Source of the DNA: Burkholderiaceae bacterium
Lineage (GTDB): Bacteria > Pseudomonadota > Gammaproteobacteria > Burkholderiales > Burkholderiaceae_C
Length of the DNA stretch: 35,288 bases
Reading direction: 5' to 3'
NCBI GenBank assembly: GCA_019746735.1
Contig: JAIERT010000144.1
Span: 1-35,288 of the forward strand
Shown: positions 1 to 35,288 of the stretch, in pieces
Layout of the letters: each line of letters begins with the position of its first letter
Position numbering within the stretch: the stretch's first letter is position 1
Made by a program: the position numbers and the translations under genes
Notes under the pieces: generated by a model
What the model was told of the DNA's origin: nothing
Database searches by the model: none
What the model saw: the letters and a program-made list of their open reading frames with translations, nothing else

Positions 1-2
1 CC

Positions 3-542
3 ATTCGCTGGCTGCGCCTGGCTGGCTTCGACCTCTACACCCGCAAGCAGGATGGCGAGCAATTTGGCTTCTCCGTCACGGGTGGTCGCATCCAGGGGCA
101 TGTCGACGGCGTGATCGCCGGCGCCCCTCCCAACCTGGGTTTGTCGTTTCCCATGCTCTGGGAGTGCAAGACCATGAACGACAGGAACTGGCGCGACACC
201 GCCAAAAAGGGCGTGATCGTGACCAAGCCGATCTACGCCGCGCAAATGGCGATCTATCAGGCGTACATGGAGCCGAGCATTCCTGGCATCGCGTCTCAGC
301 CTGCGTTGTTCACCGCCATCAACAAGAACACCCAGGAGCTTTGGTTGGAGCTGGTGCCGTTTGATGCAGCGCTTGCGCAGCGCATGTCTGATCGCGCTGT
401 CAAAGTCATCCAGGCGACCGAGGCTGGTGAATTGCTGCCGCGCGTGGCGTCTGAGCCGAGTTTCTACGAGTGCAAGTACTGCGCTTGGGCGCGTCGGTGT
501 TGGCGCGAGCAGGGTGTGAGCGCATCGGGGGTGCAGTCATGA
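3..542 (+). CDS. PD-(D/E)XK (RecB/Cas4-like) phage nuclease, 5'-truncated by window edge
   Basis: Frame 3 is open from the window start (IRWLRLAGFDLYTRKQDGEQFGFSVTGGRIQGHVDGVIAGAP...LWECKTM); HVDGVI...WECK is a D...E-x-K motif; C-terminal ECKYCAWARRCW Cys cluster. Confidence 0.7.
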   Translation: MRWLRLAGFDLYTRKQDGEQFGFSVTGGRIQGHVDGVIAGAPPNLGLSFPMLWECKTMNDRNWRDTAKKGVIVTKPIYAAQMAIYQAYMEPSIPGIASQPALFTAINKNTQELWLELVPFDAALAQRMSDRAVKVIQATEAGELLPRVASEPSFYECKYCAWARRCWREQGVSASGVQS

Positions 543-883
543 ATGCGCGTCTTCCTCAACCCGTCATCGACGCATTGACGGTGACCGCCCGTCGCCAGAA
601 ACCCTTGATCGGTGCATCCCTGCTGGAGCGTCTGCTACTTCGCCATGTCGCTGTCGTGTGTCCGGAGTCGCGACTGGTCGTGGCTGTCATCAAACAGGCG
701 TTCATTGACCTGTGCTCGCCCTCGAAACATCTGCGCTCTGAGGCCAGACGTTTCTTTCGAGACGGGCGCCTGGAGCTGTGGTGCGACCAGGTCGGTCTGT
801 CCCCCAACTTCATGCGAGAGATCGCGACCAAGGCTGGCTACTTGAATCCGGCAGACACCGATGAAGGAGGTGTCCATGCTTGA
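539..883 (+). CDS. Conserved hypothetical phage protein
   Basis: ATGA overlap with the upstream gene (539-542); MNARLPQPVIDALTVTARRQ... in the same operon. Confidence 0.6.
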   Translation: MNARLPQPVIDALTVTARRQKPLIGASLLERLLLRHVAVVCPESRLVVAVIKQAFIDLCSPSKHLRSEARRFFRDGRLELWCDQVGLSPNFMREIATKAGYLNPADTDEGGVHA

Positions 884-3188
884 TTTCAACGACCAAGAAC
901 CCGCAGCTCCATCACCCAGCGGAAATTCCGAGCGGGATGAACTGCGATCGGCCTTGATGGCACGGCTCGAGGGCGTGCTGTTTGCTTTATTTCCGGCGGG
1001 CAAGGTGACACACGGCAAATTCGTCGTTGGCGATGTGCTGGGCAGTCCAGGTCGCAGTCTGGAGATCGAGCTGGATGGTGAACGGGCGGGCCTGTGGATC
1101 GACCGCGCCACGGGTAATGGTGGCGATGTCTTTGCGCTCATCGCTGCGCACCGCCATTGGGACACGCATCGTGATTTCGCGGCCGTCCTCAGCTTCGCCC
1201 GGGAACTGCTCGGCCGAGCGCCCGCCGTGTCACCCGCCAGACGCAAGGCAAGCGCGCCGGTAGATGAATTGGGTCCAGCCACCGCCAAGTGGGACTACCT
1301 GGCCGCTGACGGCAGTCTGATTGCCTGCGTGTATCGCTATGAGCCCAGTCCTGGACGTAAGGAATTCCGCCCTTGGGATGCCAAGCGTCGCAAAATGGCG
1401 CCGCCCGATCCGAGGCCGTTGTTCAACCAACCTGACATTGCTCATGCCGACCGGGTGATTCTGGTCGAGGGCGAAAAATGCGCCCAGGCCTTGATCGACG
1501 CGGGCCACTGCGCGACCACCGCGATGCATGGTGCCAACGCACCGATCGACAAGACCGACTGGTCACCCCTTCAGGGCAAGCATGTCCTGATTTGGCCCGA
1601 CCGCGACAAACCCGGCTGGGAGTACGCCATGAATGCCGCCGAGGCGGTCATGGCAGCGGGTGCCCAGCAATGCGCGGTGTTGATGCCGCCGTCCAATCCC
1701 ACGGCGCAAGACCCCCAAGGGAGTGCGGATGGCTGGGACGCAGCCGACGCCATTGCTGAGGGCTTTGATGTGGAGGCTTTCCTTGCCCACGGTGAGCGCA
1801 TCCAATTCCAGCCTTCAACGCCAGACATCACGCAGGCAGCAGATCCGACCGAGCAATCGGTGTGGGCCACCGAAGACGCACTGGCGCTGACTTTCTCGGG
1901 TCGGTACGCCCAGGACTGGCGCTATGTCGCGTTGTGGGGAAAGTGGGTGTTCTGGACTGGCAAGCGCTGGCAAACCGAGGAGACTCTGGCGGCGCACCAC
2001 CTGATGCGCCAGATCTGTCGGGAGGCCGCACTCAAGGCTGATTCTCACCGGGTGGCCGCCAAACTCGCCAGCAGTGGCACGGTGGCTGGCTTGGAGCGGC
2101 TCGCACGCTCCGATCGGCGTCATGCCGCCACCGCCGACGAGTGGGATGCCGACCCCTGGCTGCTCAACACGCCAGGCGGCGTGGTGAATCTCAAGAATGG
2201 CGTGCTGCGCTCCCACGACCGTCTGGACCGACTGACCAAGATCACGACGGCCACCCCCGCGGGTGATTGCCCCACCTGGCGGCAGTTCATCCATGAGGTC
2301 ACGGGCGGTGATCAGCCTCTGCAGGCCTATCTTGCCCGGATGGCAGGGTATGCCCTGACCGGATCGACACGCGAGCATGCGCTGTTCTTCCTGTACGGCA
2401 CAGGTGCCAACGGCAAATCGGTGTTCGTGAACACCCTGGCCACCATCCTAGGCGACTACGCCACCAACGCGCCCATGGACACGTTCATGGAAACCCGCAC
2501 GGACAGGCACCCGACCGATATGGCTAGCCTGCGTGGGGCCCGGTTTGTCGCCGCCATCGAAACCGAGCAAGGGCGACGCTGGGCCGAGTCCAAGGTCAAG
2601 AGCTTGACCGGTGGCGACAAGATCTCTGCGCGCTTCATGCGACAGGATTTTTTCGAGTTCATGCCGCAGTTCAAGCTGATCGTGGCCGGCAATCACAAAC
2701 CGGCTATCCGCAACATCGACGAAGCGATGAAGCGGCGCCTCCACCTGATCCCGTTCACGATCACCGTCCCACCGGAAAGGCGCGACAAGCACCTACAGCA
2801 AAAACTGCTGGCCGAACGGGATGGGATCCTGGCTTGGGCGGTTCAAGGCTGTCTGGAGTGGCAGCGTCAGGGCCGGCTCGACCCGCCCCAGCAGGTGCTC
2901 GATGCCACCGATGAGTACTTCGAAGAAGAGGACGCAATTGGTGAGTTCCTGGACGAGGACTGCCAGCAATCGCCCGTGGCGCGGGAAGCGATTTCCGCGA
3001 TCTACCAGCGCTGGCGTGAGCGCGCTGAGCGGCGTGGCGAGTACGTGGGCACCAGCCGCTGGCTCACCCAGCAACTCATCAACCGTGGGTTTGCGCGCAC
3101 ACGCCTGCATGGCGGGGCAAAAGCCTTGTTAGGCCTGTCGCTCAAACCCCGCGAGCCGGGCGGCTACATGCCCTATCGGGACGACTGA
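876..3188 (+). CDS. Phage/plasmid primase-helicase (TOPRIM + D5_N + SF3 helicase, P4 alpha-like)
   Basis: ATG 876 preceded by AAGGAGGTG; TOPRIM-like RVILVEGEKCAQALIDAG...VLIWPDRDKPG; Walker A FFLYGTGANGKSVF; FKLIVAGNHKPAIRNIDEAMKRRLHLIPF typical of D5-family helicases. Confidence 0.9.
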   Translation: MLDFNDQEPAAPSPSGNSERDELRSALMARLEGVLFALFPAGKVTHGKFVVGDVLGSPGRSLEIELDGERAGLWIDRATGNGGDVFALIAAHRHWDTHRDFAAVLSFARELLGRAPAVSPARRKASAPVDELGPATAKWDYLAADGSLIACVYRYEPSPGRKEFRPWDAKRRKMAPPDPRPLFNQPDIAHADRVILVEGEKCAQALIDAGHCATTAMHGANAPIDKTDWSPLQGKHVLIWPDRDKPGWEYAMNAAEAVMAAGAQQCAVLMPPSNPTAQDPQGSADGWDAADAIAEGFDVEAFLAHGERIQFQPSTPDITQAADPTEQSVWATEDALALTFSGRYAQDWRYVALWGKWVFWTGKRWQTEETLAAHHLMRQICREAALKADSHRVAAKLASSGTVAGLERLARSDRRHAATADEWDADPWLLNTPGGVVNLKNGVLRSHDRLDRLTKITTATPAGDCPTWRQFIHEVTGGDQPLQAYLARMAGYALTGSTREHALFFLYGTGANGKSVFVNTLATILGDYATNAPMDTFMETRTDRHPTDMASLRGARFVAAIETEQGRRWAESKVKSLTGGDKISARFMRQDFFEFMPQFKLIVAGNHKPAIRNIDEAMKRRLHLIPFTITVPPERRDKHLQQKLLAERDGILAWAVQGCLEWQRQGRLDPPQQVLDATDEYFEEEDAIGEFLDEDCQQSPVAREAISAIYQRWRERAERRGEYVGTSRWLTQQLINRGFARTRLHGGAKALLGLSLKPREPGGYMPYRDD

Positions 3189-3209
3189 CCTATTCGACAA
3201 ACCCCAGTG

Positions 3210-3303
3210 GGTGACCGAAAGTGACCGGCATATCGTTATCTCTCTACACGTGTACGCGCGCAGGCGCGAGCGGATAACGAGAAACGGGTCACCTTCGGTC
3301 ACC
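3210..3303. repeat. Nested inverted-repeat/iteron region (candidate replication origin)
   Basis: 17-nt arms GGTGACCGAAAGTGACC (3210-3226) and GGTCACCTTCGGTCACC (3287-3303) are reverse complements at 16/17 positions; inner arms TCGTTATC (3233-3240)/GATAACGA (3273-3280); central palindrome TACACGTGTA (3245-3254). Confidence 0.75.
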
Positions 3304-3330
3304 AGATGCCAAAAACGCATGGAGTGACCA

Positions 3331-3804
3331 ATGAACACAATGACCATCCTCGCCCTTGATCTGGGCACACAAACCGGCTGGGCACTGACCAGCCGTGACG
3401 GCAGCATCACCAGTGGCAGCCAATCCTTCAAACCCCAACGCTTCGAAGGCGGCGGCATGCGCTTTCTGAGGTTCAAGCGCTGGCTCACCGACATCAAGCA
3501 GTGCAATGACGGCATCGACCAAGTCGTGTTCGAAGAAGTCCGCCGCCACGTTGGTGTCGACGCGGCCCATGCCTATGGCGGATTCATGGGACAGCTCACC
3601 GCCTGGTGCGAGCACCACCAGATCCCGTACCAGGGCATTCCGGTCGGCACGATCAAGAAGAACGCCACGGGTAAAGGTAACGCGAGCAAGGATGAGATGG
3701 TGGCATCCGTCCGTGCGCGTGGCCACGCCCCAGCCGACGACAACGAGGCTGACGCCATCGCCTTGCTGTACTTGGCCCGTGAAATGGCCACGGAGGGGGT
3801 GTGA
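3331..3804 (+). CDS. RuvC-like Holliday junction endonuclease (phage type)
   Basis: ILALDLGTQTGWAL ... VVFEEVRRHVG ... DDNEADAIALL: RNase H/RuvC-fold acidic motifs. Confidence 0.8.
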   Translation: MNTMTILALDLGTQTGWALTSRDGSITSGSQSFKPQRFEGGGMRFLRFKRWLTDIKQCNDGIDQVVFEEVRRHVGVDAAHAYGGFMGQLTAWCEHHQIPYQGIPVGTIKKNATGKGNASKDEMVASVRARGHAPADDNEADAIALLYLAREMATEGV

Positions 3805-3805
3805 C

Positions 3806-4015
3806 ATGAAAGTGCCGCAATACCGATATCGCTGCCCTCTGGGCAACCTGCAGCCCACCGCGCCCGACCTGGACGCCGTCAAACGCGAAGGCTGGCGCAC
3901 CGATCACATCTTGGTCGTCTCCGAGCACGATGAACGACTCGACTGGGTGGAGAAGCAGTTCGTGCGCAGGCTGGGCGAACGCCTATATGGGGATGGAGGC
4001 AAGCGCCATGGCTGA
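3806..4015 (+). CDS. Small hypothetical phage protein
   Basis: MKVPQYRYRCPLGNLQPTAPDLDAVKREGW...; tightly packed with neighbours. Confidence 0.5.
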   Translation: MKVPQYRYRCPLGNLQPTAPDLDAVKREGWRTDHILVVSEHDERLDWVEKQFVRRLGERLYGDGGKRHG

Positions 4016-4400
4016 GACACGAACCGAATGGACTGTTGACGATGTGGCTGCCCGATTTGCTGAAGCTGCCGAAACCGCACACAAGTTGCCCCGAGCCCGC
4101 CCGGGCGGCTACTTCAACCCCTGGATGACGCTGGCCATGCAAGTACCGGAACGCTATCCTGATCCCGAGCGGTTGTACCGGCCCTTGCCACCAAGCCCCA
4201 AAGCGGTTGAGCGGATGCTCGAGACCATGCGCTGGGTGCAGTGGCTTGAGGTGGAGCAGCGACACCTCGTCTGGATGCGCTCGAACCGGTATCGCTGGGA
4301 GCAGATCGGTCGGCGGTTTGCCTGCGCGGCAAGAACTGCGCAGCGGCGGTACGACGCTGCCATCCATCTGGTCGCTCTACACCTGAACAAGGGACACTGA
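4008..4400 (+). CDS. DUF6362-like HTH protein
   Basis: YRWEQIGRRFACAARTAQRRYDAAIHLVALHL helix-turn-helix-like C-terminus; overlaps upstream stop. Confidence 0.6.
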   Translation: MAETRTEWTVDDVAARFAEAAETAHKLPRARPGGYFNPWMTLAMQVPERYPDPERLYRPLPPSPKAVERMLETMRWVQWLEVEQRHLVWMRSNRYRWEQIGRRFACAARTAQRRYDAAIHLVALHLNKGH

Positions 4401-4640
4401 CTGAAGTCGAGGCAAATCGATGGCGCGGGCGGGGTGGTGCGGGATGGTGATGACAGATGCCAAAACACCCCCTGTCGCGTTTTGCCCGGTTTGGGCCTAC
4501 AGTTTCAGCTATGGTCAGGACAGCGGTGTGAGCAGCGGGCGTGATCTTCCGACTGCAACCTTGCACCCCGACAGATGCGAAGTGATGCAAACGCCTGATG
4601 GCTGATGCCAACCAGACGATCGCGGAGTCCTGCAGACAAT

Positions 4641-4680
4641 CGATGGGTCCTTCCTGGCCAAAACGGTATGCGGGGGGCAA
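4641..4680. other. Possible cos/packaging-site-like sequence
   Basis: Non-coding CGATGGGTCCTTCCTGGCCAAAACGGTATGCGGGGGGCAA in the gap between early and late modules; GC-rich core resembles sequences near cos in some lambdoid phages (recalled pattern, not verified). Confidence 0.25.
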
Positions 4681-4717
4681 CAGCGCGAGATTTCGATAGC
4701 GTCTGCCCTTAAAAACA

Positions 4718-4773
4718 GGTTACCACCCGGCCAGGTTACCGGCCTGTGGTTACCACCACCCCAGACAGTTACC
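4718..4773. repeat. GTTACC direct repeats (4 copies)
   Basis: GGTTACC at 4718-4724, 4734-4740, 4748-4754 and AGTTACC at 4767-4773; three copies extend as GTTACCACC. Confidence 0.7.
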
Positions 4774-4790
4774 ACCCCCTGAATATTTCC

Positions 4791-4823
4791 AACCCGCCCG
4801 GCGGCAACGCTCGGCGGGTTTTT
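4791..4823 (+). terminator. Intrinsic-terminator-like hairpin abutting the MTase start codon
   Basis: AACCCGCC (4791-4798) ... GGCGGGTT (4813-4820) followed by TTT; ATG of next gene at 4831. Confidence 0.6.
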
Positions 4824-4830
4824 CAATTCC

Positions 4831-6255
4831 ATGACGCCAAACCTGCAGATCGAATACCGCCCGATCGATGCGCTGCTGCCTTACGCGCGCAATCCGCGCA
4901 CGCATTCGCCAGTCCAGATCGCCAAGATCGCGGCCAGCATCGTGGAGTTTGGCTGGACGCAACCCATCCTGGTCGATGGCGACAACGGCATCATCGCCGG
5001 CCACGGACGCCTCGCGGCCGCGCGCAAGCTGGAGTTGCCCGAGGTCCCGGTCATTGAACTGGGCCACCTCACCCCGGCGCAAAAACGCGCCTACGTGATC
5101 GCCGACAACCGCCTGGCGCTGGACGCCGGGTGGGACGACGAGTTGCTGGCGCTTGAACTGGCCGAGTTATCCGAGGCCGGATACGACCTGCTGCTCACCG
5201 GATTCGACGATAACGAGCTCGCCAAGATGCTGGCCGACTTGGGTGATGCTGAAGGCAGCGAGTCTGGAGATGAGTCGGATACCGATGAGGAAAACGACGT
5301 TCCCGAACCACCCAAGCTGCCGATCTCCCGACCAGGGGATGTCTGGCAACTGGGCCCGCACCGCCTGATCTGCGGTGATGCCAGCGATCCGTTGGTGGTC
5401 GCCGCCCTGATGCAGGGCGAGCAGGCCAGTTTGTGTTTCACCTCGCCGCCCTACGGCAACCAGCGCGATTACACCTCTGGCGGTATCGCTGACTGGGATG
5501 GCCTGATGCGCGGCGTGTTTGCGCAAGTACCCATGGCCGCCGATGGCCAGGTGCTGGTCAACCTCGGGCTGATCCACCGCGACAACGAGTTCATCACCTA
5601 CTGGGACCAGTGGCTCGATTGGATGCGGACACAAGGCTGGCGGCGCTTTGCCTGGTACGTCTGGGACCAGGGGCCAGGGATGCCCGGCGATTGGCAGGGG
5701 CGTCTGGCGCCGAGCTTTGAATTCATCTTCCACTTCAACCGGCACACGCGCAAACCCAACAAGACCGTGCCCTGCAAGTTTGCCGGCCAGGAGACCCACC
5801 TGCGCGCCGACGGATCCTCGACCGCGATGCGCGGCAAGGATGGACAGGTCAACGGCTGGACCGCTGCCGGCCAGCCGACGCAGGACTACCGAATTCCCGA
5901 CTCGGTCATCCGGGTCATGCGCCACAAGGGAAAGATCGGCAAGGACATCGATCACCCGGCCGTCTTTCCGGTGACGCTGCCGGTGGAGGTCATTGAGGCG
6001 TACACCAATGAAGGCGAGATCGTGTTTGAGCCCTCTGGCGGCAGCGGCACCACGCTGATGGCCGCCCAGCGGACAGGGCGTATTGGCCGCGCGGTGGAGA
6101 TCGCACCCGAGTACGTCGACGTGGCGCTGCTCCGTTTCCAACAGAACTTCCCTGGCGTGCCGGTCACCCTGACCGCCACCGGAGAACCCTTTGAGGTTGT
6201 TGCTCAACAACGCAAAGCCGAGCATCGACAAGAGAGCGAACATGCAACTGTCTGA
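4831..6255 (+). CDS. ParB-like nuclease domain / DNA methyltransferase fusion (TSPPY type)
   Basis: ParB/Srx N-domain LLPYARNPRTHSPVQIAKIAASIVEFGWTQPILVDGDNGIIAGHGRLAAA; motif IV FTSPPYGNQRDY; motif I FEPSGGSGTTLMAAQ. Confidence 0.9.
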   Translation: MTPNLQIEYRPIDALLPYARNPRTHSPVQIAKIAASIVEFGWTQPILVDGDNGIIAGHGRLAAARKLELPEVPVIELGHLTPAQKRAYVIADNRLALDAGWDDELLALELAELSEAGYDLLLTGFDDNELAKMLADLGDAEGSESGDESDTDEENDVPEPPKLPISRPGDVWQLGPHRLICGDASDPLVVAALMQGEQASLCFTSPPYGNQRDYTSGGIADWDGLMRGVFAQVPMAADGQVLVNLGLIHRDNEFITYWDQWLDWMRTQGWRRFAWYVWDQGPGMPGDWQGRLAPSFEFIFHFNRHTRKPNKTVPCKFAGQETHLRADGSSTAMRGKDGQVNGWTAAGQPTQDYRIPDSVIRVMRHKGKIGKDIDHPAVFPVTLPVEVIEAYTNEGEIVFEPSGGSGTTLMAAQRTGRIGRAVEIAPEYVDVALLRFQQNFPGVPVTLTATGEPFEVVAQQRKAEHRQESEHATV

Positions 6256-6691
6256 ACATTTCGAACTGGCCGAGTTTCTGGTCTCAGAAACGGCGGCTCG
6301 CCGTGGCATTGCCAACGAGCCCACACCCGAGGTCATCGAGAACTTGCGTCGGCTGTGTCAGTCGGTGCTGCAGCCGCTGCGCGTGCACCTCAAACGGCCG
6401 GTGGTGATCATCTCCGGCTACCGCTCGCCAGCGCTGAACCGCGCGATCGGCGGCAGCCCGACCAGCCACCACATGCAAGGGCGTGCGGCTGACCTCATCG
6501 TGCCAGGTATGACGCCGTTGCTCGTGTGCCAAGCCGCCCACCAGTTGAAGCTGCCCTGCGTGCAGATCATTCACGAGTTCGGACGGTGGACCCATCTGGC
6601 AGTGGCGATCTCGAATGAGCGCACCCAGTTGCTCACGGCCAAGCTGAACCAGGGCAAGACCGTCTATGAAACGGGGTTGGTCCATGTCTGA
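6242..6691 (+). CDS. Peptidase M15 family D-Ala-D-Ala carboxypeptidase/endolysin-like protein
   Basis: IISGYRSPALNRAIGGSPTSHHMQGRAADLIV ... GRWTHLAV: SxHxxGxAxD and terminal WxH zinc motifs. Confidence 0.85.
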   Translation: MQLSEHFELAEFLVSETAARRGIANEPTPEVIENLRRLCQSVLQPLRVHLKRPVVIISGYRSPALNRAIGGSPTSHHMQGRAADLIVPGMTPLLVCQAAHQLKLPCVQIIHEFGRWTHLAVAISNERTQLLTAKLNQGKTVYETGLVHV

Positions 6692-7946
6692 ACCCTGGCT
6701 CTCTACCCATATTGAGCGCTGGCCCACCGAGAAACTCGTGCCCTACGCCCGCAATGCCCGTACCCACTCCGAAGAGCAGGTGGCGCAGATCGCGGCCTCC
6801 ATCGTCGAGTTCGGGTTCACCAATCCGATCCTGGCGGGGTCTGATGGCGTGATCGTCGCCGGTCATGGACGGCTGGCCGCTGCGCAAAAGCTCGGTCTGG
6901 ATACCGTGCCGGTGGTCGTCCTCGATCATCTGACACCCACCCAGCGCCGCGCGCTGATCATTGCGGACAACCGCATTGCAGAAAACGCCGGCTGGGACGA
7001 CGCCATGCTGCGCATCGAGTTGCAGTCGCTGCAGGAAGATGGATTCAATCTCGACATCACCGGCTTCGATGCCGACGCGCTGGCCGAGATCATGGCGGGC
7101 GAAGAGACCACGGTCGATGGCAATACAGATGAGGATGCCATTCCAGAACTGAGCGAAACAGCCATCAGCCGACCCGGTGACGTGTGGATTCTTGGCAATC
7201 ACCGGCTGGTTTGCGGTGATGCTACGCAGCCATTCAGCTACGAGCAGTTGCTCGCCGGGCAACGCGTTCAGATGATCTGGAGCGACTTGCCCTACAACGT
7301 CAACTATGCCAATAGCGCGAAAGACAAATTGCGTGGTAAGCACCGACCTATCCTGAATGACAACTTGGGCGAGGGTTTTTATGACTTCGTCTTCGATGCG
7401 CTCTCGCTGATGTTGCCCCACTGCGATGGCGCGGTCTACATTGCGATGTCCTCCAGCGAACTTGACACGCTACAAGCCGCGTTTCGCGCGGCCGGTGGAA
7501 AGTGGTCTACGTTCATCATTTGGGCCAAGCACACCTTCACCCTGGGCAGAGCGGATTACCAGCGTCAATACGAACCGATCCTGTATGGCTGGCCGGAAGG
7601 CAGCAGTCGGCATTGGTGTGGCGATCGCGATCAAGGTGACGTCTGGAATATCAAGAAACCTGCCCGCAACGATCTTCATCCCACGATGAAACCTGTCGAG
7701 TTGATGGAACGTTCAATCCGCAATTCGAGCCGACCAGGCGATGTGGTCCTCGATTGCTTTGGCGGATCCGGCAGCACGCTGATCGCCGCTGAGAAATCGG
7801 GGCGCCGCTGCTTCATGATGGAGTTGGAGCCGAAGTACTGCGATGTCATTGTTCGCCGTTGGCAGGAATTCAGTGGTGGCAAGGCTATCTCTGAATACAG
7901 CCAACGCGTCTTCGACGAGGTCACAATCCAGGAGGCTCCGGCGTGA
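6666..7946 (+). CDS. ParB-like domain / N4/N6 DNA methyltransferase fusion (DLPY variant)
   Basis: N-domain LVPYARNARTHSEEQVAQIAASIVEFGFTNPILAGSDGVIVAGHGRLAAAQ paralogous to the 4831 gene; motif IV-like SDLPYNVNY; motif I VLDCFGGSGSTLIAAEKSGRRCFMMELEPKYCD. Confidence 0.9.
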   Translation: MKRGWSMSEPWLSTHIERWPTEKLVPYARNARTHSEEQVAQIAASIVEFGFTNPILAGSDGVIVAGHGRLAAAQKLGLDTVPVVVLDHLTPTQRRALIIADNRIAENAGWDDAMLRIELQSLQEDGFNLDITGFDADALAEIMAGEETTVDGNTDEDAIPELSETAISRPGDVWILGNHRLVCGDATQPFSYEQLLAGQRVQMIWSDLPYNVNYANSAKDKLRGKHRPILNDNLGEGFYDFVFDALSLMLPHCDGAVYIAMSSSELDTLQAAFRAAGGKWSTFIIWAKHTFTLGRADYQRQYEPILYGWPEGSSRHWCGDRDQGDVWNIKKPARNDLHPTMKPVELMERSIRNSSRPGDVVLDCFGGSGSTLIAAEKSGRRCFMMELEPKYCDVIVRRWQEFSGGKAISEYSQRVFDEVTIQEAPA

Positions 7947-8512
7947 TCAGGCAGCTCAGCTTCTTGGATGTGGCTGAGCCCAAGGACCACGGCTTGATCG
8001 ACGAAAGTTCTGTTGTTCGGCACCACAACCTGCGGGTCAGCGCCGAAATGGAGATTGGCCGAGCGGGTGAGTATTTGGTGATGGCAGATTTGCTGCTCAA
8101 TGGTTGGGTAGCGTACCCGACATCACAAGGCGTGCCGTATGACATTGCTGTTGACATCGGCCAGCGGGTGATCCGGGTTCAGGTGAAGTCCACCAAAATG
8201 CCCAAGACACCGGCTTCGCTTAATCGCGGCACACCTCTGTATGTGTTTCATACTCGCCGTGCCGGCAAGGGCGGGCGGCGACGGTACAGCGCAAAAGACT
8301 TCGATGTTCTAGCCCTGGTCGCGCTCGATCGCCGGTTGATAGCGTATTACGCATTGGCTGATTGCCGCAACGACTGCATAGCGATCCGCGTGCCCGGTCT
8401 GCTGTATGGAGAAGGTGGCGTCAAGTGCCGCTACTTTGAGGATGCGAAATTCGAATTCGCACTGGATAGCGTTTTGATGAGACAACGACAGGAGGCATTG
8501 TTCGCCTCCTGA
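7943..8512 (+). CDS. PD-(D/E)XK endonuclease-like protein (group I intron-associated/HJR-like family)
   Basis: GTGA overlap with the MTase stop; GRAGEYLVMADLLLNGWVAYPTSQGVPYDIAVDIGQRVIRVQVKSTK = E...YD-I...QVK core. Confidence 0.7.
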   Translation: MIRQLSFLDVAEPKDHGLIDESSVVRHHNLRVSAEMEIGRAGEYLVMADLLLNGWVAYPTSQGVPYDIAVDIGQRVIRVQVKSTKMPKTPASLNRGTPLYVFHTRRAGKGGRRRYSAKDFDVLALVALDRRLIAYYALADCRNDCIAIRVPGLLYGEGGVKCRYFEDAKFEFALDSVLMRQRQEALFAS

Positions 8513-8519
8513 GTCCATG

Positions 8520-8798
8520 TCAATGCTCGGTGCGTTTGAGATCGCGGTAGAAATTCTCGTGCGGCCCAACCATCAGCAACTTGAGGGTGTTCTCATCCAG
8601 AACGCGGTAGGCAAGCAGGCACAGCAGGTTGCCCATGCGGAACTTGTAAACCTGCACGCCAGCCAGATCGCCGACTTTGGTTTCACCGGCTTCCGGCTGG
8701 CCGACAATGGTTCGAACTGCCTCGTCAAGCGCGGCTTTTTGCTGCTTGTGCAGCTTTTTAACGGCGCGCTCGAAGGTCGGTGTGACAAGGACGCGCAT
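8520..8798 (-). CDS. RelE/ParE-family type II toxin
   Basis: MRVLVTPTFERAVKKLHKQQKAALDEAVRTIVGQPEAGETKVGDLAGVQVYKFRMGNLLCLLAYRV; downstream of antitoxin with 1-nt TGATG-type overlap. Confidence 0.75.
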   Translation of the reverse strand: MRVLVTPTFERAVKKLHKQQKAALDEAVRTIVGQPEAGETKVGDLAGVQVYKFRMGNLLCLLAYRVLDENTLKLLMVGPHENFYRDLKRTEH

Positions 8799-9007
8799 CA
8801 GCCGAACTGGTACTCACCCACGGGTTCTTCCTGGTCAGCGATCAGGATGTCGCGGATGACGCTGAACGGAAGATCGGGGTTTTCTGCGGCGATCTTGCCG
8901 ATCTGAGACCAGTATTCGATTTGCTTGGGCACCGAGCGGTGCTCGATGGTGCCATAGCGCTTGGCGGTCTCAACCAAGGCTTCGGGCAGTTTGACATTGA
9001 TGGCCAT
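8798..9007 (-). CDS. ParD-like antitoxin
   Basis: MAINVKLPEALVETAKRYGTIEHRSVPKQIEYWSQIGKIAAENPDLPFSVI: ParD_like pattern; AAGGAGG SD; directly upstream of the toxin. Confidence 0.75.
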   Translation of the reverse strand: MAINVKLPEALVETAKRYGTIEHRSVPKQIEYWSQIGKIAAENPDLPFSVIRDILIADQEEPVGEYQFG

Positions 9008-9437
9008 ACGAACCTCCTTTGAATGGGTCTATGATAGCCCATAAGGGACCAAAATGGAACCTGTGATGTCGGTCTGCCAGGGCCTCTTCGACGATCTCGC
9101 AGTGAATCACAAAGCCCGTCAGGTAGGGCAGCCCCTTCGGAATCCCGTGCTGCTTGCTGGTCAGGCGGCCGATGGTCCAGCCCATCCAGCGTTGGGTGGC
9201 GGCGTGGATCGCATCCTGCAGGTTCAATCCGGCGTGCAGGCCGTTGAGTACATCGTCGGCAAAGTGACGGCCATGGCGGCTGTCCAGGAAGGCGCGCACC
9301 GAGTCGAGGGGCTGGCAGGTGGCATCCGAAATCGTGGTCATCGCGATGGGCCAGGCGGCTTGGGCGTCGTTGTTCATCGTGCCCCAAAAGCCCCAGGCTT
9401 CGTTCTGGGTGGTTGGGATTTGCTTGGTGGTGGTCAT
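8970..9437 (-). CDS. Conserved hypothetical protein; 3' end overlaps the antitoxin gene
   Basis: ATG preceded by AAGGAGAAAACG; MTTTKQIPTTQNEAWGFWGTMNNDAQAAWPIAM... Confidence 0.6.
   Translation of the reverse strand: MTTTKQIPTTQNEAWGFWGTMNNDAQAAWPIAMTTISDATCQPLDSVRAFLDSRHGRHFADDVLNGLHAGLNLQDAIHAATQRWMGWTIGRLTSKQHGIPKGLPYLTGFVIHCEIVEEALADRHHRFHFGPLWAIIDPFKGGSYGHQCQTARSLG
9025..9040 (-). promoter_or_regulatory. Candidate TA autoregulatory operator
   Basis: Minus strand GGGCTATCATAGACCC: CTAT-C-ATAG palindrome flanked by GGG/CCC; TATCAT could be a -10; 18 nt upstream of antitoxin ATG. Confidence 0.4.
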
Positions 9438-9471
9438 CGTTTTCTCCTTCGGGTTGATCGTTGCGACACCC

Positions 9472-9510
9472 GTATGAACGCGCTGTTCGATTGAGAAGCC
9501 AAGCGCTTTC
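9472..9510 (-). repeat. Intergenic promoter-like repeat, copy D
   Basis: Minus strand GAAAGCGCTTGGCTTCTCAATCGAACAGCGCGTTCATAC. Confidence 0.85.
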
Positions 9511-9520
9511 TGAATCTTTT

Positions 9521-9853
9521 TCAGGCTTCTACCGCAATTCCGACGTAACGCCCGTAGGCGCTACCCGAGGGGTCGACGTACAGGGTCTTGCGATTCTCGG
9601 CCTTGACTTCGACGACGTGCCGAGTGGCGTGGTCGGGGTACCCGCCCTTGCCGGCCAGCCAGTCGCGATCTTGCAGTAGCGAGCCGGAAAAAGCATCGTA
9701 CTCGGCAGTGGTCAGTTCGCGGGTTTCGCTGATCACTACCGGCTCCGGGCGTTCGTCGTAGGGCGTGGCCGCCAGCACCTCCTGCAAGTCGACCGGCTTG
9801 CGGGTGAATCGGACTCGGAGAGGGTTGGCGGGGTTCCTGATTTCGGTGGTCAC
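9521..9853 (-). CDS. Conserved hypothetical protein
   Basis: GTG start at 9853 preceded by GGAGCAACCGCC; MTTEIRNPANPLRVRFTRKPVDLQEVLAATPYDERPEPVVISETRELTTAEYDAFSG... Confidence 0.6.
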   Translation of the reverse strand: MTTEIRNPANPLRVRFTRKPVDLQEVLAATPYDERPEPVVISETRELTTAEYDAFSGSLLQDRDWLAGKGGYPDHATRHVVEVKAENRKTLYVDPSGSAYGRYVGIAVEA

Positions 9854-9885
9854 GGCGGTTGCTCCTGGTTGCGTTGATGACAGTC

Positions 9886-9924
9886 GTATGAACGCGCTGT
9901 TCAATCGGAAAGCCAAGCTATTTC
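9886..9924 (-). repeat. Intergenic promoter-like repeat, copy C
   Basis: Minus strand GAAATAGCTTGGCTTTCCGATTGAACAGCGCGTTCATAC. Confidence 0.85.
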
Positions 9925-9972
9925 ATGGATCACGTTGGGGTGGCGTGGATATGCCGCCACCCCATCTCGAAT

Positions 9973-10521
9973 TCAACCGACCCGGTAGATACGCTCGCCT
10001 CCCTCGGGCTTCTCCGAGGTGATGGTGAGCCCTAGTTTCTTCTTGAACGCCCCGGCGAAGGTGCCGCGCACCGTGTGCGCCAGCCAGCCGGTGGCCGCGC
10101 AGATCTGGTTGATGGTGGCTCCCTCCGGGCGCTGCAGCATCTGGATCACGGCGGCCTGCTTGCTGTTTTCGCGGGTGCGGGGCTTCCCCTCGACGCCGAC
10201 CTTGAGCAGTCGCTTGGCCGCGTCCTGCTTTTCTTGTGCCCAGTTGGCCTCGGCGGCCGCGACGGCGGCCTCGACCTCGGGGTCGGGGTGGATGGTGGCC
10301 GGCGTCGGCCGGGCGCGCCCCAAGGCGTCGTAGCCCTCGGCGGCGACGAACCAGTCGGTGCTGTCGCGGGTAATCAGTGCCCTGTTGAACAAGCCCTCCA
10401 GCACCTTGGTGCGGGCACCGCCCTTGATGTTGTCGGGGAACCATTCGATCTTGCCGCCGGTGTGTTCGATGGCGTAGGCGAGGATGGCGTGCTGGGCCGG
10501 GGTCAGTTGGATGGTGGTCAT
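9973..10521 (-). CDS. DUF3489 family protein (HTH-like C-terminal domain)
   Basis: MTTIQLTPAQHAILAYAIEHTGGKIEWFPDNIKGGARTKVLEGLFNRALI...RENSKQAAVIQMLQRPEGATINQICAATGWLAHTVRGTFAGAFKKKLGLTITSEK; SD AAGGAGCATCAA. Confidence 0.8.
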   Translation of the reverse strand: MTTIQLTPAQHAILAYAIEHTGGKIEWFPDNIKGGARTKVLEGLFNRALITRDSTDWFVAAEGYDALGRARPTPATIHPDPEVEAAVAAAEANWAQEKQDAAKRLLKVGVEGKPRTRENSKQAAVIQMLQRPEGATINQICAATGWLAHTVRGTFAGAFKKKLGLTITSEKPEGGERIYRVG

Positions 10522-10553
10522 TTGATGCTCCTTCGTGGTGGTTGATGGTGTGG

Positions 10554-10592
10554 TCATGAACGCGCTGTTCGAGAGTGAAGCCAAGCGCTTTC
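10554..10592 (-). repeat. Intergenic promoter-like repeat, copy B
   Basis: Minus strand GAAAGCGCTTGGCTTCACTCTCGAACAGCGCGTTCATGA. Confidence 0.85.
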
Positions 10593-10602
10593 CGCTTCTT
10601 TT

Positions 10603-10809
10603 TCAGTCCTGCTTCGCGGCCTGCCGTCCTGCCTCGTAGGCCGCCATCAGGGCGCTCTTGACGCCCCAGACGCTGACCTCGTGGAAGTCCATCCGGTCGC
10701 TGTTGCGGGTTTCCAGTGTTTCGATGAACAGGTGGTCCAGGGCAATCGATTCGAGCAAGAGCTCGATCTCGTCAGGGGAGAGTGCGGTGGGTTGCTTGGG
10801 TTTGGCCAT
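10603..10809 (-). CDS. Small DUF6900-like protein
   Basis: MAKPKQPTALSPDEIELLLESIALDHLFIETLETRNSDRMDFHEVSVWGVKSALMAAYEAGRQA; SD AAGGAGCCCCAC. Confidence 0.65.
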   Translation of the reverse strand: MAKPKQPTALSPDEIELLLESIALDHLFIETLETRNSDRMDFHEVSVWGVKSALMAAYEAGRQAAKQD

Positions 10810-10848
10810 GTGGGGCTCCTTGGTGGGTTGCTTGTCAATCGACATCTG

Positions 10849-10886
10849 CATTCACGCGCTGTGCGCCCCAGAAGCCAAGCGCTTTT
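10849..10886 (-). repeat. Intergenic promoter-like repeat, copy A (diverged)
   Basis: Minus strand AAAAGCGCTTGGCTTCTGGGGCGCACAGCGCGTGAATGC. Confidence 0.75.
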
Positions 10887-10965
10887 TAATCCCGGGTGAT
10901 TCACTCGCCTTTGCCTGACCCATACCTCCAGGAGGCCACCCACTTGCACTGAAGTGATCAACACC

Positions 10966-11559
10966 ATGGGACTGTCCATTCGCGCCTACGCGCGCCACCG
11001 AGGCGTGTCGCACGTGGCCGTCAAAAAGGCCATCGATACCGGGCGCATCAGCCAGTTGCCGGATGGCACCATCGATCCGGTGGTGGCCGATGCCCAGTGG
11101 GCGGCCAACACCACGCCGACCCGGCGGTCGGTAGCGGACTTGCCCAGCGACAAACCGGCTCCACAGGTTTCCGCGCCTGCCCGCGAGATTCCCCAGACTT
11201 CCGCAGCAACGCCTACGCGCCTGCAACGGGAAGCGCCAGAAGTCCCAACACCAGCCCTGTCGAGTGGCGGCACGTCGCTGCTGCAGGCCCGCACCGTCAA
11301 CGAGGTGGTCAAGGCGCAGACCAACAAGGTGCGTCTGGCCCGCTTGAAGGGCGAACTGGTCGATCGCTCACAGGCCGTGGCCCATGTGTTCAAGCTGGCC
11401 CGTGCTGAGCGCGATGCCTGGCTCAACTGGCCAGCGCGTATCTCGTCGCAGATGGCCGCAGGGCTGGGTGTCGATGCGCATGTCTTGCATGTGGCGCTGG
11501 ACGCTGCCGTACGCCAGCAACTGCAGGACCTGGGCGACTTGCAGCCCAAGGTGGACTGA
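10966..11559 (+). CDS. Terminase small subunit (Nu1-like DNA packaging protein)
   Basis: N-terminal HTH MGLSIRAYARHRGVSHVAVKKAIDTGRI; KVRLARLKGELVDRSQAVAHVFKLARAERDAWLNWPARISSQMA; adjacent to TerL; GTG start at 10954 also possible. Confidence 0.75.
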   Translation: MGLSIRAYARHRGVSHVAVKKAIDTGRISQLPDGTIDPVVADAQWAANTTPTRRSVADLPSDKPAPQVSAPAREIPQTSAATPTRLQREAPEVPTPALSSGGTSLLQARTVNEVVKAQTNKVRLARLKGELVDRSQAVAHVFKLARAERDAWLNWPARISSQMAAGLGVDAHVLHVALDAAVRQQLQDLGDLQPKVD

Positions 11560-13547
11560 TGAGTGGATTGACCATGGACGAGCTGTATTACGAAGGCTGG
11601 GACGCCATCGAGCGCGCCTGGCGCGAGGGTCTCACCCCCGATCCGCTGCTGACCGTCTCCGAATGGGCCGACAAGCACCGCGTGCTCTCCAGCAAGGCCG
11701 CGTCCGAACCAGGACGCTGGCGCACCAGCCGCACGCCCTACCTGCGCGAGATCATGGACTGCTTGTCCCCGATGTCGCCGATCGAGCGGGTGGTGTTCAT
11801 GAAAGGCGCGCAGGTTGGCGGCACGGAGCTGGGGTTGAACTGGGTCGGCTACGTGATCCACCACGCCCCGGGCCCGATGATGGCGGTGTGGCCCACGGTG
11901 GAAATGGCCAAGCGAGCCTCCAAGCAGCGCATCGACGCACTGATCGAGGAAAGCCCGGCCATCCAGGAGCGCATTGCCCCGGCGCGCAGTCGGGACTCCG
12001 GCAACACCATCCTGGCCAAAGAGTTCCATGGCGGCGTGCTGGTGATGACCGGCGCCAACAGCGCGGTGGGCTTGCGTTCCATGCCGGTGCGTTACCTGTT
12101 CCTCGATGAGGTCGATGGCTACCCACTGGATGTGGAAGGCGAAGGCGACGCGATCTCGCTGGCCGAGGCGCGAACCCGCACCTTTGCCCGGCGCAAGATC
12201 CTGATCGTCTCAACCCCGACGATTGCCGGGGCCAGTGCGGTCGAACGCGAGTTTGAGGCATCAGACCAGCGAAGGTACTTCGTGCCGTGTCCGCATTGCG
12301 ACCACCGCCAGTGGCTGCGGTTTGAGCAACTGCGCTGGGAGCGGGGCCAGCCGGAAACGGCCGCCTACATCTGCGAAGGCTGTGGTGAACCGATTGCCGA
12401 GCACCACAAGACCTGGATGCTGGACAACGGCCAGTGGCAGGCGTGTGCGCCAGAACAAGCCGGGCGCACGGCGGGGTTTCATCTGTCGAGCCTCTACAGC
12501 CCGGTGGGCTGGCGCAGCTGGATCGAGATCGCGCGGGCTTGGGAGTCGGCCGCCATGTCCGATTCCCGCTCGGCCTCGGCCATCAAGACCTTCAAGAACA
12601 CCGAACTGGGTGAGACCTGGGTCGAAGAAGGCGAGGCGCCGGACTGGCAACGATTGCTGGAACGTCGCGAGGACTACCGCATCGGCACCGTGCCCGCTGG
12701 CGGTCTGCTGCTGACTGCCGGTGCCGACGTGCAGAAGGACCGCATCGAAGTCTCGATCTGGGCCTTCGGGCGGGGCAAAGCCGCATGGCTGGTGGAGCAC
12801 CGGATCCTGATGGGCGACACGGCGCGAACCGAAGTTTGGTCGGCTCTCGCCAAGCTCATGGGAGAGACCTGGACCCACAGTTCGGGCTGCCATTTGAGTC
12901 TAGCGCGCCTGGCCTTGGACACCGGCTACGCCACCCAGGAGGCCTACGCCTTTGTACGCAGTGTGCGCGATGCCCGGCTCATGCCGATCAAGGGCATTGC
13001 TGGAGGTGCGGCGCTGATCGGCACCCCCACGGCGGTGGACGCCACCGCCAGCGGCAAGAAGCTGCGCCGAGGCATCAAGGTGTTCCCGGTTGCGGGCGGC
13101 ATCGCCAAGCTGGAGTTCTACAACAACCTGCGCAAAAGCGCCGAGGTGGCCGAAGACGGCGTCACGCCGATCTACCCGGCTGGCTTTGTGCACCTGCCCA
13201 AGGTCGATGCCGAGTACCTGCAGCAGCTCTGTGCCGAGCAGTTGATCACCCGGCGAGACCGCAACGGCTTTGCCCACCGCGAATGGCAAAAGATGCGCGA
13301 ACGCAACGAGGCCTTGGATTGCTACGTCTATGCCCGGGCGGCGGCAGCGGCCGCTGGTCTGGACCGGTTCGAAGACCGGCACTGGCAAGAACTCGAAAAA
13401 CAACTCGGCTCCGACCCACCAGTCGTTGCCAAACAAATCACAACCCCCGAGGCCACCCAAGAACAGCGATTCGACGGTGGCCTCAGCACTTCTAGCAGCA
13501 CGCCAGCGCCCGCTCGGCGCGTGGTGCGCAGCCGATGGATGACTTGA
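11559..13547 (+). CDS. Terminase large subunit, lambda GpA family
   Basis: EWADKHRVLSSKAASEPGRWRTSRTPYLREIMDCLSP...VVFMKGAQVGGTELGLNWVGYVIHHAPGPMMAVWPTVEMAKRASKQRIDAL; YLFLDEVDGYP. Confidence 0.95.
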   Translation: MSGLTMDELYYEGWDAIERAWREGLTPDPLLTVSEWADKHRVLSSKAASEPGRWRTSRTPYLREIMDCLSPMSPIERVVFMKGAQVGGTELGLNWVGYVIHHAPGPMMAVWPTVEMAKRASKQRIDALIEESPAIQERIAPARSRDSGNTILAKEFHGGVLVMTGANSAVGLRSMPVRYLFLDEVDGYPLDVEGEGDAISLAEARTRTFARRKILIVSTPTIAGASAVEREFEASDQRRYFVPCPHCDHRQWLRFEQLRWERGQPETAAYICEGCGEPIAEHHKTWMLDNGQWQACAPEQAGRTAGFHLSSLYSPVGWRSWIEIARAWESAAMSDSRSASAIKTFKNTELGETWVEEGEAPDWQRLLERREDYRIGTVPAGGLLLTAGADVQKDRIEVSIWAFGRGKAAWLVEHRILMGDTARTEVWSALAKLMGETWTHSSGCHLSLARLALDTGYATQEAYAFVRSVRDARLMPIKGIAGGAALIGTPTAVDATASGKKLRRGIKVFPVAGGIAKLEFYNNLRKSAEVAEDGVTPIYPAGFVHLPKVDAEYLQQLCAEQLITRRDRNGFAHREWQKMRERNEALDCYVYARAAAAAAGLDRFEDRHWQELEKQLGSDPPVVAKQITTPEATQEQRFDGGLSTSSSTPAPARRVVRSRWMT

Positions 13548-13561
13548 GTGAACAAATAAGC

Positions 13562-13768
13562 ATGACCTACACACCAGAACACCTGCAGGCCTTACGCGAA
13601 GCCCTGGCCAGCGGCGAGCACCGCGTGACCTACGAAGGCAAAAGCATCGAGTACCGCAGCGTGGCCGATTTGAAGGCCGCGATTGCCGAAGTCGAAGCCA
13701 CCATGGCCCGTGAATCCGGCGCACCCAAATCGCGCCAGATCCGTATAACCACGGGCAAGGCACTCTGA
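13562..13768 (+). CDS. gpW-like head-tail joining protein
   Basis: MTYTPEHLQALREALASGEHRVTYEGKSIEYRSVADLKAAIAEVEA; between TerL and portal as in lambda. Confidence 0.8.
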   Translation: MTYTPEHLQALREALASGEHRVTYEGKSIEYRSVADLKAAIAEVEATMARESGAPKSRQIRITTGKAL

Positions 13769-15294
13769 TGGCCTGGCTCAAAAGTCTGCGTCGCCGCATG
13801 TTCGGTGGCACGCCGGTCTATGACGGCACCGGCGGTGGGCGGCGCGCCCTGGCCTGGATGCCCAGTAACCCCGGTGCGGTGGCCGCCCTGTCGCTGGCCC
13901 AAGACGAACTGCGCGCCAAGAGCCGTGACCTGGTGCGGCGCAACGCCTGGGCTGCCGCTGGAATCGAAGCTTTTGTGGCCAACGCCATTGGCACCGGCAT
14001 CAAGCCGCAAAGCATGGTGCAAGACCAGGTGACGCGCGAAGCCATCCATAGCCTGTGGTGGGACTGGTGCGAACAGGCCGATGCGGCAGGGCTCACCGAC
14101 TTCTACGGTCTGCAGGCCCTGGCCTCCCGCGCCATGCTCGAAGGCGGCGAGGCACTGGTTCGGCTGCGCTACCGTCGCACCGAAGATGGTCTGCCGGTGG
14201 CGCTGCAGATCCAGGTGCTGGAAGCAGAGCACCTGCCAACCACCATGAACCGGGATCTGCCTGGCGGTAATGTCATTCGCGCTGGCATCGAGTTCGACCG
14301 TCTGGGTCGTCGGGTGGCCTACCACCTGTATCGCTCGCACCCCAACGATGGCTTGCTGGCACCGATGTCCAGCAATGCTGGCGGTGATGGCATGGAGACT
14401 GTGCGAATCGACGCCAGCGAGGTGATTCACCTGTTCCGCCCCTTGCGCCCTGGCCAAATACGGGGCGAGCCGTGGCTGACGCGGGCGCTCGTGAAGCTCA
14501 ACGAGCTGGACCAGTACGACGATGCGGAGCTGGTCCGCAAGAAAACCGCCGCCATGTTCGCTGGCTTCATCACCCGCATGGCGCCCGAAGACAACCTGAT
14601 GGGTGAGTCGGCAGCGGATGCCAACGGCGTGGCGCTCGCGGGCATGGAGCCCGGCACGCTGCAGATCCTGGAGCCAGGCGAGGACATCAAGTTCTCAGCG
14701 CCTGCTGATGTCGGCAGTTCCTACGCTGAATTCATGCGCCAGCAGTTCCGCGCGGTGGCCGCTGCCATGGGCATCACCTACGAGATGCTCACTGGGGACC
14801 TGACGCAGGTGAACTACTCCTCGATCCGGGCGGGTCTGCTGGAGTTCAGGCGTCGGTGCGAAGCCCTGCAGCACGGAGTGATCGTGCACCAACTGTGTCG
14901 CCCGATCTGGCGGGCCTGGATGGACCAGGCAGTGCTGGAAGGGGCACTGGACTTGCCTGGTTACCGAAAAGAGAAGCGGCAGTACCAGGCCGCCAAGTGG
15001 ATTCCGCAGGGTTGGAGCTGGGTCGATCCGCAGAAGGAATTCAACGCCATGAAGTTGGCTATCCGTGCGGGCCTCATGAGCCGATCCGAGGCCATCTCCG
15101 GCAACGGCTACGACGCTGAAGACGTGGATCGTGAGATCGCAGCCGATAACGCCCGGGCCGATGCACTGGGCTTGGTCTTTGACTCCGATGCCCGGCATGA
15201 CCAAGCGCTGGCTGCAGTGTCGACAGAGCCAAGCGATCCACAGACTGCTGAGTCTGGCGGTGCGTCACCCAACAACCAGGACCCCCAACCATGA
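13768..15294 (+). CDS. Phage portal protein, lambda gpB family
   Basis: RDLVRRNAWAAAGIEAFVANAIGTGIKPQS...EVIHLFRPLRPGQIRGEPWL...MGITYEMLTGDLTQVNYSSIRAGLLEFRR. Confidence 0.95.
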   Translation: MAWLKSLRRRMFGGTPVYDGTGGGRRALAWMPSNPGAVAALSLAQDELRAKSRDLVRRNAWAAAGIEAFVANAIGTGIKPQSMVQDQVTREAIHSLWWDWCEQADAAGLTDFYGLQALASRAMLEGGEALVRLRYRRTEDGLPVALQIQVLEAEHLPTTMNRDLPGGNVIRAGIEFDRLGRRVAYHLYRSHPNDGLLAPMSSNAGGDGMETVRIDASEVIHLFRPLRPGQIRGEPWLTRALVKLNELDQYDDAELVRKKTAAMFAGFITRMAPEDNLMGESAADANGVALAGMEPGTLQILEPGEDIKFSAPADVGSSYAEFMRQQFRAVAAAMGITYEMLTGDLTQVNYSSIRAGLLEFRRRCEALQHGVIVHQLCRPIWRAWMDQAVLEGALDLPGYRKEKRQYQAAKWIPQGWSWVDPQKEFNAMKLAIRAGLMSRSEAISGNGYDAEDVDREIAADNARADALGLVFDSDARHDQALAAVSTEPSDPQTAESGGASPNNQDPQP

Positions 15295-16529
15295 CTTACC
15301 TTGCCTCCCGCCTGTTCGGGACGCCCCTGCTGATTCACCGACCCAAGCTGGACGTGATTCTCTCCGTGGTCGGGCAGCGCATCGGCATGGCCGATGTCCC
15401 CACGCTGCCTTCCATGGACATGGCCTTTTACCAACGGCCGCCTGCAGCCGCAACCCCTGACGGCATCGCAGTGATACCGATCCACGGCTCGCTGGTCAAG
15501 CGCTCGCTGGGCATGGAAGCCGCCTCAGGCCTGACGTCCTACGGCGAGATCGCCGCGATGTTGGATGCCGCCTTGGCTGATCCCCATGTCAGCGGCATCT
15601 TGCTCGACGTCGACTCCCCGGGCGGCGAAGCCTCGGGCAGTTTCGAGTTGGCCCGCCGTGTGCGCGAGGTGGCAGCCATGAAACCCGTCTGGGCGGTGGC
15701 CAACGATGCCGCGTATTCAGCGGCCTATGCGATTGCCGCCAGTGCCCAGCGCCTGTTCGTAACCGAAACCGGTGGGGTCGGCTCGATCGGCGTCATCGCC
15801 TTGCATGTCGACCAATCGGTCAAGGATGCCAAGGACGGCTATCGGTTTACGGCCATCACGGCGGGCGCCCACAAGAACGACTACTCGCCTCACGAGCCCT
15901 TATCGGATACCGCCAAGAGCGAGTTGCAAGGCGAAGTGGATCGGCTGTATTCCATCTTCACCGAGCACGTGGCTGCGATGCGAGACCTGGACGTTGATGC
16001 CGTGCGCGCCACCGAGGCTGGACTCTTCTTCGGCAGCAATGCTGTGGCCCAAGGACTGGCCGATGGCCTCCAGACGTTGGAGGCCACCCTCAGCGAATTC
16101 CACTCGTATCTCAACGCCCGTAACCATCCGCCGTCTCAGGTGCGGGGCGTCATCCGTGCTGAGGCGGCACCCTTGAAGAAGGAAATGACCATGAATGAAG
16201 AAGAGAAAGTGATCGAGCCTAACGACACCATCAGCTCCGACGAAGCTGCCGTGCTGGTGGCTGAAGCCCGCCGAGAGGTGACTCAGGCTGCCCAGGCCAT
16301 TGCCGAGGTTTGCCTGCTGGCTGGCTGCCCCGACCGCGCGGCCGAGTTCATCGCCGCTGGCAAGACCGAAGCTGATGTGCGGCGCGTCCTGATTGACGCC
16401 CGTGCGGCACGTTCCGAGGCTGATGACATCCGCTCGACCATCACCGTGGATGCCGGTACCCAAAACCTCGACCGCCCGGAGGCATCTCCCATCGTGGCCG
16501 CCGTCAAAAAACTCACGGCCCAGGCCTGA
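15291..16529 (+). CDS. S49-family head maturation protease with C-terminal scaffold region
   Basis: GILLDVDSPGGEASGSFELARRVREV...VANDAAYSAAYAIAASAQRLFVTETGGVGSIGVI; ATGA overlap with portal. Confidence 0.9.
   Translation: MTYLASRLFGTPLLIHRPKLDVILSVVGQRIGMADVPTLPSMDMAFYQRPPAAATPDGIAVIPIHGSLVKRSLGMEAASGLTSYGEIAAMLDAALADPHVSGILLDVDSPGGEASGSFELARRVREVAAMKPVWAVANDAAYSAAYAIAASAQRLFVTETGGVGSIGVIALHVDQSVKDAKDGYRFTAITAGAHKNDYSPHEPLSDTAKSELQGEVDRLYSIFTEHVAAMRDLDVDAVRATEAGLFFGSNAVAQGLADGLQTLEATLSEFHSYLNARNHPPSQVRGVIRAEAAPLKKEMTMNEEEKVIEPNDTISSDEAAVLVAEARREVTQAAQAIAEVCLLAGCPDRAAEFIAAGKTEADVRRVLIDARAARSEADDIRSTITVDAGTQNLDRPEASPIVAAVKKLTAQA
16185..16529 (+). CDS. Candidate nested in-frame scaffold protein (Nu3-like)
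   Basis: In-frame ATGACCATG at 16185/16191 preceded by TTGAAGAAGGAA; encodes M(TM)NEEEKVIEPNDTISSDEAAVLVAEARREV... Confidence 0.5.
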   Translation: MTMNEEEKVIEPNDTISSDEAAVLVAEARREVTQAAQAIAEVCLLAGCPDRAAEFIAAGKTEADVRRVLIDARAARSEADDIRSTITVDAGTQNLDRPEASPIVAAVKKLTAQA

Positions 16530-16556
16530 CGCACCAGACCCAGAAAGGACTGAACC

Positions 16557-16934
16557 ATGACCCCCATCACCGAACAAAACAACCTCGGCGACCTCTTGAA
16601 GTACGAAGCCCCCAACCGCTACTCGCGTGACGTCGCCACCATCGCCGCTGGCCAGAACCTGCCCTTGGGCACGGTACTCGGCCGCAACGCCAGCGATGGC
16701 AAGCACTACGCCATCGACCCCGCCGCCACAGACGGTACCGAGTCCGCAATCGGGGTGCTCGCCAACGCCATCGATGCCACCCATGCCGACCGCAGCGATG
16801 CCATCCTGATCGTACGCCACGCCATCGTGGCCAAGACCGCGCTGGTCTGGCCGCTTTCCCTCACCGGCGCCCAGCGCATGGCCTACGAGCAGCAACTGGC
16901 CGAGCGCGGTGTGCTGGTGCGTGAATCCGCGTAA
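16557..16934 (+). CDS. Head decoration protein, lambda gpD family
   Basis: LLKYEAPNRYSRDVATIAAGQNLPLGTVLGRNASDGKHYAIDPAATDGTESAIGVLANAID. Confidence 0.9.
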   Translation: MTPITEQNNLGDLLKYEAPNRYSRDVATIAAGQNLPLGTVLGRNASDGKHYAIDPAATDGTESAIGVLANAIDATHADRSDAILIVRHAIVAKTALVWPLSLTGAQRMAYEQQLAERGVLVRESA

Positions 16935-16960
16935 ACACCATCCGTTTTTCCATCCCCCCG

Positions 16961-16992
16961 AACCCGCCTGGCCGTCTGGCTTGCGCGGGTTT
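16961..16992 (+). terminator. Terminator-like hairpin between gpD and gpE genes
   Basis: AACCCGC (16961-16967) ... GCGGGTT (16985-16991); only a short T run. Confidence 0.45.
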
Positions 16993-17012
16993 CGTCATTT
17001 CTGGAGCCCCGA

Positions 17013-18026
17013 ATGAACAACCCGTTTCTGAACCCTGGATTCTCGATGGCCAGCTTGACTGCTGCCATCAACCTAATCCCCAACCGCTATGGCCGCCTGG
17101 AGGCTTTGAACCTGTTCCCGGCCAAGCCGGTGCGCACCCGCCAGATCATCGTGGAGGAGTACGCCGGTAAGCTCAACCTGCTGCCCACCAAGCCGCCTGG
17201 CTCGCCCGGCACGGTCGGTGAACGTGGCAAACGCAAGCTGCGCTCCTTCGTCATTCCGCACATCCCGCACGACGATGTGGTCCTGCCCGAAGAAGTCCAG
17301 GGCATCCGTGCCTTCGGCTCCGAGACCGAGATGGAGGCCATCTCCGGCGTACTCGCTCGTCACCTGGAGACCATGCGCAACAAGCACGCCATCACGCTCG
17401 AGCATCTGCGTATGGGTGCATTGAAGGGTGAAATCCTGGATGCCGATGGCAGCGTCATCAGCAACCTGTTCACCGAATTCCAGATCACGCCGCAGTCGGT
17501 GAACTTTGATCTGGCCAATGCCAACAGCGAGGTCAAGGGCCACTGCTACGACTTGCTGACCAAGATCGAAGACGCCCTGCAGGGTGAATTCATGACCGGC
17601 GTGCATGTGCTGTGCTCGCCGGAATTCTTCCGGGCACTGACCACCCACAAGGAGGTCAAGACCGCCTACACCAACTGGCAGCAAGGTGCGGTTCTGATCA
17701 ACGACGTGCGCTCGGGCTTCACCTATGCCGGGGTCACCTTTGAGGAATATCGGGGCCAGGCCGCCTACCTGCAAGCCAATGGGGATCTCGGTACCCGTCG
17801 CTTCATTGCCGCAGGCGAGGCCCATGCCTTCCCGCTTGGCACGGTCGACACCTTTGGCACCTACTTTGCCCCGGCCGACTTCAACGAGACGGTCAACACG
17901 CTGGGCCAGTCGCTGTACGCCAAGCAGGCTCCTCGCCAGTTCGACCGTGGCACCGACCTGCACACCCAGAGCAACCCGCTGCCCATGTGTCACCGCCCGG
18001 GCGTGCTGATCAAGCTGACCGCCTGA
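17013..18026 (+). CDS. Major capsid protein, lambda gpE family
   Basis: FSMASLTAAINLIPNRYGRLEALNLFPAKPVRTRQIIVEEYAGKLNLLPTKPPGSPGTVG...IPHDDVVLPEEVQGIRAFG. Confidence 0.95.
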   Translation: MNNPFLNPGFSMASLTAAINLIPNRYGRLEALNLFPAKPVRTRQIIVEEYAGKLNLLPTKPPGSPGTVGERGKRKLRSFVIPHIPHDDVVLPEEVQGIRAFGSETEMEAISGVLARHLETMRNKHAITLEHLRMGALKGEILDADGSVISNLFTEFQITPQSVNFDLANANSEVKGHCYDLLTKIEDALQGEFMTGVHVLCSPEFFRALTTHKEVKTAYTNWQQGAVLINDVRSGFTYAGVTFEEYRGQAAYLQANGDLGTRRFIAAGEAHAFPLGTVDTFGTYFAPADFNETVNTLGQSLYAKQAPRQFDRGTDLHTQSNPLPMCHRPGVLIKLTA

Positions 18027-18030
18027 TCCG

Positions 18031-18339
18031 ATGCAAGTTGCATTTGAGCGGGCGGTCTTGCGCCTGTTCGCCCGGCTGGGGGTGCCCGGCACCTACCGGC
18101 TGGCCGATGGTCGCGAGATCGCCACGCGATTCATCGCCAAACAGGCCGATGTGGTCGAGTCCTTCGGCGACACCCGGCTGGTGGTGGCCGCCCACCGCTT
18201 CGATGTGATGGCTCGTGACGTGGCATCTCCCCGCGAGGGCGATCGTTTCACCGTTGCCGGCCAGACCTATCAGGTGGTGGGTGACCCCCTGGCTGATCGG
18301 GACCGCTTGATCTGGACGCTGACTGGAGCACCGCTATGA
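18031..18339 (+). CDS. Head-tail joining protein (gpFII-like)
   Basis: FARLGVPGTYRLADGREIATRFIAKQADVVESFGDTRLVVAAHRFDV...GDRFTVAGQTYQVVGDPLADRDRLIWT; syntenic position. Confidence 0.65.
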   Translation: MQVAFERAVLRLFARLGVPGTYRLADGREIATRFIAKQADVVESFGDTRLVVAAHRFDVMARDVASPREGDRFTVAGQTYQVVGDPLADRDRLIWTLTGAPL

Positions 18340-18998
18340 AGCTCATAGCGGCACTTGCTGGCAATCTGGATCAGATGCTGGCCGATGAAGTGCGCATAGC
18401 CGAGCAGGCGGTCACGCATTCCATCCGTGAAGCCACCGATGGCCTCAAGACCGAGCTGCGCAGCCAGATCACCGGTGCGGGTCTGGGCCAGCGCCTGGCC
18501 AACACCTGGCGCGGTGAGGTCTACCCCAAGGGTCAGATTAGCATCAAGGCGGCAGGCCTGGTCTATAGCCGGGCACCCGTCATCGTCGGCGCACATGACC
18601 AGGGGGCCACCATCCGTTCCAAGGATGGGTTCTGGCTGGCGATTCCGCTGCCGGCTGCCGGCAAAGGCCCACGCGGCAAACGCATGACCCCCGGTCTTTG
18701 GGAAAAGCTGCGTGGCCAGCGCCTGCGTTTCATCTACCGCCGGGGCAAACCGTCGCTGCTCGTCGCAGAAAACCAGCGCGCCCGCCAAGGCCAACGCGGC
18801 GGTTTCTCGGCCGCTTCACAAAAGGCCCAAGCCACCGGCCGAGGACTGGTCACGGTGCCCATGTTCCTGCTCGTGCCGCAAGTGACCCTGAAGAAGAAAT
18901 TCGACATCGACCGCAGCGCGCGTCGCTGGATCAGCACACTGGCCCAGCGCATTGCCAAACGTTTCGATGAAGCCGACCGCAAAGGGGCAACGTCATGA
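18336..18998 (+). CDS. DUF6441-like tail-completion protein
   Basis: LKTELRSQITGAGLGQRLANTWRGEVYPKGQISIKAAGLVYSRAPVIVGAHDQGATIRSKDGFWLAIPL. Confidence 0.65.
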   Translation: MKLIAALAGNLDQMLADEVRIAEQAVTHSIREATDGLKTELRSQITGAGLGQRLANTWRGEVYPKGQISIKAAGLVYSRAPVIVGAHDQGATIRSKDGFWLAIPLPAAGKGPRGKRMTPGLWEKLRGQRLRFIYRRGKPSLLVAENQRARQGQRGGFSAASQKAQATGRGLVTVPMFLLVPQVTLKKKFDIDRSARRWISTLAQRIAKRFDEADRKGATS

Positions 18999-19426
18999 GC
19001 CAAAGAGAGAACGCCATCGGCGCTTTGTTCGCCGTGCTCGGCCAGTTGTCACTGGGTACGATGGTCAAACGCAACGCCGCCTTGCCCGAACGTATCGCGG
19101 ACCACGCCATGGCGATCCTGCGCGACGGCGAGATGGGCGAGCCCGAGGTATCGCTCTCGCCACTGACTTACCACTGGCAGCACCAGGTGGCCATCGAGCT
19201 GTTTGTGGCCGATCCGGATGCCGCTGTGCGTGATGCACGCATGGACGGTCTGCTCACCGAGCTCGCCACCCTGATCGAAGCCGATCGGACGCTCGCCGGT
19301 GTCGTCGAGTACGCCGAAATCGGTCAACCGAAGTTCGATGAACTGGCCCCCGAAGGCACAAGCGGCATCAAGGCCTGCCTACTGCCCGTGGTCCTGCACT
19401 ACAGCAGTGCCGGACCGCTTTCCTGA
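18995..19426 (+). CDS. Tail terminator-like protein
   Basis: Position between tail completion and tail tube genes; ALPERIADHAMAILRDGEMGEPEVSLSPLTYHWQHQVAIELF. Confidence 0.55.
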   Translation: MSQRENAIGALFAVLGQLSLGTMVKRNAALPERIADHAMAILRDGEMGEPEVSLSPLTYHWQHQVAIELFVADPDAAVRDARMDGLLTELATLIEADRTLAGVVEYAEIGQPKFDELAPEGTSGIKACLLPVVLHYSSAGPLS

Positions 19427-19450
19427 AATCACATCCAAAAGGAGTTCTGT

Positions 19451-20389
19451 ATGGCCCGTGCCTACGGCGCGAACGCCAGCCTCTTGGCCACGTTCGAATC
19501 CACCTATGGCAGCACCCCGGTAGATGGCTACTGGCAGCTGCCCTTTGTATCTACCTCACTCGGCTCCGAACAGGGCCTGATCGCCAACGATCTGATTGGC
19601 CTCGGGCGCGACCCGAGTGCGCCGATCCGTGACGTGATCAAGGTCGAAGGCGACATGGTCGTTCCGCTGGACGTGCGCCATATCGGCCTGTGGCTCAAGG
19701 CCTTGTTGGGCGAGCCCACCTCGGTGGGCACGGGCGTGGTGACCCACACTTTTGCTTCCGGCAAGCCGAGCCTGCCCAGCCTCACCCTGGAAACGGGTCT
19801 GCCGGATATCCCGGCCTGGTTCGTGGCTTCCGGCGTCATGGTCAACAGCCTGCAGGTGGGCTTTGCCCGCTCGGGAGCCGCGAACGCCACGGTGGGTCTG
19901 GTGGCCCAAGGCGAGGTGCGGCGCACGGCCACGCTGGACGCCACCCCGAGCACTCTGGACTTGCAGCGCTTCAACCAGTTTCAAGGCCAAATCCTGCGCG
20001 AAGGCCAGGCGCTGGGCAATGTGGTATCGGCGCAGCTGACCTATGCCAACAACCTGGAACGCATCGAGACCATCCGCTCCGACGGCAAGATCGACGGGGC
20101 TGATCCCACGGTGGCGAGCCTCACCGGCAATCTGGAAGTGCGCTTTGCCGACACCACGCTGATCGATGCCGCCACGAACAACACCCCGTTGGAATTGACC
20201 TTTGGCTACGCGATCGATGCCGATCACCGCCTGACCTTCATCGCCCACGAGGTCTATCTGCCCAAGCCCAAGCTGTCCATCTCGGGCCCCGGCGGCATCC
20301 AGGCCACCTTCGAATGGCAAGCCGCCAAGGCCACCAGCGTGGCCCGCATGTTCACCGTCGAGCTGGCGAACGACGTCTCTTCCTACTGA
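19451..20389 (+). CDS. Phage tail tube protein
   Basis: MARAYGANASLLATFESTYGSTPVDGYWQLPFVSTSLGSEQGLIANDLIGLGRDPSAPIRDVIKVEGDMVVPLD. Confidence 0.85.
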   Translation: MARAYGANASLLATFESTYGSTPVDGYWQLPFVSTSLGSEQGLIANDLIGLGRDPSAPIRDVIKVEGDMVVPLDVRHIGLWLKALLGEPTSVGTGVVTHTFASGKPSLPSLTLETGLPDIPAWFVASGVMVNSLQVGFARSGAANATVGLVAQGEVRRTATLDATPSTLDLQRFNQFQGQILREGQALGNVVSAQLTYANNLERIETIRSDGKIDGADPTVASLTGNLEVRFADTTLIDAATNNTPLELTFGYAIDADHRLTFIAHEVYLPKPKLSISGPGGIQATFEWQAAKATSVARMFTVELANDVSSY

Positions 20390-20409
20390 TCACCCGACCG
20401 AGGTTTCTC

Positions 20410-20760
20410 ATGATCAAACTCAATCTCCCGCGTGAGCCGCACTGGATCACGCTGGCCGCCGGCGTGCGCCTGCAGGTCCGCCCCGCCACCACGGCGCTGG
20501 TCATGGCCGCGCGCCATGCCGCCTCCAAAGTTTCCGGCACCGATACCGCTGCGGCCGGTGAGCGTACCGCCACGCTGATCACCGAACTGGCCAAGCTGGC
20601 TGTGCTGGCTTGGGAAGGTGTGGCCGACGACAAGGGCAAACCCGCTGCTGTTACGCCTGAGGGTGTGGCAGCGCTGATGGAGCACTGGCTCCTGGCCGAT
20701 GCCTTCGAACGCGAATACCTCGCCGGCCTTTACGCGCTGGACTCCGAAAAAAACGCCTGA
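20410..20760 (+). CDS. Tail assembly chaperone, short form (lambda G-like)
   Basis: MIKLNLPREPHWITLAAGVRLQVRPATTALVMAARHAAS...; between tail tube and tape measure; terminates just after slippery A7C. Confidence 0.8.
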   Translation: MIKLNLPREPHWITLAAGVRLQVRPATTALVMAARHAASKVSGTDTAAAGERTATLITELAKLAVLAWEGVADDKGKPAAVTPEGVAALMEHWLLADAFEREYLAGLYALDSEKNA

Positions 20761-21071
20761 AGGCCCGCACCGCGTGGCACTTCGGTGGCGGGCCGAGCTA
20801 TTGCAGCGCCTGTCTTCAAAGCTGCCCCGAACCGTGCCCCGAGTGCCCCTACACCATGAACGCGCCCGAGAGCCTGGAAGGCTGGCAAGCCGCCAGTGCG
20901 ATTGACATCTGTGCCAGCCAATTGCGCATGGCGCAGGGCCGCGTGGTGGGGCTCGACCTCAATGCCTGGATGCTGGCTTGCGAGTGCACGGGGCTCGATC
21001 GCGCGACGGCAATCGATCTCTTTCCAGCAGTCGAGGCGGGCCTGATGAGCACATTGCAACAAGACACTTAG
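20410..21071 (+). CDS. Tail assembly chaperone, -1 frameshift product (lambda GT-like)
   Basis: join(20410..20754,20754..21071); slippery A AAA AAC at 20748-20754; -1 frame is open to 21071 (...SEKN-RLKARTAWHFGGGPSYCSACLQSCPEPCPECPYTMNAPESLEGW...). Confidence 0.85.
20748..20794 (+). promoter_or_regulatory. Programmed -1 ribosomal frameshift signal
   Basis: A AAA AAC 20748-20754, 7-nt spacer, hairpin GGCCCGCACC (20762-20771)/GGTGGCGGGCC (20784-20794, one bulged G). Confidence 0.85.
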
Positions 21072-21107
21072 ACCCACGATTCACCCGATATCGGATTTCT
21101 TCTTCCC

Positions 21108-23726
21108 ATGGCCGAACGCAACCTCTCCATCCGCCTGTCCGTGGTCGACGGCGGCAAGGTCAAAGCCGAACTGTCCGAGATCGGTGAGAAGGGGGAGCGC
21201 TCGCTCAAAAAAATCGAGGCGGCGGCCACGCCAGCGTCTGGGGGCCTGAAACTGCTGTCGTCTGCCGCCAACGACGCCAAGTTCCAATTGCAGGCCGCCA
21301 CCGATCGGCTCGGCGTGCTTGGATCGGTCCTGGGCAAACTCGGCCCCGCCGGTCTGATGGCCGGCGCCAGTATCGCCGCCTTGGGTGTGGGCATCACTGC
21401 CCTGGTCATGCCCGTGGCCCGTGTGGGCGATGAGTTCTTCAAGCTCTCGCAAAAGACCGGCGTCTCGGTTGAAGCGCTCACCGCGCTCGACTATGCCGCC
21501 AAGCTCTCGGACGTCAGCACTGAAGGACTGACCAAGGGGCTGCAGCGCCTGTCTGTCGCGTTGTTTGACAGCCGCTTCGAGGGTGCCGAAGGCAGCAAGG
21601 CCTTGCTAGCGCTGGGTGTAGCGGCTACCGACGCCCATGGGCAGATCCGGCCAACCGAGCAGGTCTTGCTCGATCTGGCCGAGAAGTTCGCCGATATGCC
21701 CGACGGCGCGGACAAGGCGGCCTTGGCCATCAAGCTCTTTGGCCGCGAAGGGCTCAACCTGATCCCCTTCCTCAACCAGGGGCGAGAGGGCATTACCGCG
21801 CTGATGGAAGAAGCGCAGCGCCTGGGCCTGGTGATGTCCGAAGACGTGGCACGCGCCTCGGAAGTCTTCAACGACAACCTGACTCGCTTATCGGCCATCT
21901 TTGAAGGCGTGCAGCGCCAGATCGGCGCGGCCGTCATTCCGGTGCTGGCCGACTTCACCGAGCAAGTGATCCTGGCGCAGACAGAGACGGGCAGCTTCAG
22001 CAATGAGCTGCAGCGCATCACGTCCAACCGGGAGGCCACGCTGGCCTTTCTGGAATCCGTCGCCTCGGGCCTGGCCTTCATCGCCGAGTCGTCGGTGCTC
22101 TTGAAGCGCGTGATTGCCCAACCGTTTGACAGCCTGTCGGTGGTCGGCAAGGACATCGAGACCTGGTTCAAGACCGAACTGCTGACCTTCTACAAGAACT
22201 ATGGGTTCGATGCACAGGCCATCGATGCCGAAATCGCCAAACTGCAAACGGCACGTGACGACTATGTGCGTGCCGCCAATGACCGGCTATTCAACATCAA
22301 CCAGAACCCGGGCTATACCGATCGCGTGGCCCGCTTCTTTGACGAGCAGCGCCGCACGGTGCGCGTCATGGGCCAGCGGTTCGTGCTCGACACCGAAGCG
22401 CAGGCCCGGGAAGTTCAGGCCATCTACGACCGCTTCCTGCCGACCGTGCCCCGTACGCCCGCCAATCTGGATCTGAGCGCCTTTGCCAGGCCGACTGCTT
22501 CCGCCAAGCCCGATGAGGGCGAAGCCTTCCTCAACCAGCTGCGCACCCGGCTCCTGCGCACCCAGGAGGGCGAAGCGGCCGAGTTGCGTGCGCGTGCCTT
22601 GCAGATCGAGGCCAAGGGCTACCAGGGGGTGGCGGCGCAAGCCGAGCAGTACATCCAGGTGCTCGAAGCCATTGAGCGGCAGAAAGCCGCCAACCAGGCC
22701 TTCGATGCTTACGAAAAAGAAGAAGCGGCCGCCCGCAAGATCACCGAAGGGCTGATCGGCGGCAACCGTCAGCGCATCGAGGCCTTGCAGCTGCAGCGCG
22801 AAATGCTGGATCTGTCGGCGAGCGAACGTGCCGTCCTGCAAGCCCGCACCGAATTAGAAAAGTCTGCGACTGCCGCGCGCAAGGAGGCCAGTCAGATCCA
22901 GGACGCCGATCTGCGTGCCCAGACCATCGAGGCCATCAACGACGCCCTGGCGCGTCAGCTACCCATTGTGGAGAACCTCATTCGGGCCAACGCCGAGTAC
23001 CAGCGTAGCACCGAGTTCGGGGCCAAGGCGGCCTTGCGCACCTATATTGAGGACGCCATCAACGCCGCCAAGCAGGCCGAACGCGCCGTGACGGGCGCCT
23101 TCAAATCCATGGAGGACGCGCTCACCCAGTTTGTGATGACCGGCAAGCTGGACTTCAACAGCTTGGCCAACTCCATCATCAGTGACCTCATCCGCATCCA
23201 GATCCAGCGCGCCATCACCTTGCCGTTGGCGAACTTTGCGATGAGCCTGTTTGCGCCGGCGGCCAGTGCCGCGTTGCCTCTGGGCTCCGGTGACCTGATG
23301 GGCGTGAACGCCAATATCGCGCACAGCGGGGGTCTCTTGGGTGCCGATGGCCTGCCATCGCGTCAGGTGAGTGCCACCCTGTTTTCCGGTGCGCGTCGTT
23401 TCCACACCGGCGGTTTGGTCTCGGGCGAAGTGCCGATCATCGCCCGACAGGGGGAGGCGGTGTTCACGCCGGGGCAATTGAGGGCACTGGGTGGGGCCGT
23501 CGCCACCAAACCCCAGGTGAATGTGGAAGTGAATGTGATCAACCGCGCCAGCGGGGTGGAAACCCACGTCGAGCAGCAACAGCAGCCCGATGGAAGCACG
23601 CGGCTCGATGTGATCGTCGAACAGATGGAAGCGCGCATGGCCCGGTCGATCTCCCAAGGTTCCGGCTTGGCGCCGACGCTGGAGCGTCGCTACGGACTCA
23701 ATCCTGCAGCCGGAGCCATGCGATGA
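21108..23726 (+). CDS. Tail tape measure protein
   Basis: 872 aa; ASIAALGVGITALVMPVARVGDEFFKLSQKTGVSVEALTALDYAAKLSDVSTEGLTKGLQRLS; long coiled-coil; C-terminal FHTGGLVSGEVPIIARQGEAVFTPGQLRALGG. Confidence 0.95.
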   Translation: MAERNLSIRLSVVDGGKVKAELSEIGEKGERSLKKIEAAATPASGGLKLLSSAANDAKFQLQAATDRLGVLGSVLGKLGPAGLMAGASIAALGVGITALVMPVARVGDEFFKLSQKTGVSVEALTALDYAAKLSDVSTEGLTKGLQRLSVALFDSRFEGAEGSKALLALGVAATDAHGQIRPTEQVLLDLAEKFADMPDGADKAALAIKLFGREGLNLIPFLNQGREGITALMEEAQRLGLVMSEDVARASEVFNDNLTRLSAIFEGVQRQIGAAVIPVLADFTEQVILAQTETGSFSNELQRITSNREATLAFLESVASGLAFIAESSVLLKRVIAQPFDSLSVVGKDIETWFKTELLTFYKNYGFDAQAIDAEIAKLQTARDDYVRAANDRLFNINQNPGYTDRVARFFDEQRRTVRVMGQRFVLDTEAQAREVQAIYDRFLPTVPRTPANLDLSAFARPTASAKPDEGEAFLNQLRTRLLRTQEGEAAELRARALQIEAKGYQGVAAQAEQYIQVLEAIERQKAANQAFDAYEKEEAAARKITEGLIGGNRQRIEALQLQREMLDLSASERAVLQARTELEKSATAARKEASQIQDADLRAQTIEAINDALARQLPIVENLIRANAEYQRSTEFGAKAALRTYIEDAINAAKQAERAVTGAFKSMEDALTQFVMTGKLDFNSLANSIISDLIRIQIQRAITLPLANFAMSLFAPAASAALPLGSGDLMGVNANIAHSGGLLGADGLPSRQVSATLFSGARRFHTGGLVSGEVPIIARQGEAVFTPGQLRALGGAVATKPQVNVEVNVINRASGVETHVEQQQQPDGSTRLDVIVEQMEARMARSISQGSGLAPTLERRYGLNPAAGAMR

Positions 23727-23736
23727 GGAGGTGTGG

Positions 23737-24216
23737 ATGAACATCACCTGGCCCAACACGCTGCCGCTGCCCTTGGTCGAAGGCTATGGCCTCACGCCGC
23801 AAGAGGCTGTGCTGCGCACCGACATGGAATCGGGCCCTGCCCGCCAGCGTCGCCGGTTCCGGCAAACGCCCACGCGCATCACCGTGCGCTGGCTGTTTAG
23901 CGAGTTTGAGTTTGCCCTGTTCGAGGCTTGGTACAAGTACCACGCCGATGAGGGCGGGCAGTGGTTCGAAATCACTTTGCTTGGCGGCCTGGGCCTTTTG
24001 CCCCACGAAGCCCGTTTCACCCGCCAGTTCGAAGCCCAGTTGCGTTCGGCCCGGCGCTGGGACGTCAAGGGCGAGCTGGAGATCCGCGAGCGGCCCACGC
24101 TCGACGAGGGCGCGCTCAACCTGATGCTGGAGCTCTCCGCTGATGACCTCTTTGCCATGGGCAGCGAGCTGCACCAACTGGTGCATGGCACCTTGCCAGT
24201 TCGGTGGCCGGCCTAG
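23737..24216 (+). CDS. Minor tail protein (gpM-like)
   Basis: SD GAGGAG 6 nt upstream; TRITVRWLFSEFEFALFEAWYKYHADEGGQWFEITL; follows tape measure. Confidence 0.7.
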   Translation: MNITWPNTLPLPLVEGYGLTPQEAVLRTDMESGPARQRRRFRQTPTRITVRWLFSEFEFALFEAWYKYHADEGGQWFEITLLGGLGLLPHEARFTRQFEAQLRSARRWDVKGELEIRERPTLDEGALNLMLELSADDLFAMGSELHQLVHGTLPVRWPA

Positions 24217-24260
24217 CAATTCCTGATTCATCCATTCATCGCATACACGGAACCCCTTCT

Positions 24261-24899
24261 ATGAGTCTGCAAACCGATCTGCATCAAGCGGTCGCGCAGG
24301 TCACGGCCGACAGTGCCTTGTTGCACACCATCGTGCACGGCACCGCCGCGCAGACCGTGACCACCGAGGGTGGTGCGGTCGCCACCGTGGCCAAGCTGCT
24401 GGCGGACGCCGATGCCCGCATCAACCTGGCCGCTGACGGCCTGCTGGCCCAGAGCCAGGCCGCCGCGCAAGACGCGCTCACCTCGGCCGAACTCGCCGCC
24501 ACCGAAGCCGACCGCGCCCAAGCCTCGGCCGACCAGGGCGTGGCGGACACCACTGCCGTGCTCAACCAGGTGCAGTCCAGCGGCAACCAGATCCTGGTGG
24601 ACGCTGAAGCCGTGCTGCAGCAGGTCATCGCCCGGCTGCTCGCAGTGGGACTGCCGGACTCCTTGATCGGCGCACGCGGGATGCTGCTGAAGGTCAAGGT
24701 CGATGAATCCGGCTACGAGCTGGTCCACACCGCGGCTTTACCTCGCTTCTATGGTTTCGCGCTTTCCAGCGACGGATCTGAACTGCTGGTGACGGAGGGA
24801 CGAGATGCCAACTTCAATGCGCAAGACTTCCTGGCTTGGACTCTGGCCGAAGGGGTGACCTTTGCCCTCCATCAAAACGCCCTGGAGGTGCAACTGTGA
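24261..24899 (+). CDS. Tail fibre-like protein (Ala-rich coiled coil stalk)
   Basis: AQSQAAAQDALTSAELAATEADRAQASADQGVADTTAVLNQVQSSGNQILVDAEAVLQ. Confidence 0.6.
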   Translation: MSLQTDLHQAVAQVTADSALLHTIVHGTAAQTVTTEGGAVATVAKLLADADARINLAADGLLAQSQAAAQDALTSAELAATEADRAQASADQGVADTTAVLNQVQSSGNQILVDAEAVLQQVIARLLAVGLPDSLIGARGMLLKVKVDESGYELVHTAALPRFYGFALSSDGSELLVTEGRDANFNAQDFLAWTLAEGVTFALHQNALEVQL

Positions 24900-26572
24900 A
24901 CCTGGATATATCGGTGCTGGGCTACCGCTGGTGCGGCCTCTACTCGCCCTACCTGAGCTATCGAGATGGAGATGTGGTCTTCAAGGAAGGCGGCGCCTGG
25001 GTGATGCGCCACGGCCAGCCGCAGCCCTTTGCGCTGGGCCAGCAGGACGCAACCCTCAAAGGCCACTTGCTCACCGGCGGGGTGTCGGTGGGTGGCATCG
25101 GCAGCATGGTGCTCCACGCGAATGGCGCCAATGGGGTGGATGGTGTGGAATTCCGCTTCATGGCCGATCGCAACGGCACGGTGGCCACGGCGCTGATGAA
25201 CACCGACCGTGCGGCGGCCGACTACCACAGCGCCAACTTCTTCATGGCTGCGCTCATGAACGACGGCTCGGTGCGTGCCTGGGGCCGGGCGCTCACCGGC
25301 CAGCAGGGCACCGGCAACACCGGTGACATCAGCCGTACCTTCCCGGCGCGGGTGGCATTTCCACCGGGTACGCCTCGCATCATGTCCATCATCTGCATGT
25401 GGGACGAGACCTTCTTCATCGATGCCAGTGGCGGCTTGTGGCACGCCGGGGCCAACAGCGACGGGGGTTCGCCCACGGCCACCGCCAATCCGGTGCCTCG
25501 ACGCGTCAATGGGGTGGGCCAGTTGCCGGCCGATGCCGTGGTCAAGCGGGTCTTCACTGGGCACGACTGGTACGGCTATCGCATGTTCGCTTGCCTGGAT
25601 GACGCCGGCCGCGTCTATGTCTGGGGCAACAACCGCTATGGCAGCCTCGGGCTGGGGCACAGCACCACCGTCTCCACGCCCACGCTCGTGCCGTTCACGC
25701 TCGACACCCCGATCCGCGAGGTCTTTCTGTCGGGCGGCTTTCATGCCGCGAGCTACCTGGTGGACACCCTGGGCCGATTGTGGGTGGCCGGAGAAGCCAA
25801 CGCCTGTGGCTTTGGCAGCGACCAATCTGTCCACCGCCTGCTCATGCCATGGGGCAGCGACAAGCGCGTCAAAAAAGTCTTCTGCTCCGAGTCCGACGGG
25901 CATTGGGTGGCGGGCGCCCAGTACTACCGCGCCTACGGCGTGGTGCTCGAAGACGGATCGCTCTACCGCTGGGGGCATGACAGCGGTCAGGTCGGCGGCA
26001 GCTGGGGCACGGGTTTCACCGGCGATATCTGGACCGGTCACGCGCTGTTTCCATACAAGGTGCTCGACGGCGTGACCGACGCCTACGCCATCTCCGGCGG
26101 TTATGGCAGGACGCTGGCGCTCATGCAAGACGGCACGGTGCGCCACACCGGGTACAACGGCTACAGCATCGGCGGCGGCAGTGACCGCACCACCTGGGCC
26201 ACCATCGGCGGCGACGTCCTGACCCAAGTCACCAAGCTGCGCCTGTACGGCAGCAGCTATGGGTCGTCTGCCATGGCACTCCGATCTGACGGCAAGGCGG
26301 TGGGCTGGGGCATGGGGGCAACGGGGCAGTGCGGCCACGGGTATGCCGACACGTCCAACGCCCCCTCTCGCTTCGTGCTCATCGACCGACCCATCGTCGA
26401 CTTCTCCCGCTCCGGGTCTATGGGCTGCAGCGAGGGTGGCGAGTACCACAACGGCGCCTACCACTTCCTCACCGTCGATGGTCAGGTGATGAGCACTGGC
26501 AACGGCAGCTATGCACAAACGGGCGATGACGACCAAGACCACCGCTACGCGCCATCGCCCATCCTGTTCTGA
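24896..26572 (+). CDS. RCC1-repeat beta-propeller tail protein 1
   Basis: GTG start overlaps upstream stop; repeats GSVRAWGRALTGQQGTGNT, GRVYVWGNNRYGSLGLGHSTTVSTPTLV, GSLYRWGHDSG, GKAVGWGMGATGQCGHGYADTSNAPSRFV. Confidence 0.8.
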   Translation: MNLDISVLGYRWCGLYSPYLSYRDGDVVFKEGGAWVMRHGQPQPFALGQQDATLKGHLLTGGVSVGGIGSMVLHANGANGVDGVEFRFMADRNGTVATALMNTDRAAADYHSANFFMAALMNDGSVRAWGRALTGQQGTGNTGDISRTFPARVAFPPGTPRIMSIICMWDETFFIDASGGLWHAGANSDGGSPTATANPVPRRVNGVGQLPADAVVKRVFTGHDWYGYRMFACLDDAGRVYVWGNNRYGSLGLGHSTTVSTPTLVPFTLDTPIREVFLSGGFHAASYLVDTLGRLWVAGEANACGFGSDQSVHRLLMPWGSDKRVKKVFCSESDGHWVAGAQYYRAYGVVLEDGSLYRWGHDSGQVGGSWGTGFTGDIWTGHALFPYKVLDGVTDAYAISGGYGRTLALMQDGTVRHTGYNGYSIGGGSDRTTWATIGGDVLTQVTKLRLYGSSYGSSAMALRSDGKAVGWGMGATGQCGHGYADTSNAPSRFVLIDRPIVDFSRSGSMGCSEGGEYHNGAYHFLTVDGQVMSTGNGSYAQTGDDDQDHRYAPSPILF

Positions 26573-26611
26573 ATCCCACCGATTTCAATCTCCACTCTTC
26601 AAGGACTGTTC

Positions 26612-28258
26612 ATGGGAACTGTTTCTCTGGGCAAGATTGCCTTTACCTGGCGCGGCGCATACGACGCCAGCGCCACCTACGCCCGCCAGGACGTGGTCGG
26701 CCACCACGGCGACAGCTTTGTGTGTCTCGCGGACGCCACCACAGGCGTGGCGCCGCACGCCAATTCCCCAGCTTGGGATCTGTTTGCCCAGGGCACGCAA
26801 GGGGTCTCGAACCTGCCGGGCGAGGTCATCTACTTCGATGGCAACCAGCTGGTCGCCTTGCCCGCAGGTCAATCCGGGCAGGTGCTCACCATCGGCGCGC
26901 AGGGTGTGCCGGTCTGGGCAACGCCTGATGTGCGTTCGGGCACCAAGGCACTCAAATTGCCAGAGAACGCCAGCAACACGCAACCGAACAGCTACCGCCA
27001 GTTCGGTCTCGTCATGACCGACGGCAGCATCCGTGCCTGGGGGCGCAACGCCAACTTCAAGCTGGGGGACGGCACCACCTTCGCGCGTTCCTACCCGGCA
27101 CGCACAGCGTTTCCGCCGGGGTTTCCGGGGGCGGACAAGCTTTATTACAGCCACGATACCAACGGCTACTGCATCGACAAGAACGGCCAGCTCTGGGGTT
27201 GGGGGTTCAATGGCTATGGTCAGCTCGGTACCGGCAACACGGCCAATCAGCCGGTGCCGTACAACATGAGCGCCAATGCCAGCAACTCGATCGCCGGCAA
27301 AACCGTGGTGCAGCTGGCACAAAACTGTGGCGTCGAGGGGTTCAACAGCACCCTGGTGCTGTGCAGCGATGGCACGGTCCACGCCTGCGGCTATAACGCC
27401 CATGGCCAGCTGGGCTTGGGTGATGTGACCCAGCGCAACAACTTCGTGCAGTTGCCGGTGCTCTCAGGCATCACCCAGATCGCTGCCGGGCGTGAGCGCT
27501 ATACGGCTTACTACGCCGTCAAGAACGACGGCACCCTGTATTCTTGGGGTTACAACGCCAACGGCCAGCTGGGCGACGGCACCACCAATCAGGCCAACGT
27601 CGCCATGCCGCGTGCGGGCGGCAGCCTCGCCGGCAAAACCCTCGTCAAGGTCTTCGGCGGCTATGTCCATGCGTTTGCACTGGACAGCACCGGTGCCTTG
27701 CATGCCTGGGGCACCAACGACTACGGGCAACTGGGCAATGGGAATCTTGCCAACCAGTTCACCCCGGTGCAGGTAGCCACCAACGTGGCCGATGTTTACG
27801 CGGGTAGCTACGACTACCCGCTCACCTTTCTCAAAAAAACCGACAAGACCCTGTGGGCCTGCGGAGCCGGGGCCTATTGGGGCAACGCCAATGGCAGCAA
27901 CAGCGGCAACTTCGTGCAAGTGCCGGTAGGCAATACCGTGGTCAAAGCCGTACACGGCGGCACCGGTTCCTACAACTATGGCGCCGCCTTGCTGGAAAAC
28001 GGCACCGTTTACGCCTGGGGTTACAACGGCAACGGAGCACTCGGACTGGGCGACGCCACCAACCGCAGCAGTGTGGAACTGGTGCGCATTGCGCAGCGTC
28101 GTGTGGTGGACCTCTCGTCCTACGGGTCGAGCTCCGAGCAAGGCTTGGTGTTTCTGCTCGACGATGGTCAGGTGCTGGCCAGCGGCTATGCCGGAGAAGC
28201 GCAGTTACCCGAGGACGATAGCGAAACGAGCTACGTGCCTTACCCCGTCATCCTCTGA
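26612..28258 (+). CDS. RCC1-repeat beta-propeller tail protein 2 with carbohydrate-binding-like N-terminus
   Basis: N-term FTWRGAYDASATYARQDVVGHHGDSFVCLADATTGVAP...W (CBM5/12-like); GQLWGWGFNGYGQLGTGNTANQPVPYNM, GTLYSWGYNANGQLGDGTTNQANV, GALHAWGTNDYGQLGNGNLANQFTPVQV, GTVYAWGYNGNGALGLGDATNRSSVELV. Confidence 0.9.
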   Translation: MGTVSLGKIAFTWRGAYDASATYARQDVVGHHGDSFVCLADATTGVAPHANSPAWDLFAQGTQGVSNLPGEVIYFDGNQLVALPAGQSGQVLTIGAQGVPVWATPDVRSGTKALKLPENASNTQPNSYRQFGLVMTDGSIRAWGRNANFKLGDGTTFARSYPARTAFPPGFPGADKLYYSHDTNGYCIDKNGQLWGWGFNGYGQLGTGNTANQPVPYNMSANASNSIAGKTVVQLAQNCGVEGFNSTLVLCSDGTVHACGYNAHGQLGLGDVTQRNNFVQLPVLSGITQIAAGRERYTAYYAVKNDGTLYSWGYNANGQLGDGTTNQANVAMPRAGGSLAGKTLVKVFGGYVHAFALDSTGALHAWGTNDYGQLGNGNLANQFTPVQVATNVADVYAGSYDYPLTFLKKTDKTLWACGAGAYWGNANGSNSGNFVQVPVGNTVVKAVHGGTGSYNYGAALLENGTVYAWGYNGNGALGLGDATNRSSVELVRIAQRRVVDLSSYGSSSEQGLVFLLDDGQVLASGYAGEAQLPEDDSETSYVPYPVIL

Positions 28259-28271
28259 GCGGTGATCTCTG

Positions 28272-28814
28272 ATGCCCAACGCTGCTTTATCAGAAGCCAT
28301 CAAAGAGGCCTACGCCAGCGCCCCGTCGCAGCAGATCATCCTGCACACCCTGGAGTTGCGCCACCCTGCCTTTGTCGATGAGGCTGGTCAGCCGGTCGCC
28401 ATCCGCGTGGTGCGCGACACAGGTGATCTGTGGGCTCGGCTGGAATCTCAAGCCCCGCTGCAAGCCGGCGAGCGTGTGCAGTTCGTGGCGATGGGCTTTG
28501 AGCTGGATTTGCCGCCTGTCGACACCATGCCCGTGCCAGAAATCACTGTGACACTCGACAACGTGTCGCGCGAGATCGTGCGCCACCTGGATGCGGCCGC
28601 CGAGTCGCAGTCGGTGATCGAGGTGACTTACCGGCCGTATCTGTCCACTGATTTGGAAGGCCCGCAGATGGACCCACCCATCCACCTGGTACTCACGGAA
28701 GTGGAGGCGGACGTCTTTCGGGTGACCGGCCGTGCCCGCATGCTGGATGTAGGCAACAAGGCCTTCCCCGGCATCAGCTACACCGCCAAGACCTTCCCGG
28801 GCTTGACCCGATGA
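28272..28814 (+). CDS. DUF1833 family tail protein (gpL-position)
   Basis: LHTLELRHPAFVDEAGQPVAIRVVRDTGDLWARLE...ITVTLDNVSREIVRHLDAAAESQSVIEVTYRPYLSTDLEGPQMDPP. Confidence 0.8.
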   Translation: MPNAALSEAIKEAYASAPSQQIILHTLELRHPAFVDEAGQPVAIRVVRDTGDLWARLESQAPLQAGERVQFVAMGFELDLPPVDTMPVPEITVTLDNVSREIVRHLDAAAESQSVIEVTYRPYLSTDLEGPQMDPPIHLVLTEVEADVFRVTGRARMLDVGNKAFPGISYTAKTFPGLTR

Positions 28815-29227
28815 GCCTGACACCCCATTGGGCGGCCGAGTACATCGGGCTGCCCTGGTACGCCGGTGCGCGTGGGCCGGATGCGTTCGATTGCTGGGGC
28901 CTGTTCCTCGCCATCCAGCGCGAGCACTTTGGCCGAGACCTGCCCGAAATCCCGGTGGACGCCAATGACCTGCGCACCGTGATGACCACCTTCCGCGACC
29001 ATCCCGAGCGGCAACGCTGGGCAGTGGTGGCGCAACCCGCCGAAGGAGATGCCGTGCTGCTGCGCCAGTCCCGCCACCCGGTGCATGTCGGCGTGTGGCT
29101 GGCGGTCGATGGCGGTGGCGTGCTTCACGCGGTCAAGGACGCCGGTGTCGTGTTCCAGAAGCTGCCCGAACTCCTGCTGCACGGCTGGCGGGTCGAGGGC
29201 TATTACCGATTTGTGGAGAGCACGTGA
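28811..29227 (+). CDS. NlpC/P60 (C40) peptidase tail protein (gpK-like)
   Basis: ARGPDAFDCWGLFLAIQREHFG (catalytic Cys) ... HPVHVGVWLAVDGGGVLHAV (His). Confidence 0.85.
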   Translation: MSLTPHWAAEYIGLPWYAGARGPDAFDCWGLFLAIQREHFGRDLPEIPVDANDLRTVMTTFRDHPERQRWAVVAQPAEGDAVLLRQSRHPVHVGVWLAVDGGGVLHAVKDAGVVFQKLPELLLHGWRVEGYYRFVEST

Positions 29228-31536
29228 TTCACGCCGAGCAAAGCGCTGTCGTACTTTTACGCAACCCCTTCCAGCCCAGTCAGCGCGAGGTGATGGTGGC
29301 CCACCCCACCCAGACCATCCGCCAGTGGCTCGGTGCCCAGGGCATTGCCGAATTCGATCAGCCCACCGTCTGCATCAAGAACGGCGCGCCCGTGTTGCGT
29401 GCCGATTGGGCAGTCACACCGATCGATGGCGTGGTGCTCTTCATCACCCTGCCGCAGGGCGGGGGAGGTGGTGGCGGTGGCAAGAACCCGCTGCGCACCG
29501 TTCTCATGATCGCGGTGATGGTGGTGGCCACCGTTTATGGCGGCCCCTTGGGCGCGAGCCTGGGATTCAGCGGCAACCTGGCCACAGCGGTCGGTTCGGC
29601 CATCATCATGACGGCAGGCTCTGCTCTGGTCAGTGCGCTGGTGCCGCTGCCCACGCCCAACATGCCGTCCTTTGCGGGGTCGGGCGGGAGCCTGGCGCAG
29701 CCATCGCCCACCTACAGCCTGCAAGGCCAGGGCAACTATGCGCGGTTGGCCCAACCCATCCCGGTCGTCTACGGTCGCCATCTGGTCTATCCCAACCTGG
29801 CCGCCACCCCCTATGGCGAATACCAAGGGAATGAACAGTTCCTGCATCAACTGCATTGCATCGGCTTGGGCGAATACGACATCGAGCAGATCCGCATCGA
29901 GGACACGCCCATCGCCTCTTTCGAGGAAGTGACCTACCAGATCGTGCCACCCGGCAATCCGGTCACGCTCTTCAACCCGGATGTGGTGACTGCCCCCGAG
30001 GTCGCCGGGCAAGAACTGCTGGCTGGCACCTGGACCGGGGGCTTTGCCATCAACCCTGCTGACAGTGAAGTCACCCATATCGGTATCGACATCCTGCTGC
30101 CGCGTGGTTTGTATTACGCCAATGACGCCGGCGGCCTGGACAGCCGCAGTGCCAGCTGGAAGGTCGAAGCCCGGGCCATCGATGCCGAGGGCGATCCACT
30201 GAACGACTGGTTCACGCTGGGCAGTGAGAGTCTGACCGCTGCCACCACCACGCCACAGCGGCGCACCTACCTTTATCCCGTCGCTGCAGGGCGATACGAA
30301 GTGCGTGCCACGCGGCTCGATGGAAAAGACTCCAACTCACGTGCCGGGCACGAAGTTCGCTGGGGCGAGGCCCGGGGCTATCTGGCCGGCGGCGTCACTT
30401 TCCCTGACAACGTCACGCTTCTCGCCATCCGCATGCGCGCCACCGACAACCTGTCGCAGCGCTCCAGCCGGCTCATCAACTGCATCGTCACGCGCAAGCT
30501 GCCGGTCTGGTCGGCAGACTCTGGCTGGTCCTCTGCCGAGTCCACCCGCTCGATTGCCTGGGCCTTTGCCGACATCCTGCGCGCGAGCTACGGCGCCAAG
30601 TTGCCGGATGCGCGGATCGATCTGGCTGCTTTGGCGCAACTCGATCAGGTTTGGGCTAGTCGAGGCGATCGGTTCGATGGTGTCTTTGACCAGCAGGTCA
30701 CCGTCTGGGAGGCGCTGACCCGGGTCGCCCGCTGTGGCCGGGCGGTGCCTTTCCTGCAAGGCGGCATCGTGCGTCTGGTGCGTGACGAAGCCCGGCTACT
30801 GCCCGTGGCGCTCTTCAGTCCGCGCAACATCGTCAAGAACAGCCTCAAGATCCAGTACGTGATGCCGGGCGAAGAGACGGCAGACGCGGTGACGGTGGAG
30901 TTCTTCAGCAGCCGCACCTGGAAGCCCGATGAAGTGACGGTGAGCCTGCCGGGCTCCAGCAGCACCAATCCGGCCAAGCTGCGGCTCTTTGGTTGCACCA
31001 CCGAAGCCCATGCGGTGCGCGAGGGACTGTATCTGGCGGCGGCCAACCGCTACCGCCGGCGCATCATCACCCTGCGCACCGAGCTCGAAGGGCTGATCCC
31101 CACGTACGGCGACCTGATCGCCATTGCCCATGACATGCCCAGTTGGGGCGCGGGCGGCGAAATCGTTGCCTGGGACGCCGACACCCACACTGCCACGCTG
31201 TCCGAGCCTATCCAATTCACGGATGGTCAGCCGCACACACCACACGTGATGGCATTGCGCCGCCGCGATGGCGGGGTCAGCGGCCCGCATGCGGTGACAC
31301 CTGGAAGTGATGCGCAGCAGGTGGTCTTTGCCGACCTGCCCGACATCCCCATCGAAACCGGCCTGTCGGCCGAGCGCACCCATTTTGCGTTTGGCATCGC
31401 CGAGCAATGGAGCTTGCTGGCCCGGGTGATCGCGGTGCGCCCGCGTGGCGAGCAGGTGGAAATCACCTGTGTGGCCGAGCACCCGGCAGTGCATAGCGCC
31501 GATGGCAGTGTCGACAGCAGCACCGCCCCAATCTGA
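29224..31536 (+). CDS. Host specificity/central tail tip protein (TipJ/gpJ-like)
   Basis: GTG start overlapping upstream stop; LPQGGGGGGGGKNPLRTVLMIAVMV hydrophobic segment; NYARLAQPIPVVYGRHLVYPNLAATPYGEYQGNEQFLHQLHCIGLGEYDIEQIRIEDTPI. Confidence 0.9.
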   Translation: MIHAEQSAVVLLRNPFQPSQREVMVAHPTQTIRQWLGAQGIAEFDQPTVCIKNGAPVLRADWAVTPIDGVVLFITLPQGGGGGGGGKNPLRTVLMIAVMVVATVYGGPLGASLGFSGNLATAVGSAIIMTAGSALVSALVPLPTPNMPSFAGSGGSLAQPSPTYSLQGQGNYARLAQPIPVVYGRHLVYPNLAATPYGEYQGNEQFLHQLHCIGLGEYDIEQIRIEDTPIASFEEVTYQIVPPGNPVTLFNPDVVTAPEVAGQELLAGTWTGGFAINPADSEVTHIGIDILLPRGLYYANDAGGLDSRSASWKVEARAIDAEGDPLNDWFTLGSESLTAATTTPQRRTYLYPVAAGRYEVRATRLDGKDSNSRAGHEVRWGEARGYLAGGVTFPDNVTLLAIRMRATDNLSQRSSRLINCIVTRKLPVWSADSGWSSAESTRSIAWAFADILRASYGAKLPDARIDLAALAQLDQVWASRGDRFDGVFDQQVTVWEALTRVARCGRAVPFLQGGIVRLVRDEARLLPVALFSPRNIVKNSLKIQYVMPGEETADAVTVEFFSSRTWKPDEVTVSLPGSSSTNPAKLRLFGCTTEAHAVREGLYLAAANRYRRRIITLRTELEGLIPTYGDLIAIAHDMPSWGAGGEIVAWDADTHTATLSEPIQFTDGQPHTPHVMALRRRDGGVSGPHAVTPGSDAQQVVFADLPDIPIETGLSAERTHFAFGIAEQWSLLARVIAVRPRGEQVEITCVAEHPAVHSADGSVDSSTAPI

Positions 31537-31547
31537 AAGGAAAGAAG

Positions 31548-31838
31548 ATGAACGAACCCCACCTGATGGATGGCATGGTGGTCATGCCCCATGACGAATT
31601 TGAAACCCTGCTGGAACGCGCCGCCGAGCGTGGGGCGCGTCACGCCTTGTCCGATGTCGGCCTGGATGGCCCGGATGCCGCAAACGACATCCGCGAGCTC
31701 AGGAATCTGCTCGACGCTTTCAACGAGGCCAAGAAAACCGCCGGTCTCACGCTGGTCAAGATGCTGGTCACGGGTCTCGTGCTTGCCTTGCTCGCCGGCA
31801 CCATCGTCAAAATCAAACTGTTCGGAGGCCCGCAATGA
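31548..31838 (+). CDS. DUF6127-like membrane protein
   Basis: SD AAAGGAAAGAAG; MVVMPHDEFETLLERAAERGARHALSDVGLDGPDAANDIRELRNLLDAFNEAKKTAGLTLVKMLVTGLVLALLAGTIVKIKLFGG. Confidence 0.75.
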   Translation: MNEPHLMDGMVVMPHDEFETLLERAAERGARHALSDVGLDGPDAANDIRELRNLLDAFNEAKKTAGLTLVKMLVTGLVLALLAGTIVKIKLFGGPQ

Positions 31839-32263
31839 GCCCAATCTTCACCACCTTGGCCCCCGGCCTCTTTGAAGCCGGGGCCAAACTGATCGATCGC
31901 CTGATTCCCGATCCGGCCCAACGCGAGCAGGCCAAGCTCGCCTTGTTTCAGGCCGAGGGGCAACAAGCCCTGCAGGAAATGCAGGTGAGCCTCTCGGCCA
32001 TTCTGGCCGAAGCCAATTCGGCCGACCCGTGGACCAGCCGGGCGCGCCCGACCTTTCTGTACGTGATCTACGGCGTGATCCTGCTGTCGGTGATCGGCAG
32101 CATCATCGGCATTTGGTGGCCCGCCGAGGTCTTCCAGGCCGCCGAAAACCTGTCCAAGCTGCTCAACGCGGTGCCCGAGAGCTTGTGGTGGCTCTTCGGT
32201 GCCGGCTACCTCGGTTACACCGGCGCGCGAAGCTTCGACAAGTGGCGCGGTGTGCCCAGGTAG
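31835..32263 (+). CDS. 3TM-type holin (GTA holin family)
   Basis: LIDRLIPDPAQREQAKLALFQAEGQQALQEMQVSLSAILAEANSADPWTSRARPTFLYVIYGVILLSVIGSIIGIWWP. Confidence 0.85.
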   Translation: MSPIFTTLAPGLFEAGAKLIDRLIPDPAQREQAKLALFQAEGQQALQEMQVSLSAILAEANSADPWTSRARPTFLYVIYGVILLSVIGSIIGIWWPAEVFQAAENLSKLLNAVPESLWWLFGAGYLGYTGARSFDKWRGVPR

Positions 32264-32305
32264 GCAACACCAGCGGCTGCAGCAAACGCAACAGCAGTAA
32301 ACCAT

Positions 32306-32360
32306 AGACCCCGTCTTCATTGGCTTCCCTCTGGGGAGGCTGGTGAAGGCGGGGTCTTTT
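32306..32360. terminator. Strong intrinsic terminator (likely end of phage late operon)
   Basis: AGACCCCGTCTTCA...TGAAGGCGGGGTCT stem with inner GCTTCCC/GGGAGGC stem, followed by TTTT; mirrored A-run is weaker on the other strand. Confidence 0.85.
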
Positions 32361-32398
32361 GTCGTTTGTGCGAACCAGCCAGCATCTACCAGTAAACA

Positions 32399-32427
32399 TT
32401 GTCGGTAAGCAATGAGGAAGGTATAAT
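32399..32427 (+). promoter_or_regulatory. Sigma70 promoter for galE operon
   Basis: TTGTCG (32399-32404), 17-bp spacer, perfect TATAAT (32422-32427), in a local AT-rich patch. Confidence 0.65.
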
Positions 32428-32488
32428 TGTCATAATAATTTTGAAGCAACGGCAGGGTGTTTGTGGCCTTTAGGGAGGCTGCGATGTA

Positions 32489-32503
32489 CCCCCCCCCCCC
32501 CCC
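32489..32503. repeat. Homopolymeric C15 tract followed by palindrome CCCGAATTCGGG
   Basis: GATGTA-C(15)-GAATTCGGG in the galE 5' leader. Confidence 0.95.
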
Positions 32504-32571
32504 GAATTCGGGCGCCTCAGATGGCTGTCTGGGCGTTGCGAGCGGGGGTTTTCACAGGTGGAGGCGGGTTG

Positions 32572-32703
32572 ATGAATCAACTCAAAAAGGTAGCAACTGG
32601 CAAAGATTTAGCGTGCTTGGCAGGTAAATACTCTGGTTCCGATGCGAACACACGGAGTGCGGTAGCCATGCTATTGGATGCCCAGGTCGGAGGGCACGCA
32701 TGA
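32572..32703 (+). CDS. Candidate 43-aa ORF translationally coupled to galE
   Basis: ATG with upstream [59 protein letters not shown] overlap with galE start. Confidence 0.4.
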
Positions 32704-33707
32704 GTATTCTGGTTACCGGCGGTGCCGGTTACATCGGATCCCACACCTGCGTCCAACTGCTTCAGGCCGGCCACGAAGTTGTTGTTTTCGACAACTTCAG
32801 CAACAGCCACCCCGAAGTGCTCAATCGGGTCGAACAGATCACTGGGCGCAAGCCCATGCTGGTGCAGGGCGATATTCGCGACCAGGCGGCCATCGAGTCG
32901 GCCTTGCGGCAACACCAGTGTCAGGCCGTCATTCATTTCGCCGGGTTGAAGGCGGTTGGCGAGTCTGTTGAAAAACCGCTTCTCTACTACGACAACAATG
33001 TCGTCGGCACCCACCGCCTTCTTGCAGCCATGCAGAACTGCGGTGTCACTACACTGGTCTTCAGTTCTTCTGCCACCGTCTATGGCGAGCCTCAAAGCCT
33101 GCCACTCACGGAAGACCACCCGCTATCGGCCACCAACCCCTACGGGCGCAGCAAGCTGGTCATCGAAGACATGCTGCGGGATGTGTATCGCGCCCATCCC
33201 GATTGGCGCATTGCCATCCTGCGCTACTTCAACCCGGTGGGCGCGCACGAGAGCGGGCTGATCGGCGAAGACCCACAAGGCACGCCCAACAACCTCATGC
33301 CCTATGTGGCCCAAGTGGCCGTGGGTCGGCGGGAATTTCTCAACGTCTGGGGCAACGACTACCCCACGCCGGACGGCACTGGCGTGCGCGACTACATCCA
33401 TGTGGTCGATTTAGCGCTGGGCCACCTCAAGGCGCTTGAAGCGCTTGATCGACCACAGTGCATGGCCGTGAACCTGGGCACTGGCGTGGGCTACAGCGTG
33501 CTCGATGTCGTCAAAGCGTTCGAAGCCGCCAGCGGCCAGCCTGTCCCTTATCGCATCGGCCCGCGCAGACCGGGCGATGTGGCGGCTTGCTATGCCGACC
33601 CGCGCCTGGCGATTCAGCTATTGGGCTGGAAAGCCGAGCGTGACTTGGCCGCCATGTGTCAAGACCACTGGCGCTGGCAGAAACACAATCAACAGGGATA
33701 CGTATGA
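32700..33707 (+). CDS. galE: UDP-glucose 4-epimerase
   Basis: [51 protein letters not shown]; full-length 335 aa. Confidence 0.95.
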
Positions 33708-33744
33708 ACTTGAAAGCTTTTTGCAGCGCGGAGGGCGCAAGCTA

Positions 33745-34563
33745 ATGCGGAGCTTCTCAGTCTCACCCATCGAAATGTTTGCCAGCCTCTGGCGCAACCG
33801 CGAACTTATCAAGGCCTCGGCCAAGCGCGAAGTACTGGGGCGCTATCGCGGTTCGTTCCTCGGCCTGCTCTGGACATTCTTCAATCCGCTCTTCATGCTT
33901 GCGGTGTACACCTTCGTCTTCAGCGTTGTCTTCAAGGCGCGCTGGAACGTTGAGAGCGACTCGAAAACCGAATTCGCCTTGGTGCTCTTTGCTGGCCTGA
34001 TTGTTTTTAACCTGTTTGGCGAAACTATTAACCGGGCAGCGTCTTTGGTAATCAACAACCCCAACTACGTCAAGAAGGTGGTCTTCCCGCTGGAAATTCT
34101 GCCTGTCGTTACTCTGCTGTCTGCACTATTCCACGGGATGATCAGCCTTGGTGTCTGGTTCCTGGCGCATCTGATCTTTTTTGGCTTGCCCCACGCCACT
34201 GTGCTTTATCTGCCCTTGATCATCTTGCCGTTCCTGCTGTTCGTTCTCGGCCTGAGCTGGGGGCTGGCATCGCTTGGAGTTTTCCTGCGAGATGTCTCTC
34301 AATTCATCGGCACGCTCATTACTGTGTTGATGTTCATGACCCCGATTTTCTACCCCATCACCGCTTTGCCAGAGGAATTTAGGCAATGGCTCTATTACAA
34401 CCCTCTCACACCCGTTGTTGAGCAAGCGCGAGATGTGCTGTATTGGGGTAAACCACCGAACTTTTTCATGTTGGGTGTTTACACGCTGGTTTCGGCAGTC
34501 GTTGCGTGGCTGGGCTTCGCGTGGTTCCAGAAGACGCGGAAAGGGTTTGCCGATGTCCTCTGA
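33745..34563 (+). CDS. wzm: O-antigen/polysaccharide ABC transporter permease (ABC-2, Wzm-type)
   Basis: LIKASAKREVLGRYRGSFLGLLWTFFNPLFMLAVYTFVFSVVF...VFLRDVSQFIGTLITVLMFMTPIFYPI. Confidence 0.85.
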   Translation: MRSFSVSPIEMFASLWRNRELIKASAKREVLGRYRGSFLGLLWTFFNPLFMLAVYTFVFSVVFKARWNVESDSKTEFALVLFAGLIVFNLFGETINRAASLVINNPNYVKKVVFPLEILPVVTLLSALFHGMISLGVWFLAHLIFFGLPHATVLYLPLIILPFLLFVLGLSWGLASLGVFLRDVSQFIGTLITVLMFMTPIFYPITALPEEFRQWLYYNPLTPVVEQARDVLYWGKPPNFFMLGVYTLVSAVVAWLGFAWFQKTRKGFADVL

Positions 34564-35251
34564 AATCGCCATCAAGGTCGAGAACCTAAGCAAGTGTTAT
34601 CAGATCTACGACCAACCGCGTGACAGGCTTAAGCAGTTCGTGCTTCCGCGAATGCAAAGCCTTGTCGGCTTGCAGCCCAAGCAGTACTACCGCGAATTCT
34701 GGGCGCTGAAAGACGTCTCGTTCGAGGTCAAGAAAGGCGCTGCTGTAGGCATTGTCGGTCGAAACGGTAGCGGCAAGTCCACCTTGCTGCAGCTGATCTG
34801 TGGAACACTATCGCCGACACGCGGGCTAGTTGAAGCCAACGGCCGCATCGCTGCATTATTGGAGCTTGGATCGGGGTTTAATCCAGAGTTTACAGGCCGT
34901 GAAAATGTTTATTTAAACGGTTCGATTCTTGGCATAGAAAAAGAGCGGCTCGACGAAAGGTTCGCCGATATCGAGAAGTTTGCAGATATAGGGAATCATA
35001 TTGATCAGCCGGTGAAAGCATACTCCAGTGGAATGTTTGTGCGACTTGCTTTTGCCGTGCAAATGCATCTTGAGCCGGAGATACTGATCATCGATGAGGC
35101 ACTTTCTGTTGGGGATCAGTTCTTTCAGGCAAAGTGCTATGCGGCAATCCGTTCAATGATGGATCGCGGCACAACTGTACTATTTGTTTCCCACTCCGCA
35201 GCTACTGTCAAGGTGACCTGCCCGGTTTTTCCGAGCCATTCATTCCTGTAA
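34553..35251 (+). pseudogene. wzt: Polysaccharide ABC transporter ATP-binding protein (Wzt-type), apparently truncated at 3' end
   Basis: Walker A GIVGRNGSGKSTLLQ, signature YSSGMFVRLAFAVQ, Walker B EILIIDEALSVGD; homologous-looking sequence ends at VLFVSHSAATVK then reads VTCPVFPSHSFL-stop. Confidence 0.75.
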
Positions 35252-35288
35252 GACGGCCGGGTTGGGGATTGAATGATATTGCTGTTTG
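35215..35288. mobile_element. Possible insertion-sequence end (partial, runs off window)
   Basis: TGACCTGCCCGGTTTTTCCGAGCC begins exactly where Wzt-like coding stops; resembles IS3-type TGA... ends. Confidence 0.35.

Follow-up and report, generated by a model that had tools for sequence, protein, structure and literature searches.

A candidate replication origin paired with the C-terminal domain of a P4-type phage primase

The primase locus and its inverted repeat

The window analysed here, a stretch of 35,288 nucleotides from a Burkholderiaceae assembly (contig JAIERT010000144.1), is a prophage or phage contig that codes for a primase, a RuvC-like resolvase, a DUF6362 protein and two DNA methylases, and further carries a GpA-type terminase, a lambda-type portal, and capsid and tail genes. 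The left end of the phage is absent from the window. At the opposite side, positions 32700-35251 contain host-like genes for a sugar-nucleotide epimerase/dehydratase and an ABC-2 polysaccharide-type transporter, so that the prophage probably ends at ~31.9-32.7 kb. Two adjacent proteins of the tail region, 578 and 548 residues long (24836-28258), are made up of RCC1-like repeats, which are unusual for phage tails. Two consecutive genes (4831-7946) encode fusions of ParB_N with an N6/N4 methylase; AcaML1, the Acidithiobacillus phage that is the nearest named phage by its primase (65% protein identity), likewise has two consecutive DNA modification methylases.

The primase-helicase gene (861..3188, plus strand) encodes a protein of 775 residues, the proposed initiator, which combines a D5_N domain (Pfam, E=6.9e-39) and a DUF5906 match with a P4-family primase C-terminal region. 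It scores 365 bits with the NCBIfam model TIGR01613, against a cut-off of 108.7, which places it in the P4 family, and it further matches PHROG 6088 (DNA primase). A second primase-like gene in the assembly (L012; G000:C406:15350-16234) is ~50% identical to it over the N-terminal 300 residues only, and possibly belongs to another prophage, one whose primase half is the same but whose helicase half is not. Downstream lies the gene for the RuvC-like Holliday junction resolvase (3331..3804, plus strand; PHROG 159, E=9.8e-34), a neighbour with a putative role in the element described below.

Directly 3' of the primase gene we found an inverted-repeat element of ~95 nt (3210-3303; 94 bp). Its outer arms, GGTGACCGAAAGTGACC on the left (3210-3226, plus strand) and GGTCACCTTCGGTCACC on the right (3287-3303, minus strand), are 17 bp in length and complementary at 16 of 17 positions. 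The left arm holds two direct GTGACC units (3211-3216 and 3221-3226) and the right arm two such units on the minus strand (3287-3292 and 3297-3302), in each case 10 bp apart. Inside these lie the inner arms TCGTTATC (3233-3240, plus strand) and GATAACGA (3273-3280, minus strand), which match at 8 of 8 positions. Our re-reading of the window sequence thereby bore out both levels of arms, and the paired units, that had been described in the initial annotation. The 10-bp palindrome TACACGTGTA (3245-3254), which had been taken for a central third level, is not truly nested, since its centre lies ~7 bp to the left of that of the arms; it is part of an 18-nt tract of alternating pyrimidines and purines, TACACGTGTACGCGCGCA (3245-3262), the longest of its sort in the window. 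A fifth GTGACC (3324-3329), also previously counted as an iteron, was rejected because it coincides in part with GGAG, the ribosome-binding site of the RuvC-like gene (which starts at 3331), and shows no conservation among the elements of relatives.

The GTGACC hexamer by itself is not rare, the window having 35 copies where 22 would be expected; the paired pattern GGTGACC-GAAR-GTGACC, when searched in the whole 2.77-Mb assembly, occurs only at the two arms of the element. Read as a single ungapped repeat, the element has 31 nt per arm with 84% complementarity. No other inverted repeat of this span in the window scores as high (18.5, the runner-up reaching 13.0), and the RNA fold computed for the element is 6.8 sd better than those of dinucleotide-shuffled sequences. 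A DNA-level search with the element against known phages recovered chance-level matches only.

Conservation of the element and co-variation with the primase C-terminal domain

We compared homologous primase loci from viral contigs and bacterial genomes (primases 65-99% identical), inspecting the gap between primase and RuvC. This revealed an inverted repeat of similar size (~91-107 bp) directly after the primase in ~220 loci, with 157 distinct elements; in AcaML1, where the local gene order is similar, an equivalent element occupies a 140-bp gap. The initial annotation had named a lack of conservation beside related primases as evidence against an origin, and in the loci examined the element is present in essentially all relatives. 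Its arm sequence varies by group (GGTGACCGAARGTGACC, CTGACGGATCGGACGG, CTGACGCAGCTGACGCAG, GTGACGGATTTGACGGG and others), and whenever it differs the opposite arm remains complementary, with occasional mismatches, such that both arms change together.

The last ~75 residues of the primase, hereafter the C-terminal domain (CTD), fall into three classes, A, B and C. The arms co-vary with this domain across the homologous loci: class A is found with GTGACC arms in 44 of 45 cases, class B with CTGAC[GA] arms in 120 of 122 and class C with GTGACG arms in all five, the arm motif fitting the CTD class in 169/172 distinct elements. These counts include as B-type seven class-B rows that have a GTGACC outside the arm, their arms reading CTGAC. 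The three misfits are L167, which has other units, L173, which is diverged, and L144, in which the CTD is truncated and the element missing.

In the window the CTD, which is of class A, is encoded by 2958..3185 (plus strand; ~residues 700-775) and is predicted to be a winged helix that reads the arms. An AlphaFold2 model of residues 640-775 shows the order beta-H-H-beta-beta (pLDDT 73), and CTD models of both classes tried have the winged-helix order at moderate confidence (pLDDT 73 and 70, pTM 0.5). Foldseek searches with these models gave best matches that are mostly winged-helix DNA-binding domains (RFX, forkhead, RTP, Orc1/Cdc6); these matches are weak, none of them reaching E<0.001. The predicted recognition helix corresponds to residues 731-741 (3051..3083, plus strand), the helix of the model spanning fragment positions 93-102.

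The primase bodies of L046 and L095 are 96% identical at the protein level and their CTDs 32%. At the DNA level the two show 72-100% identity until ~240 bp before the primase stop; between there and ~118 bp past the stop the identity drops to 38-52%, and it has recovered to ~95% by +178, in RuvC. The CTD and the element have thus been swapped together, otherwise similar phages trading the two as one ~360-bp block. Quick FastTree phylogenies call for 9 changes of CTD class when built from the remainder of the primase, for 20 when built from RuvC and for 2 when built from the CTD itself. Because neighbours that move as one block are inherited together, part of the co-inheritance of CTD and element is linkage.

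Within class B a finer association could be discerned. The base following CTGACG is either C or G, and among all columns of the primase alignment residue 733 is its best predictor: Lys733 occurs with G in 28 cases and with C in 5, and Arg733 with C in 59 and with G in none, so that 87 of 92 fit. In the phylogeny of the remainder of the primase the unit base changes 16 times, and 8.2 of 9 independent pairs point in the same direction and none in the opposite one (p 0.004-0.016, ~0.008); on the CTD tree the supported independent pairs are too few for this comparison. Residues 736 and 740 are also among the top five predictors of the unit sequence in class B, and in the models 733, 736 and 740 all fall within one predicted helix, where they show its strongest associations with the unit in this class. 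Drawn as it is from alignments, the association of residue 733 with the base is the evidence least open to the objection of linkage, and Lys/Arg against G/C at these positions is a candidate for a one-residue, one-base code.

Distant relatives and known replicons

Among more distant relatives of the primase, cluster K mycobacteriophages included, inverted arms of tandem units that score at least 14 follow right after the gene in 41 of 57; for control stretches taken from these contigs the figure is 1 of 109. As a rule the units repeat every 9 bp; the span is ~98-147 bp, and the units differ by lineage (GGCACAGAT, AGAACAGAT, TGGGACACC, TGCGACATG, TACACGTTT and further ones). The 16 loci below the score cut comprise some with weak unit pairs (e.g. 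L301, L292, L313) and others with nothing. The layout is present in the plasmid relatives pMNOD03 and pCB376_1; no such repeat lies directly after the primase in the Thermaerobacter and Parageobacillus plasmid relatives, and after the primase of Bordetella BPP-1 only a short inverted repeat with 9-nt arms was found. In the cluster K phages (L256-L289), opposed tandem 9-bp units (GGCACAGAT, AGAACAGAT, CTACAGAT and others) are situated between the primase and RusA, ~120-360 bp after the primase stop, and the unit differs between close relatives. The paper on this cluster reports other repeats, SAS/ESAS (PMC3203893). The cluster K units would be testable in well-studied phages.

The genes downstream vary. 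A RusA-type resolvase follows the element in mycobacteriophage Adephagia, and no resolvase is annotated directly downstream of it in the plasmid relatives; therefore the element belongs with the primase and not with RuvC. In six phage records of 30-48 kb and in the complete AcaML1 there is one element per phage.

Several known replicons offer partial parallels. In phage P4, type I iterons of crr and ori are bound by the alpha primase-helicase, and in origins of this sort the initiator makes the contact through its C-terminal domain; for the primase described here such binding is predicted indirectly, from the co-variation, the residue-base association and the winged-helix models. The crr of P4 begins 45 bp after the alpha stop codon and comprises two 120-bp repeats, each with two type-1 units 9 bp apart and then two opposed units ~45 bp on. 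Shared with the locus described here are the opposed arrays of direct units beside the primase gene and an initiator of the same TIGR01613 family. P4, however, has two crr repeats and a separate ori in place of a single element, a different unit (TGTTCACC/GGTGAACA), extra units and AT-rich surroundings, whereas the element here has extended complementary arms and an alternating pyrimidine-purine core. A second cluster in the manner of P4 was sought, and as only one was found in the six phage records and AcaML1 (the window itself being incomplete on the left), we do not class the element as a full P4 replicon.

PICI (SaPI-type) origins are located immediately 3' of rep (pri-rep) and have two iteron sets that flank an AT-rich region, an organization said to be unique to them among known replicons (PMC6092414). 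A pair of iteron sets directly 3' of the initiator gene is also seen here, in tailed phages and prophages, but the centre has a GC content of 0.57 and alternates between pyrimidines and purines; since an AT-rich centre was looked for and is absent, we do not class the element as a PICI origin. Replication of pRN1 requires a 100-nt stem-loop located downstream of orf904, and Bordetella phage BIP-1 has been predicted to contain a similar one (PMC4234260). Our ~100-nt inverted repeat just downstream of a primase/SF3 helicase/winged-helix initiator is comparable, although the pRN1 stem-loop is described without iterons and with a primase of another type (PMC4234260). Geminivirus Rep and its iterons (PMC12548392) likewise represent iteron origins with coupled initiator specificity; their initiator is unrelated, the mode is rolling-circle and the layout differs. 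The element would work in the manner of these systems and is best read as a replication origin of P4/PICI-like type to which the CTD of the primase gives the address.

Function of the element

We consider it very probable that the 94-bp element is the replication origin, or an essential cis replication site, of a temperate tailed phage, and that it is addressed by the CTD of the primase. The computations directly establish its anatomy, its conservation after the primase, the joint change of its arms, their change together with the CTD, the exchange of the two as a cassette and the single copy per phage in the records searched; the suggestion of the initial annotation, that an origin beside the D5/P4-type primase would have its repeats read by the CTD, is strongly supported by the comparison of loci. 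Counting against this reading, the core is not AT-rich as typical melting sites are (GC 0.57 against 0.63 for the window, with class medians of 0.56-0.58), the GC skew has no extremum at the element, which makes it uninformative as an origin signal, and the winged-helix models are of moderate confidence.

Under the proposed mechanism, the primase-helicase gene would encode the initiator of an origin placed just after itself. The winged-helix CTD would bind the two iteron units in each arm, and the facing arrangement of the arms would allow a pair of SF3-type helicase rings to load in opposite orientation, flanking the ~60-bp core. These rings would then melt the core, the primase domain would prime both forks, and replication would start bidirectionally. 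The T antigen of SV40, which likewise belongs to the SF3 helicases, forms a double hexamer on GAGGC pairs in inverted orientation.

Initiation might instead depend on structure, with a strand folding into an extended hairpin or a cruciform whose centre is Z-prone, the initiator recognizing this structure as has been proposed for pRN1, and the next-door resolvase resolving it. We regard this as doubtful, though it retains some plausibility. The hairpin z-scores of the elements range from -5.3 to -9.0, the alternating pyrimidine-purine run of the cores has a median length of 21 nt (148 distinct elements) against 6 in shuffled cores, a resolvase gene often lies downstream, and the integrity of the pRN1 stem-loop is required (PMC4234260). 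Moreover, the spacer bases that separate the units of class B arms, and lie outside the conserved unit core, co-vary near-perfectly with the other arm (columns 13-15, 100% Watson-Crick, with CG/GC, AT/TA and TA/GC exchanges), and this pattern in the alignment speaks for a hairpin or for palindrome-keeping mutation. However, template-switch correction can also keep palindromes perfect, and the wobble-type mismatches (52 plus-type and 33 minus-type, beside 46 transversions, in 1670 pairs) show no clear strand preference. A T-T mismatch in the inner stem is kept in 22/32 distinct class B elements (columns 32/79 of alignment A4), and the arm sequence follows the CTD class, which points to a reading of bases.

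Alternatively, replication could start at another place, and the element, bound by the primase, could serve as a control or auxiliary site resembling P4 crr, as an autoregulatory operator or as an incompatibility site. Replication of P4 depends on ori as well as on crr, the latter adjoining alpha, so that the element might be one of two cis sites, and upstream phage sequence is missing from the window, which begins 860 bp before the primase. Yet no second copy or iteron cluster is seen in the longer phage records or AcaML1, a location downstream of the gene is poor for an operator, and PICIs have their origin in the stretch 3' of rep (PMC6092414), all of which makes this alternative improbable. 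That chance or a mutational correction of palindromes preserved the repeat, which simply travelled along with the CTD, would agree with their lying within 400 bp of each other and moving as a block; we find this very improbable given the recurrence of the layout, with different units, in distant lineages of the primase, its near-absence from the control stretches, the residue-base association and the direct unit repeats kept inside each arm. Finally, the intergenic position and the strong RNA fold could indicate a terminator or attenuator of transcription, or an RNA regulator, in the primase-RuvC gap. This is hardly credible and was dropped: no T-run follows the stem, no terminator-like site, an alternative raised in the initial annotation, was called on the element, and no Rfam match reached the gathering score. 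In addition, the layout recurs after primases with other downstream genes or in plasmids, and the sequence of the element tracks the CTD class.

Returning to the origin addressed by the primase CTD, a more far-reaching form of it would regard CTD and origin as an exchangeable addressing cassette with a residue-to-base code, widespread in tailed phages, in which a Z-prone pyrimidine-purine core or an extruded cruciform, and not an AT-rich tract, provides the melting step and the adjacent resolvase acts on it; taken as a whole, we hold this to be unlikely. What is new here is the CTD-plus-origin cassette, the residue-base association, the alternating core and the breadth in tailed phages. In a search of literature that included only a minority of subscription papers, no earlier description of the element next to the primases of these phages came up.

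To our knowledge, the origins of most temperate phages are unmapped. If our reading is right, those of many phages with P4-type primases could be read from the sequence just 3' of that gene, and the layout described for PICIs alone (PMC6092414) would extend to tailed phages. Origin specificity would then reside in an exchangeable block of ~360 bp, CTD and origin together, which offers a natural experiment on the recognition of origins by initiators and would predict which of the phages, satellites and plasmids sharing a host could cross-replicate or interfere with one another.

Follow-up and report, generated by a model that had tools for sequence, protein, structure and literature searches.

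In phage lambda, the CII-activated promoters pI, pRE and paQ carry TTGC repeats that straddle the -35 region, together with sigma-70 -10 boxes. Among other recurrent phage signals, the ESAS are reportedly treated as promoters in a paper on phage ZoeJ. The SAS of Cluster K mycobacteriophages is a 13-bp GGGATAGGAGCCC-like sequence in the position of the ribosome-binding site, and the paper on SAS and ESAS left the function of SAS open (PMC3203893). The repeated element described here is probably, judging by its sequence and placement, a promoter of a distinct class, common to a large family of temperate phages and the mobile elements derived from them, mostly in Beta- and Gammaproteobacteria.

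The window, a 35,288-nt stretch of DNA from a Burkholderiaceae bacterium, holds most of a temperate phage, whose plus strand encodes a D5-type primase, a RuvC-like resolvase, a DUF6362 protein, two ParB-methylases, the terminase gpA and a holin. The minus strand carries an island of four small genes, placed between the methylases and the small subunit of the terminase, that encodes DUF6900, DUF3489 and two families with no annotated function (Table 1). PADLOC returned no defence annotation for the island genes. The core of the element, GCTTGGCTT-N10-CAGCGCGTTCAT, has four minus-strand matches in the window and none in shuffled sequence. Copy A, the first of the island, is diverged and points away from the terminase small subunit gene.

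Table 1. Element copies and the genes that follow them in the window
Feature	Position	Strand	Sequence	Match or family	Predicted transcription start
Element copy D, core	9474..9504	-	GCTTGGCTTCTCAATCGAACAGCGCGTTCAT	no mismatch	~9467
Copy D, -35-like box	9502-9497	-	TTGGCT		
Copy D, -10-like box	9479-9474	-	GTTCAT		
Gene after copy D (start codon 9437)	8970..9437	-		phrog_8020 family, function unknown; residues 4-120 match	
Element copy C, core	9888..9918	-	GCTTGGCTTTCCGATTGAACAGCGCGTTCAT	no mismatch	~9881
Gene after copy C (start codon 9853)	9521..9853	-		unknown; weak phrog_21303 match	
Element copy B, core	10556..10586	-	GCTTGGCTTCACTCTCGAACAGCGCGTTCAT	no mismatch	~10549
Gene after copy B (start codon 10521)	9973..10521	-		DUF3489 (PF11994); predicted tandem winged-helix domains	
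Element copy A, core	10850..10880	-		3 mismatches; second hexamer GTGAAT	~10843
Gene after copy A (start codon 10809)	10603..10809	-		DUF6900 (PF21841)	

The preliminary description had placed the four copies correctly, as a pattern scan gives four matches against none expected, and its distances from repeat to start codon agree with those measured (36, 34, 34 and 40 nt for copies D, C, B and A). It was also right that every copy has 17 nt between TTGGCT and GTTCAT (GTGAAT in copy A), and that the similarity of copies B and D reaches back to the TGAAAAAG of the previous gene, over 51 nt at 88%. The two palindromes ascribed to each copy are inexact, because copy C reads TAGCTT in place of AGCGCT and copy A has a changed GAAC/GTTC dyad. 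Nor does the element head every gene of the island, since a ParD-like/ParE-like toxin-antitoxin pair at the island end (8520-9007, minus strand) has no copy. This pair overlaps the phrog_8020 gene, whose product is 155 aa long against a median of about 122 aa among its relatives, as if the pair had inserted at the end of the gene. On the 3' side of the DUF3489 gene there is a GC-rich hairpin, GGGGTGGCG-N9-CGCCACCCC (9937-9963, minus strand), without a T-run; related arrays have a similar one.

The element is widespread. Exact-match scans found at least 106 stretches in IMG/VR and at least 120 in GTDB genomes, the latter mostly from Beta- and Gammaproteobacteria among the matches listed, which also include the complete genome of Nitrospira defluvii; matches in metagenome-assembled genomes labelled as other phyla may reflect misbinning. 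In all, 820 unique sites were collected, and hundreds of prophages carry the element. Scanned with a weight matrix, 1.7 Mb of loci chosen by the motif contain 595 sites, and the reversed sequence contains none. In a class-level survey, mismatch-free copies occur in 9 of 291 genomes, and all copies examined in the surveyed genomes lie in phage or recombinase regions or remnants of these. Among named collections queried with one 119-nt array, the phage records yielded only AcaML1 and the plasmid records only Ralstonia megaplasmids. The genome of the window has a second locus (L233, on contig C406), in which the element precedes a small gene followed by DUF3489, and also precedes DUF2924 and a serine recombinase; the locus adjoins a type III restriction-modification system. 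The element sequence was found in no paper of the open-access literature, and the titles and passages of open-access papers retrieved for DUF3489 and DUF2924 describe no promoter.

The element consists of two boxes held at a rigid distance. In a family-balanced logo (one selected copy per locus removed, families weighted equally, 34 groups), conservation is retained by CTTGGCTT and CAGCGCGTTCAT but not by the flanks. All 547 two-box sites have 10 nt between the boxes, with a single +4 exception elsewhere (L618), and the second box is almost never found alone (473/480). Among the 820 sites, the second hexamer is GTTCAT in 593, GTTACT in 89, GTCAAT in 49 and GTGAAT in 26. Position 34 is a pyrimidine in 98% and position 35 a purine in 89%, which corresponds to Y-1 R+1, 7 nt past GTTCAT; this step at the predicted start is supportive and not decisive, because a similar one occurs at position 29. 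In a handful of alphaproteobacterial loci, homologous genes (DUF2924 and a gene resembling the f11 family) combine TTGATAAG or TGGATAAG with an equally spaced ACAGAGCG, and the hexamer following CAGAGCG is variable there (GTTCAT, GAACGT or GGTCAT). Upstream of the f11-like genes in L307, L309 and L310, this variant has its own dyad, GCTTATC-N5-GATAAGC, before ACAGAGCGAACGT. Reading the antisense strand (ATGAACGCGCTG...) as a short peptide was set aside, with stops within 16 codons in 236 of the 820 sites and variation at all codon positions.

The first loci had been picked by the motif; for the test of position, loci were therefore fetched again by protein similarity, with the motif ignored in choosing them. 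In these, the element lies upstream of 80/80 DUF2924, 69/79 DUF3489 and 74/77 phrog_8020 genes and of 22/25 genes of the family that follows copy C in the window. It is on the coding strand, mostly 29-48 nt ahead of the match start, and only one opposite-strand match occurs in about 757 kb. All ten DUF3489 genes without the element are second in their unit, 26-38 nt behind a small gene that carries it, and the element thus marks transcription units, not start codons. At motif-chosen sites, 479 of 531 units begin 29-42 nt past the element, against 69 of 599 random positions. The proteins downstream of these sites form 45 clusters, of which 27 are groups of at least two or singles with real start sites; over 20 seem to be true families with no relation to each other, and the remaining clusters include spurious ORFs. 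Gene duplication, which the preliminary description had named as a way to explain the conservation, therefore cannot account for the element. The expected occurrence before homologous genes elsewhere is borne out in the motif-blind loci, and the idea of a co-regulated, promoter-like element before each unit finds support, with modules of element plus gene being gained and lost in a conserved order.

The putative regulon also extends, beyond what had been described, to the operon of DUF2924 and a serine recombinase. In DUF2924 loci from phage records, the element lies 29-35 nt ahead in about 18 of 20, and DUF2924 is present in 22 of the 28 element-bearing phage or plasmid records, the others of which may be fragments. 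The Acidithiobacillus caldus phage AcaML1 (complete, JX507079, 59 kb) resembles the phage in the window in its methylases, its minus-strand island of small genes with the element, and its terminase gpA. Three of its four copies are in the island and the fourth stands before DUF2924 and the serine recombinase; there are none elsewhere, and all four lie on the strand opposite the lytic genes. The same sequence, in the same orientation, with the same rigid spacing and a fixed distance to the gene, stands once per unit before unrelated genes in both modules. The deposited AcaML1 record differs in that it leaves the element unannotated and misses both a DUF6900 gene and the probable Gp30 start. The DUF6900 gene follows an element copy at about 21970-22274 of this locus (L368), and the annotated Gp30 start appears to be too far upstream, spanning the element (21075-21153).

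In the promoter reading, CTTGGCTT would serve as the -35 region and CAGCGC-GTTCAT as an extended, atypical -10 region. Transcription would begin at the purine 7 nt past GTTCAT, giving a T-poor leader, about 28 nt long, with a strong Shine-Dalgarno sequence at its end. Each transcription unit of the island would be served by one copy, and so would the DUF2924-serine recombinase operon; as a copy precedes both kinds of unit, a single activity could induce them together, switching on integration and accessory genes jointly in the manner of the CII-dependent lambda promoters. Initiation at the element, its start site and the coordinate control are inferred; what the sequence has is the general promoter geometry of two boxes at fixed spacing, a Y-1 R+1 step about 7 nt on and one element per unit. 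A sigma-70 promoter has a TTGACA-like -35, a spacer of 16-18 bp and a TATAAT-like -10 with A-11 and T-7. TTGGCT as -35, the 17-nt spacer and the T at -7 fit sigma-70, but position -11 is a T. A scan with the sigma-70 consensus left the island without a match, and no such promoter was enriched upstream of the sites. Sigma-54, which requires GG and GC dinucleotides at -24/-12 in the short fixed spacing of TGGCAC-N5-TTGCA, does not fit either, as the GG of TTGGCTT is followed at the required distance by variable sequence and not by GC. It counts against a promoter that the -10-like hexamers (GTTCAT, GTTACT, GTCAAT and GTGAAT) lack the A-11 of sigma-70, and that their conservation exceeds what is normal for promoters.

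It is unlikely that the element acts instead in the 5' leader of read-through transcripts, as an RNA element for translation, processing or regulation by a protein or small RNA, which is how the mycobacteriophage start-associated sequences were first proposed to work. Its invariable placement 5' of genes, with little variation in distance, and an A/C-rich leader with little structure, would suit such a role; terminators are often absent between the units of arrays, which makes read-through transcription and an element at the RNA level conceivable. However, second genes of a unit would need the element just as much and yet lack it, and solitary copies have no other conserved or sigma-70-like promoter upstream. 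Folding of the sites is unremarkable (z -0.44) and points to no conserved RNA structure, and Rfam gave no covariance-model match for the island or four related loci. The GAAC/GTTC arms are fully paired in only 411 of the 820 sites, with very few compensatory changes. With the dyad broken in half of the sites and almost never compensated, a functional role for the GAAC/GTTC palindrome noted in the preliminary description finds no support, and a conserved hairpin GAAC-AGCGC-GTTC was likewise dropped.

An operator, bound by a repressor of phage or host origin or by a nucleoid protein, that overlaps or blocks promoters and is itself no promoter, seems improbable. Conservation as high, rigid and asymmetric as this is usual where a protein recognises DNA, an inverted upstream arm, GAAGCCAAGC, lies 7 or 3 nt ahead of the first box in 172 of 548 copies (21 when shuffled), and alphaproteobacterial copies have their different dyad. 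Yet the sites have no other conserved promoter, the positions match a -35, -10 and +1 geometry, and the GAAGCCAAGC arm occurs mainly within arrays and is missing in solitary copies.

A promoter read by DUF3489 itself is a sub-case of the promoter reading, whose confidence overlaps with it, and is doubtful at best. DUF3489 is present in most arrays and its own gene is preceded by the element. The model shows two winged-helix domains (pLDDT 77) with weak PadR/MarR similarity and no Foldseek match below 0.001, and on this basis the protein may bind DNA. Against DUF3489 as a required regulator, a role for which the preliminary description had made it a candidate, one complete genome (G141) has an exact element before DUF2924 and lacks DUF3489; a further genome (G637) has an element with one mismatch and no DUF3489 reported. 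A recombination site that exchanges units of element plus gene, as integron attC does, is very improbable, for although 62 gene orders occur in 130 arrays and a sequence common to the units favours homologous exchange, relative order is kept (DUF6900 ahead of DUF3489 68:4, C ahead of D 31:0) where that of attC cassettes is free, the sites lie 5' of genes at a fixed distance with Shine-Dalgarno and start preserved and not at the cassette 3' end, and solitary copies stand before DUF2924 in many elements.

If the element is a promoter, candidates for its reader are DUF2924 with its RAMA-like DNA-binding domain, a ParB-like HTH protein, or a host factor. DUF2924 tracks the element best in a small sample, and two genomes with single, apparently remnant copies (G007 and G278) lack it. 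It matches the RAMA domain weakly, a domain listed as DNA-binding (PMC11342252). The ParB-like HTH family is found near the recombinase in 14 loci, two of them alphaproteobacterial (weak Pfam matches), and spans alpha-, beta- and gammaproteobacterial elements; it lies near the serine recombinase and DUF2924 in L368 (313-786, minus), L246 (1033-1509, minus) and L236 (12615-13112, plus). The DUF6362 protein of the window (3942-4400, plus strand) has an HTH-like end and is a possible phage regulator, though its AlphaFold model is of too low quality to use (pLDDT 47.6). Apart from G497, the surveyed genomes in which a DUF3489 island is clear all encode DUF6362. As reader of the element it was rejected, being absent from G141, G213 and G637, where the element sits only at DUF2924.

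One signature unites more than 20 families of small uncharacterised phage genes with the integration operon as a putative regulon across bacterial classes, and a single complete genome of Nitrospira has it too. Should the element be a promoter, its odd -10 box implies a novel reader, the finding of which would show when these genes are expressed, and the sequence offers a handle for gathering accessory, possibly anti-defence, genes of prophages. A more tentative proposal is that the element represents a promoter class undescribed so far, read by an element-encoded alternative specificity factor or obligate activator (e.g., DUF2924 or the ParB-like HTH protein). It might co-activate integration and a variable accessory island throughout a phage lineage of very wide distribution, and the -35 box would have co-evolved with its reader between the alpha- and the beta/gammaproteobacteria.

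Compared with known systems, the element resembles the lambda CII promoters in that one cis signal would serve the integrase and other lysogeny-side genes on the strand opposite lytic transcription, but its consensus contains no TTGC-N6-TTGC repeat and its target genes are many more. It shares with SAS and ESAS the character of phage-specific repeats, mostly in one orientation, ahead of numerous genes whose families are unrelated; some of the repeats have an additional inverted repeat, the sequence of which differs between subclusters (PMC3203893). Its sequence differs, however, and it is a 31-nt two-box element placed 29-42 nt ahead of the start and apart from the Shine-Dalgarno sequence, only at the first gene of a unit and in several bacterial classes. 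Like phage morons as defined in PMC5567305, the island genes are accessory genes with their own, here putative, promoter, and here they also run opposite to the neighbouring phage genes. Classical morons have individual sigma-70 promoters and terminators, whereas here a single non-sigma-70 sequence precedes many families and a terminator is often not seen.

Follow-up and report, generated by a model that had tools for sequence, protein, structure and literature searches.

The window, a 35,288-nucleotide stretch of DNA from a Burkholderiaceae bacterium, carries, in the tail operon of a prophage, two consecutive genes for RCC1-repeat proteins, RCC1A (558 aa, 24896..26572) and RCC1B (548 aa, 26612..28258), with a gpM-like gene on one side and DUF1833, NlpC and short gpJ genes on the other; all features described here lie on the forward strand. 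The tape-measure protein (21108..23726, PF09718) forms the left structural flank and the DUF1833 minor tail protein (28272..28814, PF08875, phrog_396) the conserved right flank, followed by a short gpJ-like tip protein (29224..31536) that lacks the C-terminal receptor-binding extension: its match to phrog_31 (gpJ) stops at column 849 of 1565, yet on the protein side it reaches residue 803 of the 813 encoded by the longer open reading frame. Upstream of RCC1A, a fibre protein of 212 residues (24261..24899) consists of an Ala-rich, probably coiled-coil N-terminal part and a conserved C-terminal module of ∼88 residues (24633..24896); it gives a weak match to the tail fibre family phrog_4549 and no Pfam match at E 0.1. 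The start codon of RCC1A, a GTG at 24896, overlaps the stop of the fibre gene. The functional unit is RCC1A and RCC1B together with this upstream fibre gene.

The original prediction of two RCC1 proteins of ∼550 residues within the tail module was accurate, down to the exact coordinates, and the Pfam matches are far above chance. RCC1A matches PF25390 (E = 1e-40), PF00415 (9e-21) and PF13540, and RCC1B matches PF25390 (2e-62) and PF00415 (2e-46); the PF00415 scores of 74.7 bits (RCC1A) and 157.1 bits (RCC1B), against a curated cut-off of 21.7, place both in the RCC1/BLIP-II superfamily. Each protein contains eight RCC1 units (RCC1A residues 114–558, 25235..26569; RCC1B residues 128–548, 26993..28255), and exactly eight were also scored in 56 of 59 RCC1A homologues and in 53 of 57 RCC1B homologues. 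In RCC1B a linker separates the N-terminal module from the units. All the unit motifs listed previously were found and the count of eight for the first protein stands, while the seven units plus a terminal partial one proposed for the second become eight: the last blade takes its strands a-b-c from the ‘terminal partial’ unit and its strand d from an N-terminal strand (residues 109–127 by prediction), a velcro closure that gives the RCC1B model the strand order d-[abcd]x7-abc.

Structure prediction of each protein, as had been proposed earlier, gives an RCC1-type propeller, and both proteins are predicted to form closed rings of the RCC1 fold. In the AlphaFold2 models, built from 21–22 sequences, RCC1A has a pLDDT of 72 and its closest PDB chains are those of UVR8 (Z-score = 26), while the propeller of RCC1B, with pLDDT mostly about 90, superposes on UVR8 with a Z-score of 36 (rmsd 3.7 over 356 residues) and on BLIP-II with a Z-score of 19 (27% identity). 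Most of RCC1B residues 1–110, and RCC1A residues 47–93, have low pLDDT, so no claim is based on the modelled N-terminal modules. The best matches outside the RCC1 family include the WD40 propellers FBXW8, ODA16, TBLR1 and Cdc4, which have eight blades. From the eight units we infer that the rings of RCC1A and RCC1B are probably eight-bladed, in contrast to the seven blades of known RCC1 rings. The seven blades of RCC1 are given as reported in a later paper (Renault 1998, cited in PMC8458387), and in one designed protein nine repeats gave a fold of eight blades (PMC8458387).

The units of the two proteins align in register, with a score of 332 compared with at most 223 at the seven other circular offsets. 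This agrees with the tandem duplication suggested earlier, and by sequence RCC1A and RCC1B are diverged tandem paralogues that may act as a fixed hetero-pair. A carbohydrate-binding module (CBM)-like segment had been noted at the N-terminus of the second protein, which is correct, but it is not confined to that protein: RCC1A carries a homologous module (residues 1–60, 24896..25075, LDISVLGYRWCGLYSPYLSYRDGDVV) that aligns with that of RCC1B (residues 1–62, 26612..26797, VSLGKIAFTWRGAYDASATYARQDVV) with a score of 45, where shuffled sequences gave a mean of 23 (sd 4.5) and only 3 of 2000 shuffles scored as high. In RCC1A the module is the best conserved part of the protein (mean identity 58%, compared with 31–45% in the units, among 17 divergent representatives), and it stays about 95% identical in an Achromobacter prophage (L120) in which the propeller is replaced. 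The RCC1B module matches the tail fibre families phrog_9851 and phrog_5073, and similar modules occur in many phage tail fibre proteins; tblastn identities are 37–44% to Pelagibacter phage proteins and 31–39% to cyanophage proteins, including tail-fibre-like ones. A Pfam search of the window proteins gave no match to PF02839 (carbohydrate-binding module family 5/12); RCC1 relatives score 16.5–23.4 bits with this model, below the cut-off of 26.2, and one adaptor relative (L217, 31.1 bits) passes it. Since the module is common to both proteins and is the best conserved part of RCC1A, it seems better suited to attachment than to the role of variable binder.

On viral contigs, the C-terminal module of the fibre is followed by RCC1A and then RCC1B in 51 of 52 distinct loci, the single exception being a frameshift, and 15 of the 52 have no detectable backbone gene in common with this phage. 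A reverse scan with the fibre C-terminal module alone leads directly into an RCC1 protein at 62 of 63 loci. The N-terminal part of the fibre varies with the phage backbone while the C-terminal module is conserved (40–55% identity across unrelated backbones, alignment A3). We propose that the fibre is an adaptor and that the RCC1 pair docks on its end module.

In T7-like podophages the cassette occupies the gp17 slot, and the N-terminus of the fibre is PF03906, the N-terminal domain of T7 gp17 (E-values as low as 3e-36), found in six of the eight records searched and once in each of the six. This podophage adaptor adjoins an internal virion protein and, in one record (L206), also a large terminase; the docking module and the two RCC1 proteins stand there in place of the distal part of T7 gp17. 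PF03906 is found only in these podophage relatives, and the fibre of the window, which is without it, is not classed as a gp17. In the tail fibres of the isolated Pseudomonas phages PollyC (gp12) and Ppr_SeaP1, grouped here with phrog_4219, an RCC1 propeller follows the tail-fibre anchor within a single polypeptide, at the gp17 position of a T7-like genome, whereas the siphophage cassette described here divides these parts among an adaptor and two propeller proteins. The place of the genes in the tail operon, anchor fusion in these two phages and the PF03906 adaptor of the podophage relatives together link the RCC1 proteins to tail anchors.

The pair diverges sharply while the tail genes around it stay conserved. 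In L120, identities to the window are 98% for the tape-measure protein, 98% for gpM, 99% for the fibre and 97% for DUF1833, but 51% for RCC1A and 50% for RCC1B, and the same right-hand boundary is seen in two metagenomic contigs, L036 and L037 (RCC1B 60–61%, DUF1833 94–96%). In siphophage relatives the cassette slot is occupied by other fibres or by divergent RCC1 genes. Near-identical alleles (about 96–99%) are found in Achromobacter, Cupriavidus and other Burkholderiales, so that the allele is not narrowly host-specific. Within the genus-level group RCC1B is 90–99% identical, and pairwise dN/dS in the close group (0.08 for RCC1A and 0.04 for RCC1B) indicates purifying selection rather than positive selection on the propellers; the values between the window and L120 (0.39–0.45) come with a dS of about 1.0–1.2, near saturation.

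It had also been proposed that blades could be shuffled. One single-unit exchange was seen, of unit 6 of RCC1A (L035 versus L096 and L102 versus L115), and the nearest neighbours of the other units mostly track the general mosaic; with purifying selection on the propellers, this is poor ground for free shuffling as the main mode, and wherever exchange is clear it is the pair or the cassette that moves as a whole. A PHI-style test was significant in all six genes tested and does not single out the propellers. An inversion in a Tepidicella contig (about 23585 to 25884) was considered as an invertible switch; it has few bases in common at the junction and cuts into the tape-measure gene, and is more likely an assembly chimera. 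The genome that carries L120 contains several near-identical prophages, on contigs with assembly oddities.

Taken as they can be read from the sequences, the gene order and architecture, the exchange of the pair, its transfer between unrelated tails, the identity of the gp17 anchor domain and the fused isolates argue for the receptor-binding role previously proposed for the propellers, though hardly for its blade-shuffling part. The three genes in 24261–28258 probably serve a temperate siphophage as a receptor-binding cassette. Points that weigh against this reading are the low dN/dS in the close group, the spread of near-identical alleles over several genera, the assembly oddities around L120 and the negative Pfam result for the window fibre. 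From these comparisons we infer the location of the proteins in the virion, their docking contacts and receptor binding, as follows. The fibre would anchor to the tail via its backbone-specific N-terminus and carry both propeller proteins on its ∼88-residue end module, each attached through its conserved CBM-like module and turning its eight-unit, probably eight-bladed, ring toward the cell surface, where variable loops would contact the receptor, for which a glycan of the surface or an outer-membrane protein is most likely. Homologous exchange of the pair would be the main way in which host recognition shifts; over longer times the cassette would also move to other tails, including those of T7-like podophages. 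On balance we favour a broader reading, in which a self-contained adaptor module and two eight-bladed propellers have spread by anchor swap among tails of unrelated type, those of gpJ siphophages and T7-like podophages among them, as a general plug-in head of variable specificity.

The propellers might instead act as enzymes on capsule or LPS, cleaving it as depolymerases or glycosidases do, since the endosialidase tailspike of the T7-like phage K1F contains a beta-propeller and the CBM-like module suggests polysaccharide contact. However, the RCC1/BLIP-II family is known mainly for binding proteins and no catalytic family was matched in Pfam or PHROG, which makes this improbable. BLIP-II itself has been termed a secreted binder (PMC9218822). 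A structural or decorating role, such as stabilising the tail tip or shaft, would fit the purifying selection on both propellers and the conservation of RCC1B, and the RCC1 proteins published from virions carry no assigned function; yet one would not expect a decorator to take over from the distal T7 gp17 fibre, or two of them to be swapped together where the neighbouring tail genes keep 97–99% identity, and we regard this role as unlikely. That the proteins organise phage or host DNA is barely credible: it draws on the name-based PHROG category ‘DNA, RNA and nucleotide metabolism’ (phrog_4219, 7220 and 16766) and on the inner-body suggestion of the phAPEC6 authors (PMC7247149), and is at odds with the tail-operon location, the fusion to a T7 tail-fibre anchor and an N-terminal module in common with tail fibres.

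The RCC1 pair would add a further form to the modular receptor-binding proteins known from phages. RCC1A and RCC1B have the repeat family and fold of UVR8, the HERC RLDs, RCC1 and BLIP-II; they differ from RCC1, with its seven units, in their eight units and CBM-like N-terminal module, and have no link to Ran or chromatin. RCC1 proteins likewise occur in the jumbo phages and Vequintavirinae GAP32, phAPEC6 and W70, and mass spectrometry detected them in virions of GAP32 (PMC5259590) and, as three phrog_4219 proteins, of W70 (PMC11370258); these phages are myophages, several of which carry more than one RCC1 gene, and the gene contexts differ, with no triad of adaptor, RCC1A and RCC1B described. 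The full-text literature searched, which mostly lies outside subscription papers and bioRxiv, described neither the triad nor a receptor-binding function for RCC1 propellers of phages. The usual annotation of phage RCC1 proteins is chromosome condensation or DNA metabolism; the tail evidence corrects the PHROG label ‘DNA metabolism’ and would assign many of these proteins to the tail tip, with a putative role in receptor binding. In the cassette, nature would have fitted a single recognition unit to several tails that are not related; its role is directly testable in isolated Pseudomonas phages, and the adaptor C-terminal module is a simple handle for finding more such RCC1 proteins.

The fibre gene (24261–24899, 212 aa) and the two RCC1 genes behind it, RCC1A (24896–26572, 558 aa) and RCC1B (26612–28258, 548 aa), travel as a cassette. 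An RCC1A-baited search of viral contigs gave 52 distinct loci with sufficient flanking sequence, and 51 of them have the fibre C-terminal module, RCC1A and RCC1B in that order; in the sole exception (L014) the genes are present and RCC1A is frameshifted. No homologue of the window MTP, tape measure (TMP), gpM, DUF1833, NlpC or J protein was detectable in 15 of the 52. The fibre N-terminus varies with the backbone and the last ∼88 residues are conserved. When these 88 residues alone served as the query, an RCC1 protein followed the module directly in 62/63 loci with sufficient downstream sequence, the exception being a 35-residue match (E 3e-4); the query was seeded with motifs from RCC1-linked fibres, and divergent modules without RCC1 may be missed. 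In L014 and a further relative, L091 (6001–8007), the RCC1A frame extends to overlap RCC1B (669 aa), which implies a frameshift in that allele, either real or a sequencing error.

In three relatives (L206, L221 and L226) the adaptor, as we also call the fibre, carries at its N-terminus PF03906, the domain that anchors the T7 gp17 tail fibre (E 2.7e-12 to 2.8e-36). This adaptor comes after a T7-type internal virion protein in L206 and L221, with a large terminase downstream in L206. A whole-record search found PF03906 in six of eight records, exactly once in each; the fibre frame is short (∼300 aa) in the four that are metagenomic and long and fused in the two isolates. The receptor-binding part of T7 gp17 is its C-terminal part; these podophage relatives have a truncated fibre followed by the RCC1 pair. 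At the position of the adaptor cassette, PollyC and Ppr_SeaP1, both cultured, encode a single protein of 867–900 aa in which the anchor (PF03906 slightly below cut-off when the whole protein is scored, E about 1e-4) is joined to a long alanine-rich stretch and RCC1 units; in the window, fibre and RCC1 proteins are separate.

The anchor on the adaptor, these fused proteins and the window gpJ-like protein, whose lack of the long C-terminal part of its family fits a recognition role shifted to the cassette, argue for the RCC1 pair as a putative receptor-binding part of the tail. The arrangement we consider most likely has the fibre fixed at the tail tip and both RCC1 proteins bound to its C-terminal module by way of their conserved N-terminal modules, with the propeller faces touching the cell surface. 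A virion location is supported by analogy with RCC1 proteins detected by mass spectrometry in W70 (PMC11370258) and GAP32 (PMC5259590) virions. The proposal that phage RCC1 proteins organise DNA (PMC7247149) matches these findings poorly; three phage RCC1 families (phrog_4219, 7220 and 16766) are categorised in PHROGs as DNA, RNA and nucleotide metabolism, and members of phrog_4219 include T7 tail-fibre-anchor proteins and proteins detected in virions. Databases already contain phage RCC1 propellers, some of them inside tail fibres. The literature searched gave no description of the eight-unit form, of the adaptor-A-B triad or of transfer of this triad between tail types, and we rate the cassette as a variant of modular phage receptor-binding proteins. 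Clostridioides phage LIBA6276 (L238, 2820–7703) has a far larger related protein, of 1,627 aa and consisting largely of RCC1 repeats, beside an annotated tail fibre gene.

The pair can also differ within an otherwise near-identical tail. In a second prophage of Achromobacter pulmonis ANB-1 (L120, also seen as L106), identity to the window is 98% for TMP and gpM, 99% for the fibre and 97% for DUF1833 versus 51% for RCC1A and 50% for RCC1B; nucleotide identity drops right after the RCC1A N-terminal module and returns at the end of RCC1B. The ANB-1 genome contains several related prophages, and some scaffolds have repeated pieces, so in this one case an assembly join is possible. The right-hand boundary recurs independently in two metagenomic relatives, L036 and L037 (DUF1833 94–96%, J 88–89%, RCC1B 60–61%). 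Relatives with 74–87% identical DUF1833 carry in this slot a single RCC1, a degenerate RCC1, collar-type fibres or unrelated large proteins. For the originally suggested blade shuffling, one single-unit exchange was observed, in unit 6 of RCC1A (76–78% against mostly 93–100% elsewhere). Recombination was detectable in all six genes tested and a selection test gave no sign of diversifying selection; taken together, shuffling is possible, and the main pattern suggested by these comparisons is exchange of the pair or the cassette. In L135 (5502–6950) and L141 (5543–6991) a 483-aa gene lies immediately upstream of DUF1833 and the slot has no RCC1 genes; the L135 gene matches radical SAM families. 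Between DUF1833 and NlpC, L120 (9900–10600) has an additional ∼700 bases inside the tail operon that, by eye, encode on the opposite strand a small toxin-antitoxin-like pair (RelE/HigB-like) and that the window lacks; similar DNA occurs in L022, L034, L098, L105 and L116. In the Tepidicella contig L118 (1–7482) the equivalent of window 23586–25884 is inverted, the junction sharing a few bases; an assembly chimera is the probable cause.

The propeller pair was correctly placed at 24896–28258, and its origin by tandem duplication is borne out by a best unit alignment in register and a common N-terminal module (aa 1–60 and 1–62), which had been ascribed to the second protein only. The eight units counted for RCC1A stand; RCC1B also has eight, rather than seven clear units and a terminal partial one. 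Its predicted strands begin with d0, continue through seven full a-b-c-d units and end with a-b plus a last short strand, as would be the case were an N-terminal strand to close the last blade. Exactly eight units were counted by the unit model in 56 of 59 RCC1A and 53 of 57 RCC1B homologues. Solved RCC1 has seven blades. We read the predicted ring as probably eight-bladed, a reading supported by non-RCC1 structural matches of the models to eight-bladed WD40 propellers (FBXW8, ODA16, TBLR1, Cdc4 and Rsa4); a designed-protein counterexample shows that repeat number does not fix blade number (PMC8458387). Conservation among divergent representatives is highest in the N-terminal module for RCC1A (58% versus 31–45% in units), and for RCC1B this module ranks among the best conserved parts (58%; units 42–58%), as expected of an attachment part.

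The window is an entire contig (35,288 bases) of a metagenome-assembled genome and contains the greater part of a siphophage prophage (primase, terminase, portal, head protease, major head protein, tail genes and holin). Likeness to relatives ends at ∼32,590, ahead of a galE-like gene, and on the left continues past base 1. The tail order is tape measure (from 21108), gpM-like (23731), fibre (24261), RCC1A (24896), RCC1B (26612), DUF1833 (28272), NlpC/P60 (28811) and gpJ-like (about 29224), then holin. Adjacent genes at 4831–6255 and 6666–7946 both match phrog_498, a ParB-like/DNA-methyltransferase family, and appear to be this phage's second tandem duplication. Shortly before the right end of the prophage, a C run precedes GAATTC (32490–32512); it may have arisen in assembly or cloning, or be close to the attachment site. 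Over 18900–32600, prophages ∼92–94% DNA-identical to the window (L109, L111, L108, L110 and L118) are present in Achromobacter pulmonis (Alcaligenaceae), Cupriavidus pauculus (Burkholderiaceae) and Tepidicella baoligensis (Burkholderiales incertae sedis), pointing to an unusually wide range of hosts for a single phage species.
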